Source: Ptychodera flava (lineage: Eukaryota > Hemichordata > Enteropneusta > Ptychoderidae). Taken from it: a stretch of 64,000 bases of DNA. Positions 1-64,000 of the stretch are shown here, in pieces (within the stretch, counting starts at the first letter, position 1; every line of letters begins with the position of its first letter). The stretch is from assembly GCF_041260155.1 (NCBI RefSeq), contig NC_091948.1:1228001-1292000 (forward strand). Reading direction: 5' to 3'. The notes beneath the pieces were generated by a model that searched no databases, had not been told where the DNA came from, and worked only from the letters and a program-made list of their open reading frames with translations. Made by a program: the position numbers and the translations under genes.

Positions 1-2965
1 CAACGAAAAAACGGCATCGATAATGTCCATGGATATCGTGCAAGAAGTTTTGTATCACTCTAAGAACCGACAACCTATCAAATTTCCTGAAATACAAATT
101 GCTACAATTCTTCACAAATATCTAAAAAGCGCACAATTCTTGCACAGTACTGCGTTTTACGTAAAAGGTATGGCAAAATATTTGCAACACGGTGGAAACA
201 ATGACATACGTGGCTTAGACAGCATCATGGCAACTAATGGTTTTAGCGGACAAATCATGCAGTACGTCATTGAACAGGTGATCAACGACAATCTAGAGAA
301 GTGTCAAGATCAGCGACGAAAGGAACTTGCCGACAAATATTTACAGAAATTCAACAACAGAGAAAAATTAAACGATATCATCAATGAACTACAGGCAAAA
401 TTAAACGATCACACTATTATCAATGTACACGACTACCCTATCGTCATTAATCACCCTGAAAGATGTCGACGTCATTGGAATGGCGTCTTCTTATTCATAA
501 TGGTGAGGTCAAACCCTGAGGAGATAGGGTACAGAGATGCCATTAGGTCGACTTGGTCAAAAGAAACTACTGTTGAAGGAGTCCGCGTTGACTACATATT
601 TCTCCTGGGACGACCCAAGGATGCTAAACTCCAGGAAAAAATCTGGTTGGAAGATGAAGAAAATGAAGATATTGTGCAAGAGGATTTTCTTGACGTTTTT
701 CGGAACCAGACATTAAAAATTGTGATGGCGCTCAAATGGGCATCACAAAATTGTCCGGATGTAAAATATATAATTACTACCACGTCGAACACTTTCATTC
801 ATGTTTCAAATTTGATGCTCTACCTGAAAACCTCATTCACTCTGGAAAATGATCTCGTTGTAGGACATATCTTGAAGAATACAAGACCAGTGAGAAATCC
901 AGACAGTTCATATTACGTTCCAGTTGAAATGTACCCAGAAGAGAGGTACCCACCTTATCCCGGAGGAGGTTGTTTCCTGATGTCCGGGGATGTTGTGCAC
1001 AAGGCCTATGTGATGTCACAGTATACAGCCTCGTTCCTATGGGAAGATGTCTACGTTGGCATGCTGTTGCAGAAACTGTCAATAATCCCTCGCTTCCATT
1101 CTGACTTCATCATTGATTCGCTGAGCGAGGTTCCCGATGTGTGCTACATGAGAAATGCCTTCACAATGAAAGTGGCGGCGCCAGAGGCAATGGGCGCGTC
1201 GTATCATGAACTGCAAAATAGCCAAAATGTATCGTGTTTTGAAGGAGATCGTATTAAACCGGACTTGTACGAATTCAAAGTATCGAGTGACCACCTGTGT
1301 AAAGAACCATCAGACAATATCCATGTTCTGTTGGCTGTGATGACATCGCCTACTAACTTTGGTCGCCGACGCGCGATAAGAGAGACATGGGGCATGCATT
1401 ATGAAAACATTACAGATTTTGATGTCAAAACCGTGTTCATGGTTGGAATCCCACGTGATGAAGAAACACAGTTTATGCTTAAGGAAGAGAACGACTACTA
1501 CCACGACATCGTTCAGTCAACCTTCATTGACAGTTACCAAAACTTGACTTTAAAAACTATAATGATGTTAAAATGGGTAGCAAATTATTGCCAAAATTCA
1601 AAGTTTGTAATGAAAGTCGACGATGACGTCTTTGTGAATATACAAAATGTTATTTCTTCACTTCACGGTACACAACCAAACGAATATTCTTTGGGTTTCT
1701 TATTTTATAATAGTTGGCCTATTCGGGATCCTAAACACAAAAACTACACACCGCGCCGTCTGTGGCCTGATAGAAGCTTCCCGCCGTACTATTCTGGACC
1801 ATGTTACTTTCTCTCCACTGATGTTGTCAAAACCTTATACAAGGCTTCGTTCAGTGCAAGGTGGTTTACAAATGAGGACGTCTTCATAGGCGCTCTCATG
1901 CAAAGTATTGGACTATTTCTTCAGGGAGATCCTCGCTTTGATATCAGTGGCGACGCTCGTGACGTCTGTCGCCTACGTAGTGTCCTAGCGACTCACAAAG
2001 TTATGGCACGTGACATGTACAAATTCTGGTATTGGTTAAACTCACAGGAGAATGTTGAATGCAATGATGCTAATTTACCGGATAGGCACTTCCACCTGTA
2101 TTACCAAAATCAAACCAGTTGGCAAAATCAAGAGTACATATTCCCGATAGCAAATCGAGAATTTTGTCATAAATCGCTTACATCACTCGTCGGCAACGCA
2201 AGGAAGTCGGTCTTAATCGTTGTAGGTAGCCTGCCAGAAAACGTTGAAGCACGAAACGCGATAAGGGACACGTGGGGGCGTTTACATGAAAATTACCAGG
2301 CTGTAATGATAACGCTCTTCTTTATCGGAACGACCACAAATCACACAGTACAAGCTCTCGTCGAAAAGGAATCCAAATTCCATGGCGATATAGTTCAGAC
2401 AAATGTGTCCGATTTCCTGTACAGCGCTACGTTTAAAACAATAGCCATATTCACGTGGTTGGCCAAATTCTGTGGCGATGTGAATTACGTCATTAAGACC
2501 GATGATGGTACATTTCTAAATTCACGAATGATTTTTCACTACTTCGAAACATCAAAACCACCGACAACCAATCTTATGGCGGGAAGCGTTATCCACAGTT
2601 CAAGACCGATACGCGATGTCCAAAGCCAGTATTACACACCAGAGGAAGTCTGGTCCAATGAAAAATTCCCCGTCTATGTGGAAACACCGACGTATCTTCT
2701 GTCCATGGATGTAGTGAAGAGAGTGGACTCCGTTGCGAGGACGACACAGCCTGTTTTCTGGGAAGACGTCTTCCTTGGTGTGTTACTTCAGAAACTCGGC
2801 ATAAAGCCAAGTGAGCTGAGGGGCTTTGATTTTAAGGGAGTGAAGCGCATAAACTGCGAATACGGTCATTCTCTTGCAACGGCATTCTTCACACCCAATC
2901 AAATGCGTTCATTTTGGAGGGAATTAATATACGTTGATATTGTCTGCGGCGACCAGAATAACTAG
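1..2965 (+). CDS. Multi-domain GT31 beta-1,3-galactosyltransferase-like protein, 3' part (5' end outside window)
   Basis: The frame is open from nt 2, where it reads NEKTASIMSM, matching the interior of the complete paralogue at 26443-32838. The ATG at 23 is therefore internal and the gene begins upstream of the window. It shows the tail of one GT31 domain and three further complete domains, equivalent to domains 5, 6 and 7 of the paralogue. The first (about nt 480-1240) has TSN where DDD is expected, but keeps WEDV. The second (about nt 1315-2065) has intact KVDDDVFV (DDD at nt 1619-1627) and NEDV. The third (about nt 2205-2960) has DDG and WEDV. GT31 enzymes transfer Gal or GlcNAc from UDP-sugars in the Golgi lumen, using the DxD motif to hold Mn-UDP. 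Only the middle domain looks catalytically complete. No intron is visible. The acceptor sugar is unknown. Confidence 0.9.
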   Translation, partial: NEKTASIMSMDIVQEVLYHSKNRQPIKFPEIQIATILHKYLKSAQFLHSTAFYVKGMAKYLQHGGNNDIRGLDSIMATNGFSGQIMQYVIEQVINDNLEKCQDQRRKELADKYLQKFNNREKLNDIINELQAKLNDHTIINVHDYPIVINHPERCRRHWNGVFLFIMVRSNPEEIGYRDAIRSTWSKETTVEGVRVDYIFLLGRPKDAKLQEKIWLEDEENEDIVQEDFLDVFRNQTLKIVMALKWASQNCPDVKYIITTTSNTFIHVSNLMLYLKTSFTLENDLVVGHILKNTRPVRNPDSSYYVPVEMYPEERYPPYPGGGCFLMSGDVVHKAYVMSQYTASFLWEDVYVGMLLQKLSIIPRFHSDFIIDSLSEVPDVCYMRNAFTMKVAAPEAMGASYHELQNSQNVSCFEGDRIKPDLYEFKVSSDHLCKEPSDNIHVLLAVMTSPTNFGRRRAIRETWGMHYENITDFDVKTVFMVGIPRDEETQFMLKEENDYYHDIVQSTFIDSYQNLTLKTIMMLKWVANYCQNSKFVMKVDDDVFVNIQNVISSLHGTQPNEYSLGFLFYNSWPIRDPKHKNYTPRRLWPDRSFPPYYSGPCYFLSTDVVKTLYKASFSARWFTNEDVFIGALMQSIGLFLQGDPRFDISGDARDVCRLRSVLATHKVMARDMYKFWYWLNSQENVECNDANLPDRHFHLYYQNQTSWQNQEYIFPIANREFCHKSLTSLVGNARKSVLIVVGSLPENVEARNAIRDTWGRLHENYQAVMITLFFIGTTTNHTVQALVEKESKFHGDIVQTNVSDFLYSATFKTIAIFTWLAKFCGDVNYVIKTDDGTFLNSRMIFHYFETSKPPTTNLMAGSVIHSSRPIRDVQSQYYTPEEVWSNEKFPVYVETPTYLLSMDVVKRVDSVARTTQPVFWEDVFLGVLLQKLGIKPSELRGFDFKGVKRINCEYGHSLATAFFTPNQMRSFWRELIYVDIVCGDQNN

Positions 2966-3112
2966 GAAAGGCCTTTGGATGCCATTGAGGTTATTGTGAT
3001 TCGTCAGTAGCTCGCATGATCATTTCAAGGGCTAATTTGATATTTATAATAGGATAAATTGTTTATATTTCACCAGGAGAGAAAAAAAGTTTTGACATGT
3101 ATTGTTTGAAAC
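1..3112 (+). repeat. Segmental duplication, left copy (partner 29868-32992)
   Basis: Nt 1 aligns to 29868. Near-identity runs through the coding region and about 145 bases past the stop codon before the two 3' flanks diverge. Identity is uneven: long stretches are almost unchanged (about 246-367 and 1700-2070), while others (about 400-450 and 660-860) carry many substitutions. One 6-base difference, adding two codons in the right copy, lies near 2345. The duplication starts beyond the left edge. Confidence 0.9.
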
Positions 3113-3809
3113 CAACACAATTGGAACTATTTTGTGATTATAAGATCTTGAGCATTTGTTATAATCTATTTAAAAATCATCAATCTAACAGTGTTTTTGT
3201 GTGAAGTTGGGGGCAAATTTCATAAATTATTGATAATTGCGCAATCATCAAATACATCTCGAACAAATTTTACAGTTTTGTCTAGCTTTTCGCACGCTCA
3301 GGGAGAACCCATTAAATGTAACTGATTTGTCAATTTTGTTTAGGTTTAAGTCAAAATACAAATTCCCTTTCCAAGGTTGATTTGTAGGCATTTACTATTC
3401 TCACCGAACGATGCATGATAAAATTTTAAATTTTCGATGGGAAAATGGCCTTCTACCTCTACCCAAATCAGTTCTGCTGTAGTGTATGGTTTTTTGGTGA
3501 TCTCTCTTTCAAATGATTTGGTAGATGTTAAGAAAATGTCTTGTACATTTATTTATTTAATATACAAGGAAGTGAGACCTGGTAAATTTGATTAAACTAC
3601 CCTTTTCTTGTGAGTGTGCTAATTAATGCTGGAAAATTTTACAAAATAACTGAACTATTTCAGCCCTTCTATTAAAAATGAAATATGTTTGGTAGATGCA
3701 AATAAATGTAATCGATATCATCTGTCTGTTGAAACCTTAAAATATTAACGGCAGGAACCAACAGATTTTTCCTGAAATTTTTAGGGACTGTATAGAGATG
3801 TCTTTGCAG
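2966..3809. other. 3' flank of the left GT31 gene
   Basis: The first 145 bases match the 3' flank of the right GT31 gene, so they are probably 3' untranslated sequence. The rest is AT-rich with no open frame, hairpin or element end that I can recognise. Confidence 0.5.
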
Positions 3810-4008
3810 CTTTCAGGGACCACTCCGAGGAGACCCTAAATCTTTTAGAGACCACACTGACTTGACCTTGAAACTTTCAGGGACCACCAAGATAAGTCCT
3901 TGAAACTTTTAGGGACCACCCAGATGTGACCCTAAATCTTTCAAGGACTATCCTGGTGTGACCTTGAAACTTTCAGGGACCACCCAGATGAGTCCTTGAA
4001 ACTTTCAG
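3810..4008. repeat. Imperfect minisatellite, unit about 31-33 bp
   Basis: About six diverged copies of a unit that runs CTTTCAGGGACCACCCAGAT followed by GAGTCCTTGAAA. Units alternate between forms with 'tgaccttgaaa' and 'gaccctaaat'. No coding sense is apparent. Confidence 0.8.
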
Positions 4009-4467
4009 TTTGATTTTACATTTTAATCCTGTCAGTGAAAAAAATAGCCCCAAATTCTATTGGTTATTATTAAAATAGGGGTTATCCGTAAAATAGAGAG
4101 ATTTCTTTGTGATCGGGTGTGGAAACATTGTATCAATTTTTCAGCAGGATTTCCTTGGTAAACTAATCATATGACGCAAATGAAAGGATGTTAGGATAAT
4201 AAAGCCAGAAAGATAATGTCTTCAAGTACAATGAGTAAGGATATTACAATAGTGAATCTCTATTGAACTATTGCTTTGACGTTGCCTTTATGACTTAACC
4301 CGTCGGAGGTGACGTCGTGATGTTCAACCTCTATCACAAAATCCTCGATGATCAGTCCATTCGTGGATGATTGTCAGGTCTATAAGACAGACTTTCGCCA
4401 TGATTAGATTTTTTCCGAACATGGTCTAAAATTTATACTATCAACACATATCTTACATTCTAAATGA
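4009..4467. other. Unassigned spacer before the LINE
   Basis: No supported gene. It may contain degraded upstream LINE sequence, because the reverse-transcriptase frame begins abruptly at its right edge. Confidence 0.4.
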
Positions 4468-5715
4468 AAGGTAAATAGTTTTTTAGATGACAATCATATT
4501 ATACATAATAATCAAGCTGGATTTCGCAAAAACCATCGCACAATAGATCACATATTTACCCTGAAGACAATAATACATAAATATATTAACAATAAGCAGA
4601 ACATTTATGTTTGTTTTGTTGACTTTGCTAAGGCTTTCGACTCGGTATGGAGAGTTGGTCTTTTCCATAAACTTCTCAAAAATAATATTAATGGCAAATT
4701 ATACAGACTTATAAAACACATGTACACCAACACAAAAATACACATCAAAACAAATAATTTTATCTCGCCCAGCCTGAAAGTTGAAAAAGGAGTAAAACAG
4801 GGCTGTGTTCTAAGTCCTAGTCTGTTCAATTTATATGTCAATGACTTGAAAACAAATCTAGACAAAGTAAATACTCAACCACCAGTGTTGAATAATACTC
4901 CAATTAACTCATTATTTTACGCTGATGACCTAGTCTTAATTTCTACTTCAAAAGAAGGTTTGCAGAGGGAGTTAAATACACTACACACATTTTGCTCTAA
5001 TTGGAAACTTGATGTTAATTTACAGAAAACTCAAGCAATTAATTTTAGTAAATCTCCTTTGATAGATAAACACTTATTTAACTATGGTAGTACATGCATC
5101 AAATCTGTGAAGAGCTATACATACTTAGGACTGACAATTAAATCAAACGGTAGTTTTAGTGAGACAATTACAAATTTGGCTGATAAAGCAGCGAAATCTT
5201 TGTATAGTTTAAAAAGGGTTTTATTGCACAACAAAAAGATAAAATTTTCCCTACATCTATTCAATGTTTCATTAAACCTGTTTTACTGTATGGCTCAGAG
5301 ATTTGGGGACAAGATTTCATGGATTACAAGAAGTGGGATAAATCAGCAATTGAAAAAAACTCACCTCAAATTTTGTAAGAACATTTTACAGTGTAATAGA
5401 CAAGCTTGTAATGCCGCTGTGAGACTAGGACAATTCCCACTTCTACTTGAGATCAAACTTAATATTGTTAAATACTGGCTTCATATCGTACAACTGCCAC
5501 ATTGTAATCTTGCTAAAGAAGCTTTTCTGGAGCAAATGGTAAACAACACTAACAATAGATCCTGGTTTAACTGTTTAAGTGCTTTAATTAAAGACAATGG
5601 AATGGACTTTCTCCTTGATAAAGCTCCATCACTTAAACACCACAAAGTTATAACTGGTTTAATGAAAACAAATTTAACAAACAATATGAAGTCTTTTGAA
5701 AAAGTTGATCTCTGA
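4468..5715 (+). pseudogene. LINE reverse transcriptase, truncated at the 5' end
   Basis: Open from nt 4468 with no start codon until 4720, as expected for an interior fragment. The RT blocks appear in order: QAGFRKNHRTIDHIF near 4510, motif A VDFAKAFDSVW near 4620, motif B GVKQGCVLSPSLFNLYVNDL near 4790, and the catalytic YADD in LFYADDLVLIS near 4915. A thumb/connection region follows to the stop at 5713-5715. The sequence continues in another frame at 5696 (KLISDENNKLRMYAKIK), so a single small frameshift in an A-run near 5700 separates the RT from its C-terminal domain. The catalytic residues are intact, so the copy is probably young although truncated. Confidence 0.85.
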
Positions 5716-6040
5716 TGAAAATAATAAACTAAGAATGTATGCCAAAATAAAACGTAATTTTAGATTAGAACCCTACTTAACACAGTTGCAAGGTGAGAAA
5801 AGAAAATTGCTCACCAAACTTCGCATTAGCAATCATGATCTAGCAATTGAAAAAGGGAGACACACTGTTCCAAAAACCCCAATTACTGAAAGATACTGCA
5901 ATCAGTGTAACACCAACAGTATTGAAGATGAAACACACTTTTTATTAGTCTGTCAGAAATACAAAGTCCAAAGAACGAACTTTTTCAGTAAAATCAATTT
6001 CCCAAACGACGATACTGAAATCAGCTTATTTCTCTACTAA
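5696..6040 (+). pseudogene. LINE C-terminal zinc-finger-like domain (frameshifted from the RT)
   Basis: About 110 residues continuing the RT in a different frame. The segment RYCNQCNTNSIEDETHFLLV followed by CQKY has the CxxC...HxxxxC spacing of the cysteine/histidine motif found at the C-terminus of many LINE polyproteins. It lies directly upstream of the element's 3' tail. The frame change is probably one base. Confidence 0.75.
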
Positions 6041-6248
6041 CAAAACAAGAGTTATCTTTTAATGAACAACTTGCAGATTATATTTTTACTTTATATAAAC
6101 AAAGAAATACCTAGTTATATTTATTATTAGCTACTATTATTATACTGTAATACTTTATCTTTATTGAAGAAAATTTTAACTTATTTTTGTATCACACTTT
6201 TATTGCACAAATGTGATGTAAATCCTATATTTACAAGCAAGCATAAAA

Positions 6249-6276
6249 ATATTATTATTATTATTATTATTATTGT
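6249..6276 (+). repeat. (ATT)n microsatellite tail of the LINE
   Basis: An uninterrupted run of ATT trinucleotides about 28 bases long, immediately 3' of the LINE's AT-rich 3' UTR. Short tandem repeats in place of poly(A) are typical of several LINE clades. Confidence 0.85.
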
Positions 6277-7505
6277 CAACACAAGGAGGTCTCTGATCGG
6301 GTGACAAGTGGTTTACAAATTGCAACTTTCGTCTCATACGTAGCGCAATCGGCTCGGTGTAACTGGATTCATTATAGCGCGCTGAATCAGAATACCGAAC
6401 AACTAAGCTTAACCGCATATATAATGTACACCTGATACATCAAAAGTGACTGTACCAAAACCAATCTGAATTAATCTGCATTTGTTTAATTAAACTCAAC
6501 TTACATACCGCATTACGGCGAAGATCGGGGGACTCTAGGCAAACACAGTTATTTTAATGTTTCGGTTTAATCATAAATTTTATAGAGTATTAAAGGGACA
6601 AAGTCGGCCATTTTATTAACATTTTCCCGACTATGAAGAATTTTAATTTGACGACTACGATGTTGTGCTTTTGTCTGACTCTAAATATCGGTTGAACTTC
6701 AAATCGATTTTGTGTAGCATCGTCGCGTCTGCAAATAATTACTACTTCATGTTCCATGAAAAATTTCGACGCTGAGTAACTTTTATCTCCTACCTTTTTC
6801 ATGAGTTTACATCCTAATATTTTCCTTATGATATTATGAATCAATCCGAGTTTTCAACTTGACAATAATCAGCAATTAATTTCGTGGCTCACAGATGATG
6901 ATTACAAGTCGCGTGGTAGGCCGCGTAGATAATATAAGCTTAAAACTTGCAAGTTGTACGTTTGGAAAATGCTTCTTAGATATTATGAACATTATAACTG
7001 CTGAAAGTTGTTCATAAACTACGTAAATTCTGATCACAACTCCGTGAAATGTATATTTTGAGTTCAAATGACTATCACTTGAGAAGTACTCTGAATGTTA
7101 ACAATGCTATGGCATTCCCCACACATGCCACACAAATTCACAAGACAATGACATTGATGTGCTATGTTACACATCAAGTTCAGAAGTTTGATGCAATGTA
7201 AATAATATTATTTTGAGTGTGATTATATACTTTGACATTAAATGATTAAATAAGTGAAACTATAGGCCTACGTACCAAAATGACATAAAACTAGTCCAAT
7301 AATCATTTCCATTCAAGGTAATATATTACCAGGTCCATGGGACAATTGTGATTTACAAATTTAAGTAGGACCATCCTGAACCACTGATAGATAGTGGTGG
7401 TACCAGGTGTCCGGAATGGGTAAGCATACCCTGCTAGCATGCTACACCATCAGGATTGGTCCCAACATTGTCTAAATATTGTATGAAAAGATACAGGGAT
7501 GTGAA
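6277..7505. other. Unassigned, AT-rich
   Basis: No convincing gene, repeat or element end. Short open frames here lack family motifs and splice support. Confidence 0.4.
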
Positions 7506-7673
7506 TCACTGTAATAAGTCAAAGCCGGGAATGCTGTCGTTAATCATTTGAGTGACCGAGGTGTCATATTTGGCCACGATGTCGTCATATCGACAGTAGC
7601 ACTTTTTGAAAGTCCCAACGAGTCTTTTTGTTGTGTATCCTTGTCTCAGTAATTTTGATGCCAATGAGCTGTC
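7506..7673 (-). mobile_element. Possible C-terminal fragment of a retroelement reverse-transcriptase protein
   Basis: On the minus strand an open stretch encodes SLASKLLRQGYTTKRLVGTF, then KKCYCRYDDIVAKYDTSVTQ, then MINDSIPGFDLLQ and a stop at 7506-7508. The pattern (leucine-rich, RQGY, then FKKxYxRYxDIVxKY) resembles the tail that follows the RT domain in retroelement proteins common in marine invertebrates. This is recalled family resemblance, not a match I could compute. The rest of the protein is not seen here. It could instead be a terminal exon of a host gene, since a CAG precedes it. Confidence 0.35.
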
Positions 7674-8447
7674 TCAGTTGAAAATCAGTGTAGGAATCAC
7701 AAGCTTAAGCCCTACAAATAGGTAAATAGGTAGATCCCTTTGTAGGTGTTTATGTTTTCTTACATATCGAAATCTGACGGGGATGATGAATAAAAGAAAT
7801 GCAGGTAGCCTACATCTATTCAAAATGAAATGTGCTGATTGACTGAATCGGCTGGCTGCAATATTCACAGTTATTATTTTCTTTTTACTTTAAATATGGC
7901 CAGCCACAAGCCTGTTCCCGACAGTACAGCGAACGGACTCACACTGTTCCGTTTACCGTCACTACCTTACGTTCAGATGCAGATACCGAGCTCATGCGGA
8001 GAATCGTAAATCATCGTAACGCTTGGGCACGTTAACAAATCTTATTACTGAAAGATTCCTTTAATTTAGGTTTATACTCCTATCGACATCGCTACGTCCT
8101 GCAACTTTCATGTACGTTCTGGGTCAACGAACTCTTACAGTCAGTGATGGTGGCAACCCCCCCCCCCCCGACAAAAAAGCGCAGATATGAGATCAAGTAT
8201 TATTCTCGAATACATTGTAAGTAAAAGCGTTGTTTTCAATATTTCACCGTAGTTTGTCAATGTTCCAGATCCAGTGCAAGCCCGTCTCTCGCACATAAAA
8301 GTTTACGGGAACACATAGATTTTTTTGAACTTTGCAGCTTTGATCTCCTAGTTTAGCAGAACTGATTAATTTTCAAAATATTAAAAAAATGACATTCGGA
8401 AAGATACTAGTAACAATAATATTTTGGTCGATTTTCAAAATTCTCAC

Positions 8448-8711
8448 CATGGTAGTCCGTGTACTGAAAAAGCCTGTGTGCTTTGATGATACTGAGTCAT
8501 AGGACATTACTTCCTGCACACATCGCTCTGAGCTGTGCAGCATTGATAGACAGTACTTCTCCACAAACCTTTTCTTGCCACCGTCTCCCTGTAAACAAGT
8601 CCGTAGAGTGTTCACCTTGATGATGTCATACATGTACTTCAGTAGGCCGACTTCGCTGACCGGTGTGTCCGTAACATTGTCGGTACGGTCGCATTGAAAT
8701 AGTATTAAGAA
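8448..8711 (-). CDS. Candidate exon of an unknown minus-strand gene
   Basis: An open frame on the minus strand ends at a good splice donor (ACCATG|GTGAGA, exon edge at 8448). It encodes about 85 residues with four cysteines, including LLKYMYDIIKVNTLRTCLQG and KKRFVEKYCLSMLHSSERCV, which look like amphipathic helices. The upstream edge is uncertain; a CAG near 8711 is one possible acceptor. I recognise no family. It is listed because composition, helix pattern and donor agree; no partner exon was found in phase. Confidence 0.35.
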
Positions 8712-8773
8712 GACTGATCGCACACTCTGTGTCAGCAACTCTCTTCACAATTAACAAATGTATTCATCGTTCA

Positions 8774-9114
8774 GGTGGAATGCGCCTCAGGGGCATATAT
8801 TTGGATTTTCAACTTTTTAATAAAGTTGCCCTAGTCTACTGCTTGTGAGAACTCATTTTGAAGCTTGTAGATTACCCTAAAGATACGCTCTTATGTTTCT
8901 GTGGAAATTGGAAATTTAGTATTTCACTTTACAGTTAACACAGGGATAGCCGCCATTGTGAATTTCAGCTACTAGTAAATTTTGAGTAATGTGTTTCTCT
9001 AATTCCAACATTCGCACGGTGAAATTCTACTCTGTGAATAAGAATAGTTCAAAGATTCTTAGGAAAATTTGAGCAAAGGTTTAAAAACTTTCGGTTTTTG
9101 AGGTGCACATTACC
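8774..9114 (+). mobile_element. MITE of the TTAA-flanked family (copy 1, diverged)
   Basis: 341 bp, the same length as the copy at 39991-40333 (343 bp) and alignable along its length. Its ends are GGTGGAATGCGCCT and, inverted, GGTAATGTGCACCT. Flanks here are TTCA and ATAA, read as decayed TTAA. No coding capacity. Confidence 0.7.
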
Positions 9115-9308
9115 ATAAACAATCTTGTAATCTTACGACTACGTATCATCATATTCCGGCGAAATGTACCCTTCGTCTATTATGTCTTGATTTCTTGACA
9201 AGAACAGCAAACTCGGAATGGAGCCAAGACTATTCTGGCCTTTTGGGAGGGGGTCGTTTCCGCGATGGGCGGTCATATTGATTCTGTCACGTGATAAGTC
9301 AATCAAAC

Positions 9309-9422
9309 GATGCAGCAGGAAGTTTCCGGGCGACTCAGTATGCAGGGAGAACTGTCTCGATCGCCCAACATGACTAGTAACTCTGTGCATCTGACAGTGG
9401 CGGAATCGTAGCGACGTACAGG
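9309..9422 (+). other. Candidate 5' exon with strong splice donor
   Basis: A locally CpG-rich stretch ends in ACGTACAG|GTAAGTATC, close to the perfect donor consensus. A 33-codon frame from the ATG at 9309 stops just before the donor, so if the exon is real it is probably untranslated or uses a later start. No downstream partner exon was identified. Confidence 0.25.
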
Positions 9423-12400
9423 TAAGTATCATTTTAAACACTCACTCACACAAGCCTTGGTGAACGTGTTGATGTATCTTATATCCCACTCATTTCTTTT
9501 CGGATTCCCTTATGAGCTCATGTGTAAAGGCGATTCATGGTTCTCAGAGACTTCTTAGGTGAGAACTGCTAAGCTGAACGAAATCCGAAATTCTGTTTCA
9601 TTTCTATCGAATACGTGACACTCAGTGTTAGGAACTAACAAAATACTCTGTCGATGAGTTTATTCCTTAATTGATCCCGTCAGTTTCAACATAATTTCTT
9701 ACTTTCCCAACATCTTCAATACTTTCCTCAAGTGATGCAATCGCATACGTTGACAAAATATTCAGTGTCATTATCATAGCTTTTCCTGAAATTTTGATTT
9801 TTTTACGATAACCAATAGAGCACACGAATTTTCAATATATTGTTGCAGTCCACTTAACGTTGTTTGATAAAATAATATTTGAAAATATTGTTGAAGTTAT
9901 GTTATTATTCCTTTGAAATTTTGAAAAAAAAAACAAATTGGCAAACAAATGCAGTCTTCCCTTATAATTTCTGTACAGAATTTTGATTTTGAACATATAT
10001 TGTTATTCTGTTAAACCAACCAGTAGGTTGAGCAATTGATCATTTCCCCATTTTTAAACACTATATTTTAACCGCTCTCTGGCGTTTAATGAAGTCATGT
10101 CATTATGCTTGCATTTTTTGTTCACCCTATCCCCGAGAAGATACTAACATGAACTAGAATTTGAAAATGGCATGCCTTGAAATCCATAATAATATAGGCG
10201 TTTACGGACGATCGAAAGTGCCTGACGGTTACCAGTAGTGGTTATTTTCAACAGTGAATAGGGTCAATTTTTACCGTCTGTAATGTCGCTATACATTGTT
10301 TGTAAGTAAGAATATCGTGTCTTTCGCATTTCTCGAGCATGTAGCCATTTTACGAATTAATCTTTGGCACCGTACACGGTGAAAATTACTGTCAAAGCTA
10401 ATCGAGTCCTAGCTATATTTACATAATGTAGAGAGTATGAAGGGTGATAGAATTTTGTTGCCCACCAGAAAGTGGCCGATCGGCTGTTTTTGTTCCTGTG
10501 AGTTTGTAAAGTGTGGAATTTACACAGAAGATTACCGTGTCGTCATATGAGCGTTATAAGAGTGATAGCACGTACAAATCACCGATAAGCAGTTACCCCG
10601 CGGCATTAATAGCAGATTGGAAACTGCAAGTGACCATTAAGCTAACTCTAGTATATTGTGACCTAGCGGGAAGAGGCGTGAGGGCATTTTTAAGTTCTTT
10701 GAGTAAGTAAAATGTTCACCTCTTTAGTTTAAAGTTCCATTAGCTGTATCTTCTTGCGATTTTTCCGTTAGTTTTGATTGAAATGATCACTGGCTCATGT
10801 TGAATAGCCTGTCAAATAACAGAGAATCGCATATTATTCGGAAACATTACGTGCCCTACAACTAAATAACATGTGATTTTACAACGAAATTTTCAATTTT
10901 TGTCCGGACAGAAATACAAACTCTGTTGACACGCGGATTGCAACGTAGGCATTCTTCTGCACCTGCGCGAGCCATTCACAGCGATTTCAAAATAAATATT
11001 CATTGCTTATGCCCGGTATCACGTCATAGTCCATTGTCCGAGCACGTTGCGTAGCCAGATGTCTGGCAATCCACGACGCAATGTTGTTTTGATCCCACAA
11101 TAAACGTGAACTTGTACATCTGGCGTGATCGCGGCGTCAACATTATCTGCGTTCTCCCCAGCACGCTGAGCATGCCAGACGTCAACAAACGAGCTCGGAA
11201 GGGCAACACGTTTGAACAAAAATTAGCAGTTTTATGTGGCTATAACATCACTAATCATGTTTGTTTCTTCGTAAGACGACATTTTGCAACAAATATGAGC
11301 CTCCAACATGGAATTTTCCGAGGTAAAAAATGGTCAAAAGTTACAAATAATGGCCCTTTAACATAACTTTTCCCCCACAGAGTAACTCAGGAATTGCGGC
11401 TATTTCAAATTTATGATTGGTAAATGTAAGGTAATTTGTTTCTCTAGCACCAAAATTTGACTGTTGACCACTTTTATTCTTGATTCCGTAGGAGAAAGTT
11501 GGAAAGTTTCTTTGCGGAAAGTTTCAACAGAAGTGTAAGTATTTCAGTTTCGATGCACGTATTACTTTAAGCGCCTCGAGACATTTCTCGGTAGTTACGG
11601 TGACAGACAATGTCCAGTGCCATTCCTCAACTGGTCCGTTGCCAGGGACACACAAAGGAGTGGCAATCAGCTTAGTATTCCATGTATAGTGATTTCATTA
11701 ATCGTAAAGCGTACCCCGGGAGGAGGATGACACGCAATGACGGCAAACAACATCATGTTTGAATGTTTGAAAAGTCCTTGTAAAACATTTTATCACTTGC
11801 CATTTAGTTGGCGGCGTTAGAGCAATGAAATACTTTATATTTCATTTTCTTTATGGCAGAAGTAATTTGACCCATGAATTCTGCCGATATTCCACCAGGA
11901 AACGGCCGGAATTATAAAATGCAAATATACAGTATATTGTTTACGAGTACTATCCTTGCTTCGAGATATATATATAGACGCCATTACATAGGAAAGACGT
12001 TTTTCGATAAGTTGTTGAATAACTCGTGGGGAGTACAGAAGTGTTGCAGTAATTTCAGTTTAGGGACATATTTCAAATAGAATGTCGTGGTAAACTGATG
12101 TTAAAATGAAGTCAACTTATGCTCATTTTGGATTCTGTCAATCAGAGAAAAACATGAACAAACATCCGTTAAATTAAACGACTTAATGTGAAAATGTCAC
12201 TCTACGTCGCTGGTATTACAGTAGACAGGACTGCCCGCCTGACAACATTTTTAGAGAAGCTTCAAGCATAAACACAACCGTCGTCTCTTGTGTATATTGC
12301 AGTAAACTGTGCATACTGTGTATAGACGTGTGTATATACATACGTCTGTAGGGCGCTTAGGAGAAGGGCGGAATTGCAGCTAAAATGTGGCTGCGGTATA

Positions 12401-13267
12401 GCGTCTGGATGAAGACTACTACTAGGCGGCATTTGTGTAACCGACAGATCAAGAGTTGAAAACAAACTATTCAGTAAATTAAGAGCAGAGAGCAACTCTG
12501 AGTTTTTGGAAAAAGCGTGCTTTATATAGAAAATATTACAGACTAAAAAGTGAGAATGGAACCAGCTTCAAGTGTTCCCCTAAGGACTTTACATTTGTGT
12601 AAATATGCAATTTTTAGAGGTAAGCTAGACAAGGGACAATGAACAAATTAAGGCCGTGCTGAATAGTTGAACACTAGGAAGAATAAACTGATATCTAGAC
12701 AAGGAACTGTATTTTACACCCAAAATGGAAAATTCATCAGAAAAGTTACCACTACCGCGGCTTTTATTCTTAAAACCTCGTGCAGCTATTTTCTAAAGTA
12801 GTGTTACACTTTCTATTACATATTTGACATCATTCCATATAATGCCTGGTGCCTTAGCAATTTCCGAACCTGCAGGGTGGGCTTTAAAAATACAAAAAAA
12901 CTGTCAAAATGTCATGCATGTCTTTAAATGATAAATGATTTGGTGCAGGATTTTTCCTAATGAAAGAATGTGACCCTTGACCGGATAGCCTTCTGATCCT
13001 ACATGCCTTAATTGTTTAGGTGATAAAGCAAAGATTCGCTAATAAGGGTGTTACTGAGATTCTAAAAATATTTACGCGTCATTTAAATGTCACTGCAGGA
13101 GATAAATTAGGCCCTATTCCCTAATCTTATATTTCTCACGAATAACAAGATTATAAGTTGCCATGAACACCTGTAATTGGAATAGACACACGAACAAACA
13201 AACAGCTTCCTGATAATCGTGATGCTGCCGATCACGTAGTTAGAAGGAAATGTACACTTGCACTACC
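9423..13267. other. Mostly unassigned intergenic DNA
   Basis: No supported coding gene. At about 11370-11540 there is a partial, diverged copy of the TTAA-flanked MITE interior. Another possible donor (TTTGA|GTAAGT near 10703) has no partner. Short open frames at 10513, 11106 and 12262 carry no recognisable domain. Confidence 0.4.
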
Positions 13268-13415
13268 GTTTGATAAAATCTTTACAGCCTTGATACGGCT
13301 AATGTGGACCTTTTTCGTACAGCGTACGCCGGCGGCGTAAGGGCCCGAGCACGCTCGGGCCCTTCTCCGCCGTACGACCTCGATCTGCAAAAGCCATATC
13401 CAGACCGTAAAGATT
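13268..13415. repeat. Hairpin with a GC-rich core
   Basis: The core at about 13318-13376 pairs CGTAAGGGCCCGAG with CTCGGGCCCTTCTCCG around a 4-base loop. Outside it, AATCTTTAC segments at each side are also inverted relative to each other. The whole resembles a small foldback element in otherwise AT-rich DNA. Confidence 0.55.
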
Positions 13416-13850
13416 AAAAACATTGGAGATGAATTTCTGATTGACCGATGGCCCAAATTTATTTGACTATGCGTCACCCTCAAGTCGATTAAATTGTTGG
13501 AACATGGAATGGCAAACGTGAGACAAATTCCTTTAAAACGTACAGTCTTTAGGCTACATACACAAAAAGCGCGGGGGGAGGGGGCTGGAGGAATTCAGGG
13601 GATTCGAAAATTTTAGGGGTAGTGGAGGAGGGATATGAAAGTTTTTCACTGCCTATAGGGGGACTAAGTTTTTTAGTTTCTTACCTTTACATTCCCCAAT
13701 TCCAAGGTTTGTCAGGTAATTCAATGAAAACTGAATAACATGTAAATGTCATCCATTTTCTAGTATAATGTTAGCTAGAACTATAATTAAACACTTTGTC
13801 ACATTTCATGAATTTTATCTCGAAAACATCTAAACATGTATGGTCTTTGT

Positions 13851-13902
13851 TAGACTGAAAGATTCAGTCGCGTGCGGGCGCTCCGGCGCACTGCGACCTA
13901 CG
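13851..13902 (+). repeat. Left terminal inverted repeat of the Harbinger-type transposon
   Basis: 52 bases identical to the reverse complement of 22131-22182. The first 19 bases contain the small palindrome GACTGA-AAGAT-TCAGTC. Inside lie two direct copies of ACCCGGGTAGC(G) at 13929-13951, mirrored at the other end as ACTCGGGT copies, which are candidate binding sites for the element's own Myb-like protein. Confidence 0.95.
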
Positions 13903-14049
13903 TGGTAAAGGGTCTGAGTTCGATTCTGACCCGGGTAGCGACCCGGGTAGCTAACGCTTACGTCATTGGACACTACTTAGCATGCGCAGAAATGTAACCC
14001 GGGAGATACGAAACGAACGACAACAGAGTAGCAACCTATGTAAACAATA

Positions 14050-17000
14050 ATGGCGACCGAGTTTAATGAATTTCTAGTTTTTCGAAATTTTTTTGAGGAT
14101 TGTGACCAAGCTTTAGACTCCGCAGCAGTTATTCAACTCCGGACAAATACTGCTATCATTGTCGCTCTGAGTTGTTTGTTTTTGCGCCGAAAATGTGTCC
14201 CACGGATTACAAACTTTGCAGAAAATGTCGTACCACAGTATTCTTTGCAAGATTTCTGCATACACTTCCGTATCTGCAAAGATATCTTCACCATTGTACT
14301 GGGTAGAATCTCCCGTGTTATTTCAATTGAGCATCCTGGTGGCCGACCTCAAGTGAGCCCGGAAAAACAGCTGTTGGTGTGGATTTGGTACATGGTAAAT
14401 CAAGAATCAATCAGGGAAGTTGGGCACATTTTCAATCTCTCAAAATCGACAGTTCATTCTTTGGTAAAGCGTGTAACCAAAGCTGTCATTGCTACGATGA
14501 AAGATGTAAGTACACATTCTATTTTCTGTATTGTTTTTATGGTATATTTGGGAACAGAACTATATTTAGCATTAATTAAAGATAGGCAAAATCCGTAATG
14601 TATGAGATCGGCCCTCAAGTCATGCTTTCATTGTATCTCGCTTGGATTATTGCAATAGTTTACTTTTCGGCCTCCCTTCATTTGGAATACGCAAACTGCA
14701 AACAATTCAAAATTCGGCAGCTCGACTTGCCACCAGGAAGAAGAAAAGTGATCATAGCCCATTCTTTGTGACCTCCATTGGCTGCCTGTCCAACACATCT
14801 ATTTCAAAATTCTTTGTATTACTTTCAAAGTTATCTGTAGCCTAGCTGTGGGTCCACAGCTGTGGTGTTTTCGGACGGGATTTCCACCTTTTAGGGGCTG
14901 GTTTTGACTTTTCCGATTCTTTAACCCGGTATTGGAAAAGTAAAAACTAGTCCCTAAAAGGTGGAAATCCCGTCCGAAAACACCACAGCTGTGGACCCAC
15001 AGCTATCTGTAGCCATGTACCATCTTATCTTGATGAGCTTTTGATTAGACGTTGTACCAGTCACACCTTACGTTCACATTCTAATGGGGAAATTAACTTA
15101 CGTCAACCCATTGGTCGCACATCTTACTACGGAGATAGAGAGCTTTTTCAATTTGTGTGCCTCATCTGTGGAATTCTTTACCGCACACCGTCACACCTTT
15201 GTGCACCTCAGTAATTTGATAATTTTAAAGTAAGGTTAAAAACTTACACTTTTAAGTCATTTTACATATGAGTTTAATATTTTGATCTACTTTTAACCAT
15301 TCTGTGATTTTATAAGTTGTTACTTTTATTGATAATTTTTTTTATTGCTATTATTTTTCACTTTTAATGTAAATTGCATTGAGATATTTAAATATGTAAT
15401 GTACTATATAAGAAATATAGATTATGATTATTAATATATAGAGTATTGATGTTTCTTATTAGATAGAGCAAAGTTTCTTTGGTGGAGAAAGAGTGAACTC
15501 ATCAAGTTTTACACTTGTAGAGTCGTTTTGTCTGGGATTGTGGAGTTGTTTTTTGCCACAACTTTCATTACAAAACATGACACAAACACAGTGAAAATAA
15601 AAGTGACATATGAAAATTTTCATAGTGTCAAACAATCCATTAAATATTTAAATTTGTTCATGATTGATTATGGAGGATGTGATTTTTTGGGAATTGTATA
15701 TTTTTGTGATCTAGGTCTAATAATGTAATTTTTCTACACATTTTTGTCTTTTAACCTTTTAAAAAGTTCTCACAATTTTCAAGATTAAAATATGTTAGCA
15801 AATAATTAAATGAAGAAAGTTTAAAAAATTCACTTAGATGAAAAAATTTATCCATATTTTCTCCTTTTTTCCAGATTATCAAGTGGCCAGCACAGGAGCG
15901 ACAAAGGGAGATTTCCCAGGGCTTCCAGCTTGATTATGGTTTGCCAGGTGTCGTCGGAATTATTGATGGAACTCACATTCGACTGTCAGGTTGTATTGGT
16001 GGAGCTCAGGATTATATCAATAGGAAAGGTTATGCATCAATGCAACTTCAGGTGAGGATTTCTTATTTATAATGATAGTTTTGATTATAATGCATGCTGT
16101 TCCATCATGAGAGGTTTGTCCATTTATGTAATATTATATTACAGCTTTGTCAATACCAGTGAATGTTGTGACATCATACCCTTGGACTATTACTGATAAT
16201 GTATCTGATTATCTGATTATTGTGGCCCAAGATGTTTTCTACAAAGCTAGAAAATCACTAGCATTGCCAAAACTACAAAGTAATAGCAATGATACACCCC
16301 CTCAGTGTCTATAATGGACTTGAGTAAACTTTACACAACATAATGTTCTCGGCTTTGCCTCGTACATAATGTCATGTAAACTTCGCTTTCATCCATTATG
16401 GGCCAGGAGGGGTAATTGTGAAATGCTGGATGGTGAGTTATAGCAGTCAACTGTTTGGAGGAATATATTCTATTTTGAAAAGTTTCATAATCTTATTACA
16501 CGGAGACACTTTATTCTGCTGTGAATATTTGGGAATTTGCTGAGTTTAGTTGCATCTCATTTTTTTCCAGGTCATTGTAGACGATCATCTATTGATCACT
16601 AACGCATACACTGGATGGCCTGGCTGCACACATGATGCCCGTGTCCTTCGGAATTCTTCAGTGTTTACAGGAATTGAGACAGATCAAGTGACTCTGGATC
16701 CCGGAAAATATATCATTGGTGATTCAGCCTACCCTCTGAGAGAATGGCTCATCACTCCTTTCAGAGACAATGGATTTCTCAATATTCAACAACGCAGGTT
16801 TAATCGTGTACTTTCATCTTGTCGTCAAAATGTTGAAAGATCAATTGGGCATTTAAAGGGGCGTGTGAGGAGGCTCAGAGAATTGCCAATGCATAGTCCA
16901 GAGGATGTGTGTGAGACCATTATTTCTGGTTGTATTCTGCACAATCTATGCATTGTCCATCATGATGACGTGGAAAACTATATTGATTTAGATCCACAAC

Positions 17001-17092
17001 ATATCAATGATCCAAACCAATATCCAAATATTCATGTGAATGCACCTGGAGGTATTGTCAGAAGACAACAACTGATGAATCATTTACAATAA
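14050..17092 (+). CDS. Harbinger-type DDE transposase (HARBI1-like), three exons
   Basis: Exons 14050-14505, 15875-16051 and 16571-17092 join in phase 0 with consensus sites (GAT|GTAAGT, TTTTTTCCAG|ATT, CAG|GTGAGG, TTTCCAG|GTC). They give a 384-residue protein without stops, close to HARBI1-type length. Exon 1 has a helix-turn-helix region ([20 protein letters not shown], about 120-140). Exon 2 carries [13 protein letters not shown] with acidic residue D183. Exon 3 carries CTHDARV (D233), [10 protein letters not shown] (D262) and [14 protein letters not shown] (E300), typical of the DDE_Tnp_4 nuclease fold. The enzyme should cut and join element ends in the nucleus, together with the Myb-like partner encoded at the other end. 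The start has an AATAATGG context 199 bases inside the left terminus. Intron 1 holds later insertions that do not disturb the reading frame. Confidence 0.9.
14600..15245 (+). mobile_element. CR1/L2-like LINE 3' fragment inside transposase intron 1
   Basis: The frame near 14640 reads [20 protein letters not shown] then [19 protein letters not shown], the well-known post-RT region of CR1/L2 LINEs. It resumes after a nested MITE with [20 protein letters not shown] and YGDRELFQF, the usual end of that ORF. It is a heavily truncated, diverged fragment with several frame breaks. Confidence 0.8.
14843..15005. mobile_element. 163-bp near-perfect hairpin MITE with 9-bp target duplication
   Basis: The ends TAGCTGTGGGTCCACAGCTG and its exact complement continue for 54 identical bases, then pair imperfectly to the centre. 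It is flanked by TCTGTAGCC at 14834-14842 and 15006-15014, an exact 9-bp duplication (two more bases could be shared). It splits the CR1/L2-like fragment and so is younger than it. No coding capacity. Confidence 0.92.
15246..15874. other. Remainder of transposase intron 1
   Basis: AT-rich intron sequence ending in the pyrimidine tract CTCCTTTTTTCCAG of exon 2. No further element recognised. Confidence 0.6.
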
Positions 17093-18383
17093 GGGATAAT
17101 TCAAAAATCAGTGAGACTTAATCTTGAAAGTTGTTTGGCTGTTATAAGAAAAAAATTAATATTAAATTTTGCTGAATGTACTTCTAACCTGAAATATTTA
17201 ATCTTAATCCTTCTCTTAATTTATTGTTAGACATAAATTATAAATATGTTTTATATGTTACAGAAAGACTATTCAATGAAATCGTTTTGTCAAGTATTAT
17301 TACACTAATCAGTTATTTAACTACAAGCATTGTTAATTTTTTAAATATTTGAAATACTTGTAAAAAAATTCACTGCTATGATTATTTGTCAGTGATTTGC
17401 ATTAAAGGCATTGTTCATTCATTACATTATTGTTTGATGTGTTTTTATCAAATGTCTCAGAAATGACAAAAGTTATCACAGCTAATACAAGGGTTCATTT
17501 GTACTCATATACGGTACATGTACTATATGTGAAGAGATACTCAAATATTTTCATAGAAATATATTTCTTACAAAGAATTTGAAATTTCCAGATGAATTCT
17601 TCAGTGTCATACATAAGTTAAACAGCTCTGACAAAATTTCTTAATTTATCCAAAAAATTAATTTGTGTCATCCTGTGCAATGCCAAATCCAGTTTACCTT
17701 CTAGTGGTCAATAGTTTCACCTGTAAATATTTCAATTCCATGGTCTCATCAGTTTTCTACTTATTTCATTCAAAAGGACCCCAGGGCATACGCTTTCTCA
17801 ACATCACTTCTTGATCTTTTTGCCAGAGGTCCACATATCTTTCTTCCATTGATTTGACTTTGTTGTGTGTACCGATACTTTACTGTCTGTTCTGTGCTGT
17901 TTTGTGTCTGTGTTTGTAACAATTGACCATGTATATTATTAGATTATGGATGGGTACAATTTTGATTACTTTACTCATTGCAGAGTCTGAAACAAAGCTA
18001 ACATAAATGTTTACACAGTTCCCATGCCTTTACATAAGACACAGTGGTGGGTTAATTGACTACATATTACTCTAGTACAAGGATTTATACAGTGACACAA
18101 TAAAACATCAGGTTTAGCAGTAATTTTAATAAGAGAAGATAGTGTCATATTACAAATTAATCAGATATTTATTGATAAATTAAGATCATATATTTATAAA
18201 TATTTTATTGCATTAAATATTAATGTTATAGTCAGAAGCTATAAAGCTAAAAACATTAATAATGATTGGAATCCACATTTGCATAAAAACTCTTCCTGGA
18301 AAAGCAAAGACCCTTTTCCAGTATTGTCCTATCTAAGATGTTACAAATGAGTATATTAAATTACACACTTGTTCTATTCAATG
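17093..18383. other. Central non-coding region of the transposon
   Basis: AT-rich. It contains the transposase 3' UTR and possible polyadenylation signals. No other gene seen. Confidence 0.5.
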
Positions 18384-19330
18384 TCTACTACAGTACATGT
18401 GAAATCTATTCTAGGTATAATACATTACATATCAGTTCTACTGAAGTAAATTACAATTCAAATTCTATTCAAGGTATACTACAGTACATGTGAAATCTAT
18501 TCTAGGTATAATACATTACATATCAGTTCTACTGAATGGAAGTAAATTACAATTCAAATTCTATTCAAGGTATACTACAGTACATGTGAAGTCTATTCTA
18601 GGTATAATACATTACATATCAGTTCTACTGAATGGAAGTAAATTACAATTCAAATTCTATTCAAGGTATACTACAGTACATGTGAAGTCTATTCTAGGTA
18701 TAATACATTACATATCAGTTCTACTGAATGGAAGTAAATTACAATTCAAATTCTATTCAAGGTATACTACAGTACATGTGAAATATATTCTAGGTATAAT
18801 ACATTACATATCAGTTCTACTGAATGGAAGTAAATTACAATTCAAATTCTATTCAAGGTATACTACAGTACATGTGAAGTCTATTCTAGGTATAATACAT
18901 TACATATCAGTTCTACTGAATGGAAGTAAATGACAATTCAAATTCTATTCAAGGTATACTACAGTACATGTGAAATATATTCTAGGTATAATACATTACA
19001 TATCAGTTCTACTGAATGGAAGTAAATTACAATTCAAATTCTATTCAAGGTATACTACAGTACATGTGAAGTCTATTCTAGGTATAATACATTACATATC
19101 TACTGAATGGAAGTAAATTACAATTCAAATTCTATTCAAAGTCTACTACAGTACATGTGAAGTATATTCTAGGTATAATACATTACATATCAGTTCTACT
19201 GAATGGAAGTAAATTACAATTCAAATTCTATTCAAGGTATACTACAGTACATGTGAAGTCTATTCTAGGTATAATACATTACACATCAGTTGTACTGAAG
19301 TAAATAACAATTCAAATTCTATTCAAGACA
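18384..19330. repeat. 96-bp minisatellite, about ten copies
   Basis: The unit begins TACTACAGTACATGTGAAGT and ends ATTCTATTCAAGGTA. Central copies are nearly identical; edge copies have small deletions. Each unit splits into two similar halves (CTATTCTAGGTATAATACATT versus CTATTCAAGGTATACTACAG). Because 96 is divisible by three, a frame repeats a 32-residue peptide from about 18490 to 18933, but deletions break it and nothing suggests translation. Confidence 0.95.
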
Positions 19331-20169
19331 TAATACGTTACATATCAATTCTATCTAAGTCATATAAAATTACAGATCAGTTCAATTCATTGTACATTTC
19401 TCAACTAACTTATTATGAACTCTATTCAAGATATAATAACTTACAAATATTTTCTTTTTTAGGATTTAATAAACTTACCCACTGCTATGCCAGCTATAAT
19501 AATTACATAATAATTTTACACAAGGTATACTAAATCACTATCATTTTTATTAAAATTATAATATTTTACAAATCAATTCTCTCTGGCTTGCTATAAATGG
19601 AGATGTATTTTTGAACATATTACTTGTACCAAGGTTTGAAATTTAAACAAAAAAGTCAACTATTTTCAATAGAAGTTTTGAAAAAGACTAAGTGCTAAAC
19701 TTTGCATTACTGTTTCTCTATTTGATTAAATTTTGTGTGCATTTTTGAAAAGTTAAGCATATTTTAATTCCTGTCAATTAATAATTCTCCCATCTATCCA
19801 CAAAGAACATCAACTATTTCATGGAACAGTTTTTGATAAAAAATTTGAAATGATCAAAACAGTCAACTGGATGAAAAACTGTGATGAAATTTTTAAAAAA
19901 TTACACAAGATCGATGTTGGTCATTATGAAACATTTTTGGTAAAACTGTGGACAATGAATATTTGTAATTGTATGGAAATCAATGAAGGCCATCTAATGT
20001 CCAGATGAAAAAAATTATTCAAAAAATCATTGTGTTTGTTACAGACAACAAAAGACCTCTACTGAAATATTTAGGAAACCTATCAAAGCACTCAAAAAAT
20101 TAAGGGTGACTTTTATTAGCACAAACTATTTTTGAAATTCAGATCGTATTTTTCATTGTAATTCAATTT
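19331..20169. other. Spacer between the minisatellite and the Myb-like gene
   Basis: AT-rich transposon interior, probably including the 3' UTR of the minus-strand gene. No gene seen. Confidence 0.5.
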
Positions 20170-21480
20170 TCAATTCTTACTCAGAGACCGTTCGTATAAA
20201 TTCAACATTCTATCCATTCTCTTCATTTTTTCTGTGTGTTGCTTCTCCATTAGCTCAAACAGATCATCATTTTTCTTTTCCATTTGTGAAATTGCTGCAA
20301 TTATTTTGTCTTGAGGGGAAACTCTGTCAGATGTTTTGTTTCTTTTTCTAGATTTACGTGGTGTTGCATCAGTAGAAGCTGTGGTTTGTGTTGTGTCTGC
20401 TGTATTTGTCGTTGTCATGTCTGTCATTTCTGTCACTGTTGTTACTATAGAATCCTTGTTCTTGTTACTTGTGTCTGTTAGATTAAGGGAGTCAATGGTA
20501 CATGTAGGATTTGTAGACTCTTTCATCCCATACAGATTATCAAATTCTTTGAAATGTCTACAAGTTTTCCTTTCACCACCAGTTTTCTTTCTATTATCGA
20601 TTACTTCCATGTAGGACTTTTTTAGATTTTTCCATTTATCTCTCACTTGTGAAATAGTAACATAAATACCTGCTTTTTCCATTTCTGACACAATGCTTTG
20701 CCACAATTTTTCATGTCTTACACTTTGTTTAAACACATCTTCCATATCTGATCTCAGAACAACTAATAAAGTTTCTTCCCTATCTGTCCAGATATGAACT
20801 TTATCTATGTTAGTGTTGTTTTCTGTGCTTGTTTTTTTTGTAGGCTCTACTTGATCTTGTTGTGCTTGTGTTTCATTCTCTCCATCTTTGCTATGCTGAC
20901 TAGTTTGCTTTCCATTTTCTTTTTGTTTTCCGTTATGTGCTGCTATAGCCTGGTTAAGTATAGCTTGTTTGATGTTGGAGTCTATTCAAGATAATAATTA
21001 GTGTATTTAAGTCACGAATCAATTTTTATTCATTAATTAATTTATTTGTTTATTTATTTTAATCAGGCTCTAGGCACTAAGGCCAGTAGAAATGTAAGGG
21101 AAAAAAAACATAACATAGATGCACAGTTAATATAATTTGCCCAGTAAACATAATACTTACAGTGCATATGTCATCATGCTGCATAACTCTCGCACAAAAA
21201 ATACTATGGTCAGAATAGCAAGTACAGACCTCACACATGGACATAGGTTGACTTGTATCGTTACAATGTATCAGTACATAATTTCCAGTCAGCTGACTTC
21301 ATTCAACGCAAAAATAAACAAAACGACTGCTGCATGACGTTTGATGAAACTTTTGCGTTTATTTGTCGTTACTAAGTAATACTTACCAAGGTTCGGTGAT
21401 TTCAACAAATCTGCAATTTCTTTCTGGACTTGAATAACTGTTCGTGGGCGATTTTCGTTCGCCGCATCAACAATTTCAAG
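20170..21480 (-). CDS. Myb/SANT-like DNA-binding protein of the Harbinger-type transposon
   Basis: Two exons are clear. Exon 21387-21480 (acceptor TTTCAG|CTTGAA, donor CTTG|GTAAGT) encodes LEIVDAANENRPRTVIQVQK and on to SPNL. Exon 20170-20981 (acceptor GAATAG|ACTCC) continues in phase through a split Asp codon. Together they give 301 residues. The domain begins VHIWTDREETLLVVLRSDM and runs to KWKNLKKSYMEVIDN...RHFKEFDNLYG, with the spaced tryptophans and acidic helix 1 of Myb/SANT-like (trihelix) domains. A Thr-rich linker, a basic PRKSRKRNK patch (possible nuclear signal) and a charged coiled-coil tail follow. Known Harbinger Myb-like proteins bind the element ends and help import the transposase. 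The start is probably further upstream: ATGGCCACCAAACAATC|GTGAGT at 21951-21935 is a good first exon, but its phase does not fit directly, so a small exon may be missing. Confidence 0.85.
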
Positions 21481-21934
21481 CTGAAAGCTGACGTGAAACA
21501 TTAAATTTAGAATATGAAAATAATATTGACGTTGCCTGATCGGTTTTGCATTTCATTTATCATGTCGAAAAAATAATAACAAAAAAAAAATGCCGGAAAA
21601 TCGGGAGTATCACAGTAAAACATATATACTACCTAGCTGCAATATATAACCTTGGTTGGCCGTGGGGCTTGGACTTCTGTCGTGCGGCTCGTACCTTGAG
21701 GCAAGGCGCCAGCCGCACAAGCTGAGATGCCCAAGTACCACGGCAAACCACTCAAATTTCAAATTTGCAAAGAGAGTATCGTCAGATTTTGTCGTCTGCA
21801 CAAGTACAGCAAGTGCATAGATACAGATGCACTGTAAAAGTTATGAACATTGCTGGTTAGTTAATGCAAAAGCGTCGGTTACCGCTTTCTTTCTCGAAAA
21901 TGACAAAAATATATAAAAAACTGTATCTACTCAC

Positions 21935-21951
21935 GATTGTTTGGTGGCCAT
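21935..21951 (-). other. Candidate first exon of the Myb-like gene
   Basis: AAAATGGCC start context followed within 17 bases by a GTGAGTAG donor, about 230 bases inside the right terminus, mirroring the position of the transposase start. It ends in phase 2, whereas the next recognised exon needs phase 0, so the link is unresolved. Confidence 0.4.
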
Positions 21952-22130
21952 TTTGTCGAGTTCTAACCCAAGTAACCTTGGTCGTAACGCAGGAGAGGCC
22001 CGGGTTCAGTTCAAAGGTCAAATGACGTAATTTTCGTCATCAGAGTAGCAACTCGAAGTCGTTCGGTTGCGACGCGCGCTACTCGGGTCGCTACTCGGGT
22101 TACAATCGAACTCGGCCCGTGGTAAAGGGT

Positions 22131-22182
22131 CGTAGGTCGCAGTGCGCCGGAGCGCCCGCACGCGACTGAATCTTTCAGTCTA
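22131..22182 (-). repeat. Right terminal inverted repeat of the Harbinger-type transposon
   Basis: Perfect inverted partner of 13851-13902. The adjacent 12-base word TGGTAAAGGGTC (22120-22131) has the same absolute orientation as on the left (13903-13914), so this module is flipped relative to the inverted repeat. Further in, GCTACTCGGGTCGCTACTCG (22078-22097) mirrors the left subterminal repeat. Confidence 0.95.
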
Positions 22183-22900
22183 GGTCTTTGTAAAAAAAAC
22201 CCAAACAAGTTGGCCTAGTAACGGGGCAGAAGCTGCGACTGTTGATCATTTTTTCAAATATATTTTTATGCAATATATCAAATACAGTTTCTTGCTTTCT
22301 CCCTACAGTATGCTAAACACACAATAATATTCAGTTTTATCTACAAAGCCTGTATATATAAATGTGTATTAGATGATAATTGAATTAGAGTGCAGACTGA
22401 AAGTCATTTGTCAATGATACAATGCACAGAACACATACATAGACTGTGTTGTTAAGCAGAATACTGGACAGTTCGACATGCTGCAGGGAGTAGAACAAGA
22501 ACACAGTTGTATAAACTGAATAAAAATATTGTCAAAATTTGGGAAAATGTAGACAGAAATTCACAATTTGCATACTCTTTCATTATTGACATTATGTGTG
22601 CTCTTCAGCAGGTGCCATTTACTTGGTCAAAGTTGGATTACCTGAAGTCGGCTTAAACTGATAAATCCAAAAAATCAACTGTGTTTAAAAATGACTCAAT
22701 TTAAGAACTTGCCTTATAGGAATGTGGCTCTTGTTATTATGTTGTTTTTGCGTGTATCCCTGATATGTATGTTGCTATATGATAATCGAGGGGGGAGGGG
22801 GCACTTGAACAATTTTGATCTATAGACGGGGGGATCTGAGAATATAAGATTTCAATCGCGATTCCTCCAGCCCCCGCCGTTATTTGTGAACGTAGCTTTA

Positions 22901-24120
22901 AGTTATCGGATATTCTAAATCCCTTTACCAGCTATCGGCTGTTGTAGGGCCTTTATCTAAGATACTATTGTGGTAATTTCATAGAATAACGAAGTAAAGG
23001 TCCCTGAAGTTGTTGGAAGGGGTGTGAGGGCGGCGCCAAGTCTAGATTAACATCTATGCACTCGAGTAAGACTTCTCCCACATCGACTGCCATAAATGCA
23101 TTCCTTCTATTTCAGAGGAAGGCCAGATAGCATGCTTCACGTTAGCGTGATAATTTGAAGAGCCTCCATTATTTTAGATAGAGAATTTTTTAAGGTATTA
23201 AATAAGGACATGTTTGAGGTTTTAGCAACCGTCTGACAAGCACTGCTTGGTTAGGTCATCGTAGCACAGTCTCCAAATTGCTGTTTTGATGGAAAGTCCG
23301 AGCCAAATTAACACTCTAAGCTAGCGCAGAGTACTTTGAAAATGACGCTTTCAAATCCTGTTTATGCTGAAATAATACAAAACAAAAATTCGAAGTGATT
23401 GTCTTTTGTTAAAACTGTCCAACAAATTACGAAACAAACATGAAAACTCAACCAATAACTTTCTTGTCGATCGTCACGACGTTATAATGTTGAAGACGAG
23501 CGTGAGTATGTCACCTTTTTTCATCGGAAACAATTGCAAAAAACTTGGTTTTTCTAGGTTGTTTCTGGATGAGTTTTTCGGTCTAAGATGTTTGAAATAG
23601 TCATTGACAAATTCAACATTTTCCGTATCTGATAGCGTTTAGTAAATGTCAAACAGGGCAAAGTATAGAAAATTATGATTGAGTCAAGCAAATGACTTTT
23701 TTACTTCATAAAAGAGAGACAGTAAAACTCGTCAGGACATTTTTTCCAAATTAGTTATGGTCACTTTTGAATTCCGGTATTTGTAGGACGACTTACATAA
23801 TAAGTGCCAACACTAGGTCTATCTTTATTTCCTTAGACATCACACAGTGAGCAAAAAGTTTGCCCGTCTGTCTTAAACAGTTTTATCAAGAATATCTCTC
23901 TGTGTGTCTCTGTCTCTGTCTGCCTGTCTGTCTGTCAGTCTCGTTGTAGCAAACATTTTGGGGTATTTTATGTCCTTGGAAGTTTTAAATGACAAATTCA
24001 TGTTGATGAAATGAACAAAAATATCAGTCACTGTAACATCGATGTCTTTGCCCACACAGATCTGTGCCACAGAGTTGGATAAGAACTAGCACAGGGCCTG
24101 TGACAGGGGCAGAATGTCCT
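22901..24120. other. Unassigned spacer
   Basis: No supported gene. A CT-rich simple stretch (TCTCTGTCTGCC-type) lies near 23896-23940. The short open frame at 23406 has no recognisable features. Confidence 0.4.
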
Positions 24121-26267
24121 GTATAGTAAACACATATTGCCTGGTCATGAGGGCTATAGCGCCCGTCTATTGCCCCGAGGGGTCGTGTGTTACCAGAAAC
24201 ACATCGCTATTCCCCTAGGCCGTAGGCCGAGGGGTATAGCGATGTGTTTCTGGTAACACACGGCCACGAGGGGTAATAGACGAGCGCTATAGCCCGAATA
24301 AAGACCAGGCTATAGGTGTTTTATAACACACCACTTACTCATGTTGTATTGTTATATAGTTTTTAATGTGTTTTGATATTTTGTACCTCAACAATCCATT
24401 GTGACAAGTTTACTGGGCGATGTTTCCACAGCGCTTTCAGTTGTACGTGGTACCACTTTCTTTCAAAAATATTCTAAGCATACCTAGCGACATCCCTAGT
24501 CGCACTTTAATCTTTTCCGTCGATGAGCTGTTCAAGTTCCTACATACGCTGTTGGAATGTTGGAAAATGTTGGAAAATCTGTTTTAAAAAATGTGTCGTC
24601 ACCTATCCCCGGCGCACATCACATTCTACTCACCCGCCATTGTTGCAAAGCTGCAGACGACACTACGGTCACGTGACCGGGCACTTTCCCAAATTTGGTC
24701 AAAACTATTTCCCTAGGGAAATAGCTTTTCAAAAAATACCCTCTGACGTCACTTTTTTCGATCCGATGGGGACTAGACGTATCTATTTTCTCGTCACGTG
24801 ACGTATTCTGGCGAATCGCGACACGGAATGAGCATGTGGCGTGTTATAATTAAGGTTCCAAGACAAGAAATGTGACCTTTTTAATCTACCAATTCTCTAA
24901 CGGTTAATAAACTCAGAACCCCCGTAAAGTATACATTTTCTGAAAGCCTACATATATGGGAACATTTTGGTAACCACAGTGTCACCATTGTTTACATAGC
25001 TATCACGTGACAAGATAATTTGCATAACCTTTCAAAAGTCGGTTTTCCCTATGTTTTGTCTCAATACTTCAAAATATCTGACTCAAACTTGCTGGAATGC
25101 AAGCTGTCACAATGCTCTTTCAAAGTGTCCTCAGATTTTCTATATCTTGCTTAGTTTTTTTGGAGCACAATTTAAAGAAATCAACTATGTAAAATTCACT
25201 GCTCTGGAAGTTTTTCTGGCATAAAAACTGTTTAAGAAGGTTTAAAAAAATTCTGAGACACGCTTTTGAAGACCTGTAGGATAGCTTACACTCACATGAA
25301 TTTCAGCCACATATCTCAAAGCATTGAAACAAAACATAGGGAAAACCGATTTTTGAAAGGTTATGCAAATTACCTGTCACATGATAGTTATGTAAACAAT
25401 AGTGACACTATGGTAACCAAAATGTTCCTCTATATCTAGGCTTTCCGAAAATATACAATTTACGGGGGTTCTCAGCTTATTAAACACTAGAGAATTGTTA
25501 GTTTAAAATGGTCAATTTCTTGTCTTGGAACCTTAATATTATAACACGCCACATGCTTATTCCGTGTCGCGATTCGCCAGAATACGTCACGTGACGAGAA
25601 AATAGATACGTCTAGTCCCAACCAAATCGACAAAAGTGACGTCAGAGGGTATTTTTTGAAAGGCTATTTCCCTAGGGAAATAGCTCTGACCAAATTTGGA
25701 AAAGTGCCCGGTCACGTGACCGTAGTGTCGTCTGCAGCTTTGCAGCAATGGCTGGCGGGTGACTAGAACGTGATGTGCGTCCGGGATAGGTGACGACACA
25801 TTCTCTAAAACAGATTTTCCAACATTTAACAAACTTCCAACAGCGTAGGAACTTGAATAGCTCATCGACGGAAAAGATTAAGGTGCAACTAAGGATGTCA
25901 ATAGGTATGCTTAGAATAATTTTTGAAAGAAAGTGGTACCACGTACAACTGAAAGCGCTGTGGAAACATCGCCCAGTAAACTTGTCACAATGGATTGTTG
26001 CGGTGCAAAATATCAAAACACATTAAAAACTATATAACAATACAACATGAGCATGTGGTGTGTTATAAAACACCTATAGCCTGGTCTTTATTCGGGCTAT
26101 AGCGCTCGTCTATTACCCCTCATGGCCGTGTGTTACCAGAAACACATCGCTATACCCCTCGGCCTACGGCCTAGGGGAATAGCGATGTGTTTCTGGTAAC
26201 ACACGGCCCCTCGGGGTAATAGACGGTCGCTATAGCCCTCATGACCAGGCAATAGGTGTTTAATACA
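24121..26267. repeat. 2.1-kb palindrome (giant foldback element)
   Basis: Left arm about 24121-25080, right arm about 25310-26267, inverted relative to each other along their whole length. Matching features include the TTGCCTGGTCATGAGGGCTA ends, the CGTGTGTTACCAGAAACACA segments and the ATAACCTTTCAAAA segments near the centre. Each end carries its own smaller hairpin of about 160 bp with a CCTAGGCCGTAGGCCGAGG-type centre, giving hairpins within a hairpin. No protein is encoded. It looks like a foldback-type DNA element or a large MITE; target duplication not resolved. It ends only 176 bases before the GT31 start codon. Confidence 0.9.
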
Positions 26268-26325
26268 CTGAGCATTTTGATTACTATGGAGAGTCAGCAA
26301 TCAATCTTCCATAACCCTTTTTCAG

Positions 26326-26453
26326 GTCAACATCCGGACTGAGCCGTTCCGAAGAGGAATAACGTATAGTAATATACCTACAACTGCTAAAACAGAGACA
26401 ACTACTCTATGAATTCTACTGACAAGGCGAGCACTCGACGATATGGCGATTAA
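26326..26453 (+). promoter_or_regulatory. 5' leader of the right GT31 gene with an overlapping upstream ORF
   Basis: ATAACCCTTTTTCAG at 26311-26325 looks like a splice acceptor, so the leader exon may begin at 26326 with an intron upstream that could include the palindrome. An ATG at 26409 opens a 14-codon frame (MNSTDKASTRRYGD) that ends at 26453, overlapping the main ATG at 26443 in another frame. Such overlapping uORFs usually lower translation of the main frame. Promoter and transcription start are not identified. Confidence 0.45.
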
Positions 26454-29400
26454 CATATTCAGGGCACAATTGCTGAAATTCGTCGTGGTTCTTCTCGTGT
26501 ATTCTCTCGTCAACTTCGTGATCGTGTTCAATATGGTAAACAAAAATGGCGGAGAGAAAAACGGATTGACTAGGGAGTCATTTATACATCAACGAGCTGT
26601 ATTGACAACAATTGGAAGCCAAGGTAGTACTGTGAAATCTGGAGACGAAGGTAAACAACTAACACCTAAGGATATGACAGAGATTCTTCTGGAAAATCCA
26701 AAATTTTTCATCATAAAACAGAATTGGGCTTGCAGCAGTATTACATTTAACGAACTGCACGTTCTCATAATTGTCGTATCTTTGCCTCAAAGTGGCGAAA
26801 AAAGAGCTGCCATTAGGCTATCCTGGGCAAAAGGAATAGAAAAACGTGGAATTCGGGTTTTGTTTCTCATCGGCAAAAGCGAAAATTCTGACTCACAGAA
26901 ACGTATAGAAGAAGAAAACGCCAAACATCATGACATTATTCAAGTTGATTTAAGAGAAGAGACATCTATAGCTAGTTCAACACAGAAACTAATTGTGTTG
27001 ATGCACTGGACGCGTCACAACTGTCGAAATGCAAAATATGTCCTAAAAGTCGACGAACAAACACTAGTCGTGCCCGCAAACGTGCTTGAATTTCTTGAGA
27101 AAGCCCCACGGACTGGGTTTGCTGGAGGGTGGCCATTTATAAACATGAAGCCTGTCCGAAACATTAACAGTCCATGGTTCATATCGGAAGCAATGTGGCC
27201 CCATTCAAAGTACCCTCCATACTTAGGAGGATCGACATTCTTGCTATCCATCGATGTATTGCTACGAGCTTCACTTTTTTGCAGAAAACTTGTATCTTTT
27301 CCTTTCGAAAATGTCTACCTCGGGAGCATTCTTGAGAAATTACGACTAAATCTTACTCAAGTGAACAATTTCGATATCCAAGGAAGCTATCGGAAAATAT
27401 GCCAAGTAAGATCGTCACTACTGTCGACGAAATTCGAAACAAAACAAATGATTAAGTATTGGGATGCACTGCAAACAGATCTTCAGACCGTGTGCGATAA
27501 TAAAGACCCTTACCTAGATAAACTTCGATTTCAACAGCAAAATGATGGATTGAATGGGAGTAGGATCATCAACGATTTCTCTTATCAGTTTAGCGTCAAT
27601 CCCAGGAATTTATGTTTTCCAGACTTTCCAGATAAGCAAGACTGGAAAGAAGTTTTCCTGTTGATAATAACGCCATCTCGAGCTGTAAACTCAAAACAGA
27701 GGGATATGATTCGTAACACTCGCGGATCACGGAAATTCACGATCGGGAAGAAAATCGTCCAGCTATTTTTAATTGGGAAAACATTTGATACACAGCTTGA
27801 TGCTGATGTATTGCAAGAAAGCCGAACACATGAAGATGTCATCGTGGTAGACATAAGGGACAGTTATGAAAATATGACACTTAAGACAGTAATGATGCTT
27901 AAATGGACATCGCTATATTGTACCAATGCGAAATACATTTTAAAAGCCGATGATGATGTTTTTGTTAATTTGCATGATCTCGTCGTAACCCTGATAGATC
28001 AGCCAATATCTCGTTTTGTTCTGGCTTATGTCCACAAAAAGACCTGGCCACTTCGAGACAGAAAACATAAGTGGTATGTCAGCGAGGACGAATGGCCACT
28101 GAATGAACCTTACCCTCCCTATCCAAATGGACCAGCCTACGTCATGTCGTATGACGTTGCCACCAAAATATACTCGTCATCATATACTACAGAACTGTTT
28201 CGTTTTGAAGATGTCTATATTGGTATTAATTTGCGACATATAGGTATAGTGCCAACTCACAGCGACAGATTTGATAATTTTGGTAAACTGAGAACGATTT
28301 GTGAACTAAAAGGCTCGCTGTCATCTCATTATGTCCACGAAGATATGATGTACAAGTTGTGGCGGCAAACGGAAGAATGGGGTAAATTTGTACACTGCAA
28401 AACTAATGACATTGCGTCATCCTACCAAAATATCGACAAAGTTATTGTTGATAATGGGAGAGTAATCATCCCCGGGAATGTCTCAAATTCAACAAGATTG
28501 AACACTTTTATCATTAACCACGCACAGAAGTGTTCGCCCGGGAAAAGTCAACCGTTCCTAGTGGTTTGTGTCTTCAGCCGACCTGGGAACGTGCAATTAC
28601 GGACGGCAATACGCGATACCTGGGGGAAACCTGATCAGGAAATTAGCGGTGTCAGAGTAGTAACTGTATTTTTCACAGGTGTATATGAGGACAACGTGGA
28701 GATGCAAGAAGCTATTCTCGAGGAGGATGCAAAATTTGGTGACATTATCCAGAACAATTTCATTGATTCATATGAAAATCAGGTAATAAAGACGGTTACT
28801 ATATTACATTGGACTTCTACCTATTGCGCAGGTGCAGCATATCTAATTAAAGTAGATGACGATGTCCTCCTGAATATTCGTAGTTTAATAGAGTTTCTCG
28901 AATATTCGCCAAGAAAGGCTTTATACTTCGGCGATCTAAAGTTAAACGCGAAACCCGAGAGAGGTGAAACTTCCAAATGGTACACTCCTCCAGAAGCTTG
29001 GGAAAGAGGCGAATATCCGCCATATGCAAGCAAATCGTACGTACTTTCTCTCGATGTCGCCGATGCTGCTTCTCAGATTGCTCTGGCTACACATGTTTTC
29101 AAATGGGAAGACGTTTACGTTGGGATTATGGCGGAGAGATTAGGAATTCAGCCGCTGCCACATATCCACTTTGACATTACTGGTGCTTATCGTTCACAAT
29201 GCACATTGCAGTCAGCTATTATGTCAAGTCAGTTCTCGGCTGAAATGCTCAGAAAGTATTGGAAAATCTTGAGAAATAGCACTACAGCTGTGGGTAAATG
29301 CAATGGTTTGTTTGCTGAAAAAGTCAAGCCATACGTTCGAGATCATGCATGGACTTCACAACAACTTTGCTCGAGTAACTCTGCTGATATATATCCCATT

Positions 29401-32400
29401 TTCTTGGTGGTACTAGTCAACACAAGTCCGGATCAGCTGGAAAACAGAAACGTCGCTCGTCTGACGTGGGCCAGGATAAATAGAGTCTTAGGGGAGCGTG
29501 TTGAAGTGAAATTTGTAATTGGAACGTCGAGCAATGAAAGAGTGCAGAATGTCATCGAAAAAGAAGCTAACCACTACGGTGATGTAATCATTTCTAAGCT
29601 ACTTGAAGCTGATGCAAATTCAACCTTGAAACGATTGAATGTTTTTCAATGGGTGCGCGACTTTTGTTCTTCTGCAAAATTCGTCATGGTAGTTCCAGCC
29701 GACAGTTTCGTCAATATCAGAAATGTTATCAGCCACATACGCCATGCTCCACTATCCAATCATATAGCTTGCTTCGTACAGAGAAACGTTAAGCCAATCA
29801 GGCAAAAGGGAAGTCCATGGTACATTTCAGTTGACGACTGGCCCTTTGACTACTTTCCTCCACACTGCAACGAGAAAACAGCATCGATAATGTCTATGGA
29901 TATCTTGCAAGAAGTTTTGTATCACTCTCAGAACAAAAAAACTATCAAGTTTCCTGAAATACAAATCGGTACGATTCTTCACAAATATCTGAAAAACACA
30001 CAACTCTCGCACAATACTGCGTTTTACGTAAAAGGCATGGCAAGATATTTGCAAGATGGTGGAAACAATGATATATGTGGCTTAGACAGCATTATGGCGA
30101 CTAATGGTTTTACCGGACAAATCATGCAGTACGTCATTGAACAGGTGATCAACGACAATCTAGAGAAGTGTCAAGATCAGCGACGAAAGGAACTTGCCGA
30201 CAAATATTTACAGAAATTCAACAACAGAGAAAAATTTAACGATATCATCAATGAACTACAGGCAAAATTAAACAACCAGACCATTATCAATATCCACGAG
30301 TACTCTACTGTCATTGATCACCCTGAAAGATGTCGACGTCATTGGAATGGCGTCTTCTTATTCATAATGGTGAGGTCAAACCCTGAGGAGAGAGAGTACA
30401 GAAATGCCATCAGGTCGACCTGGTCAAAAGAAACTGCTGTTGAAGGAGTCCGCGTTGATTACATATTTCTCCTAGGACGACCTGAGGATGCTCAACTCCA
30501 GCGAAAAATCTGGTTGGAAGATGAAGAAAACGAAGATATCGTGCAAGAGGATTTCCTTGACGTATTTCGGAACCAGACATTAAAAATTGTGATGGCGCTC
30601 AAATGGGCATCACAGAATTGCGCAGATGTGAAATATATCTTTATGACCAAATCCAACACTTTCATTCATGTTTCAAATATGATGCTTTACCTCAAGTCTT
30701 CGTTCACTCTAGAAAACGACCTCGTTGTAGGACATATCTTGAAGAATACAAGACCAGTGAGAAATCCAGACAGTTCATATTTCGTCCCAGTTGAAATATA
30801 CCCAGAAGAAAGGTATCCGCCTTACCCCGAAGGAAAGGGTTACCTGATGTCCGGGGATGTTATGCACAAGGCCTATGTGATGTCACAGTATACAGCCTCA
30901 TTCCTATGGGAAGATGTCTACTTTGGCATGCTGCTGCAGAAACTGTCAATAATCCCTCGCTTCCATTCTGACTTCATTAGTGATTCGTTGAACAAGGTTC
31001 CCGATGTGTGCTATATGAGAAATGCCTTTATATGGAATGTGGTGGCGCCAGAGGCAATGGGCGCGTCATATTACAAACTTCAAAATAGCCAAAATATATC
31101 TTGCTTTGAAAAAGATCGTATTAAACCGGACTTGTACGAATTCAAAGTATCGAGTGACCACCTGTGTAAAGAACCATCAGACAATATCTATATTCTGTTG
31201 GCTGTGATGACATCGCCTACTAACTTTGGCCGTCGACGCGCGATAAGAGAGACATGGGGCATGCATTATGAAAACATCACAGATTTTTACGTCAAAACCG
31301 TGTTTATGGTTGGAATCCCACGTGATGAAGAAACACAGTTTATGCTTAAGGAAGAGAACGACTACTACCACGACATCGTTCAGTCAACCTTCATTGACAG
31401 TTACCAAAACTTGACTCTAAAAACTGTAATGATGTTAAAATGGGTAGCAAATTATTGCCCAAATTCAAAGTTTGTAATAAAAGTCGACGATGACGTCTTT
31501 GTGAATATAGAAAATGTTATTTCGTTACTCAATGGCGCACAATCAACCGAATATTCTTTGGGTTTCATATTGTATAATAGTTGGCCTATTCGGGATCCTA
31601 AACACAAAAACTACACACCGCGCCGTCTGTGGCCTGATAGAAGCTTCCCGCCGTACTATTCTGGACCATGTTACTTTCTCTCCACTGATGTTGTCAAAAC
31701 CTTATACAAGGCTTCGTTCAGTGCAAGGTGGTTTACAAATGAGGACGTCTTCATAGGCGCTCTCATGCAAAGTATTGGACTATCTCTTCAGGGAGATCCT
31801 CGCTTTGATATCAGTGGCGACGCTCGTGACGTCTGTCGCCTGCGTAGTGTCCTAGCGACTCATAAAGTTATGGCTCGTGACATGTACAAATTCTGGTATT
31901 GGTTAAACTCACAGGAGAATGTTGAATGCAATGATGCTAATTTACCGGATAGGCACTTCTACCTGTATTACCAAAATCAAACCAGTTGGCAAAATCAAGA
32001 GTACGCATTCCCGATAGCAAATCGAAAATTTTGTCATAAATCGCTTACATCACTCATCGACAACGCAAGGAAGTCGGTCTTAATCGTTGTAGGCAGCCTG
32101 CCAGAAAACGTTGAAGCACGAAACGCAATAAGGGACACGTGGGGGCGCTTACATGAAAATTACCATGCTGTAATGATAACGCTCTTCTTTATCGGAACCA
32201 CCACAAATCATACAGATACAGTACAAGCTCTCGTCGAAAAGGAATCCGAATTCCGTGGCGATATAGTTCAGACAAATGTGTCCGATTTCCTGTACAGCGC
32301 TACGTTTAAAACAATAGCCATATTCACGTGGTTGGCCAAATTCTGTGACGATGTGAATTACGTCATCAAGACCGATGATGGTACATTTCTGAATTCACCA

Positions 32401-32838
32401 ATGATTCTGCACTACTTCGAAACATCAAAACCACCGACAACCGATCTTATTGCGGGAAGCGTTATCCACAGTTCAAGACCGATACGCGATGTCCAAAGCC
32501 AGTATTACACACCAGAGGAAGTCTGGCCAAATGAAAAATTCCCCGTCTATGTGGAAACACCGACGTATCTTCTGTCCATGGATGTAGTGAAGAGAGTGGA
32601 CTCCGTTGCAAGGACGACACAGCCTGTTTTCTGGGAAGACGTCTTCCTTGGTGTGTTACTTCAGAAACTCAGCATAAAGCCAAGTGAGCTGAGGGGCTTT
32701 GATTTTAAGGGAGAGAAGCGCATAAACTGCGAATACGGTCATTCTCTTGCAACGGCATTCTTCACACCCAATCAAATGCGTTCATTTTGGAGGGAATTAA
32801 GATACGTTGATATTGTCTGCGGCGACCAGAATAACTAG
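26443..32838 (+). CDS. Seven-domain GT31 (beta-1,3-galactosyltransferase family) polyprotein
   Basis: One 2131-residue frame without introns. A signal anchor (LLKFVVVLLVYSLVNFVIVF, about residues 10-29) predicts a type II Golgi membrane protein. Seven GT31-like units then start near residues 103, 401, 704, 985, 1303, 1583 and 1877, spaced about 300, each the size of a usual single-domain family member. Units carry R..IR.TW, FL.G, DSY.N.TLKT, WP...YPPY and EDV.IG motifs. DDD at the metal site is intact in units 2 (503-505), 3 (805-807) and 6 (1682-1684). It is DEQ in 1 (204-206), PAD in 4 (1085-1087), KSN in 5 (1403-1405) and DDG in 7 (1978-1980). Unit 4 also loses EDV (PEI) and unit 2 has IRNTR for IRxTW. 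GT31 enzymes use UDP-Gal or UDP-GlcNAc; the substrate here is unknown. Cysteines recur at equivalent places (for example NYC, DVCRLRS). The ATG at 26443 is the first in frame and directly precedes the anchor. Confidence 0.92.
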   Translation: MAINIFRAQLLKFVVVLLVYSLVNFVIVFNMVNKNGGEKNGLTRESFIHQRAVLTTIGSQGSTVKSGDEGKQLTPKDMTEILLENPKFFIIKQNWACSSITFNELHVLIIVVSLPQSGEKRAAIRLSWAKGIEKRGIRVLFLIGKSENSDSQKRIEEENAKHHDIIQVDLREETSIASSTQKLIVLMHWTRHNCRNAKYVLKVDEQTLVVPANVLEFLEKAPRTGFAGGWPFINMKPVRNINSPWFISEAMWPHSKYPPYLGGSTFLLSIDVLLRASLFCRKLVSFPFENVYLGSILEKLRLNLTQVNNFDIQGSYRKICQVRSSLLSTKFETKQMIKYWDALQTDLQTVCDNKDPYLDKLRFQQQNDGLNGSRIINDFSYQFSVNPRNLCFPDFPDKQDWKEVFLLIITPSRAVNSKQRDMIRNTRGSRKFTIGKKIVQLFLIGKTFDTQLDADVLQESRTHEDVIVVDIRDSYENMTLKTVMMLKWTSLYCTNAKYILKADDDVFVNLHDLVVTLIDQPISRFVLAYVHKKTWPLRDRKHKWYVSEDEWPLNEPYPPYPNGPAYVMSYDVATKIYSSSYTTELFRFEDVYIGINLRHIGIVPTHSDRFDNFGKLRTICELKGSLSSHYVHEDMMYKLWRQTEEWGKFVHCKTNDIASSYQNIDKVIVDNGRVIIPGNVSNSTRLNTFIINHAQKCSPGKSQPFLVVCVFSRPGNVQLRTAIRDTWGKPDQEISGVRVVTVFFTGVYEDNVEMQEAILEEDAKFGDIIQNNFIDSYENQVIKTVTILHWTSTYCAGAAYLIKVDDDVLLNIRSLIEFLEYSPRKALYFGDLKLNAKPERGETSKWYTPPEAWERGEYPPYASKSYVLSLDVADAASQIALATHVFKWEDVYVGIMAERLGIQPLPHIHFDITGAYRSQCTLQSAIMSSQFSAEMLRKYWKILRNSTTAVGKCNGLFAEKVKPYVRDHAWTSQQLCSSNSADIYPIFLVVLVNTSPDQLENRNVARLTWARINRVLGERVEVKFVIGTSSNERVQNVIEKEANHYGDVIISKLLEADANSTLKRLNVFQWVRDFCSSAKFVMVVPADSFVNIRNVISHIRHAPLSNHIACFVQRNVKPIRQKGSPWYISVDDWPFDYFPPHCNEKTASIMSMDILQEVLYHSQNKKTIKFPEIQIGTILHKYLKNTQLSHNTAFYVKGMARYLQDGGNNDICGLDSIMATNGFTGQIMQYVIEQVINDNLEKCQDQRRKELADKYLQKFNNREKFNDIINELQAKLNNQTIINIHEYSTVIDHPERCRRHWNGVFLFIMVRSNPEEREYRNAIRSTWSKETAVEGVRVDYIFLLGRPEDAQLQRKIWLEDEENEDIVQEDFLDVFRNQTLKIVMALKWASQNCADVKYIFMTKSNTFIHVSNMMLYLKSSFTLENDLVVGHILKNTRPVRNPDSSYFVPVEIYPEERYPPYPEGKGYLMSGDVMHKAYVMSQYTASFLWEDVYFGMLLQKLSIIPRFHSDFISDSLNKVPDVCYMRNAFIWNVVAPEAMGASYYKLQNSQNISCFEKDRIKPDLYEFKVSSDHLCKEPSDNIYILLAVMTSPTNFGRRRAIRETWGMHYENITDFYVKTVFMVGIPRDEETQFMLKEENDYYHDIVQSTFIDSYQNLTLKTVMMLKWVANYCPNSKFVIKVDDDVFVNIENVISLLNGAQSTEYSLGFILYNSWPIRDPKHKNYTPRRLWPDRSFPPYYSGPCYFLSTDVVKTLYKASFSARWFTNEDVFIGALMQSIGLSLQGDPRFDISGDARDVCRLRSVLATHKVMARDMYKFWYWLNSQENVECNDANLPDRHFYLYYQNQTSWQNQEYAFPIANRKFCHKSLTSLIDNARKSVLIVVGSLPENVEARNAIRDTWGRLHENYHAVMITLFFIGTTTNHTDTVQALVEKESEFRGDIVQTNVSDFLYSATFKTIAIFTWLAKFCDDVNYVIKTDDGTFLNSPMILHYFETSKPPTTDLIAGSVIHSSRPIRDVQSQYYTPEEVWPNEKFPVYVETPTYLLSMDVVKRVDSVARTTQPVFWEDVFLGVLLQKLSIKPSELRGFDFKGEKRINCEYGHSLATAFFTPNQMRSFWRELRYVDIVCGDQNN

Positions 32839-32992
32839 GAAAGGCCTTTGGATTCCTTTGAGGTTATTGTGATTCGTCAGTAGCTCGCATGATCACTTCA
32901 AGGGCTATTTTGATATTTATAATAGGATAAATTGTCTATATTTCATCAGTTGTAAGAGAGAAGCAAAGCCTTCACGTGTATTGTTTGAAATC
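29868..32992 (+). repeat. Segmental duplication, right copy (partner 1-3112)
   Basis: Covers the end of domain 4, domains 5-7, the stop and about 150 bases of 3' flank of the right GT31 gene. Homology ends as the flanks become dissimilar after about 32992. Confidence 0.9.
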
Positions 32993-33267
32993 ATATATTC
33001 CATAAATATCGTGTGCACAATGACCGTCAGGACGTACGCAACACGACTGAGTCTACTGAGACACTTTGACACAATGAGTTAGTTATACATGTAGTATTTT
33101 AGGAAACAATTTTACAAGAATCTGATGATTGTTGTATCAACAGGTGAAGGGAAGTGATGTTAACTGCTTTACAAAAGTGATTTGTGATTTTGTGACACTG
33201 TCAAATTTGTTTTCACTTTAACTTGTCTTTTACAGGCGAAATTTAACAATATAAACAGATAAGTCTT
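32839..33267. other. 3' flank of the right GT31 gene
   Basis: The first 150 bases match the left copy's flank and are probably 3' UTR. The remainder is unassigned. Confidence 0.5.
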
Positions 33268-33397
33268 AGGAACTGGCTTGGTTTTGCGTTGAGATCAAAG
33301 ACTATATTAAGATTGACTTCAAGTCTTTGTGGAGTTAATTTCTGATTAGTTATCGGTTTCTGATATCTCAACGTCAAACCAAGTCAGTTCACGAGAC
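33268..33397. repeat. Short inverted-repeat element (about 130 bp)
   Basis: AACTGGCTTGGTTTTGCGTT at 33270 is inverted as AACGTCAAACCAAGTCAGTT near 33370, with about 25-base arms. Probably a MITE remnant. Confidence 0.55.
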
Positions 33398-34618
33398 GAA
33401 ACCAGGAATCTTTATCTATTTTTACTATAATTAAGTAACACACCATTTACTTTTTTACCTTGTTTTTCATGGACATTGATTTTGCTGAACGGTCTTGGTG
33501 AGAAACGATCGTTCATGATTTGAAAAGTGGTGTCGATTAAATGGTCGTGTAGACTGCAGTCACTAGCAAGATATATGTATGTCATGGCTCTTAACAGATG
33601 TGTACAACACCAGATAACCAGTTCTATCAAATATGACCAGCTTACAGTTCGTAAAGACTTACAGATTCTTTAGCGAGACTGTAGTGTATGGCATGGAGTT
33701 GAACTGTACATTCTACAATGTTAAACGTCATGTGTTTTAACATCTAGCAGTAAAATTCAGGGGCAGTCTATTTCAAAACATTGTTTCCAATGTTTTTTTG
33801 TGTAAGTATAGCATTTGCAGGATTTTCAAGCAAGATGAATTTTTAAAGGGAAATACCGAATTTTCGTTTTGTATCGGGTTTTAGAAGGCACACGTCTTAC
33901 TTTAAGGTTATACTGAGTTGTTTGATACTGTCGGTAGTGAGCGTCATTGAAGTATATGAATTCGCATTCCTTGTAATAGATTCCCGCCTTTATATCCAAC
34001 GATGACAATGCTAAATGTAGCTTTCATAAAAAGGACCCCTTTGAACTATGTGTCTCTATAGGTAGCAGCCGCTAAGTAATTGTAATGCAGACAAACTGTT
34101 TAAAATTTTGTACAAGCTTACATATCGTACATACGGGATGTAAAAGATTTTTATAAAAGGCACTTACTCGTGAATATTTACTGACAACACTGGAAAAGAT
34201 CCCATTTTTATGGAAATATTGAGAGAGAAGAACCACTCTTCCCTGAAAAATGGTCAAGCAAATGTGACACACACAACAAGAAAAGCCGCCTTATCTTATG
34301 GTACCCGTCTGTAAGTGAGTGATACAAGGCCATACTCAAATTTACTCATACACTTTGGTTGGGTATTATTTTATTTACTATGGGTATAATTAACTGTTGT
34401 CAAAATGACCAAGGTGCCTTTCTTTTATGCATAAGAACATTTAAAGTTCGACGCCTTCAATATGCTGACATGTGATTAAAAGGATTTACGCCGCTCAAAT
34501 TGTTGTCTGCAATTTTGTCAGATTTCTAACCCCTCAACTAATGTCAGTCAAAACTCCCATGGGAACATAAAACTGTTATCTCACATATCTTTCACATCTC
34601 AATCTCGATTTCAACAAG
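33398..34618. other. Unassigned intergenic DNA
   Basis: No supported gene or element. Confidence 0.4.
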
Positions 34619-35465
34619 TATGAATGCAGGTCGGAAAACTCCAACTAGGGTAGTACTTTCATTACGGACTATCGTCGTGGGTAACAAATGCATTTCCACA
34701 TGACTATGAAAAACATCTCCGTACGTACAGGTTTCACCGACATTGAAAAAAGTATAGAACCCCACAAAAACAATTTTGTCCACTTTGGGATGACGTGTGG
34801 GTCAATCAGGGTCATTAATCTTAGAACTTCACCGGAGTAGTAGAGGTTTATGCATGCCGTTGTTTGCCGTTGTTTGGTTCCGACGAAATCGGAGAAAATA
34901 TTGAGCTGATGCTCCGTTGTTTCGTGGCTAAATGTCGTCTCAGAAAAATGTAGCTTTGTTAGTCTTTCTATTGGATTTAAGTCACTCAGGTCACCCAACA
35001 CTGCTTTTTGAACAGAACACTCTTGTCTCCCTTACTTTTCACTTCTTCAAATTAAATAAGTATGAATATAGGTCTGAAAAACTCCAACTCATGTATTTCT
35101 TTCCATACGGCCAAGCTTCGTGGGTAACCAAAGCACTCCGTATGACTGTGCACAAATCTCCAGCCAGGTTCCAACGACATTGGGAAATATAGGGATCCTA
35201 AAACGGATAATTCAGCATCTTTCACAAAGAAGCTTGATTGCAGTTTGGGAAACTCGAACTATAAGGTATAACTTTCATTATGGACTATCTTCATGTGTAG
35301 CCAAGGCACTCTGCATTATAGTGGCAGGCCAACAATCCCCAAAACAATAGTTACTACCTCGGGATGAATGAGTGTCAATCAGGTTCGTTAACCTCAGAAG
35401 TTCACTGGAGTAGAAGAGTTGTACACATGCAATAATATTTGCATGCCGTTTTTTGGTCCCACTAG
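34619..35465. repeat. Diverged tandem duplications of a several-hundred-base unit
   Basis: Two blocks (34619-34890 and about 35225-35465) share ordered landmarks: ACTCCAACTA or ACTCGAACTA, then ACTTTCATTAYGGACTATC, GGGATGA, GTGTCAATCAGG, TTCACYGGAGTAG and GCATGCCGTT. A third partial block (about 35060-35200) repeats the beginning. Old copies of an unidentified repeat; no coding capacity. Confidence 0.65.
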
Positions 35466-36058
35466 TTAGATGTACGGTATTAACACTAGGGGTTCGACCC
35501 AAAATACCCTTATGGTGAAAATTTCACGGAAATTGAACCTATTATTATTCGCGTTATTATTTCTATATAATACTTATATTAATTATTATTCCGTATCAAA
35601 GTCGACATATTCAATTAAAGTGCACATAGTCTACAGAGTCACAATTGGCATTGTCATCCATGTCAAAGATTGAGTTTATCAGTGTCATTCAGAAGTTGTT
35701 CTTCTCAATTTTTTGGATATCAGACGCACGCTCAAGATTCTGCATGACAGTCTAATTTGTTACGAACTCGAACCGAAAACCAAAGGACATATACACTATC
35801 AATAAGGGGCGCTCTCCTCGCAATTTCAGTCGAATAGAAACTGTTAAACATTGCTTTCTGCATTGCAGTTTAATTTAACCAATGAAGTTCATTGTACCAA
35901 CAAACTACAATAACGTTACCAAATACTTTTCTTTTTGAACAAACAAACAAATTTTAACGACTTTTTCGTAAAACTGTGCAAACAAAAACCTAATGCAACG
36001 AATTTAACTGTTCATTGCTGACCGTAACTCTATTCCCTGTTTTCTTAACGGGTACAGA
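35466..36058. other. Unassigned
   Basis: AT-rich, no gene or element recognised. Confidence 0.4.
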
Positions 36059-36268
36059 TCGAGGTTGAGTCATAATGGATGGGGAATCCATCTTCACGTA
36101 ATCGATGTAACAGTGATTAGTGCCTATGAAGCCAACGAGAATTTGAAACCCAACATACAGCAGTATTATCTCATTGTTGGTGACAACACCCAGAATCCTA
36201 TAACCGAGTACCTTTCAGAACATATGTCGATTGTAAATCAACAAACAATGTCAATGGTAATAAAGTAA
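36059..36268 (+). CDS. Candidate terminal exon of an unknown gene
   Basis: Begins after a plausible acceptor (TTCTTAACGGGTACAG) and encodes about 69 residues, including GWGIHLHVIDVTVISAYEAN and QYYLIVGDNTQNPITEYLSE, ending in VIK and a TAA. The alternating hydrophobic pattern looks like beta strands. I recognise no family and find no partner exon upstream. Confidence 0.28.
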   Translation, partial: SRLSHNGWGIHLHVIDVTVISAYEANENLKPNIQQYYLIVGDNTQNPITEYLSEHMSIVNQQTMSMVIK

Positions 36269-36754
36269 AAAGTTTTCTGAACGCATACATGATGTGATGT
36301 GGTAAGGTTTGTGATGGTAAAATATGTCAGGCCTGGGGCCAGCAAGGTATTCCGATGTTGGAGAAGCCTAACAAAGACCGTAGTCGGCAAGTAGGCCCAC
36401 ATATACTATCTTCAAATTTACTTTATTGTTCATTTTTCGTTATTGAATTCATACGAACGATTCCATAATTTGATATCGAAGCCACAGAAACAAATTAGAA
36501 AATCACAAAATTTTGGCTCTCGTTTGATTTAAAGTATTCATTTCTTTATACATGTGGTCGATGCTACGTACCCACGTAATTACGTTAATGGCATCAATAA
36601 ATGCAACAACTATTTGCTATGAAAAATAAGAATGTCAGTCCATGGACATTTGAGGAAACGTTTTCTCGCGTCTATGATGAGTTCCAGCAGTTGTTATGCT
36701 ATTATGTATGTGGGACTCGGTTTTTGAGCTTGTAATAGCCTGTGCAGTTAGATC
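36269..36754. other. Unassigned
   Basis: No gene or element recognised. Confidence 0.4.
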
Positions 36755-36841
36755 TTCCTTGTCGTTTCTCGTGTCTACTGTCCTTGTCATTTCCAGCTGT
36801 CGTCTACTTTCCTTGTCGTTTCCAGCTGTCGTCTGCTTTCC
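36755..36841. repeat. Three-copy tandem repeat, unit about 29 bp
   Basis: The unit CCTTGTCGTTTCCAGCTGTC followed by GTCTRCTTT is repeated at 36782 and 36811, with a diverged copy starting at 36757. Confidence 0.8.
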
Positions 36842-37188
36842 TCCTCCTCTCATGTTCTCACGACATTTTGATAACAGAACGTCTACCATGGTGTTATCTA
36901 CCATTCTTTTAGACAAGCATGAATAAAATGTCAATGTGAGGGATGAAAGTGAGAAGACATGATGGAAATCATGAAACTTTTACACTCGCTCCATAATTTT
37001 CTATGAAATTACGTTTACGAAGACTAATTGAAAATGTTTAACACATGTACATGTTAAAGGGTGACAGAGAAAGACATGCATCTGTGCAGACTAACAATTG
37101 AATCAATCTTGTTCTGATGTGGTATGCAGTTCGTTCTTGAAGAAAAAATTCCCGTCGCCAATGATCTGTTTGTACAAGCATTGCATGG
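36842..37188. other. Unassigned
   Basis: No gene or element recognised. Confidence 0.4.
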
Positions 37189-38364
37189 ATGGATGTACTT
37201 CCTAATCATTGCTGCATGATTTTGTTGTATTGGCACAAGCATATAAGCGCAGAAATGAAGTGGGGTTTGAGTGAACCAGCTGTGGTGTCTGTAGGTACCC
37301 GTCAAGGAGGATTACAATCCAGTTTCTTTTTGTTTTGTCAAGATTTAGTGGATGAATTGTCGTCATGTGATGGTGGTATCAGGGTTAATAATTTGTCTTT
37401 TAATGTTTTTGTTATACCGACAACTTTATGTTGGCCAGCCTTTCTGTTACTGGTCTTCGAAATATGATCAAGAATGCAAGCAGATATATAACAAATCATG
37501 GCTTGTGTTTCAATCCTAGAAAGACAAACTGTGTTATTTTCGGTCAATGTACACTTACACCACATCCATATTGGTCACTGAGTGTGAACTATTTAGGTGT
37601 TACTCTTTCATCGTTTAATCCAAATGAACACATTACAAATAGAATAAATACATGTAGGAAAGCTTTCTATGGACTTCAAGGTGCTGCCTCTAGTAATGCC
37701 CATATTGACAGCAATGTACTCGCTTATGTTTGGATGCTGCCGTTAGAAAGGCAGTTGTAATGTATGGTACTAACTGCGTGCATATATCTAAATCATCAAT
37801 TAGTGAGGCCGAAAAAATCCCGTCAAAATTACTTAAAGATTGGTTTGGCATTCACAAATGTTGTAGAAGTACTTCTTTCCTGAACCCCATCAATGTTATG
37901 AAAATTGATGTCACATCAAATCAGTTCCATTGATTTGATGACATCCATCTTCAGTAATAATTATCGGGCTCGTGGTTTTTACCTGTATCTTTAGAATAAT
38001 TATCCATTTATGTGGGGTCACACTGATTTAGTATCAGATGTTAATAGAATTTGTGTCAAAAAATGGTATCTCACTTTTGCGGTATATTTTTGACATGCAA
38101 TTAGTCACATTCGGTCCGTAATGATATATGAAGACATGTTTAAGGCCAGATGGGCTGACTGACAGCATTCGCCAGCTCTTGCTGGCAAAAGATCTACACA
38201 GCGGTTATCGTCTAATATGTTATTAGGCCTAAGACCATTTTAAACATGGATTTCCTTTTGTCTTGTACAAAGTGTTTTCATTTAATGTATGTTTTGAAAT
38301 TGTCTGTGTATCAGTTTATATTTCTCTTCTTTTGAAGGCTTTATAATAAAATAATAACAATACT

Positions 38365-38409
<45 letters not shown>
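37189..38409 (+). mobile_element. Decayed LINE remnant with AAT-repeat tail
   Basis: Broken frames carry RT-like landmarks in order: VSVGTRQGGLQSSFF (motif B, near 37286), a degenerate motif C region, then YITNHGLCFNPRKTNCVIFG and YWSLSVNYLGVTLSS (post-catalytic blocks, near 37480-37610), and AVRKAVVMYGTN near 37735. At least two frame changes separate them, so the copy is inactive. It ends in an AAT repeat and is a different family from the LINE at 4468. Confidence 0.8.
38368..38409 (+). repeat. (AAT)n microsatellite, LINE tail
   Basis: Run of AAT units directly 3' of the LINE remnant, interpreted as its 3' tail. Confidence 0.85.
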
Positions 38410-38574
38410 TAGTTTGCGCCTGGAAAGTCAGACTTAAACTTTTGCTCAATCTTTCCTTAAGGAATCGTTCAACTCTCTTTCAAAATCAAGAATAAAACTC
38501 GGGGAGGGGGGGGGGGCCACCGTGCAAAGTTTGGTACAAGAGAAACATATAACCCAAGATCTACTGATATTTAA

Positions 38575-38756
38575 AATTCAAAATGGCCGCCATCCCTGTG
38601 TTAACTGTATGGAGTAAAAAGAAAATTTTCGAATTTCGAAAAACTAAACTGTTGAAAAGTTTTCCAATACAAAGAATGAACCCCACAAGAGGTATATCAG
38701 AACAGAATTGTAAAAATTTGAGAGGCCGAATATCTGTCCTTGTGGCGCATTCTACC
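38575..38756 (-). mobile_element. MITE of the TTAA-flanked family (copy 2, truncated)
   Basis: On the minus strand it begins GGTAGAATGCGCCACAAGGA next to TTAA (38757-38760) and aligns to the first half of the copy at 39991-40333 (shared words TCTGATATACC, TTCGAAATTCGA, CACAGGGATGGCGGCCATTT). The far end is missing. Confidence 0.75.
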
Positions 38757-38760
38757 TTAA

Positions 38761-39990
38761 ATTAATTCAAATTGTTATAAAATTTGTTGATCTTAACTTT
38801 TTGGATTTATGAAGTATTTTTCTCTATATCACCAAAATGGTGTTCAACTTTTATATGCTTTTAGCATCTTTTGAGTAATCATTTCTTTCTTCTCTGTTCA
38901 GATTAATGGAGAAATGTGCATGTCATTGAAATGATAAAGTGATTATGTGTAATTGCTTTCCTACATTAACAGATATCCATGCTGGTGCCTACAAGTAACT
39001 GGGTTTGATTTGGCTCAGAAGCAACACTATATTTTCCATCTTTCAGATTACTGTTCATTGTATAGCCTGGCAGCTGTTTTCAGCAAGTCATTCAAATTAC
39101 AGAATAGTATTAATTTCATCAGTTTGACTTGCTTTGTTTGATGGTAGTTTTGAATTCATGATTCAACAACCCTGATTTGCAGAAGCAATTTTTACCATGT
39201 AACTTTTTTAATTTGAGCACAGAATCACAAAATCTGATGACCAAAGGGGAAAATTCATGAAAGGCTCGAGGTCAGAGATATACTATATTGTAAACGCAGA
39301 ATAACACACCCATTAATGAATTGGCAGTTTAGAGTAGCATCAAGTACTATTCAACACTCAAGATCAACACAGACAGAACATTCAGTTATTTGACTGACAC
39401 CTGCCTGATCCTATGTTGGTCACTATTAATTGACTGCCTCTCCTTTATAAATTTGATTTTATTTACAAAAGTTGAGGCCTTAGCTTTGCTCTTCTGTGAT
39501 GACCACATTGTGCTTAAATTGCAAAGGGCCAGCTTTTTGAACTGAGATCATCTCTTGTCACACTCATTTATGACATAGCTTGGGATAGGTTACTATTATT
39601 CTTCTTTCAATTCAGTTAATTTAATCCTCTTTAGGCATTCTACCATACATCAGTTAACTTAATCCTTTAGGTACCTTTGTGTCTTTGAAGGTCAAGTACA
39701 TGTAGCAATAACAATCAGAGTATTGGAAAGCTGCCACTGCAGTCTTGCAGCATTACTGAGGTCGGGTTGACCTTGGGTGATCCAATTTAAGGTAAAAGAC
39801 ACCACAGCAACACGGGGTATTCAAAGCTCTATTTCCTACAGTTGTAATCTATCAACAAGTTTTTAAGGTATCAAACTTTCTAACTGGTAACTTTTTGTGC
39901 AAATGGTAACTTCTATATTACCCTGGAAGGCCAACATATGTAATGACAATCTGATGAGTCCAAGTATTGGTGTCCATGATACTAGCTTAA
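38761..39990. other. Unassigned
   Basis: No supported gene. A TTAA target site forms its right edge. Confidence 0.4.
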
Positions 39991-40333
39991 GGTAGAACGC
40001 ACCTCGGGGATAGACATTCGGATTCTCAAACTTTTACAGTTCTCTTCTGATATACCACATGTGGGAGTTCATTTTAAAGGTCTTGGTGAAAGAAAACTTT
40101 TCACTGGTTTAGTATTTTCGAAATTCGATTTTTTTTTATTTTTCTCCATAGAGTTGACAGAGGGATGGTGGCCATTTTGAATTCCAAATATCGGTAAATA
40201 TTGGGTAATTAACCAAAGTTTGCATGGTGACCCTACATTTTTATTCTTAATTTTGAAATAGAATGGTTGAAAGGTTCCTCAAGGAAAGTTTGAGCAAAAG
40301 TTTAAGTCTTTCACTTCCAAGGCGCATACTAGC
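39991..40333 (+). mobile_element. MITE of the TTAA-flanked family (copy 3, complete), 343 bp
   Basis: Starts GGTAGAACGCACCT and ends AGGCGCATACTAGC, imperfect inverted repeats of about 14 bases, flanked by TTAA at 39987-39990 and 40334-40337. TTAA duplications are made by piggyBac- and Kolobok-type transposases; which one mobilised this family is not visible here. No coding capacity. Confidence 0.8.
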
Positions 40334-40337
40334 TTAA

Positions 40338-41051
40338 GAATAGAGACAGCATGATAGAGTGAAGTCATACAAACACCAATGCAGGGAATATTTCTGGAGT
40401 CAGATATGTCTTGTTGTTCCACTGTAATATCTGTTTAACTTTATGAAGCACTTTCAATTGATTTCCAAAAGGATTGTTACACATATGTAACGATCAATGA
40501 AATTTTTAAATACAATTTACCGAACCAGACTTTTGATATTTTTAATTGTAGCTATGGTAAATTCTGCAGGTTTTTATTTAACTCGATTTACTCGTCTTAA
40601 TTTTGCAACTTTTGTTCCTCTTTTTGTCACTTGTTTGTTATTTATTTAAAAACTATCTACTGTTGATTGACCAATCAGAGTGCTCAATTCAGGGTGTTTT
40701 ATTTACTCGTAAAGCCTTGGTCACCAAATTCCAGAAACGAATGACAGCGCCGTAGTAAAAGTACTGTCCAATCAAAAGTGAACATGTCATATTCTGTAGA
40801 CATCTGGTACGTTTTAATATTCAAATTTGGTAACACAGCGGAAACCAGCTGCAACACAAAATCTGCTGTGCCCTAGGGCATTATATAATGTGCCCTAGGG
40901 CATTTATAGGATGTTCCATTACATTGGAAGGCTAATTTACAAATAAAAGTTTTAATTCATATCCTAACCATGTTACATTGACAAAGGGGACAGTTGACGT
41001 AAACACATTGAAAACGAAAATATATCAGTTAGGGGCGATAGTTTTTAAGTC
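40338..41051. other. Unassigned
   Basis: Contains the direct repeat GTGCCCTAGGGCATT near 40868-40910, but no gene. Confidence 0.4.
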
Positions 41052-41190
41052 GGATAAAACCCTCGTACTCGGGCTCTTCTGGTTTATAAAGTCCCACCCT
41101 ACGACAAAATGTCTCGGCCTGCGGCCTCGACATTTTATCGTTGGGTTGGACTTTATATGTCAGAAGAGCCCTCGTACTCGGGCTTTATCC
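41052..41190. repeat. 139-bp hairpin
   Basis: GGATAAAACCCTCGTACTCG pairs with CGAGTACGAGGGC...TTTATCC on the other side, and TATAAAGTCC and AAAATGTC segments pair closer in. The centre GGCCTGCGGCC resembles the centre of the end hairpins of the 24-26 kb palindrome. Confidence 0.85.
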
Positions 41191-42088
41191 TATACTTGTT
41201 CCCTGGTTGTATGTTTTCCACTGTTTATTTTTTTTAATTATTTTTTGCTGGAACTGTAATTGGGCGCAAGCTCGTTGTTCCTAGTCAAATAAAATAAATA
41301 TATAAATAAATAAAATAAATATATGAACACAATGCCATCGACACACTCCAGTTAATCAGCTGTCTATTTAATTAAATAAACATTTAAACCATTTAAAATG
41401 TGTACTTACAACAATGTGCACGATTGATTTAAAATGAAACACACCAAAGATGTCTTGATTATCAGGACATTATAAATACAAATATCACCAATAGTATATG
41501 CATTACATGAGTTTTCTTAGCAGAAACAAAACAAGTTTTGCTCAAATCTTTACATTGATTTGCTCACTACTTCATGAGATGACATCACGACTTATGCTTG
41601 ACCATCTACTCAACAAACGTTCTTAGGCATCTGGTCCCAATACTCATGAAATTGTGTCAATAAATTACCCTGAAAGCTACATAGTATTGCAGTACTGTGC
41701 AAATTGAGAACAGAATTTGAATGTATATACCAAAGGTCTTGTATTTATTGACAATTTAAGTAAAAATAAAAACAAATTTGAAATGGCGATGACATAAATG
41801 GATTTGAATTTTGAACCACAAATATCCAATTTGACAAAAACTTCAACAGAGTTGAATCAATATTACAGTGTCCATTGATTAAACTGTGTAGTCCATCTCA
41901 ATGATGGACATTCTATGCAGTTTTAGAGTGACCAAATCCATTCATTGTTTGTGGCCTCCAGACAATGTTTTTTATTCAAGTCCAGCAGTCCTGGAGCCCA
42001 GTTTGCAAGTTCAGTACTCACAAGTGTGTTAGTATTGAGATGTACATTGGCCACACTGCCATGACAAATTTTCAGGTGAACACCAAAA

Positions 42089-42090
<2 letters not shown>
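41191..42090. other. Unassigned
   Basis: AT-rich with a TAAATAAAATAAATA-type stretch near 41285-41325. No gene. Confidence 0.4.
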
Positions 42091-42119
<29 letters not shown>

Positions 42120-42147
42120 GGGGGGGTGGGGGGGGGGGGGGGGGGGG
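42091..42147. repeat. T29 run joined to a G run
   Basis: 29 consecutive T residues, then 28 bases of G interrupted by one T. Length and accuracy may be affected by sequencing or assembly. Open frames read through it (poly-Pro, poly-Lys) are artefacts of composition. Confidence 0.9.
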
Positions 42148-42605
42148 TTCCTTCAAATTTGAGAAATAGATTGGCCCAACTGGAGTTGAAGAATGTTGTG
42201 AAGCTGATATTACATGCATAAGCAGCAAAATCTGACAATGGCATGGGCACATGACAACAACAGTGACAATAAACTTATTGCAAATACAGAATTAAGAGAA
42301 CATAAAGCTTCGTTAGCTTGGACATTTCGTCTTCCAAACCAATCAAAAACATCTTGCCATCAACATACTGGGCATCACTTGATGGGCATTAATAGAGCTA
42401 CAATATGAACAATGTGTCTTGTCGCACATCTTTTCCATATATGAGTATGGAATTTCTTTATGCAAGTCTTGTTTCTTGGGCTCTAACTTCCAAATGGTGT
42501 CTGCCTAGATATATAGTTGAAAATCTTAGACAAAGGGCCAAACTGAGTACAAATGAAACTGCTGTAAGTTATGTAATGCATGTTTCTCTAACCATGAGTA
42601 ACACT

Positions 42606-42880
42606 TTAACCCTTTTCCTGCTAGACAGTATCACTTCCCCATCAGCCAAGTCAGTAAAATGCGGTATTGAGCCAAAAAATGACATATTTTCAACCCACTT
42701 GGCTTGGTCTCTTATAGCATGTTTAGTCCAAAAAAGTCAAGTTTACAGTATTTATGTTTTCAACAGCTTTCAAATGTACAGTATTATGTTAAAGTACACC
42801 GTATGGAATATGTTGTGTTTCATTAATTTTAACCATCTTGACCTGGTGGTGAAATATGGACTTGGCAGGAATAGGGTTAA
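42606..42880. mobile_element. MITE with TTAACCCT-type ends (copy 1), about 275 bp
   Basis: TTAACCCTTTTCCTGC at the left is inverted as GGCAGGAATAGGGTTAA at the right. It shares the terminal TTAACCCT word with the element at 44202. The open frame across it (42405-42905) is not thought to be a gene. Confidence 0.65.
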
Positions 42881-44201
42881 CTTTCAATTTAAACATCACA
42901 AATGACCACACTACACAAGACACAAAGTGACATAAATGTACATATTCGCTTTCTTTCTCGTAGCTATATTCTGCTTTTTAAAATTTTAACTTGAGTACGA
43001 CATATAGATGATTATTAAACATAATGGTATTGTAAAGTACAATCATGCAAATTATCTGTATATTTGATACTTGTAGTATACTTATAAAACCATATAGTCA
43101 ATGTCTGAATTGATGAGTTTCTACTGCTAGTACATGCACATCAGAAATTACAAGAATATGGCTTGATACTATCTTGCAAATGTATGCAAAATATTACACT
43201 ACATGATAATACTCACTTTACAGCTATTTCATTCTACATTTGATTACGAATGCTAAATAATGACCAATAAAGTTTAGTGTGATGGCAAGGAATCAATTAA
43301 GGCACACATTTCAATTCTTGTTACAATCAGACCTTGACACTGTGTCCAAATATAATAAATCAAGGTGCACATGTGTGAAATAGGAATTAATTCTATTGTT
43401 GTCATTAGCTATTCATTCAATAACCCACTGATGTAAAGTTTTATCCACAAAACACTCAGAATCTTAGCAGGTGAAAGAGTGCAATATTCTGTACTTTTGA
43501 ACATTAACATAGAATGCAAAAGATATCAAATAGTAGCATTTTGAATCAAACTATGTTCAGTTTGCATGTATTTTGAGCATCTTGACTTTCAGAAACACTC
43601 AGTCCCTGAATGACTGCAAATAAGTTTCGATTATGTCAAGTTCATTTTGCAAGAAAAGTTTGAACAGAGTACAGATGTACTGAGAATGCCAAGACTTTAA
43701 GTCGGTAGTTCTGTGAAATTTCTTGAGAAAAAACTCATCATCTACTGTGAAAGCCTTAATACACCATGGTAATATCCTTTGAATATTACAGTAAACTGGT
43801 TTCACAGGAACCATCAATAAATCTGACCTAATACAAGTATACTACCACTGTTTGAGTATGTCTATTCTACTATTAGTGACATGTCCTGTAATGAGAAGAT
43901 ACTATGGTTCAAACTAAATGATTTTCTGCACGATTGCCTATAAAACAAAACCCTAAAAACCCAGACAGTAATAGACCACCAATCTAAGTTTAAGGATAGA
44001 CTTCCCAGTATTTGAAGTGTTTTGTAGAACATAATCTACTATTACTACAACCCTATTACTCAGATCTAAATGATTTATTGGCAAGTAAATTAATTTTACC
44101 ACAAAACATTTAAAACAGTGGCTTTTTAATAACAGCAAATATTCTCATTCCTATCGTAAAAGACAAATCAAAGTACTGTACTGCAACACTACTTGTAACA
44201 A
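42881..44201. other. Unassigned
   Basis: No gene or element recognised. Confidence 0.4.
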
Positions 44202-44414
44202 GTTAACCCTTTGAGTGCTGCAATTTTTCCCATGGAAATTTTAGTGCAACATTTTACCAATTTTTATGAATTTTTCTCGACATTTTTTGATAATTTTGGA
44301 CCAAATTGATATCACATTTCACTGGCTGCAGTTTTTTATCAAAATCAGAAAAACATTGACTGGGGTATATTTCACAAAGGGGACAAAATTGACTGCGATG
44401 CTCAAAGGGTTAAC
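44202..44414. mobile_element. MITE with GTTAACCCTTTGAG ends (copy 2), 213 bp
   Basis: GTTAACCCTTTGAGTGCTGC at the left, and inverted GTTAACCCTTTGAGCATCGC at the right. Interior AT-rich, non-coding. The target duplication is probably TA or TAA, ambiguous with the ends. Confidence 0.8.
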
Positions 44415-45410
44415 TGTATCAAATGAGGTTGTTTCACCGTACCAAGAATCTCTTCTTGTTTCTAGTACAAGGAAGGTTTAATATTCATTTGCTCTGTCTT
44501 TAACAATGAATCAAAACCATAACAAGATACCATTTTAATATATACTTTTGATTTTCTCAGCCACTTTCTTAAGGGTGGCTTTCTCCCACATTGTCTTGTA
44601 ACAGTTTTAATCAATGTGTAAAGTTCAACAAACATCATCTATACCTTTTTTCCACTTTCTTTTTCATTTAACACACTTTCTGACATTACTTTGGGGATCA
44701 AGAACATTATCCCAAAGTCATGACTGAGTAAGGTATAAATGGACATCATTTTTTGTATAGATATTAACCAAATATTTTTTTATAATTATGCCCATGTGGC
44801 CCTGTTCATTATTTACATGTTACCTATACACTCTCTGCATTTTGAAGATAAATGGATTTGAAATCCCTGTACAATTAGAAATTACAAAACACAAACAATT
44901 CTTATTTTTATTTACAGCAATGAAACTGTGCAGACATAGCAATTGTTTCTGAGTATATTTATATTTACGGTAGCCGATCGGTTAACTAAAATTTGATCAC
45001 TCACAATTTGCACAACTAAATAAAGCTAACAACGCAAAATAACAATATGTCATCCAACTTTTGCTCTTCCTTTTCAGCCATTCTACTTCAAGCACAACAG
45101 CCTGTGTTACTGTAGACACATATCACTTTCAGTAAACATTTTTTTTTTATTTCAAAGTCTATTTCTGTGAAGTGAACAAATACAACACTAGAAGGATATA
45201 TGTCACAGAAACTTACTACTTCTTCTTCAATATTTGTGGCTGTTGAGATTTGCTATTTTTTTTTGCAGTTAAACAGAGCAATTTCTTTGAAAATTTTCTT
45301 AGTGTAAAACAAATCTGTCTGACTAGAAAGGTCTGCATGAAATTAATACAACAACCTTTCAAAGAGATGGTTGAAAAAATTTAAAAAGTAGCAAATTGTG
45401 TACTGCACTT
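44415..45410. other. 3' flank of the cysteine-rich gene
   Basis: Lies downstream of the minus-strand stop codon. A TTTATT (AATAAA on the minus strand) near 45148 could be its polyadenylation signal. Otherwise unassigned. Confidence 0.4.
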
Positions 45411-48400
45411 CTAGTTTGCCGGGCAGGTGTCCTCTCCAGTGCAACAATCATTGCAATCAATGACTTGAACTTTACATTGACAGCTTTCATCGCCCTATAA
45501 AACAAAAGAATACACAAAGAACATTACATGAGTAGATTTGGTGGATGTCCTGCAATGTCTGACTTTTACATTTCATTTTTCATCAAGGTGGTATAACAGT
45601 GGTATAAATGAGAAAACTGCTAACCTATACCTTTTACCTGTAACTGGAAGCATTACTGTGTCGAGACATTTTGGCAACTACGAAACTTTATTTTTGCATT
45701 AAACCATAAATGGTAGAATGAGAAAAAACGCAAACTACTGAATACTAGACCTCAGGTGCTTTGCACAGCATTGCATAATGTCATTTTCTTGAAATGTGTA
45801 CACTTTCCAGACTTCAGTCATGGGATGATAGATATGTGATGAAAACTTGAACTGCAGGGGTTGGTTGTTTTCAACTTTATTATTGCGATAGCTTGGAGCA
45901 CAGTGGCATTGTTTTGGCGGCGAAATAGTTTTTGGGTGACATGACTCGTGGGGCGATGAGGTTTTGGTACAAGGTTATTTTTGTGTGAAGTGGTTTTGGT
46001 GTGAAATGGTATGGTATGAGATGGTATGATACAAAGTGGTTTTGGTGCGAAGTGTCTGGGAACCCAATAAAATAATTATAACGAATAGTTTGGTTCTGAT
46101 GTGTCCATGAGGCAAAACAATCTGCATTAGATTTGTAACTAGTATCACGTACATTTTTCATATAAAACGCTTGTCTTGTTTTTTGAAATATCTGAATTCT
46201 AAACCAATGACTCTAGTTCATTGCATAACAATAAAATGCCCATTCACGATATACCAATGTAGCAAAACTTGAAATTTTAGTGAGTACAGACAATAATGCA
46301 TTGTAAATACCCAATTTGACATTTATTTTCTTCTTCAGCACATTGCAATAGTAAATAACATCCATAAATCTGTTTGATTTGCTTCATTGGGAGGAAACAA
46401 TAGTTATCGTATTTTCTTCCGGTTAAAAATACTGAATTACCAGAAAAAATCGATTTAAAGTTATCCAATTCTATGACGTCATATTTTTTTACTAAAACCT
46501 TATGCATTTTAGAAAGACCAGTATCTAAGCTTTCTAAAACTATAAGGTATATGGCATTTCAAGCCAGTTTACTTCATCAAGGAAAGAATGTTGTACCCCT
46601 ACCCCTAGCTTTTGCACACCCCATACAGATACACGCAATTCAAAATTGACTCCAGAGAAGTAGTGTATAGTTAAATATCTGATGTTAACACTTTTTTTCT
46701 TGTTTAATATGTCGGAATAAATAATTTAAACACAAAAAGTTGTGAAAATTTTGCTCAATAAAAAGTAAATCACAATTGTTACATGGTATTTTGGGTAAAA
46801 AATTTCAAAATTGTCAAAAAAAATCATTTTAAAGTCGTCCTATTCTATGTACACAAATCAATTTTGCTAAAGTTGGTGTTCCTCAGAAAGAGCAGTATCT
46901 GAGCTTTCCAAAAAGTAAGGTTTTGTGCTATTTCATGCTAGTTTACTCAATGTAGGGGAGGATATAGTACCCCCTACCCCTACCCATTTTTCGCCATTTT
47001 TTGCGGTACATACAAATCAAAACCAGTGCAGACAGGTAGTGCATCCCAAAATATCCAATGTTAACATCTTTTTTCTAGTTCAGCAGATCCAAAGAACAAA
47101 AAAATACCCATGTAGTAGGTTTGGGGGGGTGGGGTGCACGGTGGGCCCCTCCAGCCCATGGACTAAATGATTTGAATCTTAATTATCAGAAATATTGAAA
47201 CAACCAAGGTATAGATAGCTCCACTGCATTGATCAGTGATGATGGTGAGAAAAACTCAAGAATTACAAAAATGGATGCTGACAACAGTAGCAATTTTTTG
47301 TAATAGTTTCACAAAATTTTCCTAAAATGTAAAACTGACAGCATGAAGTGAAGACAAACTGGACACAAAATACTACTGGTATGTCATAAAAATAGGCAAT
47401 TTTCAAATGTGGAGAATAGCGATTTTATTTTTACTTGCTGAACTTCATGATGGACGCTCTAGAAAGTTTGGTTTGCAGGGTCCATGACTCATAGTCCCTA
47501 AAAATTCAAAGACTTTAAGGACTTATTCAGCAATTATCAAGGACATATTTAAGGTCTATCATACAATTTCATTTTACAATATATCATTTACATATATATT
47601 TCATTGTACAATTTATTTTTATGATATCAGGACTGATCATCTTGTCACTTTTGAAAATTGTTGGTGGATTATCAATTTTACAGGACTTTGCAGGACTCAG
47701 TTTTACTTTCCATGACTTTGAAGGACGCTTTAAAATTCAATGACTTTCAAGAAGTGTACAGACCCTGAATTTGTATTTTTTAATTTTTCCTATCTTCAAA
47801 GAGTATACTTCCCTTGTATATCTTATACTGGTAGTTCCTTTCAGACCCCATTCCTCCATTTCTACATAGCTATCAAAGGCACAGACAAACATTCACTATA
47901 CATTCTTCATGAAACTTCACAGACTGTCCCAGAGTATCAAAACCTTTCAAAGAATAATGTTTCATGATCAATGCTGCATATTGACACAGGGATACTGTAA
48001 AAGTCCTATGAGAGGGTGCACTTTAAAGTAGCAAAACCCTTTGCACCCTGGCCCCCTGGTACCCTATGACATCATGCAGACATTTTTGTCCGAGCCGGGT
48101 TCAAAGGGTGCACTTTAAAGTAGCAAAACTTTTTGAATCAATCCTCTGACATCCTCAAACGTTTTACAGAGGAATTGCACAAAGATATTATAGAATTATT
48201 AGAAATGTTGAAGTTGTGAAAATTGGCAAGTGTCTGATAAAGTATACATGAAACTTCAATAAGGCAATTTATGGTAACTGCCATTGCATTTGTATTGAAT
48301 ATGTTGACATAGCATGTTCCTGTTATTCTCATTGATTAAATATACTCACCGGTGTTGGTGTAGGGGTGGTACAAACTATCTCATTTTCAAGGTCTGTATA

Positions 48401-48462
48401 CTTCTTATGTGCCTCTTCATACCGATCATTTTGACACTGTATGGATGTTGCGGTAACACATT
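45411..48462 (-). CDS. Cysteine-rich protein, last two exons of a minus-strand gene
   Basis: Exon 48350-48462 has acceptor TTTTGATAG|AATGTG and donor ACACCG|GTGAGTA. It encodes CVTATSIQCQNDRYEEAHKK, then YTDLENEIVCTTPTPTP, entering in phase 2 and ending in phase 0. Exon 45411-45494 has acceptor TTTTATAG|GGCGAT and continues in phase with GDESCQCKVQVIDCNDCCTG, EDTCPAN and a TAG stop. The joined 64 residues hold ten cysteines, a helical acidic/basic stretch and a TPTPTP linker, suggesting an extracellular or secreted protein with disulfides. No family recognised. Upstream exons, including any signal peptide, are not located and may lie beyond the repeat nest at 49-62 kb. The 2.9-kb intron contains an old duplication at 46.4-47.1 kb. 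Four matching splice sites and consistent phase make a real gene likely. Confidence 0.7.
46440..47070. repeat. Diverged tandem duplication, unit about 370 bp
   Basis: 46440-46700 and 46810-47070 share ordered words: AATCGATTTAAAGTTATCC with AATCATTTTAAAGTCGTCC, AGTATCTAAGCTTTC with AGTATCTGAGCTTTC, and TACCCCTACCCCTA with ACCCCCTACCCCTACC. It lies inside the intron of the cysteine-rich gene. Confidence 0.65.
47071..48349. other. Intron sequence of the cysteine-rich gene
   Basis: Unassigned apart from a 24-base direct repeat (GGGTGCACTTTAAAGTAGCA and following bases) near 48017 and 48107. Confidence 0.45.
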
Positions 48463-48839
48463 CTATCAAAAGGAAATATAATTTTAATGTTTACCTTCAA
48501 CATGGTATTCCTTGTTGAAGATCTTATAAATATATCTGTACACATATGCATAATTAATGAATTATACAGCTCCCTTGTTTATTTTGTAAAAATGCCCTGA
48601 GAAGACTGTCGTAAGACTTTGGTTACCATCTTAAACTTTTAGAATTCAACAATAGCACACAGTTTATTTGTGAAAATTTATCTGAATTAAAAATGTGAAA
48701 AATATATTACATCTTATACAAATGTCTTGCAGTGTGGTACAACTATCACACCACTTCAAAAAATTTCATTTCACCACACTGGCTGACCAAAAGAAGAAAC
48801 TGCGACAGATTGCTACACTTTGTGAATCTTCAATATGAC

Positions 48840-49434
48840 TTGCTGAACCATCTGGTCCCAGCACAGGTTTCTTCTTGCTATTGTTTATTTTAATACATTT
48901 GACTATGATATGTATTACCAATAAAGATTTTTATACTACCAACCTCTGGTGTATTGGTCTCATCTCAAAGGCCTTCATTGGCACCAGATTGTCTCATCAG
49001 AAAATTTACCCACAAGATTACAATATCAATGGAAAACACAAGGCTATCACAACTCCATAATCCTCTTACAGACTAGAACAAAAAGGCCTTTGAAGATTTT
49101 TTTCTCTCCTTCACTGTTTCATGTTGTTTGTCTTTTAGAGTCTCATCATAGGGAATTGCACAAAATTCCGTCCCCAGGGGTAGGGGTGTCTTGGGCTCAG
49201 GACAGGTTCTTCTTGCTATGTGTTTATTTTATTTTACTACTTTGACTATGATATATTTGTAATATGGTTAGCACTGGTTTTGTAATGATTTCGTTTTTTC
49301 GTATTTGTCCTTTGGCAATCTTGAGTGAAATTTTGTCACTGTGTTGCGTCTATTATCTGACCAGTTTGACTGCCTAATTCGCCAAAGCAAGCAAGGGTAG
49401 TAATTTAGTCTATTATCTGATGAGTTTGAGTGCC
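48840..49434. repeat. Outer inverted-repeat block, left (partner about 59500-60430)
   Basis: Shares with the reverse complement of 59.5-60.4 kb a series of ordered words, such as TTTGACTATGATATGTATT, CCGTCCCCAGGGGTAGGG, TTTGTCCTTTGGCAATCTTG and CTATTATCTGACCAGTTTGA. Two tandem copies of an about 60-bp unit (ATTATCTGAYSAGTTTGA...CGCCAAAG) lie at 49352-49456. Part of a composite of nested elements. Confidence 0.7.
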
Positions 49435-51927
49435 TAATTCGCCAAAGTAAGCAAGGTAAATTACTAATCTGGGGACGCTGTCACCAGATTATCACCGGAT
49501 TAAGTTTGACAAAGTCAACAACGAACGCACCAGCAAGGTATAACAGAAGGAAGGGGCGAAACTCTCAAAAGCCGTGTCCAGATGTGGTCCGTAAAACTAG
49601 TGGACACTTTATATTCATGTATTCAGAAACAATCAGGAGGCAAAACAAACTTGAATATTCATTTGTAAACGAACAGGTCGGAAAGGAGGACCTCCCAGGA
49701 ATGCGTGGTATGTGTTCAACACACCTTGCTAACGTATCGGAGGTGTGTTTATACTCTTCCGGCTGGCCCGGCAAAAACCACGTTGTCGACGTGCCTAACA
49801 CCGCATCGAACTGAATCAGACTTCATGGGTATACTGAACAATTCCGTGTAAGTCAAGAACAAGAACGGAAAAGGCTTTATTAACTCGACGTTCGCGCTCG
49901 CCTTCAACTTGTTCAGTTTATCAACTGCGTTCTTGCAATAAGTACACTTTCGTCTTTTTTTTCAAATAACAAAACAAGACATGTTTTACATACGCCCAGT
50001 TGTGTGCTACAAGCAGGGTTGTCGGTTGGTGACTGCGACCGTGCTGCAGATTTTATACCCCGCTGTATTTTGCTTTGAATTTTTCAACTGACCCCATGTG
50101 CTAAGTTAAAACAAAAACAAGAAGAGTCGAGTATTCTCTCTGCAAATCAAGAAGCATTTCGAACATGAACGATTCTGATATCTTGACCTCAACATTACTA
50201 GGCTACGCAGCTCGAAAGTTATTCTCAGAAACAGGACGGGAACATTAGTCAAAGCCGGAATTTGCATGGTAGCTAAGGAAACCGGCTTTTCTTTCTCAGA
50301 AAGCATGCAATGTACTGCATACTGCTTATGCTCCCTTGGGTCTGAGACTTTCGCCCTCTCGGCCATAAACGTCAGTGAGCTGCCAAGAACATGATAGTTC
50401 AGTAGCGTGAATCTGTTGTATATTTTGATACATTAATTTATCAATCCTTATACTCAACTACCTAACGCATCAAACAAGGGTCACAGTCAGGTTCTTAGGA
50501 TGTTCTCCAAAAGATATAATCGATTAGTTGTGCGGAATTGGAGGGTCTACAGTGTAGTGAGAACTAATAAATAACTGGTCATCAGTGTGTCTTCGCACAT
50601 CAAATCGACAAGTGTATTAATAACTTCGAAGGTTTATATCCTTCAATGTAAAGTTGTTGTTATACAAAAGCACATTTTTGGGAAAGCGGACGTGCAAGGG
50701 AAAGACACAGCGACTGAGTCAGTCAGAGGCACAAAAACACTGCATCCGCATTTGTGTCCAATGCACACATCTCTGTGATTCCAGTTTCTCATTTGAACCT
50801 TACGTCAAATTGTAGTGAACTCCCTACACAGTGCCGCATATATAGGCGAGCCAGTGGCCACATATGATGATGGATTGCATAAACTTGGAAGTCTAACATC
50901 CTTCACTGTAAAGCTGGGTTTTTTATACAACAAAAACATTTTGGGAAAGCCAATGTGCGCGGGAAAGACAGCACGATCGCGCAACTGAGTCTGACAGCGG
51001 CGCAAGAAGTGTTTCCCCGACAGTCAGATATACAGTATGTATATCATACACTTTTAAAGCGTGTCAAACGTTGACATAAAAGATATGTCCAAAAGGTTTT
51101 GTTTATAGATAGTTATTATATTGTTATGATGGGTTTCACATGGGTTCAAAAAATGATATAAAAAAGATATGATGTCCAAAAAATTCGTTTTATTCAACTG
51201 ACTGATTTATCGTCTTTACTATGGCCTAAACATTCCCGTTTTCGTTCGACAAGACTCTGACATCAACATCTCCCCAACGTATAGATCAACCTGGTTGAGC
51301 ATTACTGTGCTTCTAATGTGTCTTTGCAGTTTATAAAACATCTCGCCTTGAAATGAATGAGGATATTGGGCATGAAAATACTTTTGCCGACGAGTCAGTT
51401 TTTTTTGCTACAAGCGGTGAGTTTCTTCCCTGAAACGATGACCGACTGTCGTCAAAAGCACATAGATTTTCATGTCCGTGTTTATATACACCGATGAGCC
51501 TGACCCTCGAATCGCACATCCCAAAGCATCTTGGGTATTTTGTTTACCCGTGTCGATCATGTGAGCTTAAATTCAACAATCTCAAGGTCAAAGGTTTCTA
51601 GTTCTGGCTTCCGGTCTGACGGACCACATCGGGACACTGACTCCACGGCTTCGATTAGCGTTCTACAGCTCAAAGAAGCAACCGACGAAGTCATAAATTG
51701 GCCTGTCCCCGTTTGAACATGTCAGAAAACTGTTGGCGTTCGTAAAATTGGGAAGTGATCACTATAAAATAGGTTTCTGTGGACACGGCTTTTGAGAGTT
51801 TGTCCCTTCCTTCCGTTATAACTTGCTGATGCGCTCGTTGTTGACTTTGTCAAAGTTAATCTGGTGATAATCTGGTGACAGCGTCCACAGATTAGTATAA
51901 TTTACCTTTGCTTACTATGGCAAATTA
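49435..51927. mobile_element. Element with about 150-bp terminal inverted repeats (2.5 kb)
   Basis: The left end (AAGTAAGCAAGGTAAATTAC, GCTGTCACCAGATTATCACC, TTGACAAAGTCAACAACG, ACTCTCAAAAGCCGTGTCC) is repeated inverted at 51775-51927. The interior has two diverged direct copies of a segment with ATCCTTCAMTGTAAAG and TTTGGGAAAGC (about 50640-50740 and 50895-51000), but no transposase. A third copy of the end sequence lies at about 60430-60600. Non-autonomous, class uncertain. Confidence 0.75.
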
Positions 51928-54900
51928 GTCTGCGTTCACAAATATTGATTGGGGGGCTGGAGGAATAGCGATTGAAATCTTATTTTTTTTTCATATCCCC
52001 CCTTCAATACCCTAAAATTTTTCAAAAGCCTCCCCTCTATATGATCAAATTTTTTCAAAGTCTCCCCAACTATCACAAGCATGGATATTTGTAAAGGATG
52101 TGCGCGCAGACAAAATAAACACGTATTGGGCCATTCCGCTCGCAGATGTTCAACATTACCTGTTATTAGTACTTTGTAAAGTCATGTTTACAAGCTTAGT
52201 TCTTAAATTGATTCATTTTTAAACGCATCAGTGAACTTTTTGGATTTATCAGTCTAAGCCAACTTGAGTTAATCCAAATCTGGCCAGGCCAATTGCTCCT
52301 GCCGAAGAGCACACAAAATGACGATCATGAGAGAGTATGCAAATTGTGAATTCTGGCTAATTGCCATATTGTAAAAAACTGAGCACAGTGACCCACCAAA
52401 AATTTGTTTCAAAAGTACAAGACATATATGAATTAGATGCTACTCAAAATTGACAATATTGGAAGGTTAAAATATTCCATCAAATAAATGTTTTAATCTC
52501 TGAAATTTTGGGTGTAATAATGGCAAATTTGGTTAAAAAATAAATAATTCCATTTAGTCACATATTTTTTCATTTAGTCTTTACTGTTCAAAGTTTACTT
52601 TGTATTATTTTATGACGTGACTATGAAAATTTAGAAAATTGAACATGGTGACCCCATCTTTTTTCTTTAATACTATTCTCATATGCCAGAAAGTCTCCTG
52701 GTCTTCCATGTGTTGCTCTCTGGCCTAATCTTGTGTACAAGTATGTTTCACTGTCATGAGCGTCATTTGACACAAAGCTCTTCTTCAACTACCATGTACA
52801 TCAGAGTCAGAGGTATCTCTATCACTGCTCAGGTATGCAGTGACAGTGACACTGCAGTAGCAGGGCAGTATCTGATAGTGACACTGCCCGTAGGCAGTAG
52901 CTGTATTAACTTTGATAATTTTAACAATATTTTTGTTCAGTTTAAACATATCAATCTTGTTCTACTCCCTACAGCATGTTGAACTGTCCGGTATTCAGCT
53001 TGCTATCACAGCCTGTGTATGTGTACCATGCATTTGTATCACTGACAACTGACTGTCACTGATTAAATTATCACCAAATACATATTTATATATATACAGG
53101 CTTTGTCGACAAATTAATATTGTGTGTTTGATTATGCTGTAGGGAGGCAGCAAGAAACTGTAGTTGATATATTACATAGAAATATTGCAAAAATCATCAA
53201 CAGTTGCAGCTTCTGCCCAGTTACTAGGCTCGTTTGTTTTGTTTTTTGACAAATCACACATGTTTAGATTTTTTCGAGATAAAAGTCATGAAATGTGACA
53301 AAATGGTTCTAGATTTTGTTAAATGATTACTAACATTACAACAATTGGATGACATAAAAATGGTATTCATTTTCATTGAATCACCTACAAAAACTTGGAA
53401 TTGGAAAATGTAAAACAAAATAGCGCCAATGGCACTTGATCACAACTGGCACATTGTGAAACTACTCTATCTCTGGGTGCACCTGTACATGAAATACTGA
53501 ATGGGTAGGTGCTGCGGGTTTGGAGCTTGTCAGTACATGTACACACACCCACACAATCATATCATATACATACAGACAAACTCAAAGACAGGCAATCTCA
53601 AACCTATAAGAAGAGTTTTCACTGGCACATATACTCTTGCCCATATGGGAGTTTGAATGGGTTAGCTCTACATACTGACATAGAGGAGAAGTTGTTGATT
53701 TGCCTGCACTTCAAATGTTAAAGAATAGCCACCTGGTATTTGTAGCTGACAGCTGGGGAAAAAGTGACATGGGACAAGTATGGATTTTAACTGTAAGCAA
53801 ATTTTATTCAATATATAAACACTGAACAGTATTAAAAAATCAAAAATCACTGTCAAGGACAGTGTGCTCACATTCAGTTTGAATTGGTCTATTCAAGAAA
53901 TATTTAAACCAGGAAAAACAAGAATGACAAAAGCAAATAAGGTCTGAAAGGTAGGTACTCGAGGTCATCTTTGGAAACATGCATATCGACTTCTACAGCA
54001 ATGGGACAAGCAGATCCTAAATGCATAAGCAAATGTCAACAACAAAAAATAGACAGAGAAGGCTTGATAAAAAGAAAAGGTGGGAGTGGTAAAAAAAATG
54101 TACAAGGGATCTGGTAAAAAAGTAATGCTACCTCATCAATCTTCTAGACCCTACCCCCTCCTGAATATCAAATGTTCCATCCCTTGGTATTACATAATGC
54201 CAGATGACAGGAAATATATTTACAACCTTGGGGAGTTTTTAATTACAATGGATGAGTGTTATCATTCTAATGTAAACAGCACTTAAGTTAGTTACAGATA
54301 GTGAAATGCCTTCCACTGTGGGCGGTGATTACAACATCTGGAATTATCCTGGATCCAAATTTCTCATCAGTTCTTCTATGTCTTACATAGAGTAGTTGCA
54401 AAAATTAGTCCGCAATGAAAAAATTTACCTCAGCTTTGTTTTCTCAATCAAATTTTCCTACATGTTGATACTAAATATGACAAAATTATGTTCACAGCCT
54501 TCGAAACTGTGTCATAATATATCCTGGGTTGGTGTAGGTCATTTAAGGTCACAAATTGAGAAAATTCCTGAACTATACATATATGGGGGTTCACATCACT
54601 TTGAGCAGAAAATTTATCTAATAACATCCCTCAGGACTTTATACCAAATTACAAAGCTATCAAACAAGTTATTTTGAGAACAAGTTTTCTTGACCAAAAA
54701 TGACAATATTGTCTTAAAAATACAAATTTGTATATTTCAGGACAATTTCCACATATCTAACTATTGTCATCTCTGTACATCTGTGTACCAAATATAAAAG
54801 CTGCCTGTCCAGGGGTTTTAAAAAGAAAATACTGTTTAAGATTTTTTGACCAAAAATGACAAAATTGCTCCAAAATAGTAATTTTCCAAATTTTGTCATA

Positions 54901-55303
54901 ATTTCAACAAATTAGAAGAGTAACACCTGCGCAAAGATCCAACCCAAATTTGAAAGTGATTGGGCTGGCAGTTTCAGAGAAGAATTTTTACTGAAAATGA
55001 GAAAAATCACCAAAAAATTCAGCAAAAATACAAAATTACGGATTTCTTCACAATATTCATAAAACTGTATAAGGTTCACCTAAGGTACTTGCACAAATTT
55101 TCAAAGCAATCAAAACAGCGGTTCTAGAGTTATTAATTCTTGACCATTTCACATTTTGTAAGCTCATTTGCATAATTTTGGCAATGCAGACTTCATTTGA
55201 ACAAATCCCATCTATAGCCAGGATGCATTTAGACTACAAATACCTAGCTGAAACGTGCAGTGGTTTGCGTGTTTTTGATGTTGACGGACATACTGTACGT
55301 ACG

Positions 55304-55337
55304 TACATACATACATACATACATACATACATACATA
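55304..55337. repeat. (ACAT)n microsatellite
   Basis: Follows TTTTTGATGTTGACGGACAT, the same lead-in as the microsatellite at 59035, so both mark the same end of a dispersed repeat family. Confidence 0.85.
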
Positions 55338-58242
55338 CTGTCTCGAGACCTCCAGTGTCCCATTGTTTTGTAATATATAACAAGTGTGCCATGAGCTTCT
55401 ATTTAAAGGAGAGAAACTTCTCAAATAATTTTTTTTCCCTGTAATTTCCTGTGAGAACACATGGACAGATGCTCAGGACTCTATGCTGGTGCTACCTTGA
55501 TAACTAACCTACAACTTGTAACGTCATTGTCTAACCTGTTCACCCCAATTTCCTGTAGACAGGTCCACACTCACCATTGATAACAATGGGTTTGGGCCAT
55601 ACCATGGTAGTGAAAGACTGTAACATGTGGGGTCATGGATACTTAATCTCTGGAATGTCAAAGTCTGTATATTGACTCAAGGATGTTTACTTAACAAATG
55701 CCTAGGGTCATCTCAAAAGTGAGAATCTAAACTATGAAATATGTTTTTTTTATTGCTTTTGATGCCCAAAAGACCATAGAAATCTTTTATACTTCGAATC
55801 AGCCATCCTGCATATTTCTAACATTCATCAAAACCTAATTTCTGTTCCACAACTCATAAAACAGTCCACAATGCAGGATTGGTGTACATTCCAAAACTAC
55901 ATATATGAAAGACCCCTAAAATCAATTAGATAAAAATAGCGTCAATGACACTGTAGCTCCCATCCTGGACTATTTAGTGTTTGTTCTCTGGTCAGATATT
56001 TGAACATGTGTGAAAGGATAAAGTGCATGAAGTGAAAATACTTAAATGTAATGTACTGGAGACAGTGAATATGTTTAATGTATTTATTCAGAATATAAAA
56101 TGGAAAAAATACAGAATTAGAAATATCGTATACTGTGATACAACCATTAACTAAACAAGTCATTGACAATGACAGTCCCCACTTGTAATAGGAGTATTAG
56201 TCTTGATGGGGCAGGGAAATGTGGTCATTAAGAAGTATCACTGGAGTGTATATGTTGAGATCTATGGGCAAATAGGTCTATGTCGTTGTTCCCAATTTGA
56301 AACACATGAGGCATGTCTAAGTTATGGTTCTAAATCGGGAAAAAAGATCAGACCTCTAGCAGTATTGGCCAGCCAAGAAATACATATGCGCATTATAAAT
56401 GAGGTACAAGATGTGACATCTTAAGGTCTAATATCCTATCAAATTGGAGGGTATAGAACTTGTGGTTACTGAGATATGCATATATATGTATAATCAGGTC
56501 AAAGGTCATTGAGGTTACATGACATTTTGAAAAAAAAATTATATTGCTAATTAATCCCTGTCCCATCATACTATACATGAGGGTGTAGCACTTGTGGTTA
56601 CTGAGTTATGGACAAATATGTATATTTGAGGTCAAAGGTCACGAAGTCATGTCACATTTTGTCAAAAAAATTGTATTGCTAGGTTATCCCTATATACCAA
56701 ATATAGTTATCAAAACAAACCACCAATTGTATGAAACATGGGCCTAAATACAGACAGACTGACATTCACAGACTGGCACAGAGTGATGACATTGACCCAA
56801 GTGTGCCTTGGCCCATGGAGAGTGATAAAGATATAACAAAAAGCTGACTGTAATGATAAAATAGTTAAGTATAGGCCTACAGACACTGAGGGTGAATATG
56901 TTACAGCAATTTGATTAGTTTCTTTTCATTTTCTACTTCTGTGATAATTTTTAAGACAATCAAACTGCAAGGCAGTTTTAATATTTAATTGACATAATTT
57001 AATTTAATATTTAATATTTAATTATTTTATATAATTTAATTGACATACATGTTATCTTTTACAAGCACACAGCAAACTGTTCTTGATTTTTCATTTACAA
57101 TATTTGACATAGACTGAAATACATAACATGCAACCAATATTTACATTTTGCCCATGCACCAGATACATGGAGAGATTTCAACATGCAATCATTAACTCAG
57201 AAACCCTATAGGGAAAAGTAAACATTGTTTTCTTCCAGAACAGCTGGTATATCCACATCTGGAGCAACTTACAAACTTAACCAATTACACAAGGATGATG
57301 ACACAAGAGATAAAGTTAAACTGTGGTGAACTTGACTTTTCTTTCAAATCCTTACCTAACTTGATTGACATCTTAAACTAAAATACACTGCATGTTTAAT
57401 GGCACACAAAAATACATCAGGGGTGTACCATTTGATAAAAGGGGGTTGTCTGGAAGATTGATGAGGAACATCTTTTTTATCCGATACACTGTACATTCTT
57501 TTTTTCCCACTATCCCACCTTTTCTTTTTGACAAACCTGTGGCTGATTTTTTTATTGACATTTGTTTGGATTTTTTTCAAAATCTGCCAGGACCCCCCCC
57601 CCCCCCCCCCTCCATCACTCTTTAACATTGAAAAAAAACTTTGAATATATTTGTTGGAAACCAAACCTGCTAAAATCACCTCAGCTATGTTTTCTCATTA
57701 TTTTTTACCGCATTTCAACACCAAATACAGTTTACCATTTCAAATGCTTACTGAATCACAACATTATCTTAAACATAGGGCCAATGTCCCTGAAGCTACT
57801 ATAGACATGGATACAAAATTAAGTATTTCCTGACTGTATGAAATCATCTCACTAAGGTCATCCTAGGGACCTGTTAACCAAATATTAAAGCTGTCTGACC
57901 AGCGGTTTTGAAAAAAACAAGCGACCCAATAGTCGACAGAGCTCTGCTGTGTTATGTAGAGAGCAACTTTTTGTGACATATGTATTGATGAAGATGGTTG
58001 AGATCTTTGATAGCTCATTTCAGGATGGCCTGACCTAAAATGGCAACATTAGCTGCAAATATACAAAATTGATGATTTCATCATAATTATGTATAAAAAT
58101 GTATACAAAATATCAAAGCTATCACATGAGTAACTTTGAGAAAACAAATATTTTGACCAAAAATGGCAAAAATTGACCCAAAAATACAAAAATTGAAGAT
58201 TTCATCAAATTTCACTATATCACACTAGGAGAACCCCCAGGA

Positions 58243-58826
58243 ACCTGTATACCAAATATCAAAGGCATCAGACAAGTAGTTTTTGAGAAACACATTTTTT
58301 GACCAAAAATGTCAAAAATTGCACCAAAAATACAAAATTGCAGATTTCATCATATATTCTATATATCATATTTAGTTTATCTGTAGGAACCTGTATACCA
58401 AATATCAAAGCTGTCAGACGAGCGGTTTTGATGAAATAAATTTTTGACCAAAAATGACAAAAAAATTCCTTAAAAATACAGATTTGCATATTTCATCACA
58501 ATTTGAACAAATCCAATTTGGGTTATCCCTAGGGACCTGTATACCAAATATCAAAGCTGTCAGACGAGCGGTTTTGATGAAATAAATTTTTGACCAAAAA
58601 TGACAAAAAAATTCCTTAAAAATACAGATTTGCATATTTCATCACAATTTGAACAAATCCAATTTGGGTTATCCCTAGGGACCTGTATACCAAATATCAA
58701 AGCTGTCTGACCAGCGGTTCATGAAGAAGAAGATTTTTTACCAAAAACGCCTTTTTTGGCACTAATTTGTATATTTTCAACAATATCAAAAAATCAAAAA
58801 AGCACAATTATTTCAGGTCAGCCCAA
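58243..58826. repeat. 146-bp tandem array (core of a larger diverged array from about 57.84 kb)
   Basis: The word ACCTGTATACCAAATATCAA recurs at 58243, 58389, 58535 and 58681, exactly 146 bases apart each time. Two neighbouring units are essentially identical; others are diverged. The unit also contains TTTGACCAAAAATG and ACAATTTGAACAAATCCAAT. Related single units occur at 54.5-55.1 and 57.86 kb. Non-coding. Confidence 0.9.
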
Positions 58827-59034
58827 AGTACTTACATGCTAATTTTTTATGTAATCTGCTCAGTGGTTATTGAGATTTTCAATTTTGACTGTTTTTACAT
58901 TTTTTCACTTAATTTGCATATTTTTGGCAATGACAACTTCATTTGAACAAAATCTCATCTACAGCCCATCATCCATGTACACACCAAATATCAAGATGAA
59001 ATGCGCAGCGGTTTTGGAGTTTTTGATGTTGACG

Positions 59035-59082
59035 GACAGACATACAGACATACAGACATACAGACATACATACATACAGACA
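59035..59082. repeat. (CATACAGA)n / (CATA)n microsatellite
   Basis: Follows GATGTTGACGGACAGA at the end of the diverged 146-bp-type repeat region. Confidence 0.85.
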
Positions 59083-59496
59083 TTTCCCTAGCCTATAAGA
59101 ATAGCTTCCATTGCCATATATACATATGGCTATGGGAGCTAAAAAGGGGGGTTAGAAATTTCCCAAAACTATATAACCGCCGCTCCGTTTGGCTCCATTT
59201 TCGGAATCGGAACCTTGGAACCAGTCTGAATATCGGTACCAAATATCAACGCAGTCTTCAGCAGTTTTTGACTTTTTGTCGTTTACGGAAAATGGACCAC
59301 ATCTAACACCGGTTGAAACTACCCCTATATCACAACTTCCAGTTGTGATAATAAAAGGGAACCAAAAAAGTTCAAGTCCCCCTTACAGGCAGAGCAAAAT
59401 TTTCAAGTTCCCCCTCTACTACCCCGAAAATTTTCGAATCCCCCCTGAATTCCTCCAGTTTCCCTCCCCTTACCATTTTTTGTGAACGCAGCCTTA

Positions 59497-60600
59497 GGTA
59501 CTCAAACTCATCAGATAATAGACTAAATTACTACCCTTGCTTGCTTGGCGAATTAGGCAATCAAACTGGTCAGATAATAGATGCAACACAGTGTTAAAAC
59601 TGTCAAGATTGTCAAAGGACAAATATATGGCATGGCGAAGAAGGAAAAGAAATCGTTACAAAACCAGGGTGCTAACACTATAGGGAAAAATGCGAGACTA
59701 GGGCGAGAAAGTGATGCTTTCTCGCAATTGGTGAGAATCTCTTGTCATTCTCACTGCTACCGGTGAGAATTCAAAAATTCTCACCGGTGAGCAATGAGAA
59801 ATGCTTTCCTTGGTGAGATTCTCACGGGCTAGAATGAAAATTCTCACCAAGCACTGTGAGAATGGTAATTTTTTCGGTGAGAATCAACCAGACTCATTGT
59901 TCACTGGTGAGAATTAACCAGATTGATTCACACCAGTGAACAGCACTGTCTGGCTGATTCTCACCAATGAATGGTGAGTCTGGTTGATTCTCACTGTAAA
60001 AATTACCATTCTCACCGTGCTTGGTGAGAATTTCCATTCTCACCGGTGAGAATGTATTATCTCACTTAAGAGTTGATTTCTCACTGATCACCAGTGAGAA
60101 TTCAAAAATTCTCACCAGTAGGAGTGAGAATGACAAGAGATTCTCACCAATTGCGAGAAAGCGTCACTTTCTCGCCCTAGTCTCGCAATTTTTCCCTATA
60201 GTGTAAAATAAGTCAAAGACTCAAAGCTGCAAAGAAAGGTTGGTAGTATAAATCTTTATTAGCAATACATATCATAGCCAAATGTATTAATGTAATAAAA
60301 TAAACCATAGCAACAAGAACCTTGTGCTTAGACACCCCTACCCCCTTCCCTATCCCTGGGGACGGATTTTTTGTGCGATCCCCTATGGTCTCATGCAAAG
60401 TTTTATCACTACGTTGCATCTATTTATCTGATGCATTTGATTGCCTACCCTGGGAAAGCAAGCATGGGTAAATTACTAATCTGTGGATGCTGTCACCAGA
60501 TTATCACTGAATGAACTTTGACAAAGTCAACAATAAATGCACTAGCAAGGGTATAACAGAGGGAAGGGGAAATTCTGAAAAGCCATGTCCATAGAAACCT
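59497..60600. repeat. Outer inverted-repeat block, right (partner 48840-49434)
   Basis: Reverse-complement matches to 48.8-49.4 kb run through 59500-59650 and 60205-60430. 60430-60600 matches the left end of the 49435-51927 element in direct orientation. The block is interrupted by the foldback element at 59675-60204. Confidence 0.65.
59675..60204. mobile_element. 530-bp foldback element rich in GTGAGAAT words (copy 1, complete)
   Basis: ACACTATAGGGAAAAATGCG at the left is inverted as TTTTTCCCTATAGTGT at the right, with paired arms (GCGAGAAAGTGATGCTTTCTC and others) for over 100 bases. The interior is dominated by GGTGAGAAT and ATTCTCACC words in alternating orientation, so many smaller hairpins can form. 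No coding capacity. It interrupts the right outer repeat block and is therefore younger. Confidence 0.9.
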
Positions 60601-61332
60601 ACTGCAGTATGCAGTATGGGTATATTGCGATTTTGTGATTAACGGAATCTCTGATATTTATCACCATTCAGGCAGAAAACTATACATGTAAAACATTCAA
60701 CAATTGTAATACATTGCCATTCAAAAACTAATTGCAATTTTCAAAAATTAAAAAAAAACCTTGCCCCCACTGCAAACTGACGTCTACCGGCAGAAATTTC
60801 CAATCTACGTGTGGCTGTTACTGCTGAAATTCACTTTGTCTGTTTCAAGACCTCTCCTCAGAGATAGTGGCTATGAATTCCATGTGTGAAAATTTAATGG
60901 GGTAACACTAGACCGTTCGAGACAATTTGAGTACACGCTACGTCATACAAGTAATTACACATTATATTACCATGCCCTGGCTGTCGCATTTTGATTGGTC
61001 GAGCTGAACCACGTGACTGACCACAAATACACAGTAATGGTCTGTTTACATGCCCGTGAATATGAATAATAAGATTAACAACTCAAAGAATTGTAACTTA
61101 CAGCTCAAACATAAATCATAATCAATCACAAAATAAAATGGAGCACTTGTGGGCCAAGTTAAGATACTTTTTTCTGAATAATCTCCGGATTTGCCAGGTT
61201 TTTATAGCACGCGTGACATTTTGTTGCGTATTGCTCAGTTCTGGGGCCCTGTTGTCGTTCGCTCCGGATATTTTCACAAATTTGACGGTTTTTTCGGTTC
61301 GTTGATAATATAATGGAAATAACAGACTCCGC
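60601..61332. other. Unassigned
   Basis: No gene or clear element. Confidence 0.4.
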
Positions 61333-61459
61333 TCTGACCATTAACATTTATTTATGGGCACTGGCTCGAGGAAAACCAAATTAACGGGCTTGGCAAGCCT
61401 TGCCCGTTAATTTTTGCTTTCCTCTCGCCCTTGCCTATAAATAAACGTTAATGGTCAGT
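61333..61459. repeat. 127-bp hairpin
   Basis: CTGACCATTAACATTTATTT at the left pairs with AAATAAACGTTAATGGTCAG at the right; TTAACGGGC and GCCCGTTAA pair near the centre around CTTGGCAAG. Confidence 0.85.
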
Positions 61460-61876
61460 GCGTCGCCCATTATTTCTATATTCACGTTTTCTGTCGGCCT
61501 CTCAATCGAAAAGGCAAGTCGTGAGTAAAGATTGAGAATACGATAAATATTTTATTCTGATTTCTCTCACAGCAGTCCAAGTTTTGCCTCAAACCACGCC
61601 GGCCAAGGGTGTAGGCTCACTACATGCGCATACGTCCATATTCAAACATGGTTTACCATACGTACGTGCACGATACTGCCGAAGTCAGCCTAACTAAATT
61701 TTGTAATCGCCTTAAAAAATTTAAAAACGTTGTGTCTTGGCAAATGAATTTGAAGGATCAGAATATCGATATTTGCTTTTGAAAAGATCTCGGATGTCGG
61801 AAAATATTTTGATACTCGAGCCTTCGAAACAACCACAACCAGGGGTAATGTACACAACATAGAACGGCTCACTGCA

Positions 61877-62272
61877 ACACTATAGGGAAAAATTGCGAAA
61901 CGAGAGCGAGAAAGTGATGCTTTCTCGCAATTAGTGAGAATCTCTTGTTACTCACACTGCTACTGGTGAGAATTCAAAAATTCTCACCGGTGAGCAATGA
62001 GAAATGCTTTCCTTGGTGAGATTCTCACCGGCTAGAATGAAAATTCTCACCAAGCACTGTGAGAATGGTAATTTTTTCGGTGAGAATCAACCAGACTTAT
62101 TGTTCACTGGTGAGAATTAACCAGATTGATTCAAACCAGTGAACAGCACTGTCTGGTTGATTCTCACCATGAATGGCGAGTCAGGTTGATTCTCACTGTA
62201 AAAATTTCCATTCTCACCGTGCTTGGTGAGAATTTCCATTCTCACAGGTGAGAATGTATTATCTCACTTAAG
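61877..62272. mobile_element. Foldback element rich in GTGAGAAT words (copy 2, right arm missing)
   Basis: Closely matches 59675-60070 from ACACTATAGGGAAAAATTGC to ATGTATTATCTCACTTAAG, then stops abruptly. The missing part is the complementary right arm. Either deletion or a one-ended insertion is possible. Confidence 0.88.
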
Positions 62273-62450
62273 CAGGTATCTACGACCCCTTATAAACAGG
62301 AAGTGAGACTGAATCTGAGACTCTCAAATTGAAGAAGATATTAAATGCGACCTCATTTGCGGTTATATCTGAGACTCTCATTCATTACAGTAAACAGTAA
62401 ATGCGACTTGATCTGAGACTGTACCTGAGACTCTCAATTACCTTTCACAT

Positions 62451-62683
62451 GACAAGTGCGACTGGCGCTGAGACTAGAACAAGTAGCAATTGAGACACCA
62501 GACCACGGTTTGTTGAAGGACCGTGCACAGGTCCTTGAAAAAATGATCACGGAGTACGGCGTGTCTACATACAATACTCTTTATCAATCATGTATATTCG
62601 AACTACGCTGTTGCATGACGCACCGTATAGACACGGTCCCTGGAGGACGTGGTATGGAGAGGAAGGCCTATGATTACGGAAAG
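62451..62683 (+). CDS. Candidate exon of an unknown gene
   Basis: Open from after a stop at about 62448 to a donor GGAAAG|GTAACT (exon edge 62683). It encodes KDRAQVLEKMITEYGVSTYN and TLYQSCIFELRCCMTHRIDT..., about 75 residues. A TATAAA lies at 62291, with repeated CTGAGACTCTCA words between. The first in-frame ATG begins MITEYG. No family recognised; the element downstream starts only 240 bases later. Confidence 0.28.
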
Positions 62684-62922
62684 GTAACTCAGTTCTTTAT
62701 ACAATCGATTTAGCTGGTGTATTTATATAACACATTCAGAATATTGATAAAATATGGCGAATAAAACCGATAGATGGGTACTAAGACATAAAACTAGCGA
62801 AAATAGAGAAAGACTGTACTAACGTCAGATGCGCACACGCCGTATCGGCCATTGTTGATGCCATACTGTTTATCGAACCTTCAACGTCACGCCCAGTCAT
62901 GACGTACTTTTACCTTTGACCT

Positions 62923-63494
62923 TGTTATGTAGGTCATTTCCCCACACTCATCATGACCTGAGTTCAATTAGTCTAGAACATTCTCAAGGTCACTGCCCTT
63001 GATGACCTCACACAACTTGAATTCAATTAGTCATGTTTGGAATGTTCTGGAAAGTTGATTAGTTGTGTAAGGGAGATAATTTTAGAACAGTAATTAGCAT
63101 GTCAATAAAAGTTCTAGATTGTTCTTATATGCCTTTATAAAAGGGACGTGCACAGCTTCCAGTCAGACTTTTGGGGATCGTGTCTCTTGTGTGTTACTAA
63201 ACTCCAGCAGTAGTCATTCTCAAGACTTTCCAGACCTTCACTGCCAACGCTGGATTTACTCTGTGGACTTTGTGCAACTTCAAGCCTGCAAGCCAAAGGA
63301 CTGTTCATTCATCCGACTGACTGTTACAACTCTGAGACTGGAGCTTTGCCGTCCCAGCTGAGATAAGTAGTCTGTACACTTTTAAAGCTTGTACTCTATC
63401 CCTGACTTAGTAATTTGTTTTATTTTCGTAATAAATTTTGTTTAAACGTAAACTGCTGAGTTCACCCTTTTGTTCGTATCCTCTGCACGTAACA
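62923..63494 (+). repeat. 5' LTR, 572 bp
   Basis: Begins TGTTATG and ends CGTAACA, giving the short inverted TGTTA...TAACA ends usual for LTRs. It contains a TATA box (63136) and an AATAAA signal near 63430. The 3' end abuts the primer site after three bases. Confidence 0.75.
63136..63143 (+). promoter_or_regulatory. TATA box of the LTR
   Basis: TATAAAAG within the LTR, well placed to start the genomic transcript in its R region. Confidence 0.65.
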
Positions 63495-63497
63495 AAT

Positions 63498-63515
63498 TGG
63501 GGGCTTGTCCGGGAT
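63498..63515 (+). other. Primer-binding site, proline tRNA type
   Basis: TGGGGGCTTGTCCGGGAT differs at one base from the well-known retroviral proline-tRNA primer site. It starts three bases after the LTR. Confidence 0.85.
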
Positions 63516-63596
63516 ACGAACATTTTGAGCCGTTTGACAACATTTTGCCAGCCTTTTCAAAACTACTGTATACTGTGAACTCAGCGAAATTTAATC

Positions 63597-64000
63597 ATGG
63601 CGGAATTTAAACCAGAGGAAATGGATGACCTTGATCAGGACACATTTGATTCCCTCAGAAAAGACGACCTCATAGCACTGGCCAATTTCCTTAAAGTAGA
63701 AGTCAAAAGATCCACGCGCAAGAGGGAAATACAGTACATTATTGCAAAACATTTAGTTGATTTAGGCCAATTTGAGGAATCCACCTTGAAAGATTATGAG
63801 CCCGAGTCTACTTTTGAACTAAGAAAACTAGAAATACAGGCAGATTTGGAAATTAAGAAAATGGAATTACAAATGAAAGAAAAAGAAAGGCAGGAAAGAT
63901 TAGACATGGAAGAAAGACAGAGAGAAAAAGAATTGCGATTAGAAGAACAGCGATTGCAGGTAGAAATAAAACGTTTAGAGCTTGGACAGTCAGGAAAATT
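63597..64000 (+). CDS. Gag-like protein, N-terminal part
   Basis: Starts with ATGGCGGAA 82 bases after the primer site and stays open to the window edge. The first 60 residues (FDSLRKDDLIALANFLKVEV, TRKREIQYIIAKHLVDLG) form a SAP/LEM-like pair of helices, followed by a long charged coiled coil (KMELQMKEKERQERLDMEER and on). This N-terminal arrangement occurs in gag proteins of some animal gypsy-type elements. The capsid and nucleocapsid parts would lie outside the window. Confidence 0.7.
   Translation, partial: MAEFKPEEMDDLDQDTFDSLRKDDLIALANFLKVEVKRSTRKREIQYIIAKHLVDLGQFEESTLKDYEPESTFELRKLEIQADLEIKKMELQMKEKERQERLDMEERQREKELRLEEQRLQVEIKRLELGQSGK

Follow-up and report, generated by a model that had tools for sequence, protein, structure and literature searches.

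The gene described here is animal-like. Its product is a single membrane-anchored protein in which seven sugar-transferring enzyme units follow one another, and natural selection still maintains at least one unit that apparently no longer works. The gene was analysed within a 64,000-nucleotide window of the Ptychodera flava genome, where it lies on the forward strand (26443..32838) as an uninterrupted coding frame of 2131 residues from ATG to TAG. The frame, hereafter copy B, is already open from 26413; by comparison, the longest stop-free run across 30 dinucleotide-Markov randomisations of the window was 196 codons. Pfam search of the protein revealed seven Galactosyl_T (PF01762) stretches (E = 6.2e-279), and once cut apart all seven units pass the curated cut-off of 23 bits, at 103.5-169 bits each. 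The original prediction of seven GT31 domains in one polypeptide is therefore borne out, the proposed HMMER check having returned the full seven matches. Searched against Pfam to E = 1, copy B otherwise matched only Fringe (40.9 bits, best stretch residues 778-840, inside unit 3) and one unrelated family below its cut-off, with no GT7. A six-frame HMM search found no further GT31 pieces in the window beyond copy B and a partial paralogue, copy A (next best match E = 1.9).

As also predicted, one signal anchor precedes the seven units. The single strong hydrophobic segment, residues 10-28 (26470..26526, forward strand), has a 19-residue hydropathy of 2.58 and is read as a type II signal anchor; no comparable segment was found inside copy B, the next best (1.65) overlapping the start of unit 1. 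Neighbouring units are set apart by linkers of 20-53 residues, which would suit a polyprotein or piecemeal transcription with each unit acting separately. We regard this arrangement as highly improbable, since no linker interrupts the reading frame, neither among the six of copy B nor among the three that can be seen in copy A, no inner hydrophobic segment is on a par with the anchor, and copy B has a single R-x-K/R-R motif, which starts at residue 1296 and takes in the first cysteine of unit 5.

The catalytic residues of each unit were mapped onto the metal, donor and base residues of human B3GALT5 and B3GNT2. According to the available text of the structural reports, the key residues are Asp156, Asp158, Glu242, Asp243 and His285 in B3GALT5, and Asp247, Asp333 and His376 in B3GNT2 (PMC11969544, PMC7948508). 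The metal-site motifs originally quoted for units 1-7 are correct: DEQ, DDD, DDD, PAD, KSN, DDD and DDG. The DxD Asp, the base Asp of the xED motif and the metal-binding C-His occur together only in units 2 (residues 391-652; 27613..28398, forward strand as for all units) and 6 (residues 1575-1829; 31165..31929), both predicted to be active. Unit 3 (residues 697-953; 28531..29301) keeps DDD and ED but has Ser in place of the C-His, and its activity is uncertain; of the sites first listed as intact, those of units 2 and 6 are complete and that of unit 3 is not. Judged by these residues, probably two or three of the seven sites are live (units 2, 6 and perhaps 3).

Each of the other four units lacks two or more of the DxD Asp, the base Asp and the C-His, the last being absent from 5/7 units overall. 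Unit 1 (residues 97-351, Cys to Cys; 26731..27495) has ENV in place of EDV, with Asn for the base Asp, and Thr for the His, and is predicted inactive, as is unit 4 (residues 976-1243; 29368..30171), the most diverged unit, in which ED is replaced by PE and His by Asn. Unit 5 (residues 1297-1554; 30331..31104) has Asn for the His and is likewise predicted inactive, whereas unit 7 (residues 1864-2126; 32032..32820), with Ala for the His, is predicted to be unable to bind metal normally; both retain the ED motif, which includes the base, together with the Asp and Lys that contact uracil. These assignments stay predictions because GT-A enzymes can lose the C-His or the DxD and remain active, as described in the available part of PMC7185993. 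Pooled over units 1, 4, 5 and 7, 13/28 catalytic positions are retained compared to 80/104 other invariant positions (p = 0.004), whereas in unit 7 taken by itself the two classes do not differ (5/7 versus 19/26). Decay, which had been described as confined to the active site, is thus enriched there but also reaches 24/104 other invariant positions.

In comparison with solved human chains, B3GALT5 matched most strongly at unit 6 (E 6.3e-42) and B3GNT2 at unit 5 (E 5.5e-36), and even the most diverged unit, 4, matched B3GALT5 with E 6.6e-31. From these matches we infer a GT-A fold for the units. Four cysteines per unit, the counterparts of two B3GALT5 disulfides, are present in all seven units of copy B (28/28). 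The units share only 21-33% identity, and their unrooted tree is star-like, with supports of 40-69% on the between-unit branches; human B3GALT5 and B3GNT2 branch among the units, and we claim neither a duplication order nor a single clade. The collections searched for relatives were viral, bacterial and archaeal, and their negatives say little about animals: none of 57 pattern matches in viral contigs was confirmed, a weak result with unit 4 as the confirming sequence, none of 47 was confirmed in a genome-contig collection with unit 6 as the lead sequence, and a search of phage records with unit 6 found none. Invertebrate gene models with several Galactosyl_T domains, as yet uncharacterised, occur in protein databases, and the seven-unit architecture may already be deposited there.

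Copy A, to which the original prediction made no reference, lies at the start of the window (2..2965, forward strand) and is cut by the window edge. It comprises the last 987 residues and the stop codon of a tandem paralogue, covering the rest of unit 4 and units 5-7, and scores 429.2 bits in three stretches in a whole-sequence Galactosyl_T scan. Its alignable stretch (1..3114, forward strand) corresponds to 29868-32993 of copy B, with identities of 93.6% at the nucleotide and 91% at the amino-acid level, and homology stops about 150 nt beyond the stop codon. The downstream flanks of copies A and B, followed as far as 23000 and 45000, respectively, share one 120-nt match of 75% and simple-repeat matches only. 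Together with an identity between units too low for repeat mis-assembly, this argues against an assembly artefact, whether by misplacement of alleles as separate copies or by collapse or expansion of a repeat in the array; although all evidence comes from one assembly window, such an artefact is scarcely credible.

The two copies differ at a fold cysteine and at catalytic positions. In unit 4 of copy A one disulfide cysteine is gone (Cys1212 to Arg), a sign of possible decay. In unit 5, 3/9 catalytic positions differ between copies (Lys to Thr, Met to Thr and Asn to Lys), the metal site reading KSN in copy B and TSN in copy A, and the C-His position holding Asn and Lys, respectively. Such unstable replacements speak against the altered units being still enzymes, working without metal or by another mechanism in a multi-active-site synthase. 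That idea draws on the ED motif and the uracil-contacting residues kept in units 5 and 7, and on GT14, which is active without DxD by means of basic side chains in the account available to us (PMC7185993). However, units 1 and 4 have replaced the base Asp by Asn and Glu, respectively, and most units lack the C-His, so we consider it improbable.

Selection became measurable because copy A offers a close paralogue for comparison; the comparison spans the visible part of copy A, with units 1-3 and most of unit 4 lying outside it. Transitions exceed transversions between the copies by 121 to 53, and we therefore preferred maximum likelihood with a transition bias over NG86, which gave lower dN/dS values per unit (0.20-0.39). 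The pairwise omega of the whole visible part is 0.42, with a statistic of 28.7 against omega = 1, and that of unit 5 is 0.29 (likelihood-ratio statistic 25.1). The visible part of unit 4 gave 0.43 (4.06), the intact unit 6 gave 0.415 (4.95), and unit 7 gave 0.53 (2.21), the last not distinguishable from 1. When the observed number of changes was simulated under neutrality, a mean of 6.4 stops arose and only 0.24% of 5000 runs had zero stops, the number observed; taken unit by unit, units 4, 6 and 7 were not separable from neutrality (P = 0.10, 0.075 and 0.22, respectively). Purifying selection thus acts on unit 5 and on the visible chain as a whole. The proposal of retained pseudo-enzyme units is upheld for unit 5 and, weakly, for unit 7 and the visible stretch of unit 4 (pooled statistic 6.01); omega was not near 1 across the altered units, although unit 7 alone cannot exclude that value.

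The same data bear on a birth-and-death array within one gene, in which units 2 and 6 work and the altered units are passengers. These would be tolerated since their interruption by a stop or frameshift would abolish an active unit further downstream, and the need to fold harmlessly would constrain them only weakly. The omega of unit 7, the lost cysteine of unit 4 in copy A, the changes at conserved non-catalytic positions and the divergent catalytic positions of unit 5 are all in line with such an array. By contrast, unit 5 has a nominally lower omega than the intact unit 6, while the linkers reach 1.37 (statistic 0.30), not distinguishable from 1, and copy B keeps its complete set of cysteines. 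On balance we hold the passenger explanation to be unlikely.

We propose instead, with somewhat better than even confidence, that copy B is a single-pass type II beta-1,3-glycosyltransferase in which two or three sites are live and four pseudo-units are kept in folded form. The protein would reside in the membrane, probably of the Golgi, as a chain in which seven GT-A domains from the B3GALT/B3GNT branch of GT31 follow one another. Metal-dependent inverting beta-1,3-glycosyltransferase activity would belong to units 2 and 6, and perhaps 3, whereas units 1, 4, 5 and 7 would have lost normal metal and donor binding and be kept as non-catalytic modules that may stabilise the active units or hold a glycan or protein acceptor nearby. 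For the scaffold, chaperone or acceptor-binding role first suggested for such units, B3GLCT, CHPF and Cosmc provide precedents within GT31. A built-in assembly line for a repeated glycan, as first suggested, finds no backing: the complete sites number two, or three at most, and there is no sign of differing or alternating specificities. It is also rather doubtful that the chain is a GT31 megasynthase, with its two or three active sites spaced by four pseudo-units, which would engage a repeated glycan or multi-site acceptor part by part; if so, pseudo-enzyme modules would set product length or site choice inside one molecule.

Non-catalytic GT31 units are known singly, namely Cosmc, CHPF and the N-terminal domain of B3GLCT, and among the matches listed, titles and abstract openings on tandem, multidomain or expanded GT31 named no chain with more than two GT31 domains. 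In copy B, units of a single family stand next to each other in the same polypeptide, two of them complete, one doubtful and four altered, and a close paralogue is there for comparison. The set thereby offers a natural series for asking which parts of a GT31 domain persist after catalysis is lost, and whether live units need dead ones.

The best reading of the design is an enlarged version of the two-domain GT31 layout of B3GLCT. As far as the available text of PMC8233153 goes, B3GLCT joins a pair of GT31-type domains in a single polypeptide. The N-terminal member carries EEE in place of DxD and has no demonstrated activity; both domains are needed for expression, and the authors leave the role of the altered unit open. 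B3GLCT differs in having two units, a signal peptide and an ER-retention REEL, compared to seven units, a type II anchor and a C-terminus of CGDQNN without REEL in copy B, whose units match B3GALT5 and B3GNT2 best among solved structures. CHSY1/3 and CHPF/CHPF2 are, in the part of PMC12748766 available, type II proteins of the Golgi whose chains each contain two GT domains; CHPF/CHPF2 lack key Asp and His residues (CHPF has no DxD) yet are required for the CHSY-CHPF complex. That system is built from two chains and combines GT31, a middle domain and GT7, whereas copy B is GT31 only and one chain. Cosmc (C1GALT1C1) is a DxD-less GT31 relative retained as a chaperone, but as a separate single-domain protein serving another, T-synthase, in the available accounts (PMC5493369, PMC7185993). 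B3GALT5 and B3GNT2, the best-matching solved chains, agree with the units in their cysteines and share the key residues of units 2 and 6, but have one domain per chain, B3GNT2 having been crystallised as a dimer (PMC11969544, PMC7948508, available portions). LARGE and COLGALT carry tandem GT-A domains in one chain, though limited to two, the N-terminal one of LARGE belonging to GT8 (PMC7185993, same portion as above).

The open reading frame of copy B, the seven-unit GT31 protein, spans 26443-32838 (+) and comprises 2131 codons plus a stop, compared to a longest stop-free run of 196 codons across 30 dinucleotide-Markov windows. The same frame is open from 26413, and a pyrimidine-rich stretch at 26315-26325, spotted by eye, ends in CAG ~117 nt upstream of the ATG and could be the 3' splice site of a 5'-UTR intron. 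The N-terminus has a 19-residue hydrophobic segment (residues 10-28) with a mean hydropathy of 2.58, against 1.65 for the runner-up segment. Pfam revealed seven Galactosyl_T stretches totaling 917.4 bits, and each unit alone scores above the cut-off of 23 bits (107.8, 165.9, 146.2, 103.5, 125.6, 169 and 137 bits for units 1-7), which bears out the original prediction of seven GT31 domains in one frame. Judged by its sequence, the protein is a GT31 member. The units share 21-33% identity with each other, comparable to their distances from the aligned human fragments (26-33% for B3GALT5 and 18-32% for B3GNT2), and are separated by linkers of 39, 44, 22, 53, 20 and 34 residues between the bounding cysteines. 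A polyprotein cleaved into separate units appears unlikely, as none of the linkers proper contains a furin-type R-x-K/R-R site; the single match, beginning at residue 1296, includes the first cysteine of unit 5.

The active sites were mapped by aligning the units with the human B3GALT5 and B3GNT2 fragments, with residue roles taken from excerpts of PMC11969544 and PMC7948508. In B3GALT5, the donor sugar is contacted by Lys154, Asp156 and Glu242 and the uracil by Asp126 and Lys134; Asp158 and His285 are the metal ligands, Asp243 serves as the base, and disulfides link residues 52-146 and 276-307 (PMC11969544, in part); the key residues of B3GNT2 are Asp247, His376 and the base Asp333 (PMC7948508, in part). 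In B3GALT5 numbering, units 1-7 have D, D, D, P, K, D, D at position 156; Q, D, D, D, N, D, G at 158; N, D, D, E, D, D, D at 243; and T, H, S, N, N, H, A at 285. Thus the predicted mixture of intact and altered sites is real, but the full set of key residues is present in only two of the seven units (2 and 6). Unit 3, previously counted as intact, lacks only the His, which is replaced by Ser, whereas units 1, 4, 5 and 7 each lack the His plus at least one other key residue. Unit 3 may nevertheless be active, because water substitutes for this missing His in some GT-A families (PMC7185993, in part). Chondroitin synthase mutants with Ala in place of the corresponding His were among those that deviated from wild type when assayed by complementation (one-sided p = 0.003 and 0.044; excerpt of PMC12748766).

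Decay had been proposed to be confined to the active site. At the 33 columns (7 catalytic) invariant in units 2, 6, B3GALT5 and B3GNT2, a reference in which units 2 and 6 were chosen for being complete and which therefore favours the contrast, units 1, 4, 5 and 7 together keep 13/28 catalytic versus 80/104 other residues (p = 0.004). Adding unit 3 to the reference gives 13/24 versus 72/88 (p = 0.013), and omitting B3GNT2 gives 16/36 versus 113/152 (p = 0.001). Individually, the first reference yields p = 0.02, 0.07, 0.19 and 1 for units 5, 4, 1 and 7, respectively, and no single unit reaches p < 0.05 once unit 3 is added. The loss is thus concentrated at the active site but extends beyond it, with 24 of the 104 other invariant positions also lost. 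Copy B retains all 28 fold cysteines; the first one in each unit falls outside the B3GALT5 fragment and is equated with Cys52 by position alone.

Comparison of the protein against the window revealed a tandem paralogue, copy A, whose last 987 residues (rest of unit 4 to unit 7) are encoded by bases 2-2965 in the same orientation, with 91% protein identity; the part of copy A upstream of this lies beyond the window edge. DNA similarity (1-3114 versus 29868-32993, 93.6%) ends ~150 nt beyond the stop codon, and in the downstream flanks, compared as far as 23000 and 45000, the only matches are one of 120 nt at 75% and simple repeats; two alleles are therefore unlikely. The coding regions show a single indel, which is in frame and covers two residues in unit 7. 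Copy A keeps 13 of its 14 visible fold cysteines, the third of unit 4 being Arg, and has one new Cys in unit 5. Towards the 3' end, NG86 synonymous divergence drops from 0.30 (unit 5) to 0.06 (unit 7; Fisher p = 5.5e-7), the pattern that recent gene conversion would leave, which suggests such conversion of the 3' part between the copies.

A maximum-likelihood codon model over the 987 aligned codons gave kappa 3.8 and omega 0.42, with a statistic against omega = 1 of 28.7 (3.84 being the usual 5% bound, each test judged singly). The altered units had been proposed to be retained; omega is indeed clearly below 1 for unit 5 (0.29, statistic 25.1) and marginally so for the unit 4 remainder (0.43, 4.06), whereas unit 7 is inseparable from 1 (0.53, 2.21). 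Unit 6 gave 0.415 (4.95), units 4 and 7 pooled 0.48 (6.01), and the linkers 1.37 (0.30). When the observed number of changes was placed at random in 5000 runs, 115.6 amino-acid changes and 6.4 stops were expected over the whole stretch, compared to 87 and 0 observed. For unit 5, 49.3 were expected and the observed 31 was never reached; units 4, 6 and 7 singly gave P = 0.10, 0.075 and 0.22. Unit 5 is thus clearly altered at its site, yet clearly constrained. At the same time, the two copies carry different residues at its site positions 154, 156 and 285 (3/9 catalytic versus 32/264 overall, p = 0.08). Such a combination is expected if the fold, but not the chemistry, matters.

Proteins in which B3GALT/B3GNT-like GT31 units follow a type II anchor typically act in the Golgi lumen, and this likeness points to the same location for the copy B protein. 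Units 2, 6 and perhaps 3 are predicted to transfer sugar from a UDP donor in β-1,3 linkage, whereas the altered units might stabilise the active ones or bind the acceptor. Databases contain gene models with several such GT31 domains; among the literature matches listed (titles and abstract starts), we found none with more than two GT31 domains per chain. What is new is how many units the chain has, and that complete and altered sites occur side by side within one frame. As precedents, both domains of B3GLCT are needed for expression, and its altered N-terminal GT31-like domain is weighed by the authors as a chaperone, a substrate-recognition domain or a second enzyme (PMC8233153, in part); CHPF lacks DxD, yet is required for the CHSY complex (PMC12748766, in part); and Cosmc is another nearest precedent (excerpts of PMC5493369 and PMC7185993). 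The defining architectures of B3GLCT and of CHSY/CHPF were sought in the copy B protein and are absent from it, and Cosmc is single-domain, in contrast to seven units.

The 64-kb window yielded neither an Rfam family at gathering score nor a tRNA gene. A reverse-transcriptase ORF (4468-5715; PF00078, E 2.5e-33) lies between the two copies, and another (37404-37760; E 3.4e-5) falls below the curated cut-off. Transposase-related ORFs occupy 14044-17092 and 20170-20985 (-): a DDE_Tnp_4 transposase piece at 16550-17092, an ORF of its own at 14044-14598 whose match to a transposase helix-turn-helix is below the cut-off, and a Myb/SANT-like ORF, a set as in Harbinger-type elements. By its gene type and such transposon content, the host is judged to be animal-like. 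Two tandem arrays lie at 18320-19382 (96-nt units) and 58062-58719 (146-nt units); the 96-nt unit length is divisible by three, leaving an open frame of 162 codons that probably does not represent a gene. A palindromic foldback element of ~2.2 kb (24110-26279), with outer arms of 361 nt that are 96% complementary and several inner arm pairs around a common centre, ends ~160 nt upstream of the copy B start codon and might have provided promoter sequence or displaced it.
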